The notes below the pieces were generated by a model. It did not search any database. It saw only the letters and a program-made list of their open reading frames with translations, and had not been told where the DNA came from. Positions 1 through 64,000 of a stretch of 64,000 nucleotides of DNA are shown here, one piece after another. Source of the DNA: Nocardioides marmotae (GTDB lineage: Bacteria > Actinomycetota > Actinomycetes > Propionibacteriales > Nocardioidaceae). The translations under genes were made by a program, and so were the position numbers. The stretch's first letter is position 1; every line of letters begins with the position of its first letter. Location: the NCBI RefSeq assembly GCF_013177455.1, contig NZ_CP053660.1, positions 2,728,001-2,792,000 of the forward strand, written 5' to 3'.

Positions 1-3000
1 GTCAGCCGGACGGTGCGCTGGCCGTTGGTGGCGTAGGTGTGCGCGGGGTCGACGCCGTCACCGGTGCTGCCGTCGCCGAAGTCCCAGGTGTAGGTCAGCT
101 GGTCCTCGTCGGGGTCGAAGGACCGGCTCGCGTCGAACTCGCAGGTCAGGCCGGAGCAGCCGGCGACGAAGTCGGCCGTCGGGGCCTCGTTCGTCGTGGA
201 GGCGTCGGTGCCCGGGTCGAGGACGACGGAGTAGAGCATCGTCCGCGTCGCGGCCGAGCTCGTGGTGGCGGTGCGGCCGGCTGCGGTGCCGACCGGCACC
301 TCACCGGCGGAGTCACCGAGCACGATGGAGACCTTGCCGCTGCCGGTGGCCGCGGCGGTCGAGCGCTGGGTCGCACCGGCCGGCAGCGTCCAGGTCGTGC
401 CGTCGGTCGAGGACTTCTCGCTCCAGACGTTGACCAGCCAGGACCTCGCGCCGCTGACGGGGACCGAGGGCGTGGTGTGGCTGGTCCCGCTGACGTTGCT
501 GCCACCGATCGCGGAGGCCGAGACCTGTCCGGTGCCGGTGCTGCGGTAGGCCGCCACGCTCATCGCGGACTTGATGAACGAGGCGGTGCTGACGGTGACG
601 TCGGCGCCGACGTCGGTCGGCGTCGCGCTGCGGGTCCACACCCGGCCACGGATGCCGTTGCCGTCACGGGACTGCAGGAGCGTCCACCCGGGGATGGCCG
701 TCGGGAGCGCCACCTCGGTGGAGTTGGAGGTCAGGAACAGCACCAGCCGGTCGAGGGGCTTGATGGTCGCCGGGATGCGGACGGCGTGGGCCGACCGGTT
801 GCCCGCCGTGCTGGCCGAGCCGACGAAGCTGACCGAGCCCTGGACCACGCCGGAGGTCGGCGAGACCGACGCGGTCGCGGTGTCGGTGTCGGTGCCGTCG
901 CTGACGGTGAGGGTCACCGTGCGCGAGCCGGCGGCGGCGTACGTGTGCTGGACCGAGGCGCCCGTGCCGGTCTGGCCGTCGCCGAAGGCCCAGCTGTAGG
1001 TCAGCGGGTCACCGTCGGCGTCGGTCGAGCCGGTGGCGTCGAAGCTGCACACCAACGCGTCGCAGCTGGAGGTGAACGCCGCGTCGGGGAGCTGGTTGGG
1101 CGGCGCCTGGCCGGGGCTGAGGACCACCGAGGCGAGCATCGAGCGCGAGACCGCGACGCTGGTGGTAGCGGTGCGACCCGCCGCGGTGCCGACCGGCACG
1201 GGGCCGGCGGAGTCGCCGAGCACCGCGCTGATCCGGCCGCTGCCGGTCGCGGCGTTGGTGGTGCGCTGCGTGGCGGTGGTCGGCAAGGTCCAGGTGGCGG
1301 TGGTCGAGGACTTCTCGCTCCAGATGCCCACCAGCCAGGAGTTGGCGGCCGGGACGGTCACCGTCGGCGTGGTGTGGCTGGTGCCGCTGGTGTTGCTGCC
1401 CCCGATCGCGGAGCCGCTGACCGAGAGGTCGTCACCGCGGTACGCCGCGAGGCCGGCGACGGCCTTGACGGTCTCGCTCGTCGTCGGGATGACGTTGGTG
1501 CCGGCGTCGGCCGCGGTCGCCACCTTGGTCCAGGTGCGCCCGCGGATGCCGTTGCCGTCCCGGGCACCCAGCTGGGTCCAGCCCGCCGGCGCCGTGACCG
1601 CCGTGACGGAGTCGTTGGTGGTGAGGAAGAGGACCATCACGTCCCCGGCCTGCACGGCCGTGGGGATCCGGACGCTGTGGTTGGTCCGGGCGCCCTGGGA
1701 GCTGGCGGCCCCGACGAAGGAGATGTCGCCCTGGACGACGGCGGGCTGCGGGTCGACCGTGCCCTCGGCGTCGTCGGTGGTGGTGCCGTCGCCGACCACC
1801 AGGCGCACGGTGCGCGAGCCCGGGCCGGTGTAGGCGTGCTGGGCGGTGCGCCCGGTGCCGGTCGCGCCGTCGCCGAAGGACCAGGTGTAGGTGAGCTGGT
1901 CGCCGTCGGGGTCGGTGCTCGCGCTGGCGTCGAAGGCGCAGGTCAGCGCGTCGCAGCTGGAGGTGAAGGACGCGGTCGGCGCCCGGTTGGGCTCCTCCTG
2001 GTCCGGGCCGATGACGATCGAGGACAGCGCGGTCCGCGAGACGGCGGCGCTGGTGGTGGCAGTGCGGCCCGCGGCGGTGCCGACCGGGACCGCCGCACCC
2101 GAGTCGGCGAGCACCGCGCTGATCCGGCCGGTGCCGGTCGCGGCGTTGGTGGTGCGCTGGGTGGCGCCGGTCGGCAGCGTCCAGGTGGCGGTGGTCGAGG
2201 ACTTCTCGCTCCAGATGCTCACCAGCCAGGAGTTCGGGCGGGCCACCGGCACGGCCGGGGTGGTGTGGCTGGAGCCGCTGGTGTTGCTGCCGCCGATCGC
2301 GGAGGCGGTGATGTCGGCGCCGCCGGTGCTGCGGTACGCCGCGACGCCGACGACCGCCTTGACGGTCGTGCTCGTCGTCGGGGTGACGTCGGCGCCGGCG
2401 TCGGCCGCGGTCGCCACCTTGGTCCAGGTGCGGGCCCGCAGGCCGTCCCCGTCACGCGCCTGGAGCTGGGTCCAGCCCGCAGGGGCGCCGATCGTCGGGG
2501 TTCCGCTGTTGATGGTCAGGAAGGCGACGAGCACGTCGCCGGCCTGCACGGTGCTCGGCACGACCACCCGGTGGTTGGTGCGCGAGCCGTTGGTGCTGGC
2601 GGCGGCCACGAAGCTGACCTGGCCCTGCGCGACGGCCGCGGAGGCGGTCACGGCGCGGGAGACGGTGCCGGTGGCGGTGCCGTCGCTGACGGTGAGCGTC
2701 ACCGTGCGCGTGCCGTCGGCGGCGTACGTGTGGGTGGGGGTGGCGCCGGTGCCGGTCTGCCCGTCGCCGAAGGTCCAGGCGTAGGTCAGGTCGTCGCCGT
2801 CGGCGTCGGTGGAGCCGGTGGCGTTGAAGGTGCAGGTGAGCTGGTCGCAGGTGGAGCTGAACGCGGCGGCCGGCGCGGTGTTGACCGGGTCCGCGACCTC
2901 ACCGGGGGCGACGACGAGGGAGAAGAGGACGGTCCGCGAGGCGGCGACGTCGGTGGTCGCGGTGCGGGTCGTGGGCGAGCCGGCCGCGACCGGGCCGGCG

Positions 3001-3515
3001 GAGTCGCCGAGGACCGCGCTGATCTTGCCCGAGCCGGTGCCGGTCGCTGTCGTGCGCGAGGTGGTGCCGGCGGGCAGGGTCCAGGCCAGCGCCGAGGAGG
3101 ACTTCTCCGACCACACGCTGACCAGCCACGACCCGGCGGCGGTGACGGGGACGCTCGGGGTGGTGTGGCTGGTGCCGCTCGCGTCGCTGCCGCCGACCGT
3201 GCTCTCCACGACGGCCGCCGCACCCGTGCTGCGGTAGGCGGCGATGCCGATCACGGACTTCATGTACGCGCTCGTCGTGACGGTGACGTTCGTGCCCGCG
3301 TCGGCGGCGGTCGCGGTCCGGGTCCAGGCCCGGCCGCGGATCCCGTTGCCGTCGCGCGACTCCACCAGCGTCCAGCCCGGCAGCGTGTCGGTGAACGCCT
3401 CGCCGGTTGAGCCGGTGGTCAGCGTGAGCACCAGGGCGTCGCCGGCCTGCACGCCGGCCGGCACGCGCACCGTGTGGGCGGTGCGGTTGCCGGCCGTGCT
3501 GTCCGCGGCCACGAA
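1..3515 (-). repeat. Four direct intragenic repeats of ~891-903 bp
   Basis: Equivalent Phe codons opening each module lie at 3515, 2612, 1718 and 827, giving periods of 903, 894 and 891 bp. Long stretches are nearly identical at DNA level between modules, for example the segment encoding SWLVxxWSEKSS and the AGRTATT stretch. The array continues past the left edge, so copy number is unknown and could vary by recombination. Confidence 0.8.
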
Positions 3516-3710
3516 CCCGACCACACCGGGTGCCGCCTGCGCGGGCGCGGTGCCCACGGCGGTCACGGCCAGCACGGGCAGGACCAGCGCGAGCACGGAG
3601 ACCAGCGCGGTGAGGAGCCGGCTCCCGAGGGCACGTGGCGCACGGGTGGGAGTGGAGGCCGCCGACGGCGGCGGAGTCGGCGCGGGGCGCCAAGCGGAGT
3701 GCAGGGACAC
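1..3710 (-). CDS. Giant exported repeat protein with PKD domains (C-terminus outside window)
   Basis: The reading frame is open from a GTG at 3710 to the left edge (1236 codons), so the protein is C-terminally truncated by the window. After a long basic N-region a hydrophobic stretch (about residues 31-52) ends in AQA-A, a signal peptidase I type site. Four copies of a ~297-residue module follow, starting near residues 66, 367, 665 and 962. Each has a beta-rich domain (FVxxAS start, conserved GNGIRGRxWT and SxxSGTSHTTP stretches) and then a PKD domain with the WxFGDGxTG motif and two cysteines (CDxLxC). PKD domains usually serve as extracellular adhesion or spacing modules. It is divergent from the polysaccharide genes and shares a motif-bearing promoter region with them, so a surface or matrix protein is likely. 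The start is chosen because the signal peptide follows it; no enzymatic domain is visible. Confidence 0.8.
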   Translation of the reverse strand, partial: MSLHSAWRPAPTPPPSAASTPTRAPRALGSRLLTALVSVLALVLPVLAVTAVGTAPAQAAPGVVGFVAADSTAGNRTAHTVRVPAGVQAGDALVLTLTTGSTGEAFTDTLPGWTLVESRDGNGIRGRAWTRTATAADAGTNVTVTTSAYMKSVIGIAAYRSTGAAAVVESTVGGSDASGTSHTTPSVPVTAAGSWLVSVWSEKSSSALAWTLPAGTTSRTTATGTGSGKISAVLGDSAGPVAAGSPTTRTATTDVAASRTVLFSLVVAPGEVADPVNTAPAAAFSSTCDQLTCTFNATGSTDADGDDLTYAWTFGDGQTGTGATPTHTYAADGTRTVTLTVSDGTATGTVSRAVTASAAVAQGQVSFVAAASTNGSRTNHRVVVPSTVQAGDVLVAFLTINSGTPTIGAPAGWTQLQARDGDGLRARTWTKVATAADAGADVTPTTSTTVKAVVGVAAYRSTGGADITASAIGGSNTSGSSHTTPAVPVARPNSWLVSIWSEKSSTTATWTLPTGATQRTTNAATGTGRISAVLADSGAAVPVGTAAGRTATTSAAVSRTALSSIVIGPDQEEPNRAPTASFTSSCDALTCAFDASASTDPDGDQLTYTWSFGDGATGTGRTAQHAYTGPGSRTVRLVVGDGTTTDDAEGTVDPQPAVVQGDISFVGAASSQGARTNHSVRIPTAVQAGDVMVLFLTTNDSVTAVTAPAGWTQLGARDGNGIRGRTWTKVATAADAGTNVIPTTSETVKAVAGLAAYRGDDLSVSGSAIGGSNTSGTSHTTPTVTVPAANSWLVGIWSEKSSTTATWTLPTTATQRTTNAATGSGRISAVLGDSAGPVPVGTAAGRTATTSVAVSRSMLASVVLSPGQAPPNQLPDAAFTSSCDALVCSFDATGSTDADGDPLTYSWAFGDGQTGTGASVQHTYAAAGSRTVTLTVSDGTDTDTATASVSPTSGVVQGSVSFVGSASTAGNRSAHAVRIPATIKPLDRLVLFLTSNSTEVALPTAIPGWTLLQSRDGNGIRGRVWTRSATPTDVGADVTVSTASFIKSAMSVAAYRSTGTGQVSASAIGGSNVSGTSHTTPSVPVSGARSWLVNVWSEKSSTDGTTWTLPAGATQRSTAAATGSGKVSIVLGDSAGEVPVGTAAGRTATTSSAATRTMLYSVVLDPGTDASTTNEAPTADFVAGCSGLTCEFDASRSFDPDEDQLTYTWDFGDGSTGDGVDPAHTYATNGQRTVRL

Positions 3711-3787
3711 GAGCTCACCCATCCACGGGAGGACGGCCGCAGGACAGCGGCCTGCTCCGCATCGTGGGTGCAGCGCGGGTAGGTCCT

Positions 3788-3805
3788 CATGCCCAAATTT
3801 GATGG
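3788..3805 (-). promoter_or_regulatory. 18-bp dyad motif, copy A
   Basis: On the minus strand this reads CCATCAAATTTGGGCATG. It lies upstream of the PKD repeat protein gene (start 3710) and points toward it. It shares the GGGCATG right half with copies B and C but has the weakest left half. Copy B lies 45 bp away in the opposite orientation, so the two form a divergent pair. A weak -10-like CACGAT sits about 21 nt downstream. Confidence 0.6.
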
Positions 3806-3850
3806 ACCCGGGGCCCGGGCCGACCGGTCCTCGACGCCCGGGTCGGGAGG

Positions 3851-3868
3851 TCACCGAATTTGGGCATG
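3851..3868 (+). promoter_or_regulatory. 18-bp dyad motif, copy B, with -10 box
   Basis: TCACCGAATTTGGGCATG is followed after exactly 20 nt by TAGCGT (3889-3894), which fits the actinobacterial TANNNT -10 pattern. The pssD-like gene starts at 3932 behind a GGAGG, giving a leader of roughly 30 nt. The position suggests an activator site touching the -35 region. Copy F at 57 kb has exactly the same 20-nt spacing. Confidence 0.7.
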
Positions 3869-3931
3869 CCCTGGCAGTGGCCCGCTCCTAGCGTTTCCGG
3901 GGTCGGACCGCCGCGGTCCGCAGGAGGCGTC

Positions 3932-4381
3932 ATGAAGGTGCTGCTCGTGAGCTCGTCCGGAGGCCATCTGGCCCAGCTGATGTGCCTGCGCCCGTGGTGG
4001 GGCGAGCACGAACGGCACTGGGTCACCTTCGACACCCCCGACGCGGTGAGCAAGCTCGCCGGCGAGGAGGTGACCTGGGCGCACCACCCCACCACCCGCA
4101 ACGTCGGCAACCTGCTGCGCAACACCGCGCTGGCCCGCCGGGTGCTCGCCGAGGTCCGGCCCGACGTCGTCGTGAGCACCGGCGCCGCGGTGGCCGTGCC
4201 GTTCTTCTGGATGCACCGGCTCTACGGCGTCGCCAGCGTCTACCTCGAGGTCTTCGACCGGATCGAGACGCCGACGCTCACCGGCCGGCTGTGCCGCCCG
4301 GTGACCGACCTGTTCCTCGTCCAGTGGCCCGAGCAGCAGCAGATGTACCGCTCCAGCGTCCTCCTCGGGAGCGTGTGGTGA
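3932..4381 (+). CDS. PssD/Alg14-family glycosyltransferase subunit
   Basis: A 149-residue protein starting MKVLLVSSSGGHLAQL, the hallmark N-terminus of the PssD/Cps14F/Alg14 family. These proteins anchor and position the catalytic partner of a bipartite glycosyltransferase at the cytoplasmic membrane. The conserved DVVVSTGAAVAVPF segment is present near residue 80. The ATG at 3932 follows GGAGG with a 6-nt gap. The stop overlaps the GTG of the next gene (GTGA), which encodes the Alg13/PssE-like half, so the two are translationally coupled. The pair probably adds one of the first sugars to the lipid-linked repeat unit; which sugar cannot be told from sequence. Confidence 0.88.
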   Translation: MKVLLVSSSGGHLAQLMCLRPWWGEHERHWVTFDTPDAVSKLAGEEVTWAHHPTTRNVGNLLRNTALARRVLAEVRPDVVVSTGAAVAVPFFWMHRLYGVASVYLEVFDRIETPTLTGRLCRPVTDLFLVQWPEQQQMYRSSVLLGSVW

Positions 4382-4917
4382 CCGCCCCCACGCCGCTGGT
4401 CGCCGTCCTGCTCGGCACCGACCACCACCCCTTCGACCGGCTCGTCGACTGGTCCCGCGAGGTACGCCGCGCGACGGGCGCCGACGTCTTCGTCCAGCAC
4501 GGCGCGACGACGCTGCCCCCGGACCTCACCGGCGCCGCCGTCCTCGGCCTCGCCGAGCTCTCCTCGCTGCTGGACCGGGCGGCGGTCGTCGTCACGCACG
4601 GCGGTCCGGGCCTGATCATGGAGGCGCGCGCGGCCGGCCACCTGCCCGTGGTCGTGCCGCGCGACCCCCGCCTCGGCGAGCACGTCGACGACCACCAGCA
4701 GCGCTTCGTGGCGAGGATCGCCGGCGCCGGCTTCGTCGCGGCCGCCCAGCACCTGCCCGACTTCCGTCGAGCCGTCTCGATCGCCCTCGTCGGCGGCCGG
4801 GGCGCACCCGCCGGACCGGTCCCGCCCGGCGGCACTCCGCCGGGCGACGGTCCGGTGGCCGACCTCGCCCCGGCCCGCTTCGGCCGGCTCGTCGACGAGC
4901 TCCTCCACCGGACCTGA
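4378..4917 (+). CDS. PssE/Alg13-family glycosyltransferase subunit
   Basis: 179 residues resembling the C-terminal nucleotide-sugar-binding half of GT28 enzymes (PssE, Cps14G, Alg13). The diagnostic VVTHGGPGLIMEA segment is near residue 76, followed by PVVVPRDPRLGEHVDDHQ, which matches the GT28 donor-binding loop. The GTG at 4378 overlaps the pssD-like stop by 4 nt. The last ~40 residues are Gly/Pro/Ala-rich and probably a flexible tail. It is expected to be catalytic only with its upstream partner, using a UDP-sugar at the inner membrane face. Confidence 0.87.
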   Translation: MTAPTPLVAVLLGTDHHPFDRLVDWSREVRRATGADVFVQHGATTLPPDLTGAAVLGLAELSSLLDRAAVVVTHGGPGLIMEARAAGHLPVVVPRDPRLGEHVDDHQQRFVARIAGAGFVAAAQHLPDFRRAVSIALVGGRGAPAGPVPPGGTPPGDGPVADLAPARFGRLVDELLHRT

Positions 4918-4927
4918 GGCGCCGCCC

Positions 4928-6484
4928 GTGACTGTCACCGTGCCCTCCGGGCTCCCCGCGCTCCCCGCGCTCCCCGCCTCCCCCGTGGCTCCCGCCCTCC
5001 CGGCGGCTCCCGCGGCTCCCGCGGCCCGCGGGCCCGACGAGCAGCCGCCCGGCGCCCCGGAGCCGGCTCCGGCCCCGGCTCCCCGCCGCTCGAGTCGCAG
5101 CCCCATCTCGGCGATCCTCGCCCACGACGTCACCGGCGGCGGCCGGGGGCGCTGGCGCCCGCCGTTGCGGCTGGCCGCCGGGGACACGCTGGCCGCGGGC
5201 ATGGGCGCTGCCGTGGCAGCGCGGGACACCCCGACGCCGGTGGTCTTCGTGCTGCTCGTCGTCACCTGGCTGCTGCTGCTCTCGGCCGACCACTGCTACG
5301 ACCCGCACATCGCCTCCCGGCTGGACCAGGTCCGCCGGGTCGGCCGCTGCGGCGTGGTGCTGGTCGCCGCGGCCGCGACCGGGGCCGTCCTCCTCGAGCC
5401 GACGATCCGACCGGGCCGGCTGCTCGCCCTGGCCGTCATCACGACGACCGTCAGCGCCGCCCAGCGGTTGGTCGGGGACCGTTGGACCGGCGTCGCCCGG
5501 GCGCGGGTCCCGGTGGTCGTCGCCGGCCACCGCCGCGACGTCGCTCGGGTGCTGGGCGAGCTCGAGCGCAGCCGCGGCCACCGGTACCGCGTCGCCGGCG
5601 TCTGCGTCCCGACCCGCTCGGGCCGATCCCTCGGCGTCCCGGAGACGTGCGGCTTCCACCGGCTGACGACCGCGGTGGTGCAGCACGGGGCCCGCGCGGT
5701 CATCGTCGTCCCCTGCCGCCACCTCGACCCGATGACGCTGCGCCGGCTCAGCTGGCAGCTGGAGGCCTCCGGCACCTCGTTGATGGTCGCCTCCGGGCTC
5801 TTCGACGTGGCCGCCACCCGCGCCCGGATCGGGTACGCCGGCGACCTGCCGATGCTGCACGTGCGCCACGCCGAGCTCACCGGGGCGCGGCGACTGCTCG
5901 AGGCCGCGGCCGAGCGCGCCGCGGCCGCCCTCGCGCTGGTCCTGCTCGCCCCGCTGCTGGCCGTGCTGGCCCTCGCGGTGCGCCGCGACACCCCCGGCCC
6001 GGCGCTGTTCCGCCAGACCCGGGTGGGGCGCAACGGCCGCCCGTTCTCGATGCTCAAGCTGCGCAGCATGGTCGCCGACGCCGAGGAGCGCCGCGGGGGC
6101 GTCGAGGCGCTCAACGAGACCGACGGCGTGCTCTTCAAGGTCCGCTCGGACCCGCGGGTGACCCGGGTCGGCGCCGTGCTGCGCCGCTACTCCCTCGACG
6201 AGCTCCCGCAGCTGGTCAACGTCGTCCGCGGCGAGATGTCGCTCGTCGGACCGCGGCCGCCGCTGCCCGAGGAGGTCGAGCGGTACGACCCCGACACGCG
6301 CCGCCGGCTCGCCGTCCGCCCCGGCATCACCGGCCTGTGGCAGGTCTCGGGCCGCTCGGACCTCTCCTGGGAGGAGACCGTCCGCCTCGACCTGCGCTAC
6401 GTCGACAACTGGTCCCTCGGGCTGGACCTGCGGATCCTGCTGCGCACCGTCCGCGCGGTGCTGCGCCACGACGGCGCCTACTGA
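4928..6484 (+). CDS. Polyprenyl-phosphate sugar-1-phosphate transferase
   Basis: A 518-residue WbaP/exopolysaccharide polyprenyl glycosylphosphotransferase type enzyme. It transfers a sugar-1-phosphate from a nucleotide sugar to undecaprenyl phosphate, the committed step of repeat-unit synthesis. The N-terminus (about 1-60) is Ala/Pro-rich, followed by membrane segments and a CoA-binding-like middle domain. The catalytic core begins near residue 318 and contains FSMLKLRSM, the Asp-Glu pair of SLDELPQLVNV, GEMSLVGPRPPLPEEV and RPGITGLWQVSGR, all family signatures. The GTG start lies 10 nt after the pssE-like stop, so it is probably the third gene of the operon starting at 3932. It likely initiates the polysaccharide made by this locus. 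Confidence 0.92.
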   Translation: MTVTVPSGLPALPALPASPVAPALPAAPAAPAARGPDEQPPGAPEPAPAPAPRRSSRSPISAILAHDVTGGGRGRWRPPLRLAAGDTLAAGMGAAVAARDTPTPVVFVLLVVTWLLLLSADHCYDPHIASRLDQVRRVGRCGVVLVAAAATGAVLLEPTIRPGRLLALAVITTTVSAAQRLVGDRWTGVARARVPVVVAGHRRDVARVLGELERSRGHRYRVAGVCVPTRSGRSLGVPETCGFHRLTTAVVQHGARAVIVVPCRHLDPMTLRRLSWQLEASGTSLMVASGLFDVAATRARIGYAGDLPMLHVRHAELTGARRLLEAAAERAAAALALVLLAPLLAVLALAVRRDTPGPALFRQTRVGRNGRPFSMLKLRSMVADAEERRGGVEALNETDGVLFKVRSDPRVTRVGAVLRRYSLDELPQLVNVVRGEMSLVGPRPPLPEEVERYDPDTRRRLAVRPGITGLWQVSGRSDLSWEETVRLDLRYVDNWSLGLDLRILLRTVRAVLRHDGAY

Positions 6485-6556
6485 CTGGCTCGAACCCGGC
6501 CCGGGCGAACCCGCCCCGGGCGAACCCGGCCTACGCGAAACCGATCGGCGCCGACG

Positions 6557-6574
6557 TACCCCGAATGGGGCATG
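6557..6574 (+). promoter_or_regulatory. 18-bp dyad motif, copy C, with -10 box
   Basis: TACCCCGAATGGGGCATG is followed after 29 nt by TACGGT (6604-6609), a TANNNT -10 candidate. The spacing is about one helical turn longer than for copies B and F. It lies between the sugar transferase stop (6484) and the exported GH26-like gene, so that gene appears to have its own promoter. Confidence 0.7.
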
Positions 6575-6630
6575 ACCTAGTGCCCGGGCCCTCCTCGCCA
6601 CCCTACGGTGACGCGTCCGCCGAGCCCGGT

Positions 6631-8100
6631 GTGGCGTCCCCGACTGCAGAGGCCAGAGCCATCCGAACCTCCAGCACCCGTGCGCCCGCCCTCGCGGCGG
6701 CCGCCCTGCTCCTCACCACGATCCCCGTCCACAGCCCGGCCACCGCCGCGGCACCCGACCCCGGCGTGCGCAACGGCGGCGCCGAACGAGGCACGACCGC
6801 CTGGTCGGTCTCCGGCGAGCCCGGCGCCCGGCTGAGCACCTCGACGACCTCCCGCAGCGGCTCCCGCGCCGTTCGCGTGCACTCCGAGCGCCCCGTCCGG
6901 GCCCGGGTCGACGTCCGCGCCAGCACGGCCGCGCGGGACCGGGCGCGCGGCACCACCGGCACCGCCGAGGTCTGGATCCGCACGGCCGCCACCGGCCAGG
7001 AGGTCACCGTCGTCGCCCGGGAGGTCACCGCGTCGGGCCGGTGGGTCCAGTCCCGGCGCCGGAGCACCACTCCCACGGCCGACACCTGGACCGCGGTGCG
7101 CGTCCCGCTGACCACCCGGCGTCCCGGCTCCACGCTCCGCGTGCGCCTCGTCCTGCCGGCGAACGACAGCGGGCTCGACGTGCTCGTCGACGACGTCTCC
7201 CTGACGACCGGGCCGCCGCGGGCCTCCGTCGCCGCCGGCCTGCTCACGACCGGGTGCCGGCACAGCGCGCGCGGCATCCCGTCCTGCGGCGCGTACTTCG
7301 GGGCGGCGTACGGCGCCAACACCGACCCGGCCCCCTTCGAGCAGCAGGCCGGCCGGCGGCTCGGCGTGCGGCGCACGTTCTTCGACGCCCGCGGCGTCGC
7401 CTCCGCCGTCCGCCACGCCACCGCCGACCTCGCCCGGGGTCGGCTGCCCTGGATCAGCTTCAAGCTCCCGCACTCCTGGGAGAAGATGGCCGCCGGGGCG
7501 GGTGACGCCTGGGTCACCGACCTCGCGCGCCGGCTGGCCGCCCTCGACGGCCCGGTCTGGGTCGCGTTCCACCACGAGCCCGAGGGCGACGGCGACATCG
7601 ACGCCTGGCGCCGGATGCAGGAGCACCTGGCCCCGATCGTCCGGGGCTCGGCCCCCAACGTCGCCTACACCGTCGTGCTCACCGGCTGGAACCAGTTCTA
7701 CGGCGACGCGGCCTACCGGCTCGACAACCTCTGGCCCCGCACGAAGGTCGACGTCGCCGGCTTCGACCTCTACAACGAGTACGGCGTGGTCAAGGACGGC
7801 CGCAGGATCACCGAGTTCCCCGACTTCGACGACCGGTACTTCCGCCGGCTCCAGACCTGGGCCGCGGAGCAGGACGTCGCGTGGGGCATGGCCGAGTGGG
7901 CCTACACCGACGAGGGCCACGCCGAGGACCCGGACTGGATCGAGCGCACCTTCGACCAGATGGTGGCCCGCGGCGGCGTCGCGGCGGCGTACTTCAACAC
8001 CGAGGTCAACGCCTACGGCTCCTGGCGGCTCGGGAGCGGCTCGAAGCGCCAGGACTTCGCCAACGGCCTCCGAGGCTCGGCGGCGCTGCCGCTGCCGTGA
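6631..8100 (+). CDS. Exported GH26-like glycosidase with N-terminal carbohydrate-binding-like domain
   Basis: 489 residues from a GTG at 6631. The start has no clear ribosome site but begins right before a signal peptide (hydrophobic LAAAALLLTT, cleavage near TAAA). Residues ~45-205 look like a CBM4_9-type jelly roll (VRNGGAERG, TAEVWIRT, VDDVSL). The catalytic region has FHHEPEGDG near residue 313, matching the GH26 acid/base glutamate, and MAEWAYTDEG near 419, matching the nucleophile position. Paralogues lie at 15294-16388 and 57163-58065, all behind the same 18-bp motif. In a polysaccharide locus such an enzyme may trim, release or remodel the polymer outside the cell. Substrate is unknown and GH26 membership is by motif only. 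Confidence 0.75.
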   Translation: MASPTAEARAIRTSSTRAPALAAAALLLTTIPVHSPATAAAPDPGVRNGGAERGTTAWSVSGEPGARLSTSTTSRSGSRAVRVHSERPVRARVDVRASTAARDRARGTTGTAEVWIRTAATGQEVTVVAREVTASGRWVQSRRRSTTPTADTWTAVRVPLTTRRPGSTLRVRLVLPANDSGLDVLVDDVSLTTGPPRASVAAGLLTTGCRHSARGIPSCGAYFGAAYGANTDPAPFEQQAGRRLGVRRTFFDARGVASAVRHATADLARGRLPWISFKLPHSWEKMAAGAGDAWVTDLARRLAALDGPVWVAFHHEPEGDGDIDAWRRMQEHLAPIVRGSAPNVAYTVVLTGWNQFYGDAAYRLDNLWPRTKVDVAGFDLYNEYGVVKDGRRITEFPDFDDRYFRRLQTWAAEQDVAWGMAEWAYTDEGHAEDPDWIERTFDQMVARGGVAAAYFNTEVNAYGSWRLGSGSKRQDFANGLRGSAALPLP

Positions 8101-8115
8101 CGCCGCGCTGGCGGG

Positions 8116-8136
8116 TCCCGGCGGGTCCCGCCGGGA
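8116..8136. terminator. Hairpin between convergent genes
   Basis: TCCCGGCGGG at 8116-8125 and its exact reverse complement at 8127-8136 form a stem of up to 10 bp with a tight loop. It sits between the GH26-like stop (8100) and the LuxR-gene stop (8137), so it could terminate transcription from both sides. No U-tract is present, which is usual in high-GC actinobacteria. Confidence 0.55.
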
Positions 8137-8865
8137 TCACCGGTGCCCGAGCACCCGGCGGTAGACCGCGACGGCGGCGAGCTGGGAGTTGACCTCGAGC
8201 TTGCGCAGCACCGCCTTCACCTGGCTGCGGACGGTCTGCTCGCTCACCCCCGCACGCTCGGCGATCTCGGCGACGGTGACGCCGTCGTAGAGCAGCGCGA
8301 GGATCTCCCGCTCGCGGGTGCTCAGCCGGGCGATGGAGACCACGGCGTGCAGGTCCGCCCGCTCGCTCTCCCGCCAGGCCGCGACCATCGCGCGGCGACG
8401 GGCCGGGGAGAGCAGGTCCTGCCCGCCGAAGAGCATCCGCAGGGCCAGCGTGAGCTCGTCGAGGCCGACCGAGGTGGGCAGCACCCCGGCGGCCCCGGCC
8501 TGGATCATGCCGCCCCACGCCGGGTCGCCGGGGTCGTTGACCACGAGCAGCCAGCGCAACGGGGCACCCTCCACCACGGCCCGCGCCTCCGCGCGCCGGC
8601 GGGGCGTCGCGAGGTCGCCGAAGATGACCCCGACCGCCGACCGGGTCAGGCGCACCTGCCGCTGGTGCTCGGCCGCGGGCCGGCGTGAGGAGGGCCAGTC
8701 CAACGCCACGGCCTCATAGCCCCGGCTGCGCAGCGCCACCCGCACGGTGTCGCCGACGAGCCGCTCCTCGGCCATGAGCGCGAGGCGTCGGCGCACGCCG
8801 GGCCGGGCCGGGCCGCGCGCTCCCCGCGCCGCCTCGGCGGCACGGTCCTCGGCCGGGGCGGTCAC
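8137..8865 (-). CDS. LuxR-type regulator with atypical receiver domain
   Basis: 242 residues. The C-terminus is a clear LuxR/NarL helix-turn-helix (LSTREREILALLYDGVTVAE through VNSQLAAVAVYRR). The N-terminus aligns with a receiver: an acidic pair (AEERLV), DLATP at the phospho-acceptor position and an AGAAGVLPTS segment. In the last segment the usual receiver lysine is replaced, so phosphorylation signalling may be altered. The GTG at 8865 overlaps the stop of the upstream lipoprotein gene (GTGA). It is the last gene of an operon of exported proteins and has no adjacent kinase. It is one of three LuxR-related proteins in the locus and a candidate to bind the 18-bp dyad, which is inference. 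Confidence 0.85.
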   Translation of the reverse strand: MTAPAEDRAAEAARGARGPARPGVRRRLALMAEERLVGDTVRVALRSRGYEAVALDWPSSRRPAAEHQRQVRLTRSAVGVIFGDLATPRRRAEARAVVEGAPLRWLLVVNDPGDPAWGGMIQAGAAGVLPTSVGLDELTLALRMLFGGQDLLSPARRRAMVAAWRESERADLHAVVSIARLSTREREILALLYDGVTVAEIAERAGVSEQTVRSQVKAVLRKLEVNSQLAAVAVYRRVLGHR

Positions 8866-9788
8866 CGGCCCGGCCTGCCGACGTGGACGTTGTCGAGCAC
8901 GCCGTTGAACTGGTCGGTGGCCGAGGCCGTGATGACGCCCTCGGGATCGACCTTCGCCCCGACCGAGAGGGGGACGGCCGGGTCGAAGGCAAGGCGGCCG
9001 ATGTCCCCGGTGGCGCTCTGCGTCCACGTCCGCGACCAGGTTCCGTCCGGGCGGGCCCGGGCCAGCGAGACCGTGACCGTGCGGCCGCGCCGGGTGCAGG
9101 CCGCACGGTGCCACCGGCCCGGCTGGATCGTCTTCGCGGCCGCCACCACCACCTCGCCGCGGTCGCCGGCGATCCGGCAGGAGAGGACGCGGTGGTCGAC
9201 CTGGAGCTTGTACTGCACCGGGTCGCGGTAGAGGCCGCGCTGGAGGACGTTGTCACCGTCGTCGGTCGGCACCCCGTCGGAGGCGGGATCGAGGCTGAGG
9301 TCGGCGCCGAAGGTGAACCGGGCGATGCCGGGGCTCAGCTGGTCCTCCGTGCCGGCCGGCCGCACCACCACCGCGGCCGCGGCGACCGCCTCCTCGTCGA
9401 GGTACGGCAGGCGGGCGCCGGTGCCCCCGACCTCCGCGCTCGTGCTCTCGACGCCGGCGGCCCGGACCAGGCGCCCGCCGTTCTGGGTGGCCATCGAGAT
9501 CCACACGGGGTAGCTGCCGCGGTTGGCGATCGAGCCGATCACCGAGCCGGGCGGTGCAGCGCCCTCCTCGAAGTCGACGAGCAGGAACGTGCCCGGGTCG
9601 GCGTCCGCCTGCGCGGCCGGCGCGTCGCCGGCGGTCCGCCCGCCCTCCCCCGTCTCCCCGTCGGCACCCCGGCCGAGCGCCGGGATCTCGCAGGCCGTCA
9701 GCGCGGCGAGGGCGAGCACCCCGGTCAGCACGCCGAGGCCGATCGGTCTGCGGAGGCCGGTGGTGGTGGAGGTCGGCCGGAGGGTCAT
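8862..9788 (-). CDS. LamG-like surface lipoprotein
   Basis: 308 residues. Basic residues and a hydrophobic stretch end in LTAC, a lipobox, so the mature protein should be anchored by the cysteine near residue 33. The body has features of a concanavalin/LamG jelly roll: DFEEG near the start, a central WHRAACTRRGRTVTVSLA strand pattern, and a closing NGVLDNVHVG, which matches the usual last strand of this fold. Such domains bind carbohydrate or act as structural modules. ATG 9788 follows AAGGAG and overlaps the preceding stop (ATGA). Its place between a secreted beta-propeller and a LuxR regulator suggests a surface complex linked to the polysaccharide. Confidence 0.75.
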   Translation of the reverse strand: MTLRPTSTTTGLRRPIGLGVLTGVLALAALTACEIPALGRGADGETGEGGRTAGDAPAAQADADPGTFLLVDFEEGAAPPGSVIGSIANRGSYPVWISMATQNGGRLVRAAGVESTSAEVGGTGARLPYLDEEAVAAAAVVVRPAGTEDQLSPGIARFTFGADLSLDPASDGVPTDDGDNVLQRGLYRDPVQYKLQVDHRVLSCRIAGDRGEVVVAAAKTIQPGRWHRAACTRRGRTVTVSLARARPDGTWSRTWTQSATGDIGRLAFDPAVPLSVGAKVDPEGVITASATDQFNGVLDNVHVGRPGR

Positions 9789-11836
9789 CGCGGGCTCCTT
9801 CCCGGGTCCGCACGCGAATCCGGAGCAGTGGTCGGCTCCTCCGGCGCGGTCGCGCCGTCGGGCCCCTGGAAGAGGAACAGGGCGCGTCCGGCCCAGGTCG
9901 CCGGTCCGGCGACCGACCCGGGGACGCGTCGTGCGGTGCCGCCGACGGGCTTGGCCGCCCCGCCCTGGGTGCGCCAGGTCAGGCGGCGCAGCGCCCCGTC
10001 GGGGCCGCCGATGTAGAGGTGGGTGCGGGTGAGGGCCAGCCCGCGGACCCGACCGGGCCGGAAACCGGGGACACGGCCCGAGGCGACGTGGCGCTCGGCG
10101 CCGACGACACCGCTCGCGGGTGAGAAGTAGCGGTAGACGAGGGCGTCGGACCCGGCGCGGGTGTAGTAGATGCGCCCGTCCTGGTAGGCCATGCCGGTGG
10201 CGGCCCGGGCATCCGCGTGCCACGCGGTGAGCGGCCGGATCCGGTCCTGGGCGGCGACGGCCTCGGCGGGGCCGAGGGTGGTGCCGTCGAAGGTGCGCCG
10301 GGAGAAGGAGCCGTCGGCGTGCGCGAGGTAGAGCCAGCCGTCGACCATGAAGGCGCCGCGGACCCGGCGCCAGTCCGGCACCTCCCCGGGCGGGCCGTCG
10401 GTCGCCACCTCGGACGGGGCGCCGGCCGACGTCGCGGACAGCCCCCGGCGCACCAACACGTCGCGGCCGGCCGGCGCGGCGACGTACACCTCGGCCGGGA
10501 GGGCGGCGGTGCGGGAGGGCAGCTCGGCGGGGCCGACCGCCGGCAGGAAGGCCACGCGGTGCCGTTGGAGCCCGCCGATCCGGGTGGTGTCGGAGACGAC
10601 CCACAGCCCCCGGTCGGTGGCGAGGAAGTCGAAGACGCCGACGCCGCGGTCGCGGCCGGGGTCCCACGACAGCGGCAGCCCGTTGAGCGGGTCGAGGGCG
10701 GCGATGCCCTGGCGGGCGACCGCCCCGGGGCCGGGGCCGTTGCGACCGCCCGGGTTGTTCCACCAGCGCTGGTGGCCCCCGACGTAGACCGCGCTGCGCG
10801 TGACCTCCACGGCGTACGACGTGTCGCCGCCGGTCCGGTCGACCCAGGTCGGCTGCACCCGGTCGCCCCGGGTGTGCGTCTCGAACCGGCTGACCGAGTC
10901 GCACGGGCCGTTCCCGCCGCCGTACCCGCCGGTCGTCGTCACGACGAAGAACCGGCCGTCCGGTGAGACGTCGACGTCGCGCATCGAGGAGTCGTAGGCC
11001 CGCGAGCACGGAGGCTCGAAGAACCGGGTGCGGAAGCCGGCCGGCCGCGCGGTGCGGCCCAGCCGCAGCACGAGCAGCTGGTGGGAGCGCTTGCCCTGGA
11101 GGCGGGCGAAGTTCCCGACCGCCACGAGGCGGGAGCCGTCCGGGGTGAGGTCGAGCTTGAGCACCTGGGTGACGCCACGCCGGTGGTGGCCGCGCACGCC
11201 CAGGGACATGTACGGCGTCGCGCGGCCGGTCTGCGGGCCGAGCGTCGCGAGCGCGACCCGGTGCCGGCCACCGATGTGGGTGAACGCCCCGCCCACCCAG
11301 AGCCGGCCGTCGCGCAGCGCCAGGTCGCGCACCTTGCCCGCGACCCGGCCCGGGCGGAAGGACCCGACGAGCGACCCGTCGGCCAGGTCCACCCGCGCGA
11401 GCCGGCCCCGGGGCCTGCCGTCGACGGCGGTGAAGGTCCCGCCGACGTACATCGACCGGCCGTCGGCGGCCGGGGCCAGCGCGCGCACCTCCCCCACCAC
11501 CCGCGCGTCGAACTCCCGCACCACCTGGCCGGTGCTGGCGCTGAAGGCGACCAGCCCGCGCCGGACCAGGACCGGCCGCGTGCCCACGACCGTCTCGGCG
11601 TCCCGCACCCGGGTGAACGACCCGCCGAGGACGACGGTGTCCCCGACCTGCTCGACGACGTAGACCCGTCCGTCGAGGACCTCCGGCGTGCCCGCCGCCG
11701 GCTGCTCGGCGACCGCGAGGTCACCCAGGTCGGCCGGGCCACCCGGGACGGCCCGGCCCGCCCCGGCGGCCGGTGACACCGAGGAGACGAGGAGCAGGCC
11801 GGTGAGCGCGGCGGCCCCGAGGGCGACCACGTTCAC
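9785..11836 (-). CDS. Exported beta-propeller-like protein
   Basis: 683 residues from a GTG at 11836, followed by a signal peptide (hydrophobic residues 3-24, cleavage near AGA). The body contains repeated blades of the type VYVVEQVGDTVVLGGSFT, MYVGGTFTAVDG, LWVGGAFTHIGG, VYVGGHQRWW and LYIGGPDGALRRLTW, typical of delta-60/PQQ-like propellers. No catalytic motif is apparent. The last ~25 residues are Pro/Thr/Ala/Asp-rich. It is first in a three-gene coupled operon with the lipoprotein and LuxR genes and has motif copy G upstream. A scaffold or polymer-binding role at the cell surface is plausible. The start is moderately certain because no strong ribosome site precedes it. Confidence 0.75.
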   Translation of the reverse strand: MNVVALGAAALTGLLLVSSVSPAAGAGRAVPGGPADLGDLAVAEQPAAGTPEVLDGRVYVVEQVGDTVVLGGSFTRVRDAETVVGTRPVLVRRGLVAFSASTGQVVREFDARVVGEVRALAPAADGRSMYVGGTFTAVDGRPRGRLARVDLADGSLVGSFRPGRVAGKVRDLALRDGRLWVGGAFTHIGGRHRVALATLGPQTGRATPYMSLGVRGHHRRGVTQVLKLDLTPDGSRLVAVGNFARLQGKRSHQLLVLRLGRTARPAGFRTRFFEPPCSRAYDSSMRDVDVSPDGRFFVVTTTGGYGGGNGPCDSVSRFETHTRGDRVQPTWVDRTGGDTSYAVEVTRSAVYVGGHQRWWNNPGGRNGPGPGAVARQGIAALDPLNGLPLSWDPGRDRGVGVFDFLATDRGLWVVSDTTRIGGLQRHRVAFLPAVGPAELPSRTAALPAEVYVAAPAGRDVLVRRGLSATSAGAPSEVATDGPPGEVPDWRRVRGAFMVDGWLYLAHADGSFSRRTFDGTTLGPAEAVAAQDRIRPLTAWHADARAATGMAYQDGRIYYTRAGSDALVYRYFSPASGVVGAERHVASGRVPGFRPGRVRGLALTRTHLYIGGPDGALRRLTWRTQGGAAKPVGGTARRVPGSVAGPATWAGRALFLFQGPDGATAPEEPTTAPDSRADPGRSPR

Positions 11837-11961
11837 GAGCTGCAGCCGGAGCGTGCACGCATGGCGGAGGGTCCTGATCTGTCGACGGCGACGCAGCAGT
11901 TCAGCCGGCCGTTCCAGGAACGTAGGAGCGTGCCCGGACGGCCCGGTCGCTCGCCCGGGAA

Positions 11962-11979
11962 GATCCTCAACATTGGTGA
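11962..11979 (-). promoter_or_regulatory. 18-bp dyad motif, copy G, in a divergent promoter region
   Basis: On the minus strand it reads TCACCAATGTTGAGGATC. A -10 candidate TACGTT lies at 11924-11919 on the minus strand, 37 nt downstream, leading to the beta-propeller gene. On the plus strand TAAGGG (12007-12012) lies 27 nt away and just before the polymerase-Wzz fusion gene. One dyad may therefore serve both divergent units. Confidence 0.62.
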
Positions 11980-12028
11980 GGGCCGCCGCGCCCGGCTCGC
12001 GTTGGGTAAGGGGGTGCCCGCCACCGCC

Positions 12029-14128
12029 ATGCCCGCGCCGCCCGCCGCGCCGCCCGCGCCGCCCGCGCCGTCCCGATCGGAGCCGCGGGCCGGTCGTGCC
12101 GGGCTGGGCGGACCTGCGTGGCCGCTGGTCCTGCTGCTGGCCGGCTACCCGGCGTGGTGGCTGCTCGGGGTGGACTCCTTCCTCCCCCTCGCGCTCGCGG
12201 TGCCGATGCTGCTCCAGCTGCGCCGGCGCCCCACGCTCCTGCTGCCGGCCGGGCTCGGCCTGTGGCTGCTGTTCTGCTGCTGGGTCGTCGTCGGCGTCGT
12301 GCTGCTGTGGACCGACGCCCCCGGCGCGATCCCCGGCGGCGGCGGGTCCTCACGCCTGCTGGTCTTCGGCTTCCGCCTGGCCTGGTACGTCGCCTGCGGG
12401 GTCGTCCTGGTGTGGGTGGCCAACCTCCGCCGCGAGGACCTCCCCGACGAGCGCGCCCGCGGACTGCTGGCGTGGCTGTTCGTGCTGTGCACCGCCGGCG
12501 GCATCGTCGGCCTGCTCTGGCCCGAGATCGAGGTCACCTCGCTGACCGAGTCCCTGCTGCCGGCCGGGCTGCGCAACAACGCCTTCGTCGCCTCGCTGGT
12601 GCACCCCCAGGTCGCCAACGTCCAAGACGTCCTGGGCCGACCCGAACCGCGACCCAAGGCGCCGTTCGCGTTCACCAACACCTGGGGCAGCTGCCTGTCG
12701 CTGGCCCTCGTCTTCCTCCTCGCCCTCGACCGGCGCCGGCGGCGGTGGCTGCGCCTGGCCGTGCCGCTGGTGCTCGTGGTGGCCGCCTGGCCGGTGGCCT
12801 ACTCCCTCAATCGGGGGCTGTGGGGCAGCCTGGCGATCGGTCTGGTCGTCCTGGTCGTGCTCCGCGCCCGGCGCGGCGACCCGAAGGCCGCCACCGCCCT
12901 GGTCCTGGCGACGGTCGTCGGCATCGTCGCGCTCGTGGCGAGCCCCCTGGCCGACGTCTACGGCGACCGCTTCGAGAACCAGCACAGCAACAACCGCCGC
13001 AGCCAGCTGCTGATCACCACCACCACCTCGGTCAGCCAGGCCTCCCCCATCGCCGGCCTCGGCAGCACCCGCGACGTGCAGGGCAGCTTCGCCTCCATCA
13101 GCGGCGCCGCGACCCCCGAGTGCCCGGCCTGCGGCGTGCCCCCGCTGGGGACGCAGGGCCAGCTGTGGCTGGTGCTGTTCTCCCAGGGCTGGATCGGGCT
13201 GGGACTGTTCCTCGCCTTCCTCGTCGCCGCGCTCGCGCGCGCCCGCCGCTGCCGGACGACGACCGAGGTCACCTGCGCCTTCGTCGTGCTGTTCCTCCTC
13301 ATCCAGCTGCCGGTCTACGACACCCTCGGCATGCCGCTGTTCCTGGTGATGATCGCCATCGGGCTGCTGACCCGCGAGCAGGCCGCCGCCGGCGACCAGC
13401 GCCACCGTCGGATCGCCACGCCCGACCTGGGCCGGGCCCTGCGCCGCGGCGCGCCCGTCGTCGCGGCGACCACCGTGGCCGGTGCGCTGATCGGGACCGT
13501 CCTCGCCGCGGCTCCCGCCTCCGCCATGCACCGCGCCGAGACGCGGGTCCTGCTCACCCCGGCGCCGGTCTACCTCTCCACGGGCAACCCGGACACCCCG
13601 CTGGACGCCGACGGCGAGGCCGACCCGCCAGGCGAGGTCACCGTCGACACCGAGGCGGCACTGCTGCTCTCCGAGGAGTCGCTGCGCCGGGCCGCCGCGG
13701 CGACGGGCCAGGAGGTCGACACGCTGCGGGAGGCGGTCGCGGTGACCGCTCCTCCCCGCTCCCACGTGCTGCGGCTGACCGTGGACCTGCCCGACGCCGG
13801 CGACGCCGAGCTCGCGGCCGCGGCCGTCGCCGCGTCGTACCTCGACTCGCGCGCCGCGTTCCTCACCCAGCGCCGCGACGACCTCGTCCGCAGCCTCACC
13901 CGCCAGCTGGCCCAGCTCAACCCCGTGCTGGTCATGCTCCGGAGCCAGCGCGCGCAGATCCTGCGCGAGATCGACTACCTCGAGACCTCCCGTCCGAGCG
14001 TCGGCGAGGTCATCGGCGCCGGCGCCGCGACCCGCCTGCCCAGCAAGGCCGAGGTCCCCATCGCCTCCGGCGCCGGCCTCGGCCTGCTCGCCGGCGTCCT
14101 CCTGGCCCGCCGCCGGCGACGGGCGTGA
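12029..14128 (+). CDS. O-antigen polymerase/ligase fused to a Wzz-like chain-length domain
   Basis: 699 residues. Residues ~1-460 form a multi-pass membrane protein of the O-antigen ligase/polymerase (Wzy/WaaL) type, with about ten hydrophobic helices, a periplasmic loop with NTWGSC, a VAYSLNRGLW helix and PIAGLGSTRDVQG. Near residue 470 a further helix opens a Wzz-like extracellular part: TRVLLTPAP, then VDTEAALLLSEE, an alpha-helical region about 590-650, and a closing transmembrane helix (IASGAGLGLLAGVLLA). Polymerase and length regulator are usually separate proteins. The ATG at 12029 is preferred; a GTG at 12014 in frame is an alternative, and the leader would be very short. It should polymerise the lipid-linked repeat units after flipping. 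Confidence 0.8.
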   Translation: MPAPPAAPPAPPAPSRSEPRAGRAGLGGPAWPLVLLLAGYPAWWLLGVDSFLPLALAVPMLLQLRRRPTLLLPAGLGLWLLFCCWVVVGVVLLWTDAPGAIPGGGGSSRLLVFGFRLAWYVACGVVLVWVANLRREDLPDERARGLLAWLFVLCTAGGIVGLLWPEIEVTSLTESLLPAGLRNNAFVASLVHPQVANVQDVLGRPEPRPKAPFAFTNTWGSCLSLALVFLLALDRRRRRWLRLAVPLVLVVAAWPVAYSLNRGLWGSLAIGLVVLVVLRARRGDPKAATALVLATVVGIVALVASPLADVYGDRFENQHSNNRRSQLLITTTTSVSQASPIAGLGSTRDVQGSFASISGAATPECPACGVPPLGTQGQLWLVLFSQGWIGLGLFLAFLVAALARARRCRTTTEVTCAFVVLFLLIQLPVYDTLGMPLFLVMIAIGLLTREQAAAGDQRHRRIATPDLGRALRRGAPVVAATTVAGALIGTVLAAAPASAMHRAETRVLLTPAPVYLSTGNPDTPLDADGEADPPGEVTVDTEAALLLSEESLRRAAAATGQEVDTLREAVAVTAPPRSHVLRLTVDLPDAGDAELAAAAVAASYLDSRAAFLTQRRDDLVRSLTRQLAQLNPVLVMLRSQRAQILREIDYLETSRPSVGEVIGAGAATRLPSKAEVPIASGAGLGLLAGVLLARRRRRA

Positions 14129-14181
14129 CCGCCACCGGCGGACCCCGACCACCCACCCGCGCATCGAACCGAGGAGCTCTC

Positions 14182-15129
14182 GTGACCGACCCCCCCAGCA
14201 ACACCGACCCCTCGCGCCGCACCGCCCGGCTGCCGGCCGTCGACGTCGTGATCGCCACCCACGCTCGGCCCGAGCTGGTGCGCACCGCGGTCGACGCGGT
14301 GATGGCGCAGGACTACCCCGGGGTGCTGCGCTGCCTGGTCGTCCACGACCGCTGCGAGCCCGACGACTCACTCGTCCGCGAGGGCCGGCGGCGCTCGGTC
14401 GAGGTGCTCGTCAACACCTGCACGCCCGGCCTCGCCGGCTCCCGCAACACCGGCATCCTCGCCGGCGCGGGCGACCTCGTCGCCTTCTGCGACGACGACG
14501 ACGTGTGGTTCGAGGACAAGGTGAGCCGTCAGGTCGAGGAGATGGAGCGCACCGGCGCCCTGACCTCGGTGACCGGGATCGTCGTGGACTACCAGGACCG
14601 GCGTACGACGCGGATCCCCCGGCCCGAGCAGATGACGGTGCGCGAGCTGGCGCGCCACCGGGTCATGGCCGCGCACCCCTCGACGGTCATGGTCCGCCGC
14701 GCCGCGCTCGAGGGGCCGATCGGGCTCGTCGACGAGGACCTGCCGGGCAGCTACGCCGAGGACTACGACTGGATCCTCCGCGCCGCGGGCGTCGGCGAGG
14801 TCGCGGTGGTGGAGATGGGGCTCGTGCTGGTGCGCTGGGGCTCCTCGCAGTTCGCCCGCCAGTGGTCGGTCATCGTCGCCGCCCTCGACCACCTCCTCGC
14901 CAAGCACACCGCCTTCGCCGAGGACCCCCGGGCGCTCGGCCGCATCTACGGGCAGCGCGCCTTCGCCCTCGCCGCTTCCGGCGACGCCCGCGCGCTCGCC
15001 GCAGCCGCCCGCGCCGTCCGCACCTGGCCCTGGGAGCGCCGCTCCTACCTCGCCGGCGCCGTCGCGCTCCACCTGCTCTCCGCCGACCGGGTGCTCGATC
15101 TCGCGAACCGCCGCGGCCGCGGCATCTGA
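14182..15129 (+). CDS. GT2-family glycosyltransferase
   Basis: 315 residues with a GT-A fold: VDVVIATHARPELV near residue 20, then GLAGSRNTGI and VAFCDDDDVW, where the DDD motif binds metal and nucleotide sugar. EDYDWILRA near residue 193 supplies the catalytic-base region. The C-terminal ~100 residues are helical with no clear membrane anchor. GTG 14182 follows GAGGAG. It lies 53 nt behind the polymerase-Wzz fusion, probably in the same transcript. It should add a sugar to the growing repeat unit in the cytoplasm; donor and linkage are unknown. Confidence 0.88.
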   Translation: MTDPPSNTDPSRRTARLPAVDVVIATHARPELVRTAVDAVMAQDYPGVLRCLVVHDRCEPDDSLVREGRRRSVEVLVNTCTPGLAGSRNTGILAGAGDLVAFCDDDDVWFEDKVSRQVEEMERTGALTSVTGIVVDYQDRRTTRIPRPEQMTVRELARHRVMAAHPSTVMVRRAALEGPIGLVDEDLPGSYAEDYDWILRAAGVGEVAVVEMGLVLVRWGSSQFARQWSVIVAALDHLLAKHTAFAEDPRALGRIYGQRAFALAASGDARALAAAARAVRTWPWERRSYLAGAVALHLLSADRVLDLANRRGRGI

Positions 15130-15178
15130 GGCGGCCCGGCGCCGCCACCCGTCGTCCACGCCGTCCGGGGGACCGGCG

Positions 15179-15196
15179 TCCCCCATCTGGGGGATG
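15179..15196 (+). promoter_or_regulatory. 18-bp dyad motif, copy D, with overlapping hairpin
   Basis: TCCCCCATCTGGGGGATG contains a perfect TCCCCC/GGGGGA dyad. A TACGGG box (15236-15241) follows at 39 nt, ahead of the second GH26-like gene (15294). A competing hairpin, GGGGGAC (15167-15173) with GTCCCCC (15178-15184), overlaps the left arm and could act as terminator of the upstream glycosyltransferase gene. Confidence 0.65.
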
Positions 15197-15293
15197 CCGG
15201 GCGGACAGCGGAGGAAGCGCGGCTCGTCCGGGGGGTACGGGCCAGGGATGCCCAAGCCCCCGTCCGGGGCGCTTCCCTACGAACCGAGGCACC

Positions 15294-16388
15294 ATGTCCC
15301 TCCCCCCTCCCCTCCCCTCCCCCGTCCCCGCGAGCCCCCGCTCCAGGGCCGAAGCGCCCGCCCAGGCGCACCGCTCCGCCACGCTCGTCGCCGGGCTCAC
15401 CGGCCTGCTGGCGCTCGCACTCTTGATGATCACCCTCGACGCCCCCCGGGCGGCCGGGGCCACCGACGTCTCCGCCGGCACCGCCGCAGCCGCCACCACC
15501 GCGGACCAGGCCACCGGCCCGGCACCGCGACGGCGGGCCGACGGCTGCCTGAACAAGCGCGGCGTCCCGGCCTGCAGCGCGTTCGTCGGCGCGGCCCACG
15601 GGTCGAACAGCGAGCCCACGGACCTCGAGGCGCTCGCCGGCCGCCCGCTCGGGATCCGCCGCACCTACTGGACCTCGAAGAACGTCGACAAGGCGATCCA
15701 GACCGCCACGTCCGACGTCTCCAAGGGCCGGCTGCCCTGGATCAGCTTCAAGCTGCCCAAGGGCTGGGACCGCATGGCCCTCGGCGAGGGCGACAGCTGG
15801 ACGCGCCAGATCGCCAACCGCCTCGACCAGATCCCGGGCCCGGTCTGGCTCGCCTTCCACCACGAGCCCGAGGGCGACGGCAACCTCACCCAGTGGCGCA
15901 AGATGCAGGAGCGGCTGGCGCCGCTGGTGCGCCGCGCGGCCGACAACGTCGCCTACACCGTGATCCTCACCGGCTACGACCAGCTCTACGGCGCCGCGTC
16001 CTACAGCCTGGACCGGATCTGGCCGCGCAAGGTCAAGATCGACGTGGCCGGCTTCGACGTCTACAACAACTACGGCGTGGTCAAGAACGGTCGCAAGAAC
16101 ACCAAGTGGCCCAACATCGAGAAGGACTACTTCCAGCCCTTCTCGAGCTGGGCCAAGACCAGCAACGTGGCGTGGGGCCTCGCCGAGACCGGCCTGACCA
16201 ACGAGGCGGCCGACAAGTACCCCGGCTGGATGGGCGACACCTACCGGGCGCTGAAGCAGAACAACGGCGTGGCGTTCACCTACTTCGACACCGAGCTCAA
16301 CGCCTACGGCTCCTGGCCGCTCACGACCGCGGTCAAGCGGAACGCCTTCCGGGACATCCTGCAGGGGAGCCCGCGGATCGATCGCTGA
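15294..16388 (+). CDS. Exported GH26-like glycosidase
   Basis: 364 residues. The N-terminus is Pro/Ser-rich with a hydrophobic helix (VAGLTGLLALALLMITL) and an Ala-rich cleavage region, so it is exported or membrane-anchored. The catalytic domain parallels the protein at 6631-8100 without its carbohydrate-binding domain. It keeps a paired-cysteine start (ADGCLNKRGVPACSAFVGA), LPWISFKLPKGW, FHHEPEGDG near residue 188 (acid/base Glu) and LAETGLTNE near 296 (nucleophile position). ATG 15294 follows CCGAGG. Its 3' end overlaps the convergent kinase-like gene by 56 bp. A role in processing the secreted polymer is inferred. Confidence 0.77.
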   Translation: MSLPPPLPSPVPASPRSRAEAPAQAHRSATLVAGLTGLLALALLMITLDAPRAAGATDVSAGTAAAATTADQATGPAPRRRADGCLNKRGVPACSAFVGAAHGSNSEPTDLEALAGRPLGIRRTYWTSKNVDKAIQTATSDVSKGRLPWISFKLPKGWDRMALGEGDSWTRQIANRLDQIPGPVWLAFHHEPEGDGNLTQWRKMQERLAPLVRRAADNVAYTVILTGYDQLYGAASYSLDRIWPRKVKIDVAGFDVYNNYGVVKNGRKNTKWPNIEKDYFQPFSSWAKTSNVAWGLAETGLTNEAADKYPGWMGDTYRALKQNNGVAFTYFDTELNAYGSWPLTTAVKRNAFRDILQGSPRIDR

Positions 16389-17580
16389 CCCCGAGTCCCG
16401 CCAGCTCCTCGAGCGCGGCGAGCACGCACGACCCGCGATCGCGGATGTGCTCGCCGCGCTCGGTGGCGGCCAGGAGCAGGTAGCGGTTGGTCACCGCAAC
16501 CAGGTACGCCCCGGCGAGCACCCGCTCGGTGACCGACCCGGCGGGCAGGGCGCCGACGACGACCTCCGGCGAGGCGCCGTGGCGGACCGTGGCCACGTTG
16601 ACCGCGTGGTGCATCCGGTCCAGGCCCCGCGGCACGCCGGTCTCGAAGCGCTCCCAGTCCCACAGGTGGACCCGGCCGCGTGCGGCGGGTGCCATGTTCC
16701 ACGGCGTCCAGTCGCCGTGCCAGGCGCCGACCGGCCACGCCCGCCCGTCGGCGAGGACCTCGAGCCGGTCCATCGCCACACGCAGCCGCCGCCCCTGGTC
16801 GAGGTCGGCCATCTGCAGGGACAACCGCCGCTGCTCGGACCACCAGGCCAGGTCCTCGAGCGGCGTGCCCGGCTCGGCGAAGGCCCGCGCGAGATCGTCC
16901 ATCGCCGCCAGCGGCGGCGCGGTCCGCGCGCGGCGCGGCCGGGGCAGGCTCGCGCGCAGGCTGCCGAGCGGCTCGAGGACGAGCACCACCCGGTCCCGCC
17001 ACCACGACTCGTGCAGCACCCGCGGCGCGACCACGTCGCGCAGGGGGGCCGCGGCGACCCGGCGGAGGTTCGCGCCCTCGGCCGTCACGTCCGCCCGCGC
17101 GACCTCCGAGTCGCCGATCTTGACGAAGGCGAGCGTGCGGCCTCGCTCGTCGAAGACCTGGAGCACCGGCTTCCGGTTGACCCGCTCGGAGCCGATCCCG
17201 ACGGAGAAGGTCACCGGCTGCCCCATCAGCTCGCCGAGGTGGCGGGCGAGGGAGTCGACCGGCTCCCCGCTCAGGCCCACCCGGGTGCCGAGCAGCGCCC
17301 CCCGGGTGGCGCCGACCACCGCGGCGCCCGCCACCCGGCGTACGACCTGGGCCGGGGAGGAGTCCGAGCTGAACCGGCACAGCGTCCGCCCGGCCGCCAG
17401 CCGCGAGGAGACCGGCACGACCTGCCGGGGCCGCCGGGCGTTCGGGACGAGCGCCCACCGGCCGTCGGGCCGCGCGGTCACGGCGGCGCCGGGCCACAGC
17501 GAGCCGAACGTCGCGACCAGCGGGTCCTCACCGCCGTGCGCACCGCCTTGTGCACCGCCGTGTGCACCGCCGTCGGTCAC
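16333..17580 (-). CDS. APH-like phosphotransferase
   Basis: 415 residues. The C-terminal half has the aminoglycoside/choline phosphotransferase signature: WHGDWTPWNMA near residue 290, matching the catalytic loop HGDxxxxN, followed by LWDWERFETG, where the Asp is the metal ligand. The N-terminal ~25 residues are Gly/His-rich, then an NTP-binding-like region with VFDERGRTLAFVKIG. Similar kinases occur in surface-polysaccharide loci and may phosphorylate a sugar or sugar-nucleotide precursor; substrate unknown. GTG 17580 overlaps the preceding stop by 4 nt. It is the last gene of the minus-strand operon starting at 23186, and its end overlaps the GH26-like gene tail-to-tail. Confidence 0.75.
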   Translation of the reverse strand: MTDGGAHGGAQGGAHGGEDPLVATFGSLWPGAAVTARPDGRWALVPNARRPRQVVPVSSRLAAGRTLCRFSSDSSPAQVVRRVAGAAVVGATRGALLGTRVGLSGEPVDSLARHLGELMGQPVTFSVGIGSERVNRKPVLQVFDERGRTLAFVKIGDSEVARADVTAEGANLRRVAAAPLRDVVAPRVLHESWWRDRVVLVLEPLGSLRASLPRPRRARTAPPLAAMDDLARAFAEPGTPLEDLAWWSEQRRLSLQMADLDQGRRLRVAMDRLEVLADGRAWPVGAWHGDWTPWNMAPAARGRVHLWDWERFETGVPRGLDRMHHAVNVATVRHGASPEVVVGALPAGSVTERVLAGAYLVAVTNRYLLLAATERGEHIRDRGSCVLAALEELAGLGVSDRSAGSPAGCPGRRSA

Positions 17581-18920
17581 CGGTTCCTCACGCAGGCGAA
17601 GAGGTGGCGGCCGTAGTTGTCCTGGTAGGGCGGCACGGCGTCCTGGTCGGCGCCGAGGTCGATGATCTGGTCGAACGTGGTGTGCTCGGCCAGGAACGAC
17701 CGCACGCGCTCGGTGTCCCACGCCGGCAGGGAGTCGCGGAACCACTGCTCGTGGGCCTGTCCGGTGTCCAGGAACAGCACCCGCCCGGTCGCCCGGTCCA
17801 GCAGCCGCACCAGCTCCTCGGGCGGGCACGCGCCGCGGCCGAGGACGAAGTGGTGCAGCAGGCTGAAGCAGGACACGACGTCCCACTGCCGCCCGCCGGC
17901 GAGGAAGTCGACGGCGTCGCCGACGTTCATCCGGGCCGGGTCGGTGCCGTGCAGCGCAGCGGCGACCCGCGGGGCGGCCGGGTCGCGCTCGATGCCCTCC
18001 GCGTCGTACCCGAGCTGGCCGACGGCGTCGACGAACCAGCCGTAGCACGCGGCGACGTCGAGGTACGTCGGCGGGCGGGCGGCGGTGTCGGCCTCGGCCG
18101 CCACGTCCTCCAGCAGCGGCGCCATCATCGCCAGCCGGTCGGTGCAGCGGCGCACCACGCGGTAGCCGGCGCGCAGCTCGGGGGCGTCGACCGGCTGGTA
18201 GAGCTCGCGCTCGCCGCCGATCCACGACATCTCGTCCAGCACGTCCTGCAGCGGGGTGGTGACCGCGAACCGGCGCACCTTGGCGCGGATGCCGACCGCG
18301 CCGCGCACCACCTCGATCGCCAGCCGGTGGTGGCCGTCGACGACCTGGTAGCAGTCGGAGTCGCGGACCGGCGCGAGCAGGACCGGGGCGCCCGGCTCGC
18401 TCTGGTTCGGCCGGGCCGGGCCGTCCGGGGCCGGCCGCGCCGACCCGCCCGCGTCCGGCGCCGCGGCGAGGGCGAGGAAGTCGCGGGCGAGGCGGAGGAT
18501 GCCGGCGTCGTCGGTGACCCCGAAGTACTGCCCCGAGAGGCGGATGCAGGCCCGGGCGAGGTCGGCGTAGGAGGAGGCCAGCACCTCCGCGTCGGTCAGC
18601 GGACCGGCCAGGCCGGCGCGCAGGAGCGCGACGTGCGGGCCGTCGGCGACCGGACGCGAGCCCCACAGCAGGTCGCCGGTGGCTTCGGCGAGGGCCGCGG
18701 CCGGAAGCCCGTTCTGCCCGCCGAGCAGGATCTTGGACAACGGGACCTTCGCGGCGCCCTGGCGCCAGACGGCGACCGAGAGCGCCCGGCGGACCGCGGG
18801 CGGCATCGGGGCCTGGCCGACGACCTTGGTGCCCGCGGCGGTGCGGTCGGCCAGGCGGCGGCCGAGCCGGTGGCGCAGGTCGCGGGCGCGGGAGCGGTGG
18901 GCGGAGACGAGGGTGCTCAC
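17577..18920 (-). CDS. Methyltransferase with ParB-like DGHHR segment
   Basis: 447 residues. The middle part has DCYQVVDGHHRLAIEVV near residue 186, the DGxHR motif of ParB/Srx-like folds. The C-terminal ~180 residues look like a class I SAM-dependent methyltransferase: YLDVAACYGWFVDA near 280, NVGDAVDFL, and WDVVSCFSLLHHFV typical of motif post-I/IV. The N-terminal 100 residues are basic and helical. GTG 18920 overlaps the sulfotransferase stop (GTGA). In this operon it probably O-methylates a sugar of the repeat unit. The ParB-like part may bind a nucleotide or act as scaffold, which is inference. Confidence 0.72.
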   Translation of the reverse strand: MSTLVSAHRSRARDLRHRLGRRLADRTAAGTKVVGQAPMPPAVRRALSVAVWRQGAAKVPLSKILLGGQNGLPAAALAEATGDLLWGSRPVADGPHVALLRAGLAGPLTDAEVLASSYADLARACIRLSGQYFGVTDDAGILRLARDFLALAAAPDAGGSARPAPDGPARPNQSEPGAPVLLAPVRDSDCYQVVDGHHRLAIEVVRGAVGIRAKVRRFAVTTPLQDVLDEMSWIGGERELYQPVDAPELRAGYRVVRRCTDRLAMMAPLLEDVAAEADTAARPPTYLDVAACYGWFVDAVGQLGYDAEGIERDPAAPRVAAALHGTDPARMNVGDAVDFLAGGRQWDVVSCFSLLHHFVLGRGACPPEELVRLLDRATGRVLFLDTGQAHEQWFRDSLPAWDTERVRSFLAEHTTFDQIIDLGADQDAVPPYQDNYGRHLFACVRNR

Positions 18921-19816
18921 CGGGCCACCGCCTCGGCGCGCCACGACGGCGCCTGGTCGAGGTGGCGGGCCAGCTGCGCGTCGGAGTCGGCGAAGTGGGT
19001 CAGCAGGTCAGCGTGCTCGTCGGGCGGCAGGGGGTCGGCCGGCCGGGCGTTCCAGCGCTCGACCGCGGCCGGCACCCAGGTCGAGAGGCCCAGTCGCCGC
19101 TGGAGCGCGGCGAACTGCGGGACGGGGTCGGCGAAGAACCGGTCGGCGTCGACCACGTGGACCCGATCGGGCCCGAGCGCGGAGACGAACCGCTCGACCT
19201 GCTCGCCGTAGCGGCCGCGGCCCAGGTAGGCGTGGTGGCGGTGCTCGAAGCTGGTGCTGCGGGGCTCGGTCGCCAGCCGCTCCTGCTCGCCGGCCAGGCG
19301 GCGCTCCTCGGCGCGCAGCGCCGCGTCGAAGGGCAGCGACTCGAACCCGCGGGCCAGCTCGTGGCGGTGGGCCGAGCGGGCCCGCTCGACGGGGTCGCGG
19401 ACGAGCACCACGACGTGGGCGCCGGGCAGGTCCCGGGCGATCCGGTCGGCCGCGAGCGGGTGGAAGAGGTAGTAGCCGCCGCACTCGAAGGTCCGCAGCC
19501 GACGCCCGGGCCGGGCCAGGCGCGCGAGCGGGCCGAGCGGGAAGTGGGCGCGGTACCACCGCGGGCCGCGGTGGTACTCGTCGTCGAAGTAGCTCGTGCC
19601 CTTCGTCGCCGTGGGCCGCACCAGGTCCGGGTGCTCGGAGAGCAGGCGGAACATCGTGGTCGTGCCGGCGCGCTGGGCGCCGACCACGATGATGTCGGGG
19701 ACCATCCGCCAGGGGGCGGTCACCCGGCCCCAGGTCAGGGCCGCGGCCCGCAGACCGTCGGTGGCGCGGCTGGGCAGGCGGTCGGCCAGCTGTCGGGTCA
19801 GGTCTCGAGCAAGCAC
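18917..19816 (-). CDS. PAPS-dependent sulfotransferase
   Basis: 299 residues. DIIVVGAQRAGTTTMFRLLS near residue 41 is the 5'-phosphosulfate-binding loop, and VVVLVRDPVERARSAHRHEL near 135 is the 3'-phosphate-binding motif of the sulfotransferase family. YFDDEYHRGPRWYRAHFP is also typical of bacterial carbohydrate sulfotransferases. It transfers sulfate from PAPS to an acceptor, here presumably a sugar of the exported polymer. GTG 19816 lies inside the end of the flippase gene (19-nt overlap). No PAPS-synthesis gene is in the window. Confidence 0.88.
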   Translation of the reverse strand: MLARDLTRQLADRLPSRATDGLRAAALTWGRVTAPWRMVPDIIVVGAQRAGTTTMFRLLSEHPDLVRPTATKGTSYFDDEYHRGPRWYRAHFPLGPLARLARPGRRLRTFECGGYYLFHPLAADRIARDLPGAHVVVLVRDPVERARSAHRHELARGFESLPFDAALRAEERRLAGEQERLATEPRSTSFEHRHHAYLGRGRYGEQVERFVSALGPDRVHVVDADRFFADPVPQFAALQRRLGLSTWVPAAVERWNARPADPLPPDEHADLLTHFADSDAQLARHLDQAPSWRAEAVAR

Positions 19817-21486
19817 GGGTCGTCACTCTCCTTGGAGGGGGGCTGGTGCGGGCGGGTCGCCGCGGGGTCGTGCGGACGGGTCGGGTGGGTGGTGGCGGTG
19901 CGCGTGCGGCGCAGGGCCGCGACGGCGATGTCGAGGGCGAGCCGCTCGCCCAGGGCGGCCAGCGCGGCGACGTACGCCACGGCGCCGAGGGCGGCGGTGA
20001 GGAGCACGCCGAGCGGGCTGGAGCCCAGGAGCAGGGCGACCAGCAGGCCGGGGACGCCGAAGCAGGCGACGGCGACGCCGGCGGCGAGCGCGGGCACGCC
20101 CCAGGCGGAGCGGAGCCGCCCGAGGTCGACCGCGCGGCGGACCTGCCAGATGCCGAGCCCGCTGCGCACGGCCAGCGCGAGGGCCCAGGCGACCGCGGCG
20201 CCGACGATGCCCATCCGGGGGACCAGGACGAGGCAGGCGACGACGTCGACGGCGAGGGCGAGCAGGCCGTTGACCATGCTCAGCCCGCTGCGACCGGCCA
20301 TGAGCAGCAGCGTGTCGACGGGGCCGGAGCCGACGGCGAGGAGCATCGTGGCGGCCATGACCGCGACCGTGGCGAGAGCGCCGGTGGTGACGTAGTCGGC
20401 GCCGAAGACCGAGAGGTACGTCGGGGCGCCGGTGCCGACGACGAGGTAGAGCGGCCACACCAGCAGCACCGCCCAGCCGGTCGTGATCGCGAAGGTGCGC
20501 CGCAGCGCCGCGCCGTCCTCGCCGATCAGCAGCACCGTGAACCGCGCCTGGAGGACCTGGTGGACCGCCTGGTTGGCGAGCTGGCCGACCGCGACGAACC
20601 GGGTGGCGGCGGTGTAGAGCGCGGCGTGCCCGGGGGTGAGCAGCGCGGCGACCAGGATGATGTCGGCCTTCTGCACCACGACCTGCGCCAGGCCCGCGAC
20701 GCCGCGCGGCCAGGTGAAGGACCAGAACTCCGCGGCGAGCGAGGCGGCCCCCGCGGACGTCTCGGCCCGCGCGCCGGCGGGGCCGGCGGGCCGGGACCGC
20801 AGGCAGGAGCGGAGGGCGGCGGCGGCGAGGAGGAGCGAGAGGAGGTACGCCGCGGACCAGGCCAGGCCGAGCACGGCCGGCCCTCCCTCGGCGGCCACCG
20901 CCGCGGCGACCGCGACGACCTGGACACCCGCCCGCAGCACCCGGTCGACCAGGGCGGTCTGGTGCATCTGGCCGACCGCGCGGGTCGCGGCGAGCATGAG
21001 GTCGGCCAGCACGCAGCACGGCAGCGCCGGCGCGACGGCCCGGATGACCCGGGTGCCGTCCTCGCCCAGGCCGAGGACCGAGGAGAGCGGCTCGGCGAGC
21101 AGCAGCAGGGCCGCGGTCACCGCGAGGGCGACCACCACGACCGGCAGGCCGGCGGTCCGCACCGCGCGGCGTACGTCGTCGGTGCGCCCCTCGGCCTCCA
21201 GCCGCAGCAGGAACCGGGCCAGGCCCGAGTCGGTGCCCAGCGCCGAGACCACGGCGAGGGTGGTGAACAGGGCGGTGGCGGCGAAGAAGATGCCGGCCTC
21301 GCCCGCGGCGAGGCCGCGGGCGACGAGCACGGTGGAGGCGAGCCCGCAGGCCGCGGCGAACGCCGACCCGGCGAGGCCGACCGCACCGCCGCGCGCGACC
21401 TGCCCGAGGTGGGCGGCGGTCGCACCTCCACTGCCGGCCTGGTCCGCCTGGTCCGCCTGGTCCGCCGCCCCGGGGGCCCCGGTCAC
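19798..21486 (-). CDS. Polysaccharide flippase (MATE/MVF superfamily, Wzx-like)
   Basis: 562 residues with about 12-14 predicted membrane helices, starting GQVARGGAVGLAGSAFAAACGLASTVLVARGL, the common opening of Wzx/RfbX-like flippases. The C-terminal ~40 residues are polar and cytoplasmic. GTG 21486 overlaps the upstream stop by 4 nt. It should move the lipid-linked repeat unit across the membrane, upstream of the polymerase encoded at 12029. It sits between the Wzz-like and sulfotransferase genes in a tightly coupled operon. Confidence 0.87.
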   Translation of the reverse strand: MTGAPGAADQADQADQAGSGGATAAHLGQVARGGAVGLAGSAFAAACGLASTVLVARGLAAGEAGIFFAATALFTTLAVVSALGTDSGLARFLLRLEAEGRTDDVRRAVRTAGLPVVVVALAVTAALLLLAEPLSSVLGLGEDGTRVIRAVAPALPCCVLADLMLAATRAVGQMHQTALVDRVLRAGVQVVAVAAAVAAEGGPAVLGLAWSAAYLLSLLLAAAALRSCLRSRPAGPAGARAETSAGAASLAAEFWSFTWPRGVAGLAQVVVQKADIILVAALLTPGHAALYTAATRFVAVGQLANQAVHQVLQARFTVLLIGEDGAALRRTFAITTGWAVLLVWPLYLVVGTGAPTYLSVFGADYVTTGALATVAVMAATMLLAVGSGPVDTLLLMAGRSGLSMVNGLLALAVDVVACLVLVPRMGIVGAAVAWALALAVRSGLGIWQVRRAVDLGRLRSAWGVPALAAGVAVACFGVPGLLVALLLGSSPLGVLLTAALGAVAYVAALAALGERLALDIAVAALRRTRTATTHPTRPHDPAATRPHQPPSKESDDPCLLET

Positions 21487-23186
21487 CCGGCACCGCCGGG
21501 TGGGTGGGAGGAGCCCCCGCTCACCGAGAGGGCGGGCTCGGGAACCGTGGTCCGTCGGCCGGAGACCCACCGGGAGAGGCGCACCCGGAGCCGGGGCCGT
21601 GACCGGGTCGCGGCGCCGGGTCGCGCGGGGCCGGCGGCGGGGGCGACCTGCGATGCCGGCGCTCCCCCGTTGACGACGAGGAGGCGCACGGTGGACGCAC
21701 CGACCCGGCGCAGGAGCTCGACCGCCGCGGCCGCCGCCGCGGGGCCCTCGGCCGCGGCCGGAACCTCCAGCAGCACGGTGTCGGCCAGCGCGGCGAGCGC
21801 CTGGGTCCGCAGGCCCGTGGCGGCGCCGGTGCAGATCAGGACGACGTCGGCGGTCTCCCGCAGCTCGGCCAGGAGGTCCGCGGCGGCAGGCCCCGCGAGG
21901 GTGTCGTCGAGGTCGGCGGGGCGCCCTCCTGCGCCGAGCATCCGCAGGTAGGGCCCCTCCGCCATCAGCACCTGCTCGAGCGGGACCTCACCGCGCAGGA
22001 CGTCGGCCAGGCCGCGGCCGGGAGGACCGAGGGGGCGCGAGACGTCCACGACGACCGTCCGCAGGCGCGCCGCGGCAAGCGAGCGGGCAAGGCCGACGGC
22101 GACCACCGAGCCCGGGGCCTCCGTCGGGTGGCAGACCAGGGCTGTCAGCGGGCGGTCGCGCTCGGCGGCGAGGAGGGCCGCACGCACGGTCGCGAGGGCG
22201 GTGGCCGGTGCCGACGCGGGGAGCGTGCCCAGCAGGGGCGCGGGCCAGGCGTGCGCCCGGTCGGGCATCCGGTCGGGGGCAGGGGTGTCCTGCTCGCCGT
22301 CGCCGCCCTGGCGGCCGAGGCCCGAGCCAACCCAGCCGACCGCGGCACCGGCCAGCAGGCCGAGGAGCGCGGTCGCGAGCGGACCGCCGGGCAGCCCGGA
22401 CCGGCCGGCGACCGCCGGGGTGACGACCTGGCCGGGGTCCGGGGTGGCAGCCCGCGTGGCGCCCAGCTGGGCCTGCAGCTCGTCGGCCTGGACGCTGAGG
22501 TTCACGATCTGCTGGGTGAGCACGGCGGATCGCGACGACCGGGGCACCGCGGTGGCCAGCTGCCGGGACAGCTCGTCCTGCTCGGCCTCCCGCGCCCGGA
22601 TCTGTTCCTCCAGCTCGGCCGCGCGGTCGCCGCGCGCCGACTCGGTGCGAGAGCGCCGGAAGGCGAGGTAGGTCTCGGCGAAGGCCTGGGCGCGCAGCGC
22701 CGCCTGTTGTGCCGTCGAGCCCGTCGCCGAGACCTCGAGCAGCTGGGTGTTGGGCGGCACCTTGACCGAGACGGCGGCCAGCAGGTCCTGCTGGTCCTCA
22801 CCCAGGGCCCGGGCGACCGCCTTGCCCATGGTGTCGGAGCGGGCCAGCTGTGCCTCGGTCTCGAGGTTGATCAGCTCGTCGCCGCGGCCCTCGGGGCTGA
22901 ACGGGTTGCCCTCCAGCGGATTGACCAGCACCACGGAGGTGGCCCGGTGGGTCGCCTGCTGCTGCAGGCCCCACCACAGGCCGGCCCCGGCGCCGAGCAG
23001 CGCGCAGACGACGACGAGCAGCGCGGCCAGCCGCCGACGCACGAGGGGCTGCCTGCGCCGGTCGTCGCGGTGCGGCGTACCGGTGAGGTCGGAGGATCCG
23101 CGCGGTGCGGGTCCCTCGGACGCGGCGGCAGAACCGGTCGTGTGGGTGTCGAGCACGAGGAGGCTCCTCTCATCGGGAGTCGTCAT
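21483..23186 (-). CDS. Wzz-like chain-length protein with degenerate BY-kinase domain
   Basis: 567 residues. A helix near 52-74, an extracellular Wzz-type domain with a coiled-coil segment (~170-225), and a second helix near 263-287 match the polysaccharide co-polymerase fold. The cytoplasmic part resembles a BY-kinase/ParA-like domain (TALVCHPTEAPGSVVAVGLA, TVVVDVSRPLG, ADVVLICTGAATG). At the Walker A position the Lys-Ser/Thr of GKS/T is missing, and there is no tyrosine-rich tail, so it is probably catalytically dead. ATG 23186 heads the operon toward 16333. It likely controls chain length by oligomerisation rather than phosphorylation. Confidence 0.8.
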   Translation of the reverse strand: MTTPDERSLLVLDTHTTGSAAASEGPAPRGSSDLTGTPHRDDRRRQPLVRRRLAALLVVVCALLGAGAGLWWGLQQQATHRATSVVLVNPLEGNPFSPEGRGDELINLETEAQLARSDTMGKAVARALGEDQQDLLAAVSVKVPPNTQLLEVSATGSTAQQAALRAQAFAETYLAFRRSRTESARGDRAAELEEQIRAREAEQDELSRQLATAVPRSSRSAVLTQQIVNLSVQADELQAQLGATRAATPDPGQVVTPAVAGRSGLPGGPLATALLGLLAGAAVGWVGSGLGRQGGDGEQDTPAPDRMPDRAHAWPAPLLGTLPASAPATALATVRAALLAAERDRPLTALVCHPTEAPGSVVAVGLARSLAAARLRTVVVDVSRPLGPPGRGLADVLRGEVPLEQVLMAEGPYLRMLGAGGRPADLDDTLAGPAAADLLAELRETADVVLICTGAATGLRTQALAALADTVLLEVPAAAEGPAAAAAAVELLRRVGASTVRLLVVNGGAPASQVAPAAGPARPGAATRSRPRLRVRLSRWVSGRRTTVPEPALSVSGGSSHPPGGAG

Positions 23187-23230
23187 CGTGAGCGGCCCGG
23201 CGCGGCGCGCCGCCGGGTTCGGGCGCTTTC

Positions 23231-23248
23231 TCCCCGATGTTGGGGACG
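23231..23248 (+). promoter_or_regulatory. 18-bp dyad motif, copy E1
   Basis: TCCCCGATGTTGGGGACG has a perfect TCCCC/GGGGA dyad and lies 45 bp upstream of the start of the five-gene operon. Being nearly symmetric, it could act on the minus-strand operon. No good TANNNT box is evident on that side. Confidence 0.6.
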
Positions 23249-23270
23249 CCGGCGCGGGCCGGGGCCAGGT

Positions 23271-23288
23271 TCACCGATGTTGGGGATG
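23271..23288 (+). promoter_or_regulatory. 18-bp dyad motif, copy E2
   Basis: TCACCGATGTTGGGGATG starts exactly 40 bp after E1, close to four helical turns, so two bound dimers would face the same side. A CATGCT sequence lies exactly 20 nt downstream on the plus strand, close to TANNNT, which leaves open rightward transcription toward the kinase gene. Confidence 0.6.
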
Positions 23289-23814
23289 GCGAGACGCCCC
23301 GAGCCGAGCATGCTGAAGCCCGTCGGGTCGTGCCCCGACACACGTCCCGCCAGTCGTGGTGGGCCTCGGCAGTCCTGCGCGACGCCCGGGCTCGGCACCC
23401 CCCGCCCCGTCGGCCGCTGTCACCCCCCATGCGGCAGCCGCCCGCGGACCACGGCTGGCGGGCACTCCGCCCGTCCGAGCGACTCGCTCGACGCGCGTCT
23501 GTCAAGAGGCCGATGGCCGTCTTCCCGCTGCAGGAGTCCCGGGCACCTGGACCCTGGGGCCGGTGCCCGGCGCCTCGTACGTTGCCGGGCATGAGTGCTC
23601 GTGCTGACCGCCCCGGCCGGGCCGGGGCCGCCGTCATCCAACCGAGCTGCCCGGGCGCACCGGGGTGAACCGCGGCGAGGGGGGCGCGGCCGAGGGAACG
23701 CCGGCCGTGGCAGCAGGATCTCCAGCAGAAGCGGCGCCGCGCGCCAAGCACGACGCCGCAGCGGGCTCTTTACCACGCGATCTCCACAAACTACCCTTTA
23801 GCAGCGGTGTAACT

Positions 23815-23844
23815 TTCCCCACTTTGCGGTATACCGGTGGGGAA
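23815..23844. promoter_or_regulatory. Nested palindrome before the kinase gene
   Basis: TTCCCCAC (23815-23822) and GTGGGGAA (23837-23844) form a perfect 8-bp inverted repeat. Between them CGGTATACCG (23827-23836) is a perfect 10-bp palindrome containing TATACC, a possible -10 box. It lies 166 bp before the histidine-kinase start and probably is its promoter/operator, although a hairpin in the leader is an alternative. Confidence 0.45.
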
Positions 23845-24009
23845 TCGCCAGCAGGCCGAGCCGGCCGCGCGGACGGTTCGAGGATGAGCACTTCGATCAC
23901 CTCGAGGGACGTGGGCACCTCGTCCCGGCGATCTGCGTCTGGGACTGCTGGCTCGTGGGGCCGGCCGCCAGACGGTGCACACCGATGGAGGCCAGGAGTG
24001 GGTGGGGAG

Positions 24010-25461
24010 ATGGCGGCCACGCGGTGGCGAGCGGCGGGACAGGTCCTGGTGGTCCTGCTGCTGGTCGGCGCCCCGCTGCCGCTCGCCCTCTGGCTGCTGC
24101 CCGACAGCCGGGACCTGGAGGACACGGCGCTGGCCCACGAGCTCCTCGTCTACCCCTCGGTGCTCGTCGCGGGAACGTTGTTCTACGTGTCCTGGCGCGT
24201 GCACCAGACCGCGACCGTCGGCTGGCTCGCGGCCGCGGTCACCCTCGTCGGCGCCCAGGGGCTCGGCTCCGCCGCGGTGCGCGTCTCCCGGCCGGCCGGG
24301 GTGGCCGAGCACGCCTCCTGGCACCTCGCGATCGACATCGCGCTCTACCTCGGGCTCATCCTCGTCACCGCGGTCGCCGCCCGTCGGGCGCTCCCCGTGG
24401 ACCCGCTTGCCGCGGGCCTGCTGACGGGGCTCGGCCTGACCGCGCTCCGGGTGGGCGTCCTCCGGCTGCCTGGTGGCGACTCCCGCGACACCGAGCTCGC
24501 TCTCTCGGCCGTGCTCTTCGTCATCGCTCTGCTGCTGGCCGCGATGGTGCTGCGCATGGCCTCGACGCCGGCCTGGGTGCGGGTCCGCGTCGCCACCGCG
24601 GTCACGGTGCTCGCGGTGAGCCACGTGTTGACCCCGCCGGCGCCGGTGCACTTCGCGGGCATCGACCTCGTGGCCGTGGCGCTCACGGTGACCGGAGGAG
24701 TGCTGCTGGCCACCACGGGGTTCGACCTGCTGCGCGAGAACCTCGACCGACAGCGCGGGGCGGTCCGCGGCCTGCGCGAGCAGGTCGAGCACCTCGAGGC
24801 CGGGGTGCGCGTCGACCGGGCCCGCCTGCACGAGATCCACGCGACGCTCGCCGGCATCGCCCACGCCTCACGCCTCCTGCACGACGGCGTGCTCCCGGCG
24901 CAGGCCCGGCGGGGCGAGCTCGAGCGGATGATCGACCTCGAGATGTCCCGACTGCAGCGGCTGATGGGGGGCCGCGAGCGCCGCGAGGTGCAGGAGGTAG
25001 CCCTCGACGAGCTGCTCTCGCCGCTCGTCGTGGTCCACCGGGCGCGCGGCCGGGTCATCCACTGGGAGCCGAGCGGCCAGCGCGCGTGCTGCCGCCCCGA
25101 CGACCTCACCACGGTCGTCAACATCCTCCTGGAGAACGTCGCCCAGCACGCCGCCAGCGACGCCCATCTCGAGGTCCGCCGGTCCGGCGACCGGGTGGAG
25201 GTGCGGGTGCGCGACCGTGGGCCCGGGATCGAGCAGGGGATGGAGGCGCGGCTGTTCCACTGGGGCGACCGCGGCGTCGCCTCGCGGGGCCAGGGCATCG
25301 GGCTGAGCGTCGCGAGCCGGCTCATGGCCGAGCAGGACGGCCGCATCTGCGTCGAGCAGGACGGCCCCACCGGGACCACCTTCGTGGTCACCGTCCCGGC
25401 CGCGGGCAACGCCTCGGGGGTCGGGTTCGCCGAAGGGGCTGATGACAGGGCCATCCCGTGA
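24010..25461 (+). CDS. Membrane sensor histidine kinase
   Basis: 483 residues. The N-terminal ~240 residues form about eight hydrophobic helices, an integral-membrane sensor without a large extracellular loop. A coiled-coil linker leads to the H-box (RARLHEIHATLAGIAHA), then the N-box (ILLENVAQHA), G1 (VRDRGPGI) and G2 (SRGQGIGLSVA). All ATP-binding motifs are intact. ATG 24010 is preceded by a GGGGAG; an in-frame GTG at 23998 is an alternative. The stop overlaps the response-regulator GTG (GTGA), so they form a two-component pair. Its position in the locus suggests it controls the polysaccharide genes. Confidence 0.85.
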   Translation: MAATRWRAAGQVLVVLLLVGAPLPLALWLLPDSRDLEDTALAHELLVYPSVLVAGTLFYVSWRVHQTATVGWLAAAVTLVGAQGLGSAAVRVSRPAGVAEHASWHLAIDIALYLGLILVTAVAARRALPVDPLAAGLLTGLGLTALRVGVLRLPGGDSRDTELALSAVLFVIALLLAAMVLRMASTPAWVRVRVATAVTVLAVSHVLTPPAPVHFAGIDLVAVALTVTGGVLLATTGFDLLRENLDRQRGAVRGLREQVEHLEAGVRVDRARLHEIHATLAGIAHASRLLHDGVLPAQARRGELERMIDLEMSRLQRLMGGRERREVQEVALDELLSPLVVVHRARGRVIHWEPSGQRACCRPDDLTTVVNILLENVAQHAASDAHLEVRRSGDRVEVRVRDRGPGIEQGMEARLFHWGDRGVASRGQGIGLSVASRLMAEQDGRICVEQDGPTGTTFVVTVPAAGNASGVGFAEGADDRAIP

Positions 25462-26144
25462 CGACCGCCGGCCGCCACGAGACCCGGATCGTCCTGGTCG
25501 AGGACCACACGCTCTTCGCCGACTCCCTCGACATGGTCTTCACCGTCGAGGGCTACGACGTACGGCGGATCGCGATCCCCGACGAGGGCGGGTCGATGGC
25601 CTCGATCCTCTCCGCCATCCTCGCCTCGCACCCGCGCATCGTGCTGCTCGACCTCGACCTGGGCCGGCTCGGCGACGCGACCCGGCTCATCGGCCCGATC
25701 GCCCGCGCCGGCGTCAACGTCGTCGTCGTCACCGCCAGCCCCGACCGCGGCCGGTGGGGCGAGTGCCTGCGACTCGGCGCCAGGAAGGTGATCAGCAAGT
25801 CCCGGCCGCTGACCGAGATCCTCTCCACCGTGCGCCGGCTGGTGCAGGGCCTGCCGGTGACCGACGTCGCCGAGCGCGAGGAGCTGCTGCAGCTGTGGCA
25901 CCAGGAGCGCAGCGACAAGCAGGCGGCCCGGGAGCGGCTCGACCGGCTCACCCAGCGCGAGCGCGAGGTGCTCGCCATGCTCGTCAAGGGGCGGGCGGTG
26001 CGCGACATCGCTGCGGACAAGGTCGTCTCCGAGGCGACGGTCCGCACGCAGGTGAAGTCGATCCTGGCCAAGCTGGAGGTCTCCTCGCAGCTGGCCGCCG
26101 TCGGCTTGGCCCACCACGTCGGCTGGGTGCCGCCCCCGCACTGA
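25458..26144 (+). CDS. LuxR-family response regulator
   Basis: 228 residues. The receiver domain is intact: VEDH acidic pocket, VLLDLDLG with the phospho-acceptor Asp, VTAS and VISKS with the conserved lysine. The C-terminal LuxR helix-turn-helix reads LTQREREVLAMLVKGRAVRD through LEVSSQLAAVGLAHH. It is coupled to the histidine kinase by a 4-bp overlap. Its DNA-binding domain resembles that of the LuxR protein at 8137-8865 (both end L-E-V-x-SQLAAV), so they may recognise similar sites. It is the strongest candidate regulator for the 18-bp dyad, by inference. Confidence 0.9.
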   Translation: MTTAGRHETRIVLVEDHTLFADSLDMVFTVEGYDVRRIAIPDEGGSMASILSAILASHPRIVLLDLDLGRLGDATRLIGPIARAGVNVVVVTASPDRGRWGECLRLGARKVISKSRPLTEILSTVRRLVQGLPVTDVAEREELLQLWHQERSDKQAARERLDRLTQREREVLAMLVKGRAVRDIAADKVVSEATVRTQVKSILAKLEVSSQLAAVGLAHHVGWVPPPH

Positions 26145-26178
26145 GCCGGCGCCCACTCATCTCGGAGTCGGCGGGGGC

Positions 26179-26955
26179 TCAGCCGGTCCGTGTGCCCTGA
26201 GGGCTCCGGGGGCGTACGGGGCTCACGGGGCTCGGCCCGGCCGGCACGTGCCGAGCTCCCGGCTCGCTGCTCGAACCCGCTGCGTCCTGCGATCCGGCCA
26301 GCGCGCGGTCCAGCGCCCGCAACGCCTCCACGGCGCGAGCCTCGTCGGCGATCCCGAGCTCGGTCAGGGCTGCCGCGGCGGCCCGCGGGTCCGCCGGGGG
26401 CCGGGTGCGCGACAGCCCGCGCAGGGCCCTCCGGTGGGCAGGCCCCATCCGGCTCAGCCCGGCCAGCGTGCGGGCCTCGGCGGGGTGGGCCGCGACCCAG
26501 TCGCGGAAGATCGCCAGGCACGCGCCCTGCCCGGCCAGCTCCTCGGACCTGGCCCTCCCCTCGGCCCCCTCCGCCCCGGCGCGGCGCAGCGCCGAGACCA
26601 GCACGTCGAGGTCACCCCCGGTGCCGAGGACGTCGGCGGCGCCGGACGCGAGGAGCGCACCCCAGCGGACGTCGGCGGGCGGCTCGGTGACCACCACCCA
26701 CCGCCGCGAGGACAGCTGGAGGAACGCGCGCACGTCGGCGAGCCTCAGCCCGTCCTCGACGGCGAGGCACACGACGCCGACCGACCGGTCGGCCTCTCCC
26801 CCGGCCCGCGGGACGGGCTGGCTCGTGTGCGCACTCCACTCGCTGGCCTCGGCGGGCAGCCCCCGCATGGTCAAGGCCAGGGCGAGGGCCTCGCCGACGG
26901 CTCGCTGATCGGCGACGACGCACACCGGGGTGTGGTCGTGCAGGTGAACAGGCAT
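26179..26955 (-). CDS. Degenerate response-regulator paralogue
   Basis: 258 residues, convergent with the response regulator. The N-terminal half aligns with a receiver (VCVVADQRAVGEALALALT, VGVVCLAV, WVVVTEPPADVRWGALLASG) but lacks the phospho-acceptor Asp and lysine. The region around 160-220 retains the outline of a LuxR domain: LGIADEARAVEALRALDRAL fits LGISEATVRxxLRxILRKL with key DNA-contact residues lost. The tail is Pro/Ser-rich. It may be a dominant-negative partner or a decaying copy. ATG 26955 is chosen because the receiver begins immediately; upstream in-frame ATGs exist up to 27060. Confidence 0.65.
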   Translation of the reverse strand: MPVHLHDHTPVCVVADQRAVGEALALALTMRGLPAEASEWSAHTSQPVPRAGGEADRSVGVVCLAVEDGLRLADVRAFLQLSSRRWVVVTEPPADVRWGALLASGAADVLGTGGDLDVLVSALRRAGAEGAEGRARSEELAGQGACLAIFRDWVAAHPAEARTLAGLSRMGPAHRRALRGLSRTRPPADPRAAAAALTELGIADEARAVEALRALDRALAGSQDAAGSSSEPGARHVPAGPSPVSPVRPRSPQGTRTG

Positions 26956-27096
26956 GACGGCTCCGTCCGCGCGCGTAGCTGCCCCCATAGGTCGCCCATG
27001 CACGACCCCCACTCCTGCATCATGGCCTCCCGGCCGCCACATGACCAGCGAATCGTCCAACGGGCGCGTTCGACCGGGGGCGCCGGCACCGGTCGG

Positions 27097-28611
27097 CTAC
27101 GGCGAGGCGAGCAGCGGTACGCCGTCGCTCGCCGGCACGGTCGTGATCGTGCGGCAGCGGCCGTCCTCCAGGCGGCAGGTCCGCAGCTCCTGACGGCCCG
27201 CGAAGGACGGGCGGACGAAGTCCTCGGTGCGCGGCAGGTCCTGCAACCGGGCGACGACGTGGACCACCGTGCCGTCGCCGCCGAACGCCGAGGCGAGCAC
27301 GACGTCCTGGCGGCGGAGGCCGGTGGCGAGCCGGTCGCCGGTGCGGGCGTCGTACAGCCGGACGGTGCCGTGGGCGGAGCGCGTGTCGGGCACGGTCGTG
27401 ACGACCGTGGTCCCCTCGGGGTCGAGCGCGCCGCCGATGCCCGGGAGGGTGTGGGCGACGCTGAAGAAGGTGTCCTCGACGCGCACCCGCGCCGGGCCCG
27501 CCCGGACCAGCATGGTCCCCGACTCCTGGTCGAGCATGACCGGCGGCTGCGAGATGACCGTCGACCGCTCGCCGGGGCGCCACCGGACGTCGCCGTAGGC
27601 CGAGGTGAGCAGGACGACGCCGCCGGCGATCCCGACGACGCGGCCGGTGCTGGGGTGGAAGACGTCGAGGTCCTGCCGGTCCACGTCGCGCCCGGCCAGC
27701 AGGTCGTGCGCCACGACGGACCCGCCGGGCTCGATCCACGCCACCAGCGCGGTGTCGCCCTCCGCGGCCAGGCCCGTCCCGTGCTCCTGCCTGCCCAGCA
27801 CCGTGCGCACGCCGTCGGCGCGGACGTGCACGACGCGCTGGGCCGCGTCCGCCACGACCGCGCCCCCGTCGATCGCGACCAGGTCGACCAGCCCGGGGAC
27901 CTCCATCCAGCCCCCCGGCAGGTGCAGGACGTCGCCCGCCCACCACGTCACCGGCAGCGGGTTGGCCTCGCCGACCACCCGCACCCGGCCCAGCCGCTCC
28001 TCGGCCCGCCCGTCGGGGCGGTCCGGCCCGTCCGGGTCCACGGGCCCCCGGAGCGCGCCGACGGCGTACGTCGCGGCGACCAGCGCGAGCACCACCGCGA
28101 GCCCGAGCGCGACCAGCCGACCGGCGCGGGCCGGTCGGAGCCGGGTCGGGAGCGCGTCGGGCGGGGGCGGCGAGCCGACGGGCACCGCGGCGGCCACGCG
28201 ACGTACGTCGTCGAGGAGGTCGGACTCGTCGATGCCCCCGAGGCCCTCGAGGCCCTCGATGTCCTCGGTGCTGCCGCGACCGAGCACGACGGCCGCCACG
28301 AGGCGGGTGCGCGCGCGCTCGGTGAGGTCGTCGAGCTGTGCCGGCCGGTCCGTCCCCTCGGTCCCCTCAGCACCGTCGGAGCCGTCGAGCCCGTGCCGCC
28401 GGGCCTCGGCGAGCGTCTGCAGCACCTCGGCGAGCACCTCGCCGTCGAGGTCGCCTGAGGTGCTCAGCTCGCCCCAGTCGCGCCGCGCACGGCCGAGCGC
28501 GACGGCGACCACCCTGCGGGCGAGCGCCGGACCGGCGCCGAGGAGGACGACGACGCGGACCAGCGGCGCCCAGCGGGCGGTGAGGTAGTCCGGGAAGTCG
28601 TCCGCGCGCAT
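27097..28611 (-). CDS. Membrane protein: sigma-like N-terminus, one TM, beta-propeller-like exterior
   Basis: 504 residues. Residues 1-60 (DFPDYLTARWAPLVRVVVLL, then GRARRDWGEL) resemble the start of SigE-family ECF sigma factor region 2, but the helix-turn-helix region is absent. A single membrane helix lies near 165-188. The remaining ~310 residues are exterior, with repeated beta-strand blades and a late cysteine pair (TCRLEDGRC). Function is unknown; the architecture suggests a vestigial sigma or anti-sigma-like sensor. ATG 28611 follows GGGAGG. It lies 21 bp after the small gene 28633-28890 on the same strand. Confidence 0.65.
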   Translation of the reverse strand: MRADDFPDYLTARWAPLVRVVVLLGAGPALARRVVAVALGRARRDWGELSTSGDLDGEVLAEVLQTLAEARRHGLDGSDGAEGTEGTDRPAQLDDLTERARTRLVAAVVLGRGSTEDIEGLEGLGGIDESDLLDDVRRVAAAVPVGSPPPPDALPTRLRPARAGRLVALGLAVVLALVAATYAVGALRGPVDPDGPDRPDGRAEERLGRVRVVGEANPLPVTWWAGDVLHLPGGWMEVPGLVDLVAIDGGAVVADAAQRVVHVRADGVRTVLGRQEHGTGLAAEGDTALVAWIEPGGSVVAHDLLAGRDVDRQDLDVFHPSTGRVVGIAGGVVLLTSAYGDVRWRPGERSTVISQPPVMLDQESGTMLVRAGPARVRVEDTFFSVAHTLPGIGGALDPEGTTVVTTVPDTRSAHGTVRLYDARTGDRLATGLRRQDVVLASAFGGDGTVVHVVARLQDLPRTEDFVRPSFAGRQELRTCRLEDGRCRTITTVPASDGVPLLASP

Positions 28612-28632
28612 CGACCCTCCCGTGCGGGAGCT

Positions 28633-28890
28633 CTAGGGGTGCAGCGACATGGGTCCGTAGACCCGGCGCTCGAGCTCGAAGAGCGTGACCGCGTCGACGC
28701 CCTCCGCAACCAGGTCCCCGAAGACCTCGCCCACCCAGGACTCGGCGTCGGACTGGTTGGCGAAGCGCTCGGCGCCGAGGTCGCCGACCACGGCGACCTC
28801 CTCGCCCGCGGCGTTCTCCAGGCGCCACCACCACGGCCGCTCGGCCGGCAGGGGGGCGCGGAAGGTACTGGGCTGGTCGGGAAGGTTCAC
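28633..28890 (-). CDS. Small conserved-looking protein downstream of gcvT
   Basis: 85 residues starting [20 protein letters not shown], with three tryptophans in a row (WWW) and a mixed alpha/beta pattern ([20 protein letters not shown]). No known domain was recognised. GTG 28890 overlaps the gcvT stop by 4 nt, so it is translated with gcvT. No signal peptide or membrane segment is visible. It may be a small accessory protein, but a metabolic role is not supported by sequence. Confidence 0.65.
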
Positions 28891-30014
28891 TCGCTGCTCC
28901 GGACGTGGGAACGGACGAACGGCGGCTTGGTCAGCTGGAAGATCTCGCGACGCCCGCGGACGTCGACGCCGACCTCCGCCTCGGGGTCGACGAACGAGGG
29001 CAGCAGGGCGAGCCCGATGCCCGTGCGCAGGGTCGGCGAGAAGGTGCCCGAGGTGACCTCGCCGAGCAGCACGTCGGGGGTGAGCGAGACGCTCATGCCG
29101 GGCCGCGGGATCCCCCGGCCGGTCGCGACCAGGCCGCGCAGCACGCGCGCCGGGCCGGCCTCGCGCTCCGCGAGGAGCGGCTCGCGGCCCCAGAACGCCG
29201 GCTTGGACCAGCCGACCGCCCACCCGAGACGCGCCTGGTTCGGAGTGACGTCCGGGGAGAGGTCCTGCCCGTGGAGCGGGTAGCCCATCTCGGTGCGCAG
29301 CGTGTCCCGCGAGCCCAGGCCGCAGGGCAGCATGCCGTGCTGCTCGCCCGCGGCGACCAGCGCGTCCCAGAGCGCGACCGCCACCGCGACGGGCGCGACC
29401 AGCTCGTAGCCGCGCTCGCCGGTGTAACCGGTGCGGCACACCACGACCTCGGCGCCCTCGAACGGGGCGACGACGAAGGACATGTAGTCGTGGCCCACGG
29501 GCAGGCCGGCGGCGGACAGCACCGCGTCGCACCGCGGGCCCTGGACGGCGAGCACCGCGTGGTCACGGTGCTGGTCGGCCACCGTGACGCCGGCGGGGGC
29601 GGTGGCCTCGAGCCGCCGGACCACCTCGGCGGTGTTCGCGGCGTTCGGCACGAGGAGCACGCGCTCCTCGTCGTGGAGGTAGACGATGAGGTCGTCGACC
29701 ACGCCGCCGGTCTCCTCGTCGCAACACAGCGTGTACTGCGCCTGGCCCGGGGCGATCCGGCCGAGGTCGTTGGTCAGGGTGGCGTTCACGTACGCCGCGG
29801 CGCCGGGGCCCGAGACGAGCGCCTTGCCGAGGTGGCTGACGTCGAAGATCCCGACCGCCTCGCGGACGGCCGTGTGCTCCTTGACCGTGCCGGCGGCGTA
29901 CTCCAGCGGCATCGACCAGCCGCCGAACTCCGCCATCTTCGCCCCCAGGGCCACGTGCCGCTCGTGCAGCGGCGAGCGCAGCAGCGTGGGGTCAGAGGTG
30001 GGGTCACCAGCCAT
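28887..30014 (-). CDS. gcvT: Aminomethyltransferase (glycine cleavage T protein)
   Basis: 375 residues, normal for GcvT. Family motifs are present: [27 protein letters not shown] at the start, [16 protein letters not shown] near residue 52, [11 protein letters not shown] near 195, [18 protein letters not shown] near 232, and [12 protein letters not shown] near the end. It transfers the methylene unit from the lipoyl-bound intermediate of glycine cleavage to tetrahydrofolate in the cytoplasm. ATG 30014 has a TAGGTT box (30026-30021) 6 nt before it, so the mRNA is probably leaderless. It is divergent from pepA. The other gcv genes are not in the window. Confidence 0.95.
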
Positions 30015-30020
30015 GCGGGG

Positions 30021-30046
30021 AACCTACCCCAGCGCCGGTCTATCCT
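30021..30046. promoter_or_regulatory. Divergent leaderless promoters of gcvT and pepA
   Basis: Within 39 bp there are two TANNNT boxes in opposite directions. TAGGTT (30026-30021, minus) ends 6 nt before the gcvT ATG. TATCCT (30041-30046, plus) ends 7 nt before the pepA GTG at 30054. At these distances transcription would begin at or next to the start codons. Confidence 0.65.
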
Positions 30047-30053
30047 TTCGCGA

Positions 30054-31565
30054 GTGACGTCGTACACGCTGCGCAACGCCAGCCCTGCCAAGACCAAGGC
30101 CGACGCGGTGGTGGTCGGTGTCCTCCAGGGGGCCGACGGCCCCGAGCTCGCCGACGGCGGTGAGGAGGTCGCGAAGGCATACGGCCGCAAGCTGCGCCCG
30201 CTGCTGTCCACGCTGGGCGTGAGCGGCAAGGCCGGCGAGGTCGTCAAGGTCCCCACGGGCGGGGCCGTCGCGACGCCGCTGCTGGTGCTCGTCGGGCTCG
30301 GCAAGGAGGCCACGCCCGCCGACGTACGTCGCGGTGCCGGCGCCGCCGCCCGCGCGGTCACCAACGCCGCCTCGGTCGCGCTCGCGCTGCCCGCCGCCAC
30401 CCCGGAGCTGGTGCGCGCGGTCGTGGAGGGCTACCGGCTCGGCGGCTACACGTTCACCATCTACAAGAAGGACGCCAAGGACCCGAAGCAGGGCACTCCC
30501 GCCGACGTGGTGGTGCTGACCCCCGCGGCGCGGCGCAAGGAGGTCACGACCGCCCTCGAGGAGGCGCAGGTGGTGGCCGACGCCGTCGTCGCGACCCGCG
30601 ACTGGGTGAACACCCCTCCGGGCGACCTGCGCCCGCCGGCCTTCGCCGATGCCGTCGTCGCCGCCACCAAGGCCGCGACCAAGGGCCGCGGCGCCCCGAA
30701 GATCGAGGTCACCGTCCACGACGAGGCCTCGCTCGCCGAGCTCGGCTGCGGCGGCATCCTCGGTGTCGGCGCCGGGTCCGACGCCCCGCCGCGGCTCGTG
30801 GAGCTGACCTACTCCCCCCGCGGCGCCAAGCACCACCTCGCGCTCGTCGGCAAGGGCATCACCTTCGACTCCGGCGGCCTGTCGATCAAGCCCGCGCAGA
30901 ACATGCACGAGATGAAGTCCGACATGGCCGGCGCCGCCGCCGTCGTCCAGGCCACGCTCGCCATCGCCGCGCTCGGGCTGCCGATCCGGGTCTCCACCTT
31001 CGCCCCGATGGCGGAGAACATGGTCTCCGGCAGCGCCACCCGTCCCGGCGACGTGCTGCGCATCTACGGCGGCACCACCGTGGAGATCCTGAACACCGAC
31101 GCCGAGGGCCGCCTCGTCCTCGCCGACGCGCTCGTGCGCGCCACCGAGCGGGAGCCCGACACGATCCTCGACGTCGCCACGCTGACCGGCCACATGGTCG
31201 TCGCGCTGGGCGACAAGGTCTCCGGCGTCATGGGCTCCGAGGAGGTCGTCCGGGACGTCCTCGACGCCGCCGTCGCCGCGGGCGAGGACTTCTGGCCGAT
31301 GCCGATCCCCGAGCACATGCGCGAGCGGATCACCTCCAGCAAGATCGCCGACCTCGCCCAGCACGACTGGATCCGCTGGGGCGGCGGGCTGTACGCCGCC
31401 GCGTTCCTGCGCGAGTTCACCGCCGGTCTCCCCTGGGCCCACCTCGACATCGCCGGGCCCTCCTTCGCCTCCGGCGGCCCCTCGGGCCACGTCACCTCCG
31501 GTGGCACCGGCGTCGCCGTCGCCACGCTCGTCGACTACGCCCGCTCGTTGGTCGCGAAGAGCTGA
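30054..31565 (+). CDS. pepA: Leucyl aminopeptidase (M17)
   Basis: 503 residues, typical of PepA. The C-terminal catalytic domain has GKGITFDSGGLSIKP and NMHEMKSDMAGAAAV near residue 265-290, supplying the metal ligands Lys and Asp. NTDAEGRLVLADAL near 346 is the family signature with the remaining Asp/Glu ligands. The N-terminal ~170 residues are the regulatory macro-like domain. It removes N-terminal residues from peptides in the cytoplasm using two metal ions. GTG 30054 fits a leaderless start after TATCCT and gives the expected N-terminus. Confidence 0.95.
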   Translation: MTSYTLRNASPAKTKADAVVVGVLQGADGPELADGGEEVAKAYGRKLRPLLSTLGVSGKAGEVVKVPTGGAVATPLLVLVGLGKEATPADVRRGAGAAARAVTNAASVALALPAATPELVRAVVEGYRLGGYTFTIYKKDAKDPKQGTPADVVVLTPAARRKEVTTALEEAQVVADAVVATRDWVNTPPGDLRPPAFADAVVAATKAATKGRGAPKIEVTVHDEASLAELGCGGILGVGAGSDAPPRLVELTYSPRGAKHHLALVGKGITFDSGGLSIKPAQNMHEMKSDMAGAAAVVQATLAIAALGLPIRVSTFAPMAENMVSGSATRPGDVLRIYGGTTVEILNTDAEGRLVLADALVRATEREPDTILDVATLTGHMVVALGDKVSGVMGSEEVVRDVLDAAVAAGEDFWPMPIPEHMRERITSSKIADLAQHDWIRWGGGLYAAAFLREFTAGLPWAHLDIAGPSFASGGPSGHVTSGGTGVAVATLVDYARSLVAKS

Positions 31566-31575
31566 GAACCCGCGC

Positions 31576-31606
31576 TTGACCCTGCCCCTGGGGCAGGCAC
31601 CACGGT
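31576..31606 (+). promoter_or_regulatory. MerR-type promoter/operator
   Basis: TTGACC (31576-31581) and CACGGT (31601-31606) are separated by 19 bp, the over-long spacer typical of MerR-controlled promoters. The spacer carries the dyad CCTGCCCCTGGGGCAGG (31581-31597). It lies 41 bp before the MerR-PP2C gene and suggests autoregulation. Confidence 0.65.
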
Positions 31607-31646
31607 CGCGTCACCGGCGCACCCGCGCCGGTGACGAGGAGGACCC

Positions 31647-32681
31647 ATGGCGGACGACGCGCTGCTCACCATCGGCGACTTCGCGCGGGCCAGCGGGCTG
31701 ACGCCCAAGGCGCTGCGGCTCTACGACGACATGGGGCTGCTGGTCCCGGTCGAGGTGGACCCGGTCAACGGCTATCGGCGCTACGCCCGCCACCAGCTGG
31801 ACCGGGCGCGCCTGGTCGCCCGGCTGCGGCTGGCCGGCATGCCGCTGGCCCGCATCCGCACGGTCGCCGACCTGCCGCCGGCGGCCGCCGCGGCCGAGCT
31901 GACGTCGTACCGCCGTCAGGTCGAGGCCGACGCCGCCACCGCCCGCCGCATCGTGGCGGACCTCGTCGAGGAGCTGTCCCCCGAGGAGGAACCCATGTCC
32001 CACGCACCGACCACCCCCTTCACCAGCGCCGCGCGCGCCGGCATCGGCGGCCGTGACACCCAGCTCGACGCCGTCCGCGTCGACGGCGCCCTGGTCGCCG
32101 TCGCCGACGGCTTCGGCCACACCCCGGACGTCTCGGAGGCCGCGCTCGCGGCCCTCGGGCAGCCCGGCTCGGTCGCCGAGCTCGATGACGCCGTACGCCG
32201 CGCGGCCGACGCCGTCGTCGCCGCCGCCGGACACCCCGACGACGGCACGACGATCACCGCGCTCGTCCTCGCCGGCCGCGAGGTGCTCGTCGCCCACCTC
32301 GGCGACTCCCGGGCCCACCTCGTGCGCGAGGGACGACTCGAGCGGCTGACCCGCGACCACACCGTCGTGCAGACCCTCGTCGACGAGGGACGGCTCTCCG
32401 CCGACGAGGCCCGCCTCGACGACCGGCGGGTGCTGCTCAACCGCGCCCTCGGCACGTCCACCTCCGCCCACCCGGACCTCGCGATCCGGGTCACCGAGCC
32501 GGGCGACCGGTTCGTCCTCACCACCGATGGGGTGCACGCGGTGCTCGACCCGGCCGCCCTGGCCGCCTTCCTCACCATGGACGCCGCACCCGGCGTGGTC
32601 GTCGACGCCGTGGCCGACGCCGTCACCGCCGCCGGCGCCCCGGACAACTGGTCGGTGGTCGTCGTCGACCTCGAGGGCTGA
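31647..32681 (+). CDS. MerR-family regulator fused to PP2C-type protein phosphatase
   Basis: 344 residues. Residues 1-75 are a MerR helix-turn-helix (LTIGDFARASGLTPKALRLY, NGYRRY), with a helical dimerisation segment to ~115. Residues ~125-344 are a PPM/PP2C Ser/Thr phosphatase: VAVADGFGH with metal-binding Asp, DDGTTITALVL, HLGDSRAHLV, LTRDHT, LTTDGVH and DNWSVVVVDL. All core Asp residues are visible. ATG 31647 follows GGAGGA. An in-frame ATG at 31995 has its own GAGGAGGA four bases upstream, so a free phosphatase could also be made. Ligand and phosphoprotein targets are unknown. Confidence 0.88.
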   Translation: MADDALLTIGDFARASGLTPKALRLYDDMGLLVPVEVDPVNGYRRYARHQLDRARLVARLRLAGMPLARIRTVADLPPAAAAAELTSYRRQVEADAATARRIVADLVEELSPEEEPMSHAPTTPFTSAARAGIGGRDTQLDAVRVDGALVAVADGFGHTPDVSEAALAALGQPGSVAELDDAVRRAADAVVAAAGHPDDGTTITALVLAGREVLVAHLGDSRAHLVREGRLERLTRDHTVVQTLVDEGRLSADEARLDDRRVLLNRALGTSTSAHPDLAIRVTEPGDRFVLTTDGVHAVLDPAALAAFLTMDAAPGVVVDAVADAVTAAGAPDNWSVVVVDLEG

Positions 32682-32896
32682 CCACCGCGTCGCGTGCGGT
32701 CGTGTGCGGTCGCGTGCCCCACGACGCGGGCCGGCGCGTGCTCGGGCACACGGCCCGCGCGGCGCGGCGCTGGGCGGCCGGCGCGGGACGGATCGTGGAC
32801 GGGGCACATACGTCGCCTCGCAAGCAGCGAAGGCAGCCACTCGGCGCGCCTGTGCCCCGCCGGCTGGGTGCTCCGGCGGGGTCGTGGGCGGTGGGG

Positions 32897-34213
32897 CTAT
32901 GTCGGGGGCGGCCCGAGCGCCGGTGGTGGTTCGGGGCCGAGGTCGTGGGTGCCGTGGTGGTCGACCCGGTAGGTGAGGCCGGTGGGACTTCGCCACTCGA
33001 ACGTGCCTGGCGTTGGGGATTCCTGGTGCCAGCCGGCGTGGGTCTTGGCGCGGTGGTGGCGTCGACGCAAGGGCGCAATGTTCTCGGTGGCGGTCGGTCC
33101 GCCCTTGTTGTGCGGGATGACGTGGTCGTCGTCGACCCTGCTGGTGGCGTGGGCGGGGCGGGTGCACCAGGGGAAGACGCAGTGGTGGTCGCGGAGCCGG
33201 GTCTGGGTCGAGAGGCGGTCGGGGACCTCGTAGGCCTCGACGTGGATCCGCTCGCTCAGGTCGATGACCGGCTTCACGGTGATCGTCTTGCCGGCGTCGG
33301 ACCGCGCGGCGCGGGTGCACCAGTCGGCGAGCTGGGTGGTGAGGACGAACCCGCGGACGTTCTCGACGCGGGTGATGTCGTCGAGGGTCCCGTCGGGGCG
33401 CTGGTGGACGTGGACCACGAGGGGCTTGGGGTCGGTGTCGAAGTCGAGGCTCAGCTGCCGCCGCGCCATGTCACCCAGCGCCACGGAGCGGCGGGCGTCG
33501 AGAGTGTCGGTGCAACCCAGGGCCTCGAGCCGGGCCGCGCCCTTCGCCAGCGCTTCGTCCAGGTCCAGCGCGTCGGCCAGGTCGAGGGTGGCCCAGACGT
33601 CGACGTGCCCGTCGAAGGAGACCTGGCGGGACTGGATGGTCACGTGGCGGGCCTCGGCCCGCTCGGTCGCGACCCGTTGGGCTTCGTCGGGGTCGAACCG
33701 GACCAGCGCTTCCTCCAGGAGCCGTTGCAGGGCCGCGGGGCCGATGGTCGAGGCGACGGGTGCGAGGTGGGTGTCGACGAACGCCGCGCCCTTCTTCGGC
33801 AGGTGCAGGGTGCGGCGGGCGAGCGAGCGTGCCTTCCAGGCGGGCAGGTCCAGGGAGGTGACCTTGGCCCACAGCTTGGGGAGGCGGTAGCGAAGCTCGA
33901 GCGCCTCGGCCAGGTAGGCGCGGCCGGCGTCCTCCGACTTCCCGAGCCCGGCGGCGAACTCGACGACCGCGAACTCGGTGACGAAGGGTGCACCCTCACC
34001 GGCCAGGCAGACGGGCTTGTCGCCGAACCCGCGGAACACCGACCACGAGGCTGCCTCGTCCAACGACTCCGCCGGGTGCAGCACGCACCACTGGACAGCC
34101 GCTTCGAGGAGCTCAGCCTCGGCCGCGTTCGCAGCTCGCTGCTTAGACCGCGCGAGGCTCAGCACGCCGGCTGGGGTGTCCAGCGGGTGCGCGAGCGTCG
34201 CGATCAAGGCCAT
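32897..34213 (-). CDS. DUF222/HNH endonuclease-domain protein (13E12-like)
   Basis: 438 residues. The N-terminal ~300 residues match the DUF222 style of actinobacterial 13E12-type proteins (LAEALELRYRLPKLW, ARSLARRTLHLP). The C-terminus is an HNH nuclease: HHCVFPWCTRP, then DDDHVIPHNKGGPTATENIAP and RRHHRAKTH. These genes are often multicopy in actinobacterial genomes and their function is unsettled. ATG 34213 lies 5 nt after a perfect TATAAT, so the mRNA is probably leaderless, and an SOS-box-like dyad overlaps the upstream promoter. DNA-damage induction is therefore likely. Confidence 0.85.
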   Translation of the reverse strand: MALIATLAHPLDTPAGVLSLARSKQRAANAAEAELLEAAVQWCVLHPAESLDEAASWSVFRGFGDKPVCLAGEGAPFVTEFAVVEFAAGLGKSEDAGRAYLAEALELRYRLPKLWAKVTSLDLPAWKARSLARRTLHLPKKGAAFVDTHLAPVASTIGPAALQRLLEEALVRFDPDEAQRVATERAEARHVTIQSRQVSFDGHVDVWATLDLADALDLDEALAKGAARLEALGCTDTLDARRSVALGDMARRQLSLDFDTDPKPLVVHVHQRPDGTLDDITRVENVRGFVLTTQLADWCTRAARSDAGKTITVKPVIDLSERIHVEAYEVPDRLSTQTRLRDHHCVFPWCTRPAHATSRVDDDHVIPHNKGGPTATENIAPLRRRHHRAKTHAGWHQESPTPGTFEWRSPTGLTYRVDHHGTHDLGPEPPPALGPPPT

Positions 34214-34218
34214 GCCTC

Positions 34219-34241
34219 ATTATACTCGAACACCTGCTCGA
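34219..34241 (-). promoter_or_regulatory. SOS (LexA) box and consensus -10
   Basis: TCGAACACCTGCTCGA (34226-34241, plus strand) differs at one base from the actinobacterial LexA consensus TCGAAC-N4-GTTCGA. On the minus strand TATAAT (34224-34219) follows directly and sits 5 nt before the DUF222 ATG. LexA bound here would block RNA polymerase. Confidence 0.75.
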
Positions 34242-34376
34242 ATGGAAGAGGTTCGTCAGCAAATCCTGTCGATCTGGTCGGACAGCCAGCCGAGGCGGCG
34301 GCCAGAGACCCGGCAGCGAACCGCACCCACGGCGTACCTCGTCCCATAGCTGCCAAAGCCGCAACCACCCACAGCC

Positions 34377-34521
34377 CGCAGCCCGAAGGCCGGCTCACGG
34401 GGCCTCGACAACGTCGGCGCCGGGGCGCCTCCTGCTCGACCAGCGGAAGGGCCCGCAGGCCGAAGGTCGGCTGCCAGGGGCCTCGACACGTCGGCGCCAG
34501 GGCGCCTCTGCTCGACCAGCG
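34377..34521 (+). repeat. Two direct repeats of ~70 bp
   Basis: Copy 1 (about 34377-34445) and copy 2 (about 34452-34521) share the segments GGGGCCTCGACA, CGTCGGCGCC, GGGCGCCTC and TGCTCGACCAGCG with a few substitutions and single-base indels. They look like dispersed intergenic repeat elements, with no coding potential recognised. Confidence 0.7.
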
Positions 34522-34549
34522 AACAGCGACCAGCGGACAGCGACCCGCC

Positions 34550-34909
34550 CTACAGCCCCTGCTGCTTGCGACGCCGGTTGTAGTCGCGCATCCGCTGGGG
34601 GATGCCGACGACCGCGGCGTCGTAGGAGGGGACCTGGTGGCTGTTGCAGAAGCGGTGCGCCCACTCGACCGAGGGGACGCGGCGCCGGGTCCACTCGCCG
34701 TCGTGGGCGACGAGCAGGAGGGTCACGTCGCTGACGGCGGTGCGGGGCTCGACGAACCCCTCGACGCCGCGTCGCGCGACCACCCAGGTGTGCAGGTGGT
34801 CCTCGTCGACCTTGTCCGAGGCGCGTACGCGGGTCGAGCCGGTGCGGAACCCGTCGCTCGCGGGCTTGCTCATCCGCGGGCGACGTCGGAAGCGGTCGGT
34901 CCATGCCAT
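34550..34909 (-). CDS. Conserved-looking protein of unknown function
   Basis: 119 residues, basic at both ends. It starts MAWTDRFRRRPRMSKPASDG and ends in MRDYNRRRKQQGL; the middle has HLHTWVVARRGVEGFVEPRT and SVEWAHRFCNSHQVPSYDAA. No membrane segment or signal peptide is seen and no family was recognised. It is divergent from lpd with a 117-bp shared upstream region. ATG 34909 is the first plausible start; a second ATG in another frame at 34904 is ignored. Confidence 0.65.
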   Translation of the reverse strand: MAWTDRFRRRPRMSKPASDGFRTGSTRVRASDKVDEDHLHTWVVARRGVEGFVEPRTAVSDVTLLLVAHDGEWTRRRVPSVEWAHRFCNSHQVPSYDAAVVGIPQRMRDYNRRRKQQGL

Positions 34910-35026
34910 GGCACCAGTCTGCCGGGGTGGGCGCGACCCGGTGTGGACACGCCCGTAAAGGGTGCAAAGATGGGCGAGCGCTCCCCTGCGATCCAGGGGG
35001 GCCGAGGCCGACAGGGAAGGACCACG

Positions 35027-36418
35027 GTGGCCGACGCCGACTACGACGTACTCATCCTCGGTGCGGGCTCCGGTGGCTATGCCTGTGCCCTGCGCGCGGC
35101 CCAGCTCGGGCTGACGGTGGGCCTCGTCGAGAAGAGCAAGGTCGGTGGCACCTGTCTCCACGTCGGCTGCATCCCGACCAAGGCGCTGCTGCACGCGGCG
35201 GAGGTCGCCGACAGCGCCCGCGAGTCCGAGCGGTTCGGCGTCCGCGCCACGCTCGAGGGCGTCGACGTGCCGGGCGTCCTGAAGTACAAGGACGGCGTCG
35301 TCGACCGCCTCTTCAAGGGCCTCACCGGCCTGGTGAAGAGCCGCGGCATCACCGTCATCGAGGGCGAGGGCCGGCTCACCGGCCCGCGCCAGGTCACCGT
35401 CGGCGACACCGCCTACACCGGCCGGCACGTCGTGCTGGCCTCCGGCTCCTACGCCCGCAGCCTGCCCGGCCTCGAGGTCGACGGCGAGCGGGTGCTGAGC
35501 TCCGAGCACGCCCTGCGCCTGGACCGCGTCCCGCGCAGCGTCGTGGTGCTCGGCGGCGGCGTGATCGGGTGCGAGTTCGCCAGCGTGTGGCGCAGCTTCG
35601 GCGCCGAGGTGACGATCGTCGAGGCGCTCCCCCGCCTGGTCGCCGCCGAGGACGAGGCCAGCTCCAAGGCGCTCGAGCGCGCCTTCCGCAAGCGCGGCAT
35701 CGCCTTCCGCACCGGCACCCGCTTCCAGTCCGTCGAGCCCACCGCCGACGGCGTGCGCGTCACGGTCGCGGCCGAGGGCGGCGAGCCGAGCACGATCGAG
35801 GCCGAGCTGATGCTCGTGGCCGTCGGCCGGGGCCCGGTCACCGACGGGCTCGGGTACGACGAGCAGGGCGTCGCCATGGAGCGCGGGTTCGTGCTGACCG
35901 ACGAGCGCTGCCGCACCTCCGTGGACGGCGTGTACGCCGTCGGCGACATCGTCCCGGGCCTCCAGCTGGCTCACCGCGGCTTCCAGCAGGGCATCTTCGT
36001 CGCCGAGGACATCGCCGGGCTCGACCCGCGGCCCATCGACGAGGCCGCGATCCCCCGCGTCACCTACTCCTCCCCCGAGGTCGCCTCGGTCGGGCTCGAT
36101 GAGCAGACGGCGGCCGAGCGCTTCGGCGCCGACGGCATCGAGTCCGTGACCTACGACCTCGGCGGCAACGGCAAGAGCCAGATCCTCAAGACGCAGGGTT
36201 TCGTCAAGCTCGTCCGCCGGGTCGACGGCCCCGTCGTGGGGATCCACATGGTCGGCGACCGGGTCGGCGAGCTCGTCGGCCAGGCCCAGCTGATCTACGG
36301 CTGGGAGGGGTACCCGGAGGACGTCGCTCCGCTCGTCCACGCCCACCCCACGCAGAACGAGGCGCTCGGCGAGGCCCATCTCGCCCTCGCCGGCAAACCG
36401 CTGCACGCGCACTCCTGA
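35027..36418 (+). CDS. lpd: Dihydrolipoamide dehydrogenase (E3)
   Basis: 463 residues, normal for E3. The FAD-binding LILGAGSGGYACALRAA starts at residue 8, and GGTCLHVGCIPTKALLH carries the redox-active disulfide. VVLGGGVIGCEFASVW is the NAD-binding fold, VYAVGDIVPG the second FAD motif, and HAHPTQNEALGEA near the C-terminus gives the catalytic His-Glu pair. It reoxidises dihydrolipoyl groups of 2-oxoacid dehydrogenase complexes and the glycine cleavage system. GTG 35027 follows GGAAGGA. It lies 30 bp upstream of the E2 gene, so both are probably co-transcribed. Confidence 0.95.
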   Translation: MADADYDVLILGAGSGGYACALRAAQLGLTVGLVEKSKVGGTCLHVGCIPTKALLHAAEVADSARESERFGVRATLEGVDVPGVLKYKDGVVDRLFKGLTGLVKSRGITVIEGEGRLTGPRQVTVGDTAYTGRHVVLASGSYARSLPGLEVDGERVLSSEHALRLDRVPRSVVVLGGGVIGCEFASVWRSFGAEVTIVEALPRLVAAEDEASSKALERAFRKRGIAFRTGTRFQSVEPTADGVRVTVAAEGGEPSTIEAELMLVAVGRGPVTDGLGYDEQGVAMERGFVLTDERCRTSVDGVYAVGDIVPGLQLAHRGFQQGIFVAEDIAGLDPRPIDEAAIPRVTYSSPEVASVGLDEQTAAERFGADGIESVTYDLGGNGKSQILKTQGFVKLVRRVDGPVVGIHMVGDRVGELVGQAQLIYGWEGYPEDVAPLVHAHPTQNEALGEAHLALAGKPLHAHS

Positions 36419-36448
36419 TCACCGCAACCACGAAGAGCGAAGGAACTC

Positions 36449-38329
36449 ATGGCCACCGAAGTCAACCTCCCGGCCCTCGGGGAATCCGTCACCGAAGGAA
36501 CCGTCACCCGCTGGCTGAAGTCCGTGGGTGACGCGGTCGCCGTCGACGAGCCGCTGCTCGAGGTCTCCACCGACAAGGTCGACACCGAGATCCCCTCCCC
36601 CGTCGCGGGCACCCTGCTCGAGATCAAGGCGCAGGAGGACGACACGGTCGAGGTCGGCGCCGTCCTGGCCGTCATCGGCGACGAGGGCGAGTCCGCGGGC
36701 GACGCCTCCGGCTCCGCCGAGCCCGAGGCCCAGCCCCAGGACGAGGAGCAGTCCGAGAAGAAGGCCGAGCAGGAGGAGGAGATCGCCGAGGACAAGGGCG
36801 ACCTCCCCGCCGGCGACGAGACCCCCGAGGCCGACAAGCCCGAGTCCCCCGCCGCCTCCGGCGGTGACAGCGGCGGAAGTGGTGGTGGCGGCGGTACGCC
36901 GGTCACCCTCCCCGCCCTGGGCGAGTCGGTCACCGAGGGCACCGTGACCCGCTGGCTGAAGTCGGTCGGCGACGACGTCGCCGTCGACGAGCCGCTGCTC
37001 GAGGTCTCCACCGACAAGGTCGACACCGAGATCCCCTCGCCGGTCGCGGGCACGCTGCTCGAGATCAAGGCCGAGGAGGACGAGACCGTCGAGGTCGGCG
37101 CCGAGCTGGCGATCATCGGCGACAAGGGCGCCGCTCCGCAGGCCAAGGCCGAGGAGCCGGCGCAGGAGTCCGCGCCGGAGCCGGAGCCGGAGCCCGCCCC
37201 CGAGCCGGAGCCCGAGCCCGCCGAGGAGGACGAGGCCGCCACCGAGCAGCCCGAGCCCGAGAAGGACCACGAGCCGGCCGCCGAGACCGCGCCCGCCCCG
37301 AGCTCGCAGTCGCCGAGCACCGGCGAGCGCTCCTCGGAGACCTCCGGTGACGCCTCCGGTGACAAGGAGCAGGCCCGCTCGGAGAAGGCCGCCGACGGTG
37401 CCGGGTACGTCACCCCGCTGGTCCGCAAGCTCGCCGCCCAGCACGACGTCGACCTCTCGAGCGTCGAGGGCACCGGCGTCGGCGGCCGCATCCGCAAGCA
37501 GGACGTGCTCGACGCGGCCAAGGCCCAGCAGCAGGCCCAGCAGCAGGCGCCCGCCGAGCCGGCGGCGCAGGCCCCGGCCGCGAGCAGCCGGCAGGCCCCC
37601 TCGGTCACGCCCTCCCCGCTGCGCGGGACGACCGAGAAGATCAGCCGCCTGCGCAAGATCATCGCCGAGCGGATGGTCGACTCGCTGCAGACCGGTGCCC
37701 AGCTGACCCAGGTCATCGAGGTCGACGTCACCAACATCGCGCGGCTGCGCGACGCGGTGAAGGCCGACTTCCTCGCCCGCGAGGGCGTGAAGCTGTCGTA
37801 CCTGCCGTTCTTCGCCAAGGCCGCCGTCGACGCCCTCAAGCAGCACCCGAAGCTGAACGCGGGCATCGACACCGAGGCCGGGGAGATCACCTACTACGAC
37901 CGCGAGAACCTCGCGATCGCGGTGGACACCGAGAAGGGCCTGATCACCCCGGTGGTCAAGGACGCCGGCGATCTCTCGATCGCGGGCCTGGCCAAGAAGA
38001 TCGCGGACGTCGCGCAGCGCACGCGGACCAACAAGATCGGTCCCGACGAGCTGTCCGGCGGCACCTTCACGATCACCAACCTCGGCAGCGTGGGCGCCCT
38101 GTGGGACACCCCGATCATCAACAAGCCGCAGGTCGCCATCCTCGGCCCGGGCGCGGTCGTCAAGCGCCCGGTCGTCATCGACGACCCGAACCTCGGCGAG
38201 ACGATCGCGGTGCGCCACATGGTCTACCTCGCGCTGACCTACGACCACCGGCTGGTCGACGGCGCCGACGCGGGCCGCTTCCTCCAGGACGTCAAGAAGC
38301 GCCTGGAGGCCGGCGTCTTCGACGTCTGA
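36449..38329 (+). CDS. sucB: 2-oxoacid dehydrogenase E2 acyltransferase with two lipoyl domains
   Basis: 626 residues. Two lipoyl domains (about 1-78 and 150-228) each contain [18 protein letters not shown] with the lipoylated Lys. They are separated and followed by acidic Ala/Pro/Glu linkers. The E3-binding domain ([27 protein letters not shown]) lies near 320-355. The catalytic domain ends with [16 protein letters not shown], containing the HxxxDG active site. Members near lipB/lipA in actinobacteria serve the 2-oxoglutarate and/or pyruvate complexes, so dlaT would be an equally valid name. It needs the lipB/lipA products encoded downstream. Confidence 0.92.
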
Positions 38330-38360
38330 GCACCACCAGCACCACCCCAGCACCACCGGC

Positions 38361-38391
38361 AGGGCCCGGGACCGCACAGGTCCCGGGCCCT
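38361..38391 (+). terminator. Strong hairpin terminator after sucB
   Basis: AGGGCCCGGGACC (38361-38373) and GGTCCCGGGCCCT (38379-38391) form a perfect 13-bp stem with a 5-nt loop, 31 bp after the sucB stop. Confidence 0.85.
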
Positions 38392-38437
38392 GTCCCATTC
38401 CGTCCCGTCCCTGCCGACTCGGCACCCCCGAACCGTC

Positions 38438-38654
38438 GAGTCGGCACTTCTGACCCGCCGAGTGGTCACCTCTGACCGGCCGAGTGGTCAGTTCTGGCTC
38501 ACCGAGTCCTCACTTCTGGTTGGCCGCACCAGAAGTGCTGACTCGACCCGCCACAACCGCCCACTCGCCGCGCCACAGGTGCCGACTCGACCCGCCACAA
38601 CCGCCCACTCGCCGCGCCACAGGTGCCGACTCGGCCCGCCAGAAGTGCCGACTC
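38438..38654. repeat. Array of ten 22-bp units, four direct then six inverted
   Basis: Units begin with GAGTSGGCACTTCTGG-like sequence and run exactly 22 bp. Direct copies start at 38438, 38460, 38482 and 38504. Inverted copies read on the minus strand start at 38654, 38632, 38610, 38588, 38566 and 38544. The two halves meet at 38523-38525. A degenerate extra half-unit lies near 38413. Two inverted unit types alternate to give a perfect 44-bp duplication. There are no unique spacers, so it is not a CRISPR array. It lies between the sucB terminator and the next gene; function unknown. Confidence 0.85.
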
Positions 38655-38693
38655 GGCGGGGGGTGGGCTTGGGCGTCCTGGGAGGCTCACGGG

Positions 38694-39584
38694 ATGCGGA
38701 TCGTGATCGCCGGCTCCTCCGGCTTCCTGGGCAGCCACCTCGTCGATGCGCTGCGCGAGCGCGACCACCACGTCACCCGCCTCGTACGTCGCGTGCCGAC
38801 CGCGCCCGACGAGGCGGCCTGGGACCCGGCAGCCGGGACCTACGACCGCGACGCGCTCCACGGGGCGGACGTGGTGGTCAACCTCGCCGGCTCACCCACG
38901 CTGGGCAACCCGCACTCCTCGGCCTGGGCGCGGGAGCTGCGCGAGAGCCGGGTGACCTCCACGCAGGTGCTCGCCCGGGCGGTCGCCGACGCCCCGCGCC
39001 CGCCGGCGTACCTCGCGGGCAACGGCATCTCCTACTACGGCGACCACGGCGACCAGGTGCTGACCGAGGACTCCGACAGCCGCGGCCACGCGCTGCTGAC
39101 CGAGGTGACCCGCGCCTGGCAGGCGGCCGCGCAGCCGGCGGTCGAGGCGGGCGCGCGGGTCTGCTACCTGCGGACCGCGCCGGTGATGGACCGCCGCGCC
39201 GCGCCGCTGAAGCTGCTCGCGCCGCTCTTCCGCTCCGGGCTCGGCGCCCGGCTCGGCAACGGCCGCCAGCACATGGCGATGATCTCGCTGCGGGACTGGG
39301 TCGGCGCGGTCACCTTCCTCGCCGAGGACGCCTCGGTGAGCGGTCCGGTGAACCTGACCTGTCCGCAGGCGCCGACGAACGCGGAGTTCACCCGCGCCCT
39401 GGGCCGTGCGGTGCGCCGCCCGGCCGTGCTCCCCGTCCCCGCGTTCGCGCTGCGGGCCGGTGCGGGCGCGATGGCGCCGGAGCTGCTCGGCTCGCTCAAC
39501 GTCCGACCGGCCGTGCTCGAGGCCGCGGGGTACGAGTTCCGCGACCCCGACGTCGAGGCCGTGCTCGCCACCGGGCTGCGCTGA
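38694..39584 (+). CDS. TIGR01777-type NAD(P)-dependent epimerase
   Basis: 296 residues of an extended short-chain dehydrogenase. The nucleotide-binding [16 protein letters not shown] starts at residue 5, and [11 protein letters not shown] near 60 and [11 protein letters not shown] near 107 match the TIGR01777 (YfcH/SulA-like) family. The C-terminal [20 protein letters not shown] is also characteristic. The reaction of these proteins is not known. ATG 38694 follows a GGGAGG-like sequence and lies 40 bp right of the 22-bp repeat array. Its place between sucB and lipB is common in actinobacteria. Confidence 0.85.
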
Positions 39585-39618
39585 GGCCGGTCGCCCGGCC
39601 CGCAGCCCGCGGCGCGCC

Positions 39619-40131
39619 TCAGCCGATCCAGTAGCGCCGCTTGGCCACGGGCTCGCCCGGCTGCTCGCGGACGTCCTCGAGCACCCCGCCGCACCGCTCG
39701 ATGGTCGCGGCGGACGCGAGGTTGTCGTCGTCGCAGGTCACCAGCACCCGGTCGACGCCGCCGGCGCGCGCGAGCACCAGCGACTGCCGCAGGATCTCCG
39801 TGGCGTACCCGCGGCGGCGGTGCGCCGGCCGGACGCCGTACCCCACGTGCCCGCCGTACGCCGCCAGCCAGTCGTTGAGCGCGAACCGGACCGACAGCCG
39901 CCCGACGATCTCGCCGTCCACCTCCGCGACGAGGAACGCCGCCGGCACCCGCCCCTCGGGCAGGGCGAGGCCGACCCGCTCGCGCTCGTACTGCGCCAGC
40001 AGGTCGGCCCAGGTCCGCTCGGGAGACCACCCCAGCACGAACTCGAAGCCGTCGGCCGCCAGCTCCTCGTGCGCCCGCAGCGCCTCCGCCTCGTCGTCGG
40101 TCCGCAGCGGTCGCAGCCTCAGGTCGCTCAT
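39619..40131 (-). CDS. GNAT-family acetyltransferase
   Basis: 170 residues. The fold has a RimJ-like start ([18 protein letters not shown]), [19 protein letters not shown] near residue 108 as the acetyl-CoA pyrophosphate loop (RxxGxA type), and [19 protein letters not shown], where the Asn and following helix complete the cofactor site. Substrate unknown. ATG 40131 follows GGAGGATGG. It is convergent with the epimerase gene. Confidence 0.85.
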
Positions 40132-40194
40132 GCGGCCATCCTCCCGGGTCGACGCCCCACCCATCACACGAATTTCACCGGACCGTGGCGGACC

Positions 40195-40695
40195 TCACCG
40201 GACCTCGGCGACGAGCCACTCCCCCGCGGCCCGCACGAGCGTGACCCGCCGCGTCGTCGGGCCGTCCTCGGGCAGCCGCACGTCGACGCCGCGGCCGACC
40301 GCGCGGCCCGCAGCCACCCGGTCGGTCACCCGCAGGACGAGTCGGTGCGTCGCGGCGGCGACGACCTCGACGGAGATCAGGGCGAGCCGCAGGTCCTCCA
40401 CCACCAGCCCGCGGCCGGTCCACCGCTCGAGCATCGCCCGATCCTTCCGGCCGGCCGCGGAGCCGGGCACGTAGAGCCGGTCGAGCGCGTCGACGTCGCC
40501 CGCGGCCCAGGCGGCCGACCGTCGACGGTCCCAGTCGGCGAGCACCGCCCGGGCGTCGGGCCCCGCCGCAGCGGCCGGCCGCACCCGCGACGAAGGTGGC
40601 CCCGCGCCACCCATGAGGAGTACCCCGGGCACCACGAGGGCCACGGTGGCGAGGAACGAGACGAGGAGCAGGAGGGGTCGGCGCACCCTGGTCAC
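40195..40695 (-). CDS. Exported or membrane-anchored protein, SnoaL/NTF2-like
   Basis: 166 residues. A basic start (MTRVRRP) and hydrophobic helix ([23 protein letters not shown]) indicate a signal anchor. The rest resembles a small NTF2-like cone fold: [28 protein letters not shown], then beta strands ending [17 protein letters not shown]. No catalytic residues can be assigned. It is divergent from lipB, whose leaderless promoter lies within the 51-bp gap. Confidence 0.65.
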
Positions 40696-40733
40696 CTACC
40701 CACCGGGCGGGGGCCCGCGCCGTTGTCCACAGG

Positions 40734-40739
40734 TAGAGT
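40734..40739 (+). promoter_or_regulatory. Leaderless -10 of lipB
   Basis: TAGAGT is followed by 7 nt and then the GTG of lipB at 40747, matching the TANNNT-N7-start pattern of leaderless actinobacterial transcripts. Confidence 0.65.
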
Positions 40740-40746
40740 CGAGCGG

Positions 40747-41475
40747 GTGAGCACGCTGACGTTCCGCACGGTCGGCCTCGGGGACGACGCCCTGGACTAC
40801 CTCGCCGCCTGGGACCTCCAGCGCGAGGTCCACGCCCAGGTCGCGGACGGTGCGGCACCACCGACCGTCCTCCTGCTTGAGCACCCGCCGGTCTACACCG
40901 CGGGCAAGCGCACCGAGCCGCACGAGCGCCCGCTCGACCCCGGCGGCGCGCAGGTCGTCGATGTCGACCGCGGCGGCAAGATCACCTTCCACGGGCCCGG
41001 CCAGCTGGTCGGCTACCCGATCGTCGCGCTGCCCGACCACGTCAAGGTCGTCGACTACGTCCGCCGGGTCGAGGAGGCGCTCATCGCCGTCTGCGCCGAC
41101 CTCGGCGTCACGACTGCCCGCGTCCCGGGCCGCAGCGGCGTGTGGCTGCGTGCGGACGACCGCGGCCCCGAGCGGAAGATCGCGGCCATCGGCATCCGGG
41201 TCAGCCGCGGTGTGACCATGCACGGCTTCTCGCTCAACTGCGACGTCGACCTCGACTGGTACGACCGGTTCGTCCCCTGCGGCATCGCCGACGCCGGGGT
41301 CACCACGCTGACCGCCGAGCTCGGCCGCCGCGTCACCACCGCCGACGTGCTGCCGCTCGTGGAGCGGCACCTGGCGACGTACCTCGCCTGGGAGCCGTAC
41401 GACGCCACGCCGGACTACGACGCCCGCCCCGAGCCGGGCCGCGGCCCCCGCATCGAGCTGGTCACCCCGAGGTAG
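40747..41475 (+). CDS. lipB: Octanoyltransferase
   Basis: 242 residues. Family motifs: [15 protein letters not shown] near residue 40, [19 protein letters not shown] near 78, [28 protein letters not shown] with the catalytic Lys, and [14 protein letters not shown] with the acyl-binding Cys. It transfers octanoate from acyl carrier protein to lipoyl domains, such as those of the E2 at 36449. GTG 40747 is 7 nt after TAGAGT, suggesting leaderless translation. lipA follows at 44023, separated by an ABC transporter and a small protein. Confidence 0.95.
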
Positions 41476-41531
41476 CCCCCGCCCGGCGCGTCCCGCCCGG
41501 CACCGGAGCCGTCCGCTGCTTGGATCGTCGG

Positions 41532-42470
41532 GTGCCCGACCTAGCGATCGAGACCCAGGGGCTCCGCAAGGAGTTCCGCACGCGCCGCGGGCTGCGCGTC
41601 GCCGTGGCCGACCTCGACCTGGCGGTCCCCGCCGGCGGGGTGCACGGCTTCCTCGGGCCCAACGGCTCCGGCAAGACCACGACGATCCGGATGCTCCTCG
41701 GGCTGGCCCGCCCCACCCGCGGCACGATGCGCCTGCTGGGTCACCCCGTGCCCGAGCAGCTCCCCGACGTCGTCGACCGGGTCGGGGCGGTGGTGGAGTC
41801 CCCGAAGTTCTCCCCCAACCTCAGCGGCCGGCAGAACCTCCTGCTGCTGGCGCGCTCGATCGACGTGCCCGACAGCCGGGTCGACGCCGCGGTGGAGACG
41901 GTCGGGCTGACCGGCCGCGACCGCGACCGGTACCGCGCCTACTCCCTGGGCATGAAGCAGCGGCTGGCCATCGCCGCCACGCTGCTCAAGGACCCCGCGC
42001 TGCTCATCCTCGACGAGCCCACCAACGGGCTGGACCCTGCCGGCATCCGGGAGATCCGCGAGACGATCCGCGGGCTCGGCGAGGCCGGGGTGACGGTGCT
42101 GCTCAGCTCCCACATCCTCGCCGAGGTCCAGCAGGTCTGCACCTCCGCGACCATCGTCGGCCACGGCCGCCTGCTCGCCTCCGGCACCGTCGAGGACCTG
42201 CTCGGGTCCAGCACCACCCACCGCGTCGTGGTGCCCGACCCCGCCGCCGCCTCGGCGGTGCTCGCGGCGGCCGGCGTGCCCGCCACCGCGGCCGACGGCG
42301 CGCTGCGGGTCGAGACCGACGACCCGGCCGCGGTCACCCGGCTGCTCGCCGCCGCCGACATCTGGCTGACCGAGCTGGTGCCGCTCCGCCCGGATCTCGA
42401 GTCGATCTTCCTCCAGCTCACCGCCGACGACACCCTCGGCTCCCCCACCGTCGAGGAGGAGGCCCGATGA
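41532..42470 (+). CDS. ABC exporter ATPase
   Basis: 312 residues. Walker A (GPNGSGKTTTIR), the signature (YSLGMKQRLAIA), Walker B ([13 protein letters not shown]) and the H-loop (SSHILAE) are intact. The C-terminal ~90 residues match the accessory domain of drug/lantibiotic-type exporters. GTG 41532 is the likely start. The stop overlaps the permease ATG (ATGA), so the pair is coupled. Substrate unknown; such pairs often export peptides or confer drug tolerance. Confidence 0.88.
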   Translation: MPDLAIETQGLRKEFRTRRGLRVAVADLDLAVPAGGVHGFLGPNGSGKTTTIRMLLGLARPTRGTMRLLGHPVPEQLPDVVDRVGAVVESPKFSPNLSGRQNLLLLARSIDVPDSRVDAAVETVGLTGRDRDRYRAYSLGMKQRLAIAATLLKDPALLILDEPTNGLDPAGIREIRETIRGLGEAGVTVLLSSHILAEVQQVCTSATIVGHGRLLASGTVEDLLGSSTTHRVVVPDPAAASAVLAAAGVPATAADGALRVETDDPAAVTRLLAAADIWLTELVPLRPDLESIFLQLTADDTLGSPTVEEEAR

Positions 42471-43426
42471 GGTCGCTGCTGCGCGTCGAGCTGACCCGGC
42501 TGCGGTGGCGCCGCGCCGTCCTGCTGCTCCTGCTGGGGTGCCTCGTCGTCCCGGCCCTGATCGCGGTGGCGACGATCTGGGGCTCCCGCCCGGTCTCGGA
42601 GTCGGAGATGGCCACGATCCGCAGCGAAGCGGCCTCGGAGATCGCCCGCTGCGAGCGCCGTCCCCGGCAGTTCGGCGTGCCGCCCGCCCGCGCCGCCGAG
42701 CGCTGCCCCGAGCTGGTCGTGAGCTGGTACGTCGGCAGGCAGGACCTCAGCCTGGCCCGCGAGCGCGGGGGCTCCGGCCTGGCCGTGACCGGCACGCTCA
42801 CCGTGCTGCTGATGCTGGTGGCCACCACGTTCGTCGGGCACGACTGGAACACCGGGTCGGTGAGCAACCAGCTGCTCTTCCGGCCCCGCCGGGGCCGGGT
42901 GTGGCTGGCCAAGGCGGTCGTGGTGACCGGCACCGCCCTGGCGACCGCGGTGGTCGTCGCCACGGCGTACTGGCTGGTGCTGTGGGGCGTGATGCAGGCC
43001 CGCGACCTCACCGTCGCCGAGGGCGGTCTGCGCACCTCGCTGCTCCTCGGCCTGCGCGGGGCCGGGATCGCGGCGGCGGCGGCGCTGGGCTGCTACGCGC
43101 TGACCATGCTGCTGCGCAGCACGGTGGCCACGCTCGGGGTCGTGCTGGCCGTCGCGTTCGCGTCGCTGCTGCTCCTCGACGCCGCCGGCGTGCCCGAGCC
43201 GTGGCAGCCGCTGCCGAACGTCGCAGCGGTGCTCCAGGACGGCACGGAGTACTGGGTCGAGGTCCCGCCGTCCTGCTACGACGGCGTCGAGAGGGCCCCC
43301 GAGGGCTCGCTCTGCGACGACACCCGCGACCTGCCCCTGTGGCGGGGCGCGGCGTACCACGGCGCCGGCCTGCTGCTCGTGGGTGCCGCCTCGGTGCTCT
43401 CGTTCCGCCGCCGCGACGTGCCCTGA
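42467..43426 (+). CDS. ABC exporter permease
   Basis: 319 residues with about six membrane helices: an N-terminal helix (AVLLLLLGCLVVPALIAVATIW), a large extracytoplasmic loop with several Cys residues (~50-90), then helices from residue ~105 on, including VTGTLTVLLMLVATTFVG. It is typical of ABC-2 permeases. It is translationally coupled with the ATPase upstream. The final helix (GAGLLLVGAASVLSF) precedes a short basic tail. Confidence 0.83.
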   Translation: MRSLLRVELTRLRWRRAVLLLLLGCLVVPALIAVATIWGSRPVSESEMATIRSEAASEIARCERRPRQFGVPPARAAERCPELVVSWYVGRQDLSLARERGGSGLAVTGTLTVLLMLVATTFVGHDWNTGSVSNQLLFRPRRGRVWLAKAVVVTGTALATAVVVATAYWLVLWGVMQARDLTVAEGGLRTSLLLGLRGAGIAAAAALGCYALTMLLRSTVATLGVVLAVAFASLLLLDAAGVPEPWQPLPNVAAVLQDGTEYWVEVPPSCYDGVERAPEGSLCDDTRDLPLWRGAAYHGAGLLLVGAASVLSFRRRDVP

Positions 43427-43447
43427 GACGTTCCCCCTGGCCGGGGC

Positions 43448-43951
43448 TCAGCCGAGCCGGCGGTAGTGCCCGGACATCGCCGGGTAGTAGTCGCGGTCGA
43501 AGTCGATGGCCGCGACGTCGCCGCCGGTCAGCGAGGCGACGAGCCGGTCGAGGTAGTACTCCCAGCCGGGGCCGACGCTCTCGGCCGCGGTCGGGTCGAT
43601 GCCGGGCTGCTTGAAGGTCAGCAGGGTGCCGCCGTCGGTGGCGGCGCCGAGCTCGAGCTCGAGGTCCCACCAGTCGTCGCCGACCCGCGAGACCAGCACC
43701 AGGCGCTGCGGCGGCTCGCAGACGTTGATCGTCATCTGCTCGGCCGGCGCGTGCTCGCCCTCGGCGGTCATCGTGAACATGACCTGGCCCTCGGCGGGGT
43801 CGCCGGTCCAGGTGCCGATCCACCGCTCGAGCCGGGCGGGCTCGGTCAGCGCCGCCCACACCTCGGTGGCGGGCAGCGGGAGGTGGCGGGTGAGCATCAG
43901 GGTGCCGCCGACGACGCGGCCGGTGGGAGCGGGCATGGGTCCATCGTGCAC
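43448..43951 (-). CDS. SRPBCC/AHSA1-like domain protein
   Basis: 167 residues of START-like fold: [27 protein letters not shown] near residue 18, [22 protein letters not shown], and [19 protein letters not shown]. The C-terminal helix has [17 protein letters not shown]. Members bind hydrophobic ligands or act as Hsp90 co-chaperone-like proteins; the ligand here is unknown. ATG 43951 follows GAGG at a good distance; an internal ATG at 43936 is the alternative. It is convergent with the ABC permease. Confidence 0.83.
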
Positions 43952-44009
43952 CTCGCCCCGCGAGCGTCCGGCGGTCGCCGGCGAGTCGGGGTCGTGCCGG
44001 CCCGCGGCG

Positions 44010-44015
44010 TACAGT
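44010..44015 (+). promoter_or_regulatory. Leaderless -10 of lipA
   Basis: TACAGT is followed by 7 nt and then GTG 44023, the lipA start. This spacing decides for 44023 over the in-frame GTG at 44014, which would lie inside the -10 box. Confidence 0.65.
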
Positions 44016-44022
44016 GATCGAC

Positions 44023-44967
44023 GTGACGCAGGCTCCCGCCCCAGAAGGAAGAAAGCTCCTCCGCCTCGAGGTCCGCAACGCCGAGACCCCGATCGAGCGC
44101 AAGCCGGAGTGGATCAAGACCCGGGCGAAGATGGGGCCGGAGTACAAGCACCTCCAGAGCCTGGTGAAGTCCGAGGGACTGCACACCGTGTGCCAGGAGG
44201 CCGGCTGCCCCAACATCTTCGAGTGCTGGGAGGACCGCGAGGCCACCTTCCTCATCGGTGGCGACCAGTGCACCCGCCGCTGCGACTTCTGCCAGATCGA
44301 CACCGGCAAGCCGCAGGACCTCGACCGGGACGAGCCGCGCCGCGTCGCGGAGTCCGTGCAGACCATGGGCCTGCGGTACGCCACGATCACCGGCGTCGCC
44401 CGCGACGACCTGCCCGACGGCGGCGCCTGGCTGTACGCCGAGACCGTCCGCGCCATCCACGAGCTCAACCCCGAGACCGGCGTCGAGAACCTCATCCCGG
44501 ACTTCAACGGCAAGCCCGAGCTGCTCACCGAGGTCTTCGAGTCCCGCCCCGAGGTGCTCGCCCACAACGTCGAGACCGTGCCGCGGATCTTCAAGCGGAT
44601 CCGCCCCGCGTTCCGCTACGAGCGCTCCCTCGACGTGATCACCCAGGCCCGCGACTTCGGCCTGGTCACCAAGTCCAACCTCATCCTCGGCATGGGCGAG
44701 ACCCGCGAGGAGGTCAGCCAGGCGCTGCGCGACCTGCACGGCGCCGGTTGTGAGCTGATCACCATCACCCAGTACCTCCGCCCCTCGGTGCGCCACCACC
44801 CCGTCGAGCGCTGGGTCAAGCCCGAGGAGTTCGTCGAGCTGGCCGCCGAGGCCGAGGAGATCGGCTTCTCCGGGGTGCTCTCGGGTCCCCTGGTGCGTTC
44901 GTCCTACCGCGCCGGACGGCTGTACCGTCAGGCCATGGACGCCCGTGCGGGCGTCACCACCGCCTGA
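44023..44967 (+). CDS. lipA: Lipoyl synthase (radical SAM)
   Basis: 314 residues. Two iron-sulfur clusters are indicated: [12 protein letters not shown] near residue 48 for the auxiliary cluster and CTRRCDFC near 80 for the radical-SAM cluster. GMGET, TQYLRPS and the C-terminal [12 protein letters not shown] carry the remaining ligand (RSSY serine). It inserts two sulfur atoms into octanoyl groups attached by LipB. It starts at a leaderless GTG. The DUF4191 gene follows after 53 bp. Confidence 0.95.
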
Positions 44968-45020
44968 CCGGCGGCCTCCCCTTCCCCGCGGCACGACAGC
45001 AAAGGGCACGAACGACCTCC

Positions 45021-45773
45021 ATGGCCAAGGACGCCTCGAAGAAGAACGCCAAGACGACCGCGGCTGCGGCCCAGACCTCGACGGCGGACATGAGCCGCCG
45101 CAAGCAGCTGGTCGAGACCTACAAGATGACCCGCCGCACCGACCGGCGGGTGGGGCTCTACACCTTCGGCGCCGCGGTCCTCGCGGGCTTCCTGGGCTTC
45201 CTCGTCTTCTGGCTGCTTCCCGGCTCGGGCATCATCGGCTGGATCCTCGCCGTCGTCGGCTCGCTGCTGAGCGGCTCGCTGGCCGCGATGATCATCTTCG
45301 GGCGGCGCGCGCAGAACGCCGCCTACCAGCAGATGGAGGGCCAGCCGGGCGCGGCGGCCGCCGCGCTGCGGATGCTGCGCCGCGGCTGGAAGGCCGACCC
45401 GGTCATCGCGTTCAACAAGAACCAGGACGTCGTCCACCGCGTCGTCGGCCCTCCGGGCATCGTCCTGGTCGGCGAGGGCTCCAGCCCCAACCGCGTGCGC
45501 CAGCTGCTCGTCACCGAGCGCCGCAAGCACGAGCGCGTCGCCTCCGACGTACCGATCCACGAGGTCGTCTGCGGCAACGGCGAGGGCGAGGTCCCGCTGC
45601 CGAAGCTCGTCCGCCACGTGCAGAAGCTCGGCAAGCAGGTCAAGCCCGCGGAGATGACCGACGTGCTGAGCCGCCTCAAGGCGCTCGACGCGACCCGCTC
45701 GAACATCCCGCTGCCCAAGGGCCCGATCCCCACCTCGATGAAGGGGATGCGCGGCAACCTGCGCGGCCGCTGA
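45021..45773 (+). CDS. DUF4191-family membrane protein
   Basis: 250 residues. A basic Lys-rich N-terminus is followed by two closely spaced membrane helices (about 48-68 and 74-93, GLYTFGAAVLAGFLGFLVFW and WILAVVGSLLSGSLAAMIIF). A cytoplasmic domain of ~150 residues ends in KGPIPTSMKGMRGNLRGR. The position directly behind lipA is typical of actinobacterial DUF4191 proteins; function unknown. ATG 45021 fits the sequence start MAKDASKKN. Confidence 0.85.
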   Translation: MAKDASKKNAKTTAAAAQTSTADMSRRKQLVETYKMTRRTDRRVGLYTFGAAVLAGFLGFLVFWLLPGSGIIGWILAVVGSLLSGSLAAMIIFGRRAQNAAYQQMEGQPGAAAAALRMLRRGWKADPVIAFNKNQDVVHRVVGPPGIVLVGEGSSPNRVRQLLVTERRKHERVASDVPIHEVVCGNGEGEVPLPKLVRHVQKLGKQVKPAEMTDVLSRLKALDATRSNIPLPKGPIPTSMKGMRGNLRGR

Positions 45774-45803
45774 CCCGGCTCCCCCACCGAGCCACAGACG
45801 AGG

Positions 45804-45833
45804 AACGCCCCCAGCCGTGCGGCTGGGGGCGTT
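45804..45833 (+). terminator. Hairpin terminator after DUF4191 gene
   Basis: AACGCCCCCAGCC (45804-45816) and GGCTGGGGGCGTT (45821-45833) form a perfect 13-bp stem with a GTGC loop, followed by TCTCGCGTCTT. It lies between convergent genes and may act in both directions. Confidence 0.85.
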
Positions 45834-45856
45834 CTCGCGTCTTGCGGTGGCGCGGG

Positions 45857-46771
45857 TCAGGCGGCCGGCGAGGGCTGCATCTGCTGCATCATCTCGCTCG
45901 GGTCGGGCATGTCGGTGACCTCGGCGGCCGGCGGCGCCTCGATCGTGACGTCGGTGCCCCAGTCGTCCATGGTCATCTCCATGGTCGTGGTCGACCCCAT
46001 GACCGGCATCTCCATCACCATCTTGCCGATCCGGCCCTCCTCGTCGAGCCACACGTCGTAGGTGATGGTCTTCGGCAGGCTCTGGGTCGCCTCCTTCGGC
46101 ATCTCGGTGCCGAGGCTGGCGAGCGACGCGGCGAGGTCGACGGTCATCTCGAAGTGGTCGAGGTCGCGGCCGTCGACGTCCTCCTCGCCCACGTAGGTCA
46201 CCTTGTCGATGCCCTCCTCCATCGTCTGGATCGCGGCGAGCGGGTCGTTCTGCTTCAGCAGCTGGTCCATGCCCATCCCGGCCATCGGGCCGTCGGGGTC
46301 GGCGGGGTCGATCTTCCAGTACTTGCCCTGGCTGAGCTCGCCGAGCGAGACGTAGGTGATGCCGTCGACGGCGATCACCTCGGTCGTCGGGCCGCCACCG
46401 GGGATGGTGGTCGTCATCGAGATCGAGGGCGGGGTGGTCGTGTAGTCCACGACGCCCTCGCTGGTGGAGGTCTGCCCGCCGAAGGAGGAGGTCGTGGTCG
46501 TCCTGGCCGTCGTGGAGGCCTCCACGCCGGCGCTGATGATGTCGACGAACTGTGCGGCGGGGACGTCCTGGCCGTCCTCGAGGTCGGAGGCGTCGGCCGC
46601 GTCGTCGCCCTCGTCGGCGGGCTCGGCGTCGGCCGTGGCGCTGCTCGACGTCGCGGGGTCCTTCGCCTCGTCGCTCTCGCTGTCACCGCCGCAGGCGACG
46701 AGCGCGGTCGACAGGAGGGGCGCCACCGCGATGGCGGCGAGGAGGCGGCGGGTGCGGAGCGGACGGGTCAC
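45857..46771 (-). CDS. LppX/LprG-like lipoprotein
   Basis: 304 residues. The signal ends in STALVAC, a lipobox with the anchoring Cys near residue 27, followed by an acidic Ser/Thr/Asp-rich linker (~30-65). The body (FVDIISAGVEASTTARTTTT, VIAVDGITYVSLGELSQGKYWKI, and TYDVWLDEEGRIGKMVMEM) has the half-barrel pattern of LppX/LprG/LolA-like lipid-binding lipoproteins. The end is Met-rich. GTG 46771 has AAAGG upstream; a TTG at 46792 is the alternative. A role in envelope lipid handling is suggested by family only. Confidence 0.75.
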   Translation of the reverse strand: MTRPLRTRRLLAAIAVAPLLSTALVACGGDSESDEAKDPATSSSATADAEPADEGDDAADASDLEDGQDVPAAQFVDIISAGVEASTTARTTTTSSFGGQTSTSEGVVDYTTTPPSISMTTTIPGGGPTTEVIAVDGITYVSLGELSQGKYWKIDPADPDGPMAGMGMDQLLKQNDPLAAIQTMEEGIDKVTYVGEEDVDGRDLDHFEMTVDLAASLASLGTEMPKEATQSLPKTITYDVWLDEEGRIGKMVMEMPVMGSTTTMEMTMDDWGTDVTIEAPPAAEVTDMPDPSEMMQQMQPSPAA

Positions 46772-46842
46772 GTCGGGGCCTTTCGAGATCAATGGACTGA
46801 CCCGTCAAGCATGTCCCGAACGACCAACCGGGCAAACCTCGC

Positions 46843-47295
46843 TCAGCGGTCCGAGGTGCCCGACGTGGGACCGGAGGTGCGACCCAGCGTGCGGTAGACG
46901 TCGAGGGTCACGGTGGCGGTGCCGGCGAGCATGTCGTGCAGGCCGCGGCCGTCGGGGCGGTAGACGAGCGGCGGGATGACCAGCGCGATCGCCACCTGCC
47001 GCGCGAGCAGCACCAGCGGGTTCAGCGGCCTGGTGCTCAGGTCGACCCGCACCACCCGCAGCCGCGTGGCGATCTTGCCGAAGGAGCCGCCGACGGCCCA
47101 GGTCAGCAGGGCCGACTCCACGACGTACACGAGGAGCACGTAGGCGGGGGCCGGGCTGCCGGTCGCGGTGTAGTCCTCGAGGCCGATGAAGGCGATCACC
47201 ACGAGGGTCGAGGCGAACCAGTCGACGGCCAGCGCGGCGATGCGTCGGGCCCACGAGGCTGTCTCGAACGAGGGACCGGGAGCTGCCGTCTTCAC
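46843..47295 (-). CDS. RDD-family membrane protein
   Basis: 150 residues. The N-terminal WARRIAALAVDWFASTLVVIAF carries the Arg and Asp that define the family, followed by two more helices (APAYVLLVYVVESALLTWA and LLARQVAIALVIPPLVY) and GRGLHDMLAGT near the end, another conserved stretch. Function is unknown. GTG 47295 is divergent from glnA. Confidence 0.83.
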   Translation of the reverse strand: MKTAAPGPSFETASWARRIAALAVDWFASTLVVIAFIGLEDYTATGSPAPAYVLLVYVVESALLTWAVGGSFGKIATRLRVVRVDLSTRPLNPLVLLARQVAIALVIPPLVYRPDGRGLHDMLAGTATVTLDVYRTLGRTSGPTSGTSDR

Positions 47296-47343
47296 GGGCG
47301 AAGCCTAGGCGGGCGGCCCACCGGACTGGACCACGGGACACCT

Positions 47344-47373
47344 GTTACACGCCTGAAACAATGCGGATATGGT
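47344..47373 (+). promoter_or_regulatory. GlnR-type box and -10 of glnA
   Basis: GTTAC-N6-GAAAC (47344-47359) matches the actinobacterial GlnR half-site pair gTnAC-n6-GaAAc. TATGGT (47368-47373) is a fitting -10 box eight bases further on, so the GlnR box covers the -35 region. The glnA leader would be about 110 nt. Confidence 0.75.
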
Positions 47374-47488
47374 CGAGAAACCGCTCCCGACGAGGGTGGC
47401 GGCAGTCGTCCGGTGCAGAGCCGCCCCGGCCGGCACGACCCGAGAGAACTCGCCGGCTCGCGGCCCAGTCGCAGCCACAGGAGGACGA

Positions 47489-48910
47489 ATGTTCCAGAAC
47501 AGCGACGAGCTGCTCAAGTACATCAAGGACGAGGGCGTCGAGATGGTCGACGTCCGTTTCTGTGACCTGCCCGGAGTCATGCAGCACTTCACGGTGCCGG
47601 TCTCATCGTTCGACCAGAGCGTCTTCGACGACGGCCTGGGTTTCGACGGCTCCTCCATCCGTGGGTTCCAGGCCATCAACGAGTCCGACATGTCGCTCTT
47701 CCCGGACCCGACCACGGCGTACATCGACCCCTTCCGCAAGTCGAAGACGCTGAACGTCAACTTCTTCATCCACGACCCGATCACGGGCGAGGCCTACTCC
47801 CGCGACCCGCGCAACATCGCGCGCAAGGCGCTGGCCTACCTCGAGACCACGGGTGTCGCCGACACCGCGTTCTTCGCCCCGGAGGCGGAGTTCTACATCT
47901 TCGACAGCGTCCGGTACTCCACTGGCGTCAACGAGGGCTACTACCACATCGACTCCGTCGAGGGCTGGTGGAACTCCGGCAAGGACGGCGCCGACAACCT
48001 GGGCTACAAGACCCGCCTCAAGGGCGGCTACTTCCCCGTCGAGCCCTACGACCACTACAGCGACCTGCGCGCGGACATGGTCAAGAACCTCGAGGCCTGC
48101 GGCCTCCTGGTCGAGCGCGCCCACCACGAGGTCGGCACCGCCGGTCAGGCCGAGATCAACTACCGCTTCGACACCCTGCTGCGCGCCGCGGACGACGTGA
48201 TGAAGTTCAAGTACCTCATCAAGAACACCGCCTGGGAGCAGGGCAAGTCGGTCACCTTCATGCCGAAGCCGATCTTCGGCGACAACGGCTCGGGCATGCA
48301 CGTGCACCAGTCGCTGTGGAAGAACGGCGACCCGCTGTTCTACGACGAGACCGGGTACGGCGGCCTCTCGGAGATGGCCCGCTACTACATCGGCGGCATC
48401 CTCAAGCACGCCCCGTCGCTGCTGGCCTTCACCAACCCGACGGTGAACTCCTACCACCGCCTGGTCCCGGGCTTCGAGGCTCCGATCTCGCTGGTGTACT
48501 CCTCGCGGAACCGCTCCGCGTCGGTGCGCATCCCGATCACCGGCTCGAACCCGAAGGCCAAGCGGATCGAGACCCGCTTCCCCGACCCGTCGGCGAACCC
48601 CTACCTCGCGTTCTCCGCGCTCATGCTCGCCGGCCTCGACGGCATCAAGAACAAGATCGAGCCGGCCGCGCCCATCGACAAGGACATCTACGAGCTCCCG
48701 CCGGACGAGATGGCCGAGATCGACCAGGTGCCGACCAGCCTCGGTGCGGTCCTCGACGCCCTCGAGGCGGACCACGAGTACCTGACCGTCGGCAACGTCT
48801 TCACGCCGGACCTGATCGAGACCTGGATCGACTTCAAGCGCACCAACGAGATCGCGCCCGTGCAGCTGCGCCCGCACCCGCACGAGTTCGAGCTGTACTA
48901 CGACATCTGA
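47489..48910 (+). CDS. glnA: Glutamine synthetase type I
   Basis: 473 residues. Signatures include [18 protein letters not shown] near residue 53, [12 protein letters not shown] near 129 (metal-ligand Glu), [14 protein letters not shown] near 270 (His/ATP region), [11 protein letters not shown] near 344 and [18 protein letters not shown]. NLKLIxxY-type adenylylation would map near residue 400; the region there reads [12 protein letters not shown], with a tyrosine present. ATG 47489 follows AGGAGG. It makes glutamine from glutamate, ammonium and ATP and is probably under GlnR control. Confidence 0.96.
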
Positions 48911-48947
48911 TCCCCGGGGTCTCGTTGACCCGCGGCTAGACGCCTGA

Positions 48948-49001
48948 ACGGCGCCTGGCCCTGGAAAAACGTCTTTCGACGTCTTCCAGGGCCGGGCGCC
49001 G
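48948..49001 (+). terminator. Long hairpin after glnA
   Basis: Outer arms ACGGCGCC/GGCGCCGT and TGGCCCTGGAA/TTCCAGGGCC enclose an inner ACGTC-TTTC-GACGT hairpin, giving a long stem with minor bulges about 40 bp after the glnA stop. Confidence 0.75.
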
Positions 49002-49095
49002 TTCTTCGTGCACGGATCGCCGGGCCCGCGAGAGGGTGTGGGGGCGGCCACGGGAGGGAAGGCCTACCGATACCTCCGGCGACAGGAGCACGGCC

Positions 49096-50220
49096 ATGGC
49101 CCTCGTCCACGCGGTCCTCCGCACCCTTCTCCCGGTCGGCGCCGCCCTGGGTGTCGTGCTCGCCGGCACGCTGGTGGCACCGACGTCCGCCCAGCAGACC
49201 CCCGAGATCCGCGAGGTCGGCTCGGTGGTGCTGCCGGAGACCGACCGCGGCGTCCTCGACCTGGCGGTGAGCACCAACGGCAAGCGCGCGGTGGCCGTGA
49301 GCGGGGACTGGTTGCAGGTGGTGGCGCTGACCGAGGGCGACCCGCAGCTGCTCGGGTCCACCCGGACGGTGTTCGGCGAGCAGGTCGAGCTCTCGCGCGA
49401 CGGGCGCACGGCCTACGTCCTGAGCCAGAACGACACGCTCTACGTCGTCGACGTCAGCGGCACCAAGGCACCACGGATGGTCCGCAAGATCCAGCACAAG
49501 AAGCTCGCGCCCTCGCACGTCTTCGGCATGGTCGCCTCCCGCGACGGCCGGTTCCTCTACCTCAAGCACGGCTTCGAGTACGGCGACCACGGCACCGGCA
49601 AGGGCATCCAGGTCCTCTCGCTCGCCAAGCCCCGCAAGCCCCGCCAGACCGGGCGCGTGAAGACCCCGGAGTGGGACGGCGACATCGCGATCTCCGCCGA
49701 CGGCAAGCACCTGGTGACCTCGAACCACACCACCGACGACTACCTGCTCCAGTACAAGGTCGACAAGCGCACCGGCAAGCCCACGAAGGTCAAGCGCCTG
49801 CGGCTGAGCTTCCGCGGCGACGCGGTAGCGATCGACGACCAGAACCGTGCGGCGTACGTCCTCTCCGGAGGCTCCACGACTAGCGAGCTGCACGTGGCCC
49901 GGCTGAACCTCAAGAAGAAGCGGGTGGCCAAGGCGGCCCGGATCCCCGCCCAGGAGGACGGGCTCGGCCTCGCCGTCTCGCCCGACGGCCGCTACCTCTA
50001 CGCCACCACCTGGCGGGCCAGCCCGGCCGAGCAGCAGTCGTTCCTCGCCCTCGACGCGCGCTCGCTCGCGCCGCTGCACGGCGCCCGGGGCGAGGAGCTG
50101 TACGCCCCGCAGACCGTCCAGGTCTCGCGGCGCGGCCCCACCAAGGGGAACATCTACGTGCCGACGTACACAGGTGTCCGGAGCGGAAGCCCGCTGCTGC
50201 TCGCGCTCACCTACCGCTGA
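49096..50220 (+). CDS. Secreted beta-propeller protein
   Basis: 374 residues. A signal peptide (AVLRTLLPVGAALGVVLAGT) is cleaved near TSAQ. The mature part is built of ~45-residue blades with motifs such as LDLAVSTNGKRAVAV, VELSRDGRTAYVLS, MVASRDGRFLYLKH, IAISADGKHLVTS and LAVSPDGRYLYATT, characteristic of YVTN/lactonase-like seven-bladed propellers. Lys-rich loops are numerous. No catalytic residues are evident. ATG 49096 follows AGGAG. Likely a cell-wall-associated binding protein. Confidence 0.8.
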   Translation: MALVHAVLRTLLPVGAALGVVLAGTLVAPTSAQQTPEIREVGSVVLPETDRGVLDLAVSTNGKRAVAVSGDWLQVVALTEGDPQLLGSTRTVFGEQVELSRDGRTAYVLSQNDTLYVVDVSGTKAPRMVRKIQHKKLAPSHVFGMVASRDGRFLYLKHGFEYGDHGTGKGIQVLSLAKPRKPRQTGRVKTPEWDGDIAISADGKHLVTSNHTTDDYLLQYKVDKRTGKPTKVKRLRLSFRGDAVAIDDQNRAAYVLSGGSTTSELHVARLNLKKKRVAKAARIPAQEDGLGLAVSPDGRYLYATTWRASPAEQQSFLALDARSLAPLHGARGEELYAPQTVQVSRRGPTKGNIYVPTYTGVRSGSPLLLALTYR

Positions 50221-50388
50221 GCGTCCGCCGGGGCCGAGGGAGACCGAGCCACGGAGAAGCGTGTTCTCGGTCGACCAAGGACTGCCGGGCCGGTTGCCTC
50301 ATGGTCGAGCCACGCGTCTACATCTCAGAAGTCGGCGACACCAGCCTCCTGACCTGCACGACCCCGCGCGTGTCGACGCAGCGGATGC

Positions 50389-50493
50389 TCAGTCGACGGC
50401 GGTGTCCACGGTGACCGGGACGTTGCCGCGCGTCGCGTTGCTGTAGGGACAGATCTGGTGGGCGGCCGCGGCGAGCTCGTCGGCTACCTCCAG
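50389..50493 (-). pseudogene. C-terminal remnant of ohr (organic hydroperoxide resistance)
   Basis: About 34 codons ending at a TGA encode AHQICPYSNATRGNVPVTVD near the end, which closely matches the Ohr/OsmC C-terminus with the resolving cysteine in CPYSNATR. The rest of the gene, with the peroxidatic cysteine, is missing. To the right the sequence switches to an alpha/beta-hydrolase gene fragment, so a deletion or recombination removed the 5' part. Confidence 0.75.
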
Positions 50494-50778
50494 CACGCCA
50501 ACGACCCCATCACCTGGTGGAGCTGGTCGCTGGCCGTCCAGCGTCCGGACTGGCTCGAGGAGCCGAGGGCTCCGGGGGTGTCGCCGAGCATCCGCTGGAT
50601 CCCGGGGATCACGATGCTCCAGCTCGGGGCCGACCAGATGATGGCCAACGACATGCCGGCCGGACAGGGTCACCGGTTCGGCCAGGAGCCGGTCTGGGCG
50701 TGGGCGGCGATCCTGCCGCCGCCCGGGTGGACGGAGGCGGACACGGCCCGGCTGGCCGAGGAAGAGCTGGGCGGGTGA
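50458..50778 (+). pseudogene. C-terminal remnant of an alpha/beta-hydrolase membrane protein
   Basis: The 106-codon frame encodes GYLQHANDPITWWSWSLAVQ, then IRWIPGITMLQLGADQMM and GQGHRFGQEPVWAWAAILPP. This resembles the C-terminal end of the large actinobacterial alpha/beta-hydrolase family proteins (Abhydrolase_9 type), including the QHxxDPxxWW motif. The N-terminal membrane part and nucleophile are missing. The GTG at 50458 lies inside the ohr remnant and is unlikely to be a true start. Confidence 0.7.
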
Positions 50779-50784
50779 TCTGCC

Positions 50785-51387
50785 GTGCCCGACCACACCC
50801 ACCCGGCCTCGGCCGGCGTCGACCTGTTCGGGCTGCCGCTCGGCGCCGGCGACAGCACCCACTGCGTTCGCGTCAACGGTCGCGTCTTCGAGGCGGCGGC
50901 CGCCCGCCGTCAGCATCGAGAGCGCTGCGACCTCTTCCACGCTGCGCTCGCCGTGAGCCTGGACGGACAACTGTTCACCATCGAGATGGCACCGGCGTGG
51001 GGCACGGACGCGCCCGATCGCGGAGTCGTGTGCGAAGGCCCGGTGGGGCTGCATCGGCTGGGTCGTTCCCGCTTCTTCCGCTACGAGGTCCGACGGTGGC
51101 GCGACGGGGTGATTCCCGATGCCGCGGAAGCGGTGGACAGCCCGCAGCGCCTCAGCGCGGACCCGGCCATGGCGCAGCAGGTCCTGGACCTGGCGCCGTC
51201 CTTCCCCACCGCGACCTGGGGAAGGGACGAGCAGCGGGCCGGCGACATGTGGAACTCCAACTCCTTGGTCGCCTGGCTGCTGGCTCGCAGCGGGCACGAC
51301 ATGGACACCATCGGCCCGCCCGAGCACGGTCGGGCGCCCGGCTGGCTCGCCGGGCTCGTGGTCGCTGCCCGCAGTGGTAGGACGTGA
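50785..51387 (+). CDS. Protein of unknown function next to the hydrolase remnant
   Basis: 200 residues with no signal peptide. The sequence contains NGRVFEAAAARRQHRERCDLF, LFTIEMAPAWG, GRSRFFRYEVRRWRDG, and near the C-terminus MWNSNSLVAWLLARSGHDMD. The last resembles NSNS-type segments of cysteine-peptidase-like proteins, but a catalytic assignment is not justified. GTG 50785 follows the hydrolase remnant by 6 nt with no clear ribosome site. It may have been translated with the intact hydrolase and is possibly intact itself. Confidence 0.6.
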   Translation: MPDHTHPASAGVDLFGLPLGAGDSTHCVRVNGRVFEAAAARRQHRERCDLFHAALAVSLDGQLFTIEMAPAWGTDAPDRGVVCEGPVGLHRLGRSRFFRYEVRRWRDGVIPDAAEAVDSPQRLSADPAMAQQVLDLAPSFPTATWGRDEQRAGDMWNSNSLVAWLLARSGHDMDTIGPPEHGRAPGWLAGLVVAARSGRT

Positions 51388-51397
51388 TGGACGTCGG

Positions 51398-51595
51398 GTG
51401 GGCGCTGCCGGTGCTGTGGGTGGGGCGCTCGTGTCGTTCGGTTGGGCATACCCGGTCTGGTCGGTGCCCATGGTGCTCGCCCTCGGCCGGCTGTGGCGGC
51501 TCGGCCGGCGACGGCGTCGTACGCCCGGGCCCGGGCTGCCCGTGATCCGCGAGGAGGCCGGGCCCGGGCAGCGGCGCCCGTCGGCTGCCCGCTAG
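51398..51595 (+). CDS. Possible small membrane protein
   Basis: 65 residues with one hydrophobic segment (GGALVSFGWAYPVWSVPMVL), a basic stretch (RLWRLGRRRRR) and a polar tail. No family or clear ribosome site was seen. The frame ends at the -10 box of the next operon. It may be a fragment of a decayed gene. Confidence 0.3.
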   Translation: MGAAGAVGGALVSFGWAYPVWSVPMVLALGRLWRLGRRRRRTPGPGLPVIREEAGPGQRRPSAAR

Positions 51596-51625
51596 CATGA
51601 GTCGCTACTGCAACTTATTCGCAAC
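51593..51625 (+). promoter_or_regulatory. Promoter and candidate metalloregulator site of importer operon
   Basis: TAGCAT (51593-51598) fits a -10 box. TGCAACTTATTCGCAAC (51609-51625) follows just downstream of the predicted transcript start. It has two GCAAC direct repeats 11 bp apart and an AT-rich centre unlike the GC-rich surroundings. Its place before a chelate importer suggests a repressor site of Fur/Zur/DtxR type, unproven. Confidence 0.45.
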
Positions 51626-51635
51626 AAGGACGTCC

Positions 51636-52730
51636 GTGCCCTCCGCTCCTGCGCTCGCCCTGCCTCGCGAGGTCGCTGTCGACCCCCTCGGGCGGGGCCG
51701 GAGGCGGCGCCGCAACACGGTGATCGTGGCGGGGCTGGCGGCGATGCTGGTCGTCTCGACGGTGCTGGGGATCGGGGTCGGCCCGATCGTGATCTCCCCG
51801 GCCGAGGTCCTCGAGGTGCTGCGCGCCCGGCTGGTGTCCGTGGCGCCCGACGGGGTGAGCGCGACGTCCGAGGTGATCGTGTGGGACGTCCGCGTCCCGC
51901 GCGTGCTGATGGCGATCGCCGCCGGTGCCGGCCTCGCGGTGTGCGGCACCGCGCTGCAGGCGATGGTGCGCAACATGCTGGCCGACCCCTACCTGCTCGG
52001 CATCAACTCCGGGGCCTCCAGCGGCGCGGCCGCGACCATCCTGTTCGGGGTGACGCTGGGCGTCGGCGAGCACGCCCTGTCGGCCAGCGCCTTCCTCGGC
52101 GCCCTGGCCGCGTCACTGCTGGTCTTCGTCGTGGCCCGCGCCGCCGGGCGGGTGACGTCGGTGCGGCTGCTGCTGGCCGGCGTCGCGGTCGGCTACGCCC
52201 TCTCGGCGCTGACGAGCTTCCTCATCTTCGCCTCCGGCTCCGCGGAGGGCGCGCGCTCGGTGATGTTCTGGCTGCTGGGCTCGCTCGCCCTGGCCCAGTG
52301 GGGCGCACCCCTGCTCGCGCTGTGCCTGGTCGTCGCGCTGACCGCGCTCGTGCTGACCCTGTGGGGGCGCCGGCTCGACGCGCTGACGATCGGCGACGAG
52401 ACCGCGCTGGTGCTCGGCGTCTCCCCCACCCGCTTCCGCACCCAGGTGCTCGTCGTCGTCTCGCTGTGCATCGGCTTCGTGGTGGCCGCGTCCGGCTCGA
52501 TCGGGTTCGTCGGCCTGGTCGTGCCCCACCTGGCCCGCCGCCTGGTCGGCGCGGCCCACGCCTGGTCGGTGCCGACCGCCGCGCTGCTCGGCGCGACCTT
52601 CCTGGTCTGGGCCGACCTGCTCTCGCGGATGCTCCTGCAGCCGCGCGAGCTGCCCATCGGGATCGTCACCGCGATGGTCGGCGCCCCGTTCCTGCTCTAC
52701 CTCATCCGCCGGCTGCACTCCGCCGCGTGA
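51636..52730 (+). CDS. FecCD-type ABC permease
   Basis: 364 residues with about nine to ten helices. FecCD/BtuC signatures include VRVPRVLMAIAAGAGLAVCG, ADPYLLGINSGASSGAA, LLLAGVAVGYALSA and ASGSIGFVGLVVPHLARRLVG near residue 285, the cytoplasmic loop contacting the ATPase. GTG 51636 follows AAGGA. It imports a chelated metal such as ferric siderophore, heme or cobalamin. It is first in a four-gene operon with binding protein, ATPase and methyltransferase. Confidence 0.9.
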   Translation: MPSAPALALPREVAVDPLGRGRRRRRNTVIVAGLAAMLVVSTVLGIGVGPIVISPAEVLEVLRARLVSVAPDGVSATSEVIVWDVRVPRVLMAIAAGAGLAVCGTALQAMVRNMLADPYLLGINSGASSGAAATILFGVTLGVGEHALSASAFLGALAASLLVFVVARAAGRVTSVRLLLAGVAVGYALSALTSFLIFASGSAEGARSVMFWLLGSLALAQWGAPLLALCLVVALTALVLTLWGRRLDALTIGDETALVLGVSPTRFRTQVLVVVSLCIGFVVAASGSIGFVGLVVPHLARRLVGAAHAWSVPTAALLGATFLVWADLLSRMLLQPRELPIGIVTAMVGAPFLLYLIRRLHSAA

Positions 52731-52765
52731 TGCCGTCCCCCCGTTCGGACCACCGGAAGGCCCCC

Positions 52766-53760
52766 GTGAAGCTCCCCCGCAGCGCCGCCCTGGCCGCGAC
52801 CGCCGTCCTCCTCACGTCGCTCGCCGCCTGCGGCTCCGAGACCGGCTCCTCGGGCTCCTCGGAAGCCGCCGCCGGTGACGGCTCCTACCCGGTGACGGTC
52901 GAGAACTGCGGCGCCGACGTCGTCGTCGACCGAGCCCCCGAGAGGGCCGTGCTGCTCAAGCCCGCGGCGGCGACGTACCTCCACGAGCTCGGCGTCCTCG
53001 ACGACGTCGTCACCGCCCGCGCCGGCGCCTACCCGCGGGGCTACTACGACGAGGAGACCTGGGCCGAGCTCGAGTCGGTCCCGATGCTCTCCGACGACCT
53101 CGACTCCGCGGGCCACCTGCAGATCTCCAAGGAGGTCGTGCTCGCCCAGCAGCCCGACATCGTCCTCGGCGAGGCCGACAACCTCACCCGGGAGACCCTC
53201 GGCGCCGCCGGCATCCCCCTGATGGAGGAGCCCGCGCTGTGCCCGGAGCCCCCGAGCGACCCGTCCTTCGAGGACGTCCACGACCAGATGCGCACCTACG
53301 GCCGCATCTTCGACAGGACCGAGGAGGCCGAGGCCGCGGTCGAGCGGCTCCAGGACCGGCTCGAGGAGATCCTCGCCGAGGTCGACCCCGACGAGAGCCG
53401 CACCGCGGCGGTGCTCTACCCCACGGTCGGCGGCGGCACGCCGTACGCCTACGGCACCTCCTCGATGGCCCATCCCCAGCTCGAGGCCGCCGGCTTCACC
53501 AACGTCTTCGCCGACACCAGCGAGCGGGTCTTCGAGGTCACCCTCGAGGAGCTCGTCGGCCGCGACCCCGACGTCCTCATCCTGCTCCACTCCGACGGCG
53601 ACCCCGCCGACGTCGAGGCCGCGATCACGCAGATGAACGGCGCCCGCGCCCTCACCGCGGTCCAGGACGACGCGATCCTCACCCAGCTCTTCAACTTCAC
53701 CGAGCCGCCCTCGCCCCTGGCGATCGACGGCCTGGAGCGGATCGTCGAGCACTTCCAGCG

Positions 53761-53764
<4 letters not shown>
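52766..53764 (+). CDS. Substrate-binding lipoprotein of chelate importer
   Basis: 332 residues. The lipoprotein signal ends in LTSLAAC (Cys near residue 24). The mature part has VTVENCGADVVVDRAPERAV near 50, the usual start of type III periplasmic binding proteins, then PDIVLGEADNLT and DPDVLILLHSDGD in the second lobe, joined by a long helix (EEAEAAVERLQDRLEEI). GTG 52766 follows GGAAGG; an ATG at 52730 overlapping the permease stop is in frame and would add 12 residues. It captures the metal chelate outside the membrane. Confidence 0.88.
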
Positions 53765-54557
<793 letters not shown>

Positions 54558-54561
<4 letters not shown>

Positions 54562-55271
54562 CCCCGCCCACCGACGTCCAGGCAGCGATGAACGACTACT
54601 GGACCCACCGCTCCGTGCCGTACGACGAGTACCAGCAGCGCGCGGACCGCAAGGAGGTCGACCTCGCCGCCTGGGGCGAGGTCTTCACCGACGCCCTGGG
54701 CGCCGAGCCGCTCGACGTCCTCGACGTCGGCACCGGTTCGGGGTACGTCGCCTGCCTGCTCGCGGACCAGGGCCACCGGGTCACCGGCATCGACCTCGCC
54801 GAGGGCATGCTCGAGCGCGCCCGGCTGCACGCCGGGGCGATGGACAACCCGCCGACCTTCCTGCGCGGTGACGCGGTCGCGCCCGACTTCCCCGCCGGCT
54901 CGTTCGACGCGATCGTCAACCGCTACGTCACCTGGACGCTGCGCGAGCCCGACACGGCGCTGGCCAACTGGCTGCAGCTGCTGCGACCCGGTGGCACCCT
55001 CGCGGTCGTCGACGCCACCTGGTTCGCCCGCGGCCTGCACGAGGGCGCCAGCGAGGAGTTCAAGGCGGCGTACGACGAGGAGGTGCGGCAGGCGATCCCG
55101 CTCGCGGAGTCCACCTCGATCGAGCCGTTCGCCGAGCGGATCCGGGCCGCCGGCTTCGTCGACGTCGAGGTCGTGGCGCTGACCCGCCTGCACGAGCTGG
55201 ACCGCGAGCACGGCGTGGCCCCGAACCACGAGGTGCTCATGCAGCACCTCATCCGCGGCACCCGCCCCTGA
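54558..55271 (+). CDS. SAM-dependent methyltransferase in chelate-importer operon
   Basis: 237 residues of class I methyltransferase: VLDVGTGSGYVACLLADQGH near residue 54 (motif I), GIDLAEGMLERAR (motif II), FLRGDAVAPDFPAGSFDAIV (motif IV) and LLRPGGTLAVVDATW. N-terminal MNDYWTHRSVPYDEYQQR resembles ubiE/tocopherol-type proteins. Its ATG overlaps the ATPase stop. Methyltransferases in such operons may act on the imported chelator or be a metallophore-biosynthesis relic; the acceptor is unknown. Confidence 0.87.
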
Positions 55272-55281
55272 CCGGCGGGCC

Positions 55282-56898
55282 TCAGCCGCGCGGCTCCGCC
55301 CGGACCAGCGGCACCTCGGCGACCCGCGCGGCGGCGAGGTCGGCGGGCAGGGCGGAGCGCATGCCCCACTCGAAGAGCACCAGCGCGAACGCGGTGACCA
55401 CGACCATGTCGACGCCGGCGGGCAGGACCTCGCGGCCCCCGCCGAACCGGCCGAGGAAGGTCAGCACCAGCACACCGGCGTAGTAGGGCCCCAGCCACGC
55501 CAGCGACCCCAGCGCCAGCGAGCCGCGCAGCTGGCGGTCGCGGGCGATGCGCCAGAGCAGCACCGCGATCCCGACGGCGATCGGGAGGGTCAGCTTGATC
55601 ATCGTCTCCCACCCGGTCCAGTAGATGATCAGGGTGATCACGACGAAGGCGACCCGGGCCAGGACGGGGACCGCGGGCAACCGGAAGGGACGGTCGCGGT
55701 CGGGGACCTGGCGCCGGAGCGCGAGCACCGTGACCGGGCCGAGGCACATCGACAGCACGATCGCCCCGGAGTTGAAGGAGAGCAGCTCCGACCACCCGTC
55801 GCGGAACGCGAGCAGCAGCACCACCCCGACCACGAGGTTCAGCACCATCGCGCGCAGCGGGACCCCGTGCCGGTTGAAGACCGTCACGGCGTGCGGGAAG
55901 AGGCCGTTCTGCGCGGTCGCGACCGCGAGCCGACCGGTGGAGGCGGTGGAGACCAGACCCGCGCCGAAGGGCCCGAGGACGGCGTCGGCCACCACCAGCT
56001 TCGCCAGCGCCGTCATGCCCAGTCCGGTGAGGAGGGCAGCCAGCGGCCCGTTCGCCCCGCCCTTCTCGAGGCCGGCCCAGCCCTGGCCGAGGTCGCCGGG
56101 GTCGACCGCGCCGATGAAGCCGAGCTGGAGAACGGTGAAGAGCACGGTGCAGATGAGGATGCCCCCGACCAGCGCCACCGGGATGGTCACCTGCGGTCGA
56201 CGCGCCTCGCCGGCGAGGTCCAGCGCGTGCCGGAAGCCCAGGAACGCGAAGACGACACCGCCCGAGGTGATGGCGCTCATCACCCCGGTGGCCCCGTCGG
56301 GGGCGAACCCGGTCTCGCGGATCGGCGCGGTGGAGAACGAGGTGAGCAGCGCGATCGCGATGACCACCGGGATGATCACCTTCACCCAGGTGAGCGCGCT
56401 GTTGACCCGGGTGAACAGCGCCACGCCGAAGGCGTTGAGCGCGGTGAACGCGGCCAGCACGACGACCGCTGCCGCGACCCCCGGCAGGCTCAGGGCGCTC
56501 TCCCCGTTCGACGAGGCCCCCGCGACGAAGAGCCAGTCGAAGGCCGGCTCGTTGCTGGCGTACTCCAGCATGGCCTGGGTCTCGATCGGTGCGGCCGTCA
56601 CGTAGCCGACCCACGCCACCCAGCCGACCGCGATGCCGACCCCCTGCCCGTGGCTGAAGGTGGGCAGCAGCCCGAGCCCGCCGACCACCGGGAGCATCGC
56701 GGCGATCTCGGCGTAGACCAGCGCGACCGTGATCAGCATCAGCCCGGCGATCGGCCACGCGAGGACGGCGGCCGGACCGGCCTCCTGGGCTGCGAACAGC
56801 GGCGCGAACAGCACGCCGGACCCGACCACGCCGCCGACGGCGACGAAGGTCAGCCCGAGGGTGCCGATCGAGCGATCGGGAGCGTGCGGCCCGGCCAT
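55282..56898 (-). CDS. APC-superfamily amino acid permease
   Basis: 538 residues with about 12 helices. The first helix carries GTLGLTFVAVGGVVGSGVLFAP, the conserved GxG substrate-backbone-binding motif of APC transporters. VVFAFLGFRHALDLAGEARRP in helix 6 and the following cytoplasmic loop are also typical, as is GVPLRAMVLNLVVG. The C-terminal helices end in a short polar tail. Substrate is unknown. ATG 56898 is the natural start. The gene is convergent with the methyltransferase. Confidence 0.88.
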   Translation of the reverse strand: MAGPHAPDRSIGTLGLTFVAVGGVVGSGVLFAPLFAAQEAGPAAVLAWPIAGLMLITVALVYAEIAAMLPVVGGLGLLPTFSHGQGVGIAVGWVAWVGYVTAAPIETQAMLEYASNEPAFDWLFVAGASSNGESALSLPGVAAAVVVLAAFTALNAFGVALFTRVNSALTWVKVIIPVVIAIALLTSFSTAPIRETGFAPDGATGVMSAITSGGVVFAFLGFRHALDLAGEARRPQVTIPVALVGGILICTVLFTVLQLGFIGAVDPGDLGQGWAGLEKGGANGPLAALLTGLGMTALAKLVVADAVLGPFGAGLVSTASTGRLAVATAQNGLFPHAVTVFNRHGVPLRAMVLNLVVGVVLLLAFRDGWSELLSFNSGAIVLSMCLGPVTVLALRRQVPDRDRPFRLPAVPVLARVAFVVITLIIYWTGWETMIKLTLPIAVGIAVLLWRIARDRQLRGSLALGSLAWLGPYYAGVLVLTFLGRFGGGREVLPAGVDMVVVTAFALVLFEWGMRSALPADLAAARVAEVPLVRAEPRG

Positions 56899-57074
56899 CT
56901 CGAAGACGGTACGCCGCGGGTGCCGGCCGCGGCCCTGCCGCGAGGCACGCCCCTACGACGCCGTTCCGCCCTTCCCATCTGGCGGCTGGTCGCCTAGCCG
57001 CCCGCCTGCGCCGCCAGCCGTTCCCTCCGCCAGGCCCCGAGCCGGTCGCGATCGCCGGTCACGGACCGCGAGCG
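56899..57074. other. Intergenic region left of motif F
   Basis: Upstream region shared by the divergent APC permease and GH26-like genes. Apart from motif F at its right end I see no identifiable element. Confidence 0.4.
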
Positions 57075-57092
57075 TCCCCCAAATAAGGGATG
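57075..57092 (+). promoter_or_regulatory. 18-bp dyad motif, copy F, with -10 box
   Basis: TCCCCCAAATAAGGGATG is followed after exactly 20 nt by TACGGT (57113-57118), the same spacing as copy B over 53 kb away. The third GH26-like gene starts at 57163 behind CGGAGG. This copy links a distant gene to the polysaccharide locus. Confidence 0.7.
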
Positions 57093-57162
57093 CGTGGCCC
57101 CCGAGCAGTTCCTACGGTGGCGGACGACGGCCGACCGGCCGGCCGGCCGACCGGAGGCGCGC

Positions 57163-58065
57163 GTGCTCGAGACCAGGACCAGCCGCCGCGGCGCGGTGGT
57201 CGCCGGGCTCGCCGGCGTCGCCGCTCTCGGGCTGGGGGCCGGGAAGGTCGTGGGCCTGCCCGGTCGCGACGGGGATCTGTGGGTGGCCGAGCCGGCTGCC
57301 GCGCGACCGGCGTACGGCGCGTGCCCGGCCGAGGGCGGCACGTCGCTGGAGGCCCAGAGCAGCGTGCTGGCGAAGTGGGGCGAGGGGGCCTGCGTGCGGC
57401 AGTTCTTCCCGGCGTTCTCGGTGCCCGCGCCGCGCGACCCGGCGGCCTCGGTGGTGCACGCCAGCTGGAAACCGGTCGCGCCCGGGCTCGTCACACCCGC
57501 CGCGGTGGCCGCGCTCACCGCCGACCTGCTCCCCGGCGACGTGGTCGAGGTGTGGCACGAGCCGGACACGAAGATGCGCGAGGGCGAGCTGACGATGCGG
57601 GAGGCCCTCGCCCTCAAGAACCGCTTCCACGACGTGGTCAAGCAGGTGCGGCCCGACCTCCGGGTCGCCTGCACCCTCAGCGGCTGGGAGGCCGACCCGG
57701 CGAACCCGGTGACCCGCGGCGACATCGATCGCTGGGCCGCGGTGCGGGCCGACCTGCTCGGGCTGGACCTCGACGGCGTCCGCCCCGAACGGCTCCCCTA
57801 CCCCAACTTCCACGGGGAGATGGACACCGCCCGGGACTTCGTGGCGCAGCGCGGCGACTACCAGGGCTGGTGCGTCCCGGAGTTCGGCGCCCCGCGGATC
57901 GAGACCGACGTCGACGGCGAGGCGCGGGCGCAGTGGCTGCTGGCGTGCGGGCTGCTGCTCGCCGAGAGCGACCCGGCGTACGTCGCGCTGTTCGAGTACC
58001 CCACCTCCCCCGGTTACGAGCTCACCTCCCCCGCCGAGCTGTCCGCGTGGCGGTCGTTCGTCTGA
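57163..58065 (+). CDS. Exported GH26-like/TIM-barrel glycosidase with Tat-type signal
   Basis: 300 residues from GTG 57163, behind GGAGG. The N-terminus [20 protein letters not shown] has a twin-arginine motif and hydrophobic core, so Tat export is likely. The mature protein has [12 protein letters not shown] near residue 130 (acid/base Glu) and [12 protein letters not shown] near 239 (nucleophile Glu of the EFG type). It is more distant from the two paralogues at 6.6 and 15.3 kb but shares the two-glutamate layout and the same upstream 18-bp motif. An in-frame GTG at 57094 would lie upstream of the predicted transcript start and is rejected. Substrate unknown. Confidence 0.73.
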
Positions 58066-58153
58066 GACGGAGGACGGCTGCCCGGGATCTCGGCAGACGA
58101 CGCGGGCGCTGGTCCTTCCCCCCGCGGAGCGTCGGGGAGTCGTACCGTCGTCC

Positions 58154-59056
58154 ATGGCCTCGCCCATCGTCGTCCACGGTCTCGTCAAGGACTTCGGCCG
58201 CTCCCGTGCGCTCGACGGGTTGGACCTGGAGGTCCGCGCGGGAGAGGTACACGGGTTCCTCGGCCCGAACGGGTCCGGCAAGTCCACGACGATCCGGGTG
58301 CTCCTGGGGCTGTTGCGCGCCACGTCCGGCGAGGCCCGGCTCTTCGGCGAGGACCCGTGGAGCCAGGCCACCGACCTCCACCGGCGCCTCGCGTACGTCC
58401 CCGGTGAGGTGAACCTGTGGCCGCAGCTCACCGGCGGCGAGGTGATCGACCTGCTCGGCCGGCTGCGGGGGGACCTCGACCGTGCCCGGCGCGACGAGCT
58501 GGTCGGCCGCTTCGACCTCGACCCCACCAAGAGGGCGCGCTCGTACTCCAAGGGCAACCGGCAGAAGGTGGCGCTGGTGGCGGCCCTGGCGTCGCGGGCG
58601 GAGCTGCTGATCCTCGACGAACCGACCTCCGGCCTGGACCCGCTCATGGAGGAGGAGTTCCAGGAGGTGGTCCGCGAGGTCCGCGACCAGGGCCGCACGG
58701 TCCTGCTCTCCAGCCACATCCTCGCCGAGGTCGAGGCGCTCTGCGACCGGGTGAGCATCATCCGGTCCGGTCGCACGGTCCAGAGCGGGTCCCTCGACGA
58801 GCTGCGGCACCTCACGCACACGAGGGTGGTCGCGGAGACGGCCCGCCCCGCGGACGCCATCGCCCGGCTGCCGGGGGTGACCGGCGTGCACCGGACCGAC
58901 GACCGGATCCGCTTCGACGTCGACAGCGACCACCTCGGCGCGGCGATCGCCGGCCTCGCCGAGCTGGGGATCAGGTCCCTGGTCAGCCACCCGCCCACGC
59001 TCGAGGAGCTGTTCCTGCGCGAGTACGGCGAGCGGGTCGAGGTGGCCGAGCCGTGA
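58154..59056 (+). CDS. ABC exporter ATPase (TnrB2-like)
   Basis: 300 residues. Walker [16 protein letters not shown], signature region [15 protein letters not shown], Walker [14 protein letters not shown] and H-loop [11 protein letters not shown] are intact. The C-terminal accessory domain is present (~215-300, ending [14 protein letters not shown]). It pairs with a 12-helix permease and resembles polyketide-antibiotic exporters such as the tetronasin system. Its stop overlaps the permease GTG (GTGA). Confidence 0.88.
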
Positions 59057-60645
59057 ACCGGTTCACCGGGACCTGGACCCTGGTGCGACTCATCCTGCGC
59101 TGCGACCGGGTCCGGTTGCCGATCTGGCTGCTCGCGCTCGTCGGGCTGGTCGGCGCGTCGGCCGCCGGCGTGCAGGGCATCTACGACACCGCCGCCTCGC
59201 GTGCGTCGTACGCACGGACCGCGGGCGGCAGCGCCGCCTCGATCGCGCTCAGCGGCCCTCCCGTCGCGCTGGACACGATCGGCGGGATCACCGTGTTCGA
59301 GGTCAGCCAGGTGGCCGTCGTCGGCGTCTCGCTGATGGCCGTCTTCCTGACCGTCCGCCACACCCGCACCGAGGAGCAGGCCGGACGGACCGAGCTGCTC
59401 CGGGCCGGCGTCCTCGGGCGCCACGCCGACCTGGCGGCGATCTGCGTGGTGATGAGCGGCGCCTCGGTCCTCGTGGGCGTCGGGACGCTGCTGACGTTCG
59501 TGGGCGTCGGGCTGCCGACCACCGGGTCGCTGGCGTACGCCGCCGCCGTCACCACGCTGGGGCTGGTCTTCACCGGCGTCGCGCTCGTGGCCGCACAGGT
59601 GAGCCAGCACAGCCGCGGCGCGACCGGGCTCTCCCTGGCCGTGCTCGGCCTGCTGTACGGCCTGCGCGCGATCGGGGACGTCGAGGGCAGCTGGGTCACC
59701 TGGGCATCGCCGATCGGCTGGGCCCAGGCGGTGCGACCGTTCGCGGACGAGCGCTGGTGGCCCCTCGGCCTGGCGCTCGGGTTCGCCGCCGGGACGGCAG
59801 CCCTCGCCGGGTGGCTGGCCGGCCGGCGGGACCTCGGCGCCGGCCTCGTGGCCGACCGGCCCGGCCGAGCCCGGGCGTCTCGCCGGCTCGGCAGCCCCCT
59901 CGGGCTCGCGGCCCGCCTGCAGCGCGCCGCCGTCATCGGGTGGGCCGTCGGCATGGGGGCGCTCGGCGCGGTCTACGGGTCCTTCGGCCAGGACGTGCAG
60001 AGCATGCTGGACGACAACCCCGAGATGGCCGACTACTTCCGCCAGGTGGCCGGCGAGGCGGCCGTCACCGATGCCTACTTCAGCGTCGTCGTGGTGTTCA
60101 ACGCCATCATCGCCACGGGCTTCACCATCTCCTCGGTGCTCCGGCTGCGCACCGAGGAGAGCGACCTGCACACCGAGCCCGCGCTGGCGACCTCGGTCTC
60201 GCGGACCAGGTGGGCCCTCTCGTGGCTGGCCGTGACGGTCCTCGGCAGCGTGCTCGTCGTCGGCACCGCGGGCCTCCTGGCCGGAGTGGTGTGGGCGGCG
60301 ACGAGCTCCGACCCCGGCCAGGTGGCGGCGTTGACGGCCGCCCAGCTGAGCTACCTGCCGGCCGTGCTGCTCCTCGGCGCGCTGACCTTCCTCGTCTACG
60401 GCTGGCAGCCGCACCTCGCGGGGGCCGCGTACGCCGCGCTCGGCGTCTGCTTCGTCATCGGCTGGCTCGGGGACCTCCTGCGCCTGCCGGACTGGGCGAT
60501 GGGCATCTCCCCGTTCGAGCGCACGCCCCTCGTGCCGTCGGTGGGGTACGACGCCGTACCCCTCGTGGTCATGACCGCGATGGCCGTGACGCTGGCGGTC
60601 GTCGGCGAGCGGGGGTTCCGCCGACGCGACCTGCTGGGCGGGTGA
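59053..60645 (+). CDS. ABC exporter permease (TnrB3-like)
   Basis: 530 residues with about 12 membrane helices in two halves. The N-terminal helix ([23 protein letters not shown]) leads to a loop, then [22 protein letters not shown], a conserved cytoplasmic segment seen again as [20 protein letters not shown] in the second half, so the protein is an internal duplication. This is typical of polyketide/antibiotic ABC permeases. GTG 59053 overlaps the ATPase stop. It probably exports a hydrophobic compound. Confidence 0.87.
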
Positions 60646-60661
60646 CCGGCCGATCGGCCGG
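60646..60661. terminator. Palindrome after ABC exporter operon
   Basis: CCGGCCGATCGGCCGG is a perfect 16-bp palindrome directly after the permease stop (60643-60645). It may form a short terminator stem or be a protein-binding site. Confidence 0.35.
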
Positions 60662-60909
60662 CCTCCCGGGACCCGTCTCGTGGACCTCCCGCATGACGCC
60701 GTCCGAGAGGTCCCGGTGGAGCGCGTGGGCCACCTCGCCGGCCGGCAGGGACACCGTCCTGATCCCCTCGCCGGCGACGTCCACCGGCGTCAGGCAACCC
60801 GCGGGGCTCGGCGAGGACCAAGGTCCTCGACAGCATGGTCCGGAGCCTCGGTTGCCCGGCAGCCCGCGCCTGCAGGCTGGGGTCCTCAGAGCCGGATGAG
60901 GAGGCCCCC
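60662..60909. other. Intergenic region before flavodoxin gene
   Basis: About 250 bp without a convincing gene. The minus strand between about 60700 and 60780 reads coherently (TVSLPAGEVAHALHRDL), vaguely like a GyrI-type domain, but has no start and is not maintained. It may be a gene remnant. Confidence 0.3.
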
Positions 60910-61455
60910 ATGGCACGACAGCTGCACGCGGCCGTCATCGCAGAGTCGATGTTCGGCAACACCAGGTCCGTCGCCGACGGCGTCGCGGCCGGGATCGAGC
61001 TCGAAGGTGCCACGGTCGACCTGATGAGCGTGGCGGAGGCACCGCCGCTGGACTCCGTCCACGCGGACCTGATCGTGGTGGGGGCACCGACGCACGCGTT
61101 CTCCCTCAGCCGGAGGCCGACCCGGGAGGACGCCGTCAAGCAGGGCGCGCCTGCGGAGGCCGCCGGCGGTCCCGGCCTGCGCGAGTGGATCGACGCCGCG
61201 TCCGACGACGGAGGGGGGCGCCTGGTCGCGGTGTTCGACACCCGGGTCGCCAAGATCAAGCACCTCCCCGCCAACGCCGCGCACCGCGCCCACCGCATGC
61301 TCGAGCGGCGCGGTTACGTCTCCGTCGTACGGCCGGCCGGTTTCCTGGTCGCCGACGTCAAGGGGCCGCTGCTCCCCGACCAGCTCGAGCAGGCCACTGC
61401 GTGGGGTCGGACCGTCGCGGTCGCGGCTCAGGACCGGATGGCGACGAGCCCCTGA
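60910..61455 (+). CDS. Flavodoxin-family protein
   Basis: 181 residues. The start AAVIAESMFGNTRSVADGVA contains the FMN-phosphate loop (SxxGNT), and DLIVVGAPTHAFSLSRR near residue 55 contains the second FMN loop. The rest follows the five-stranded flavodoxin fold. ATG 60910 follows GAGGAGG. It is convergent with the DevS-type kinase gene and may carry electrons in low-oxygen metabolism, which is inference from that neighbour. Confidence 0.87.
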   Translation: MARQLHAAVIAESMFGNTRSVADGVAAGIELEGATVDLMSVAEAPPLDSVHADLIVVGAPTHAFSLSRRPTREDAVKQGAPAEAAGGPGLREWIDAASDDGGGRLVAVFDTRVAKIKHLPANAAHRAHRMLERRGYVSVVRPAGFLVADVKGPLLPDQLEQATAWGRTVAVAAQDRMATSP

Positions 61456-61467
61456 CGCGTGGCGCTC

Positions 61468-63210
61468 TCACGACCTCGGCACGGTCAGGGGCACGCGCCA
61501 CTCGATCGTCGTGCCCTGCCCGGGAGAGCTGGAGATCTCACACGTCCCGCCCAGGTCCGCCGCCCGGTGTCTCATGTTCGCGAGGCCGCTCTCCACGACG
61601 TCCGGCGGGATGCCGCGTCCGTCGTCGCGGACCGTCAGGGAGACCTGGTCGCCGTCGACGACCAGGCTGACGTCGATCGCTGATGGTGCTGCGTGCCGGG
61701 CCGCGTTGGAGAGGGCTTCGGCGAGCACGGCCAGGAGATGGGGCGCGACGGTGTCGGGGACCCGGGCACGCACCGGCCCCTCGATCTGGACCGACGGTAT
61801 GACCTTGAGCGTGCCGGCGGCGCGCTCGACGATGCGCGTGATCTCCGACTGAAGATCGCCAGTCGCCTCGCCGGCTGTGCTCAGCGCGAAGATCGCTCGC
61901 CGGATGTCCCTGATCGTGGCGTCGATGTCGTCGACGGCCGACTCCAGACGCCGGGCCAGCTCGGGTTCGGCCGCGAGCCGACTCGCGCTCTGCAAGCCCA
62001 GCCCGACCGCGAAGAGGCGCTGGATGATCAGGTCGTGGAGGTCCCGGCCGATGCGGTCCCGGTCCTCGAAGAGGGTCAGCCTGCGCCGGTCCCGGTTCGC
62101 CAGCGAGATCTGCAACGCCAACGCTGCCTGCTCGACGAACGCGGCCGGCAGGTCCGTTTCGAGCGCGGCCCCCGTGGCGTTCTCGGGACACCAGGCCAGA
62201 GCCAGCACGCCGCGGAGCCCGGACCCGGTCGTCGACATCGGCACCATCACGGCCGGGCCGAGCTCCCGCCGCCCAGAGGCCTGTGCCGTGCTGCTGGCGC
62301 GAGGATCACCCCGCAGGTCCGCGACCGTCACCGGTTGGCCCGAGACCACGACGTCCCGGGCGATGGACCAGCCCTGCAGCTGTCCGGACAGCCCGTCCAG
62401 GTCGACCTCCAGGCCGGAGACGGCCTGCACGTCGAGGTCGTCGGGACCGTGCCCGGCGACGATCCAGCACACGTCGGCATCGGCCAGCTCCCGAGCCCGG
62501 TCCGCGACCACCTGCAAGGCGTGGCTGTCCGGTTCGGACCCGGTGAGCAGTCGCGCGATCTCAGCGGTCGCGGCAAGCCAGCGCTGGCGCTGGACGGCGT
62601 CCTCGTGGAGGCGTGCGTTCTCGATCGCGACCCCCGCCGCCGCTGCCAGCGCGACGACGATCCGTTCGTCCTCGGCCGTGAACTCCGCGCCTCCCAGCTT
62701 CTCGGTGAGGTAGAGGTTCCCGAACACGCCACCCCGGGTGCGGACCGGCACCCCGAGGAACGACCTCAGGGGCGGGTGGTGGGCGGGGAGGCCGTAGGAG
62801 TCCGGATGGCTCGGCAGCTCGCGGAGCCGGAGCGGCTCGGAGCGGTCGATGACGAGGTCCAGGATGCCGGGCCCCGTCGGCAGCTCCCCGAGCCGGGCCT
62901 GCTGGTCGTCGTCCATGCCGTAGGTGACGAAGGTGCTGAGGCGGTCGGCACTCCCGTGCTCCAGCACACCGAGCGCGGCGAACTGCGCGCCCGTGAGGTT
63001 GCTGGCGATCTCCACGATCCGGGTGAGCAGGCCGTCCAGGGAGAGGTCGGCGCCCATCGACACGACCGCATCGAGCAGCAGCTCCCACCGCCGACGTTCG
63101 TCGAGCGCTCCATCCACCCGCCCCTGGACCTCGCGGAGCAGGTCGTTCACTGTTGATTCTCCGAAGGCGGAGGACCCGTCCCGCGAGGTGGGCATGTCCG
63201 ATGGTTCCAT
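61468..63210 (-). CDS. DevS/DosS-like histidine kinase with two GAF domains
   Basis: 580 residues. Two GAF domains (~55-200 and ~215-375) precede a HisKA_3 core: DRIGRDLHDLIIQRLFAVGL with the phospho-His near residue 395, EALSNAARHA (N box), VRDDGRGIP and GLANMRHRAADLGG. The first GAF contains AHHPPLRSFLGVPVRTRGGV and FGNLYLTEKLGGAEFT, closely resembling mycobacterial DevS/DosT, which use a GAF heme to sense O2, NO or CO. Heme binding here is inferred. ATG 63210 follows AAGGA. No response regulator is adjacent, so its partner lies elsewhere. Confidence 0.87.
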   Translation of the reverse strand: MEPSDMPTSRDGSSAFGESTVNDLLREVQGRVDGALDERRRWELLLDAVVSMGADLSLDGLLTRIVEIASNLTGAQFAALGVLEHGSADRLSTFVTYGMDDDQQARLGELPTGPGILDLVIDRSEPLRLRELPSHPDSYGLPAHHPPLRSFLGVPVRTRGGVFGNLYLTEKLGGAEFTAEDERIVVALAAAAGVAIENARLHEDAVQRQRWLAATAEIARLLTGSEPDSHALQVVADRARELADADVCWIVAGHGPDDLDVQAVSGLEVDLDGLSGQLQGWSIARDVVVSGQPVTVADLRGDPRASSTAQASGRRELGPAVMVPMSTTGSGLRGVLALAWCPENATGAALETDLPAAFVEQAALALQISLANRDRRRLTLFEDRDRIGRDLHDLIIQRLFAVGLGLQSASRLAAEPELARRLESAVDDIDATIRDIRRAIFALSTAGEATGDLQSEITRIVERAAGTLKVIPSVQIEGPVRARVPDTVAPHLLAVLAEALSNAARHAAPSAIDVSLVVDGDQVSLTVRDDGRGIPPDVVESGLANMRHRAADLGGTCEISSSPGQGTTIEWRVPLTVPRS

Positions 63211-63300
63211 CACGGTTCCTTCGTCCGGGTGAAGTCCCGTTGGAGCCTGCCTACCCCCTCGATCCGGCCTCGTCAATGGACCGACGGCCGCCCGATCGCG

Positions 63301-64000
63301 CTACCGATCGCCCGGGCCTCCGGCACGTTCCCGGGTGAAGGCGGCGGTGAGCCGGCGGCCGATCCGGTAGTCGCGGACCTGGTCGGCGTCGGGGTTGTCG
63401 CGCAGCAGGCCGTCCCAGTCCGAGAGTCCCGCGAGCGCGTAGCCCTGGCTCGATGCCAGGAGCTCCAGCGCGGACAGCGACGGGCGCCCGGTGATCACCG
63501 AAGCCCCGCGGTTGAACTCGTCGGGGACCGCGTTTCCCTGGCGGTCGACGTGCTCGGTGGCCAGCCGAACGAGCGGGTCGGGACTGCGGTGGACCTCCGT
63601 GTCGACGATCAGCTGCCGCGCCCCCGTCGCGCGGATCCGGGCGAACAGCTCACCGTGCCGCAGCGTGTGGTAGAGGAAACCCAGGCACAGCACGACGTCG
63701 AACGCGCGGTCCTCCCGGGCGAGGACCTCGAAGACATCGCCTCGGATGACCGTGTAGCGATCGGGCGGCACGTCGTGGCTGCGGAACGTGGCCTCCGCCT
63801 GGTCGACGAGCTCGGGCCTGGCCTCGATGCCGGTCACGTGGGACGCGCCGGCCTCGAGAGCAGCCATCGACCAGCGGCCGTCGTGACTGGCGATGTCCAG
63901 GACGCGCGCCCCGACGAAGGCCGGCGCATGGGCCGTCACGATCGCCTCGTGCCGCAGGTTCAGCCGCCACGGGAAGGACGAGGTCTCGCTCGTCTCGAGG
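63301..64000 (-). CDS. SAM-dependent methyltransferase (N-terminus outside window)
   Basis: The frame is open to the right edge; at least 232 residues are present. VLDIASHDGRWSMAALEAGA is motif I, GIEARPELVDQAEATF motif II, VIRGDVFEVLAREDRAFDVV motif IV and LCLGFLYHTLRHGELF follows, as in methyltransferases of the Methyltransf_23/tRNA wybutosine type. The frame continues upstream of the GTG at 63939 with coherent sequence (SSFPWRLNLRHEAI), so that GTG is not the start. Acceptor unknown. Confidence 0.82.
   Translation of the reverse strand, partial: LETSETSSFPWRLNLRHEAIVTAHAPAFVGARVLDIASHDGRWSMAALEAGASHVTGIEARPELVDQAEATFRSHDVPPDRYTVIRGDVFEVLAREDRAFDVVLCLGFLYHTLRHGELFARIRATGARQLIVDTEVHRSPDPLVRLATEHVDRQGNAVPDEFNRGASVITGRPSLSALELLASSQGYALAGLSDWDGLLRDNPDADQVRDYRIGRRLTAAFTRERAGGPGDR

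Follow-up and report, generated by a model that had tools for sequence, protein, structure and literature searches.

A Wzy/WaaL-type membrane domain and a PCP (Wzz-like) domain share one reading frame in Nocardioides marmotae and its relatives

Results

In the window, the 64,000-nucleotide stretch of Nocardioides marmotae DNA analysed here, a Wzy/WaaL-type multi-helix domain runs without interruption into a Wzz-like PCP domain within a single open reading frame. We read this protein as a Wzy-type polymerase with its own PCP attached covalently, acting on a Wzx/Wzy-dependent, probably sulfated surface polysaccharide, with a probability of about 0.7; its enzymatic function is what we infer from fold, family and gene context. 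The parts are known, but no earlier description of a Wzy-Wzz fusion, and thus of this arrangement, was found in the open literature searched. The features of the fused gene are as follows.

12029..14128, plus strand: wzy-pcp fusion gene, 699 aa, a single open frame, fused in 36 sampled genomes
12110..13387, plus strand: Wzy/WaaL-type polymerase domain (residues 28-453) with about 12 membrane helices (assigned by WaaL fold, Wzy_C and topology)
13388..13417, plus strand: basic linker of 10 residues (454-463), predicted to be cytoplasmic from model secondary structure and charge count
13418..14125, plus strand: PCP (Wzz-like) domain, residues 464-699, with membrane helix 464-493, outer domain 494-674 and membrane helix 675-698

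The frame is open over 699 codons from 12029 and closes with the stop codon at 14126-14128. An in-frame ATG upstream at 11861 would give a longer reading frame; most relatives carry a methionine near 12029. The nearest named relative found is Nocardioides abyssi (78% identical), compared with which third codon positions diverge most, in the Wzy half and the PCP half alike. A consensus scan for promoters and terminators near the gene returned none. The genome that carries the window is a single contig of 4.39 Mb.

For the full-length protein, an AlphaFold model was obtained with a pLDDT of 75.6 and a pTM of 0.76. The best structural match of residues 28-453 is WaaL (7tpg_B, Z 16.9, rmsd 4.8 over 324 residues), and RodA is also matched by the model of this half (Z about 11). 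A weak Wzy_C match covers residues 248-348 (E 5e-5, 23.5 bits against a Pfam cut-off of 31.7) and recurs in 19 of 22 fused relatives, with E-values up to 0.1. The half shares with the Wzy/WaaL family (Pfam Wzy_C; WaaL 7tpg) the multi-helix WaaL-type fold with large outer loops, as well as arginine and histidine residues that are invariant among the relatives of the fusion. It departs from this family in its weak Wzy_C score and in the PCP domain that follows directly in the same chain. A WaaL-like fold, as modelled here, cannot by itself tell a polymerase from a ligase.

The Pfam search with the fusion protein of the window gave no match to a PCP or Wzz model. Modelled alone, the PCP domain reached a pLDDT of 88.8 and matched Wzc (Z up to 16.1; 7nhs_A with Z 15.3, rmsd 3.2 over 162 residues), KpsE (Z 12) and WzzE (Z 9-11), both membrane helices included; unrelated alpha/beta proteins score Z about 8-9, so that Wzc and KpsE stand clear of this background and WzzE only modestly above it. 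The same three proteins are matched by residues 463-699 of the full-length model. In addition, the solved PCP PslE is matched by a profile of the PCP domain (E 4.6e-5), and one fused relative (L097) has a weak Pfam Wzz match of its own (E 0.0028). The sequence-only reading had placed a Wzz-like region between membrane helices at about residues 460-699 and named absence of such a fold as the finding that would speak against it; the fold is present in the models.

Hydropathy and charge suggest 12 helices followed by a linker on the inside, which has 3 basic residues, then helix 13, an outer domain of 181 residues and helix 14; the predicted inside loops are basic. Since the C-terminus of the polymerase and the N-terminus of the PCP are both predicted inside, the two can be joined seamlessly. 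With the PCP family (Wzc, KpsE, WzzE, PslE) the fused domain has in common the two membrane helices that flank an outer alpha/beta domain, and the helical hairpin; it differs in being joined to a polymerase and in having no kinase domain. Variants occur among the relatives. At L057 3156-5081 (G174) the PCP domain of the fused protein has lost its helical hairpin, which makes it a minimal PCP found in nature. L097 3126-5810, L098 220-2925 and L099 3842-6547 encode longer fused Wzy-PCP proteins (about 900 aa); their extra tail of 118-140 residues resembles by eye a shortened kinase-like domain, so a triple fusion is possible.

The fused gene lies among the following genes.

3860..4917, plus strand: Alg14-like and GT28-C-like glycosyltransferase pair (Pfam PF08660, PF04101)
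4928..6484, plus strand: initiating sugar-phosphate transferase, Bac_transf (Pfam PF02397)
9785..11836, minus strand: secreted protein, weakly matching a beta-propeller (DUF5122); most fused loci have it in divergent orientation to the fusion gene
14182..15129, plus strand: family 2 glycosyltransferase, immediately downstream of the fusion (Pfam PF00535)
17577..18944, minus strand: methyltransferase-like (Pfam PF13489, just under cut-off)
18917..19816, minus strand: sulfotransferase (Pfam PF13469)
19798..21570, minus strand: Wzx-type flippase (Pfam PF01943; start codon not fixed)
21483..23186, minus strand: second PCP, of group PCP-B, with a degenerate BY-kinase-like domain (sequence, profile, PCP tree, motifs)
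23665..26144, plus strand: histidine kinase and LuxR-type response regulator

This content fits a Wzx/Wzy-dependent polysaccharide that is probably sulfated. The fusion is the one gene of the locus that was recognised as Wzy-like. Elsewhere in the genome there are two Wzy_C proteins that score stronger than the fusion, and a third, unfused PCP. This PCP and a separate Wzy_C protein lie about 24 kb apart (G000:C1 3857750-3858151 and 3881499-3881930), possibly as a conventional unfused set.

The second Wzz-like protein noticed from the letters alone at 21483-23186 is real, although it is encoded on the minus strand, and models, profile matches, gene maps and conservation all support a second PCP in the locus beside the polymerase-PCP polypeptide. 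Its C-terminal region resembles Wzc-type kinases. However, the Walker A motif of an active BY-kinase is absent, both here and in its relatives in fused loci, and the other kinase motifs look degenerate; judged by its motifs the protein is a conserved pseudokinase, with the same Walker A loss in the relatives examined. In the PCP tree it groups, with good support, among 66 kinase-tailed PCPs that form one clade, apart from the fused domains and most stand-alone PCPs, and PCP-A and PCP-B are only about 30% identical. PCP-B was found on the same contig as the fusion, at a distance of roughly 0.4-10 kb, in 35 of 35 fused genomes checked (G174 left out). PCPs joined to pseudokinases are already known from examples cited in PMC12004946. 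Like these PCP-2 proteins, the second PCP of the window carries a BY-kinase-like domain without Walker A; unlike those examples, it coexists with a polymerase-fused PCP.

The genus sample comprised 196 genomes, 71 of which had a match. Both domains are spanned in one frame in 28 of them (27 of the kind found in the window, and G133; row count) and in eight more genomes, which belong to three further genera of this family (G199, G215, G222, G246, G256, G257, G280, G286). The fusion is therefore intact in 36 sampled genomes of one family and four genera. Outside the family none was seen in the class and phylum samples, a partial sampling in which very diverged fusions could escape; there the homologous polymerase is a stand-alone protein, and all 10 outgroup polymerases checked end 4-18 residues past the Wzy domain. 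A plasmid search gave one partial match only.

A frameshift or an assembly error that joins two genes has a negligible probability. In its favour one might cite the draft of Nocardioides alcanivorans, which has frame breaks in the fusion gene, but the same unbroken fusion is kept in 36 genomes, which rules this explanation out. In the draft itself (L005 9773-12097) the gene is split over several frames, by sequencing error or real decay. The single frame, the models and profiles, the gene maps and the conservation together support the fusion as an observation, and the earlier reading was right in substance.

In the polymerase tree, the 33 main fused sequences group together with good support and a second clade unites four others (L038, L097, L098, L099/L121), with stand-alone polymerases of the same order adjoining the fused clades. 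Constraining all fused rows to one clade was not rejected (p 0.75 and 0.40), and in spite of the two clades we do not claim two independent fusions. Unfused relatives possess the same two PCPs, PCP-A and PCP-B, which indicates that the two length-control modules are older than the fusion. The gene order in stand-alone loci (L086-L088, L102, L108) is wzy, sulfotransferase, PCP, GT2, and in fused loci wzy-PCP, GT2. Since a sulfotransferase gene lies between wzy and PCP in these outgroups, the fusion could plausibly have come about when the gene or genes in between were lost. The ancestor would then have had separate wzy, PCP-A and PCP-B genes, and the fusion probably arose by loss of what lay between wzy and PCP-A.

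Discussion

How Wzz/PCP proteins control Wzy, and in which ratio the two act, is still debated, and the two-protein Wzz-Wzy complex is hard to keep together for structural work. A natural fusion kept across a family argues that both parts work within reach of each other, and it offers one protein for structural work on Wzy and PCP.

In our preferred reading, the polymerase domain would extend lipid-linked chains outside the membrane while the attached PCP is held permanently at it. The fused subunit may enter a PCP ring in which copies of the unfused paralogue 21483-23186 fill the remaining places; such a ring, with many PCPs and one or a few polymerases, would set the chain length. The WzzE-WzyE complex contains about 8 WzzE for each WzyE, which occupies the lumen that the ring forms in the membrane (PMC10030265). 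The fusion resembles this complex in that the same two activities appear physically associated, but there two proteins meet at about 8:1 (PMC10030265), whereas here one chain forces 1:1 for those subunits. With a ratio of 8:1 and WzyE inside the ring, such a complex would be hard to build from a pure 1:1 fusion, and the constant presence of an unfused PCP-B suggests mixed rings as a way to restore the ratio. The one-molecule Wzy-PCP fits awkwardly with the reported 8:1 ratio and makes that model directly testable. We give mixed rings of fusion and PCP-B about one chance in three. Equally tentative is the fuller proposal of a covalent Wzy-PCP machine in which the mix of fused and unfused PCP in one ring tunes length and which possibly evolved twice in the family. 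If rings are mixed, the ratio of the two proteins would tune polysaccharide length. Since the 8:1 ratio was obtained for a PCP-1 system of a Gram-negative bacterium, rings in actinobacteria may be different; and with an identity of only about 30% between PCP-A and PCP-B, and two-PCP loci that are also unfused, PCP-B may have another job. Instead of mixed rings, there may be a homo-ring with the polymerases outside, or a different oligomer.

The fusion could indeed act by itself at 1:1: fused subunits would form a homo-oligomer, with several polymerases placed around the PCP ring or next to it, and PCP-B would act at another step, for example export or regulation. A polymerase necessarily comes with every fused subunit, PCP-B bears a kinase-like domain and groups in a clade of its own, and two PCPs coexist in unfused loci too. 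However, a single Wzy occupies the lumen of the published ring (PMC10030265), so that eight 12-helix domains would have to sit outside, and none of the 35 fused genomes checked lacks PCP-B; we hold this alternative to be possible, though rather unlikely.

We doubt that the N-terminal half is an enzyme of the O-antigen-ligase type, which would transfer completed chains to the envelope and use the PCP domain for docking. WaaL is the closest solved fold, Wzy_C spans polymerases and ligases, and the two stronger Wzy_C proteins elsewhere in the genome also point this way; yet the locus would then lack a recognised Wzy-like gene, and PCPs are known partners of polymerases. It is very unlikely that the fusion is translated whole and then processed into separate Wzy and PCP proteins. 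Separate proteins suffice in unfused relatives, and the linker is short and variable, but this shortness and its predicted cytoplasmic position also speak against cleavage.

Within the locus of the fused gene, the interval 16487-17569, between the second of two apparently secreted proteins and the methyltransferase-like gene, gave no Pfam match in the frames tested, and a first gene call at 16487-17665 was set aside. Another first call, 15194-16483, proved to be the wrong frame of 15195-16388. The latter and 6493-8100, both on the plus strand, encode paralogues of each other, both apparently secreted; one of them weakly matches GH5 cellulase, and they are possible chain-cutting enzymes.
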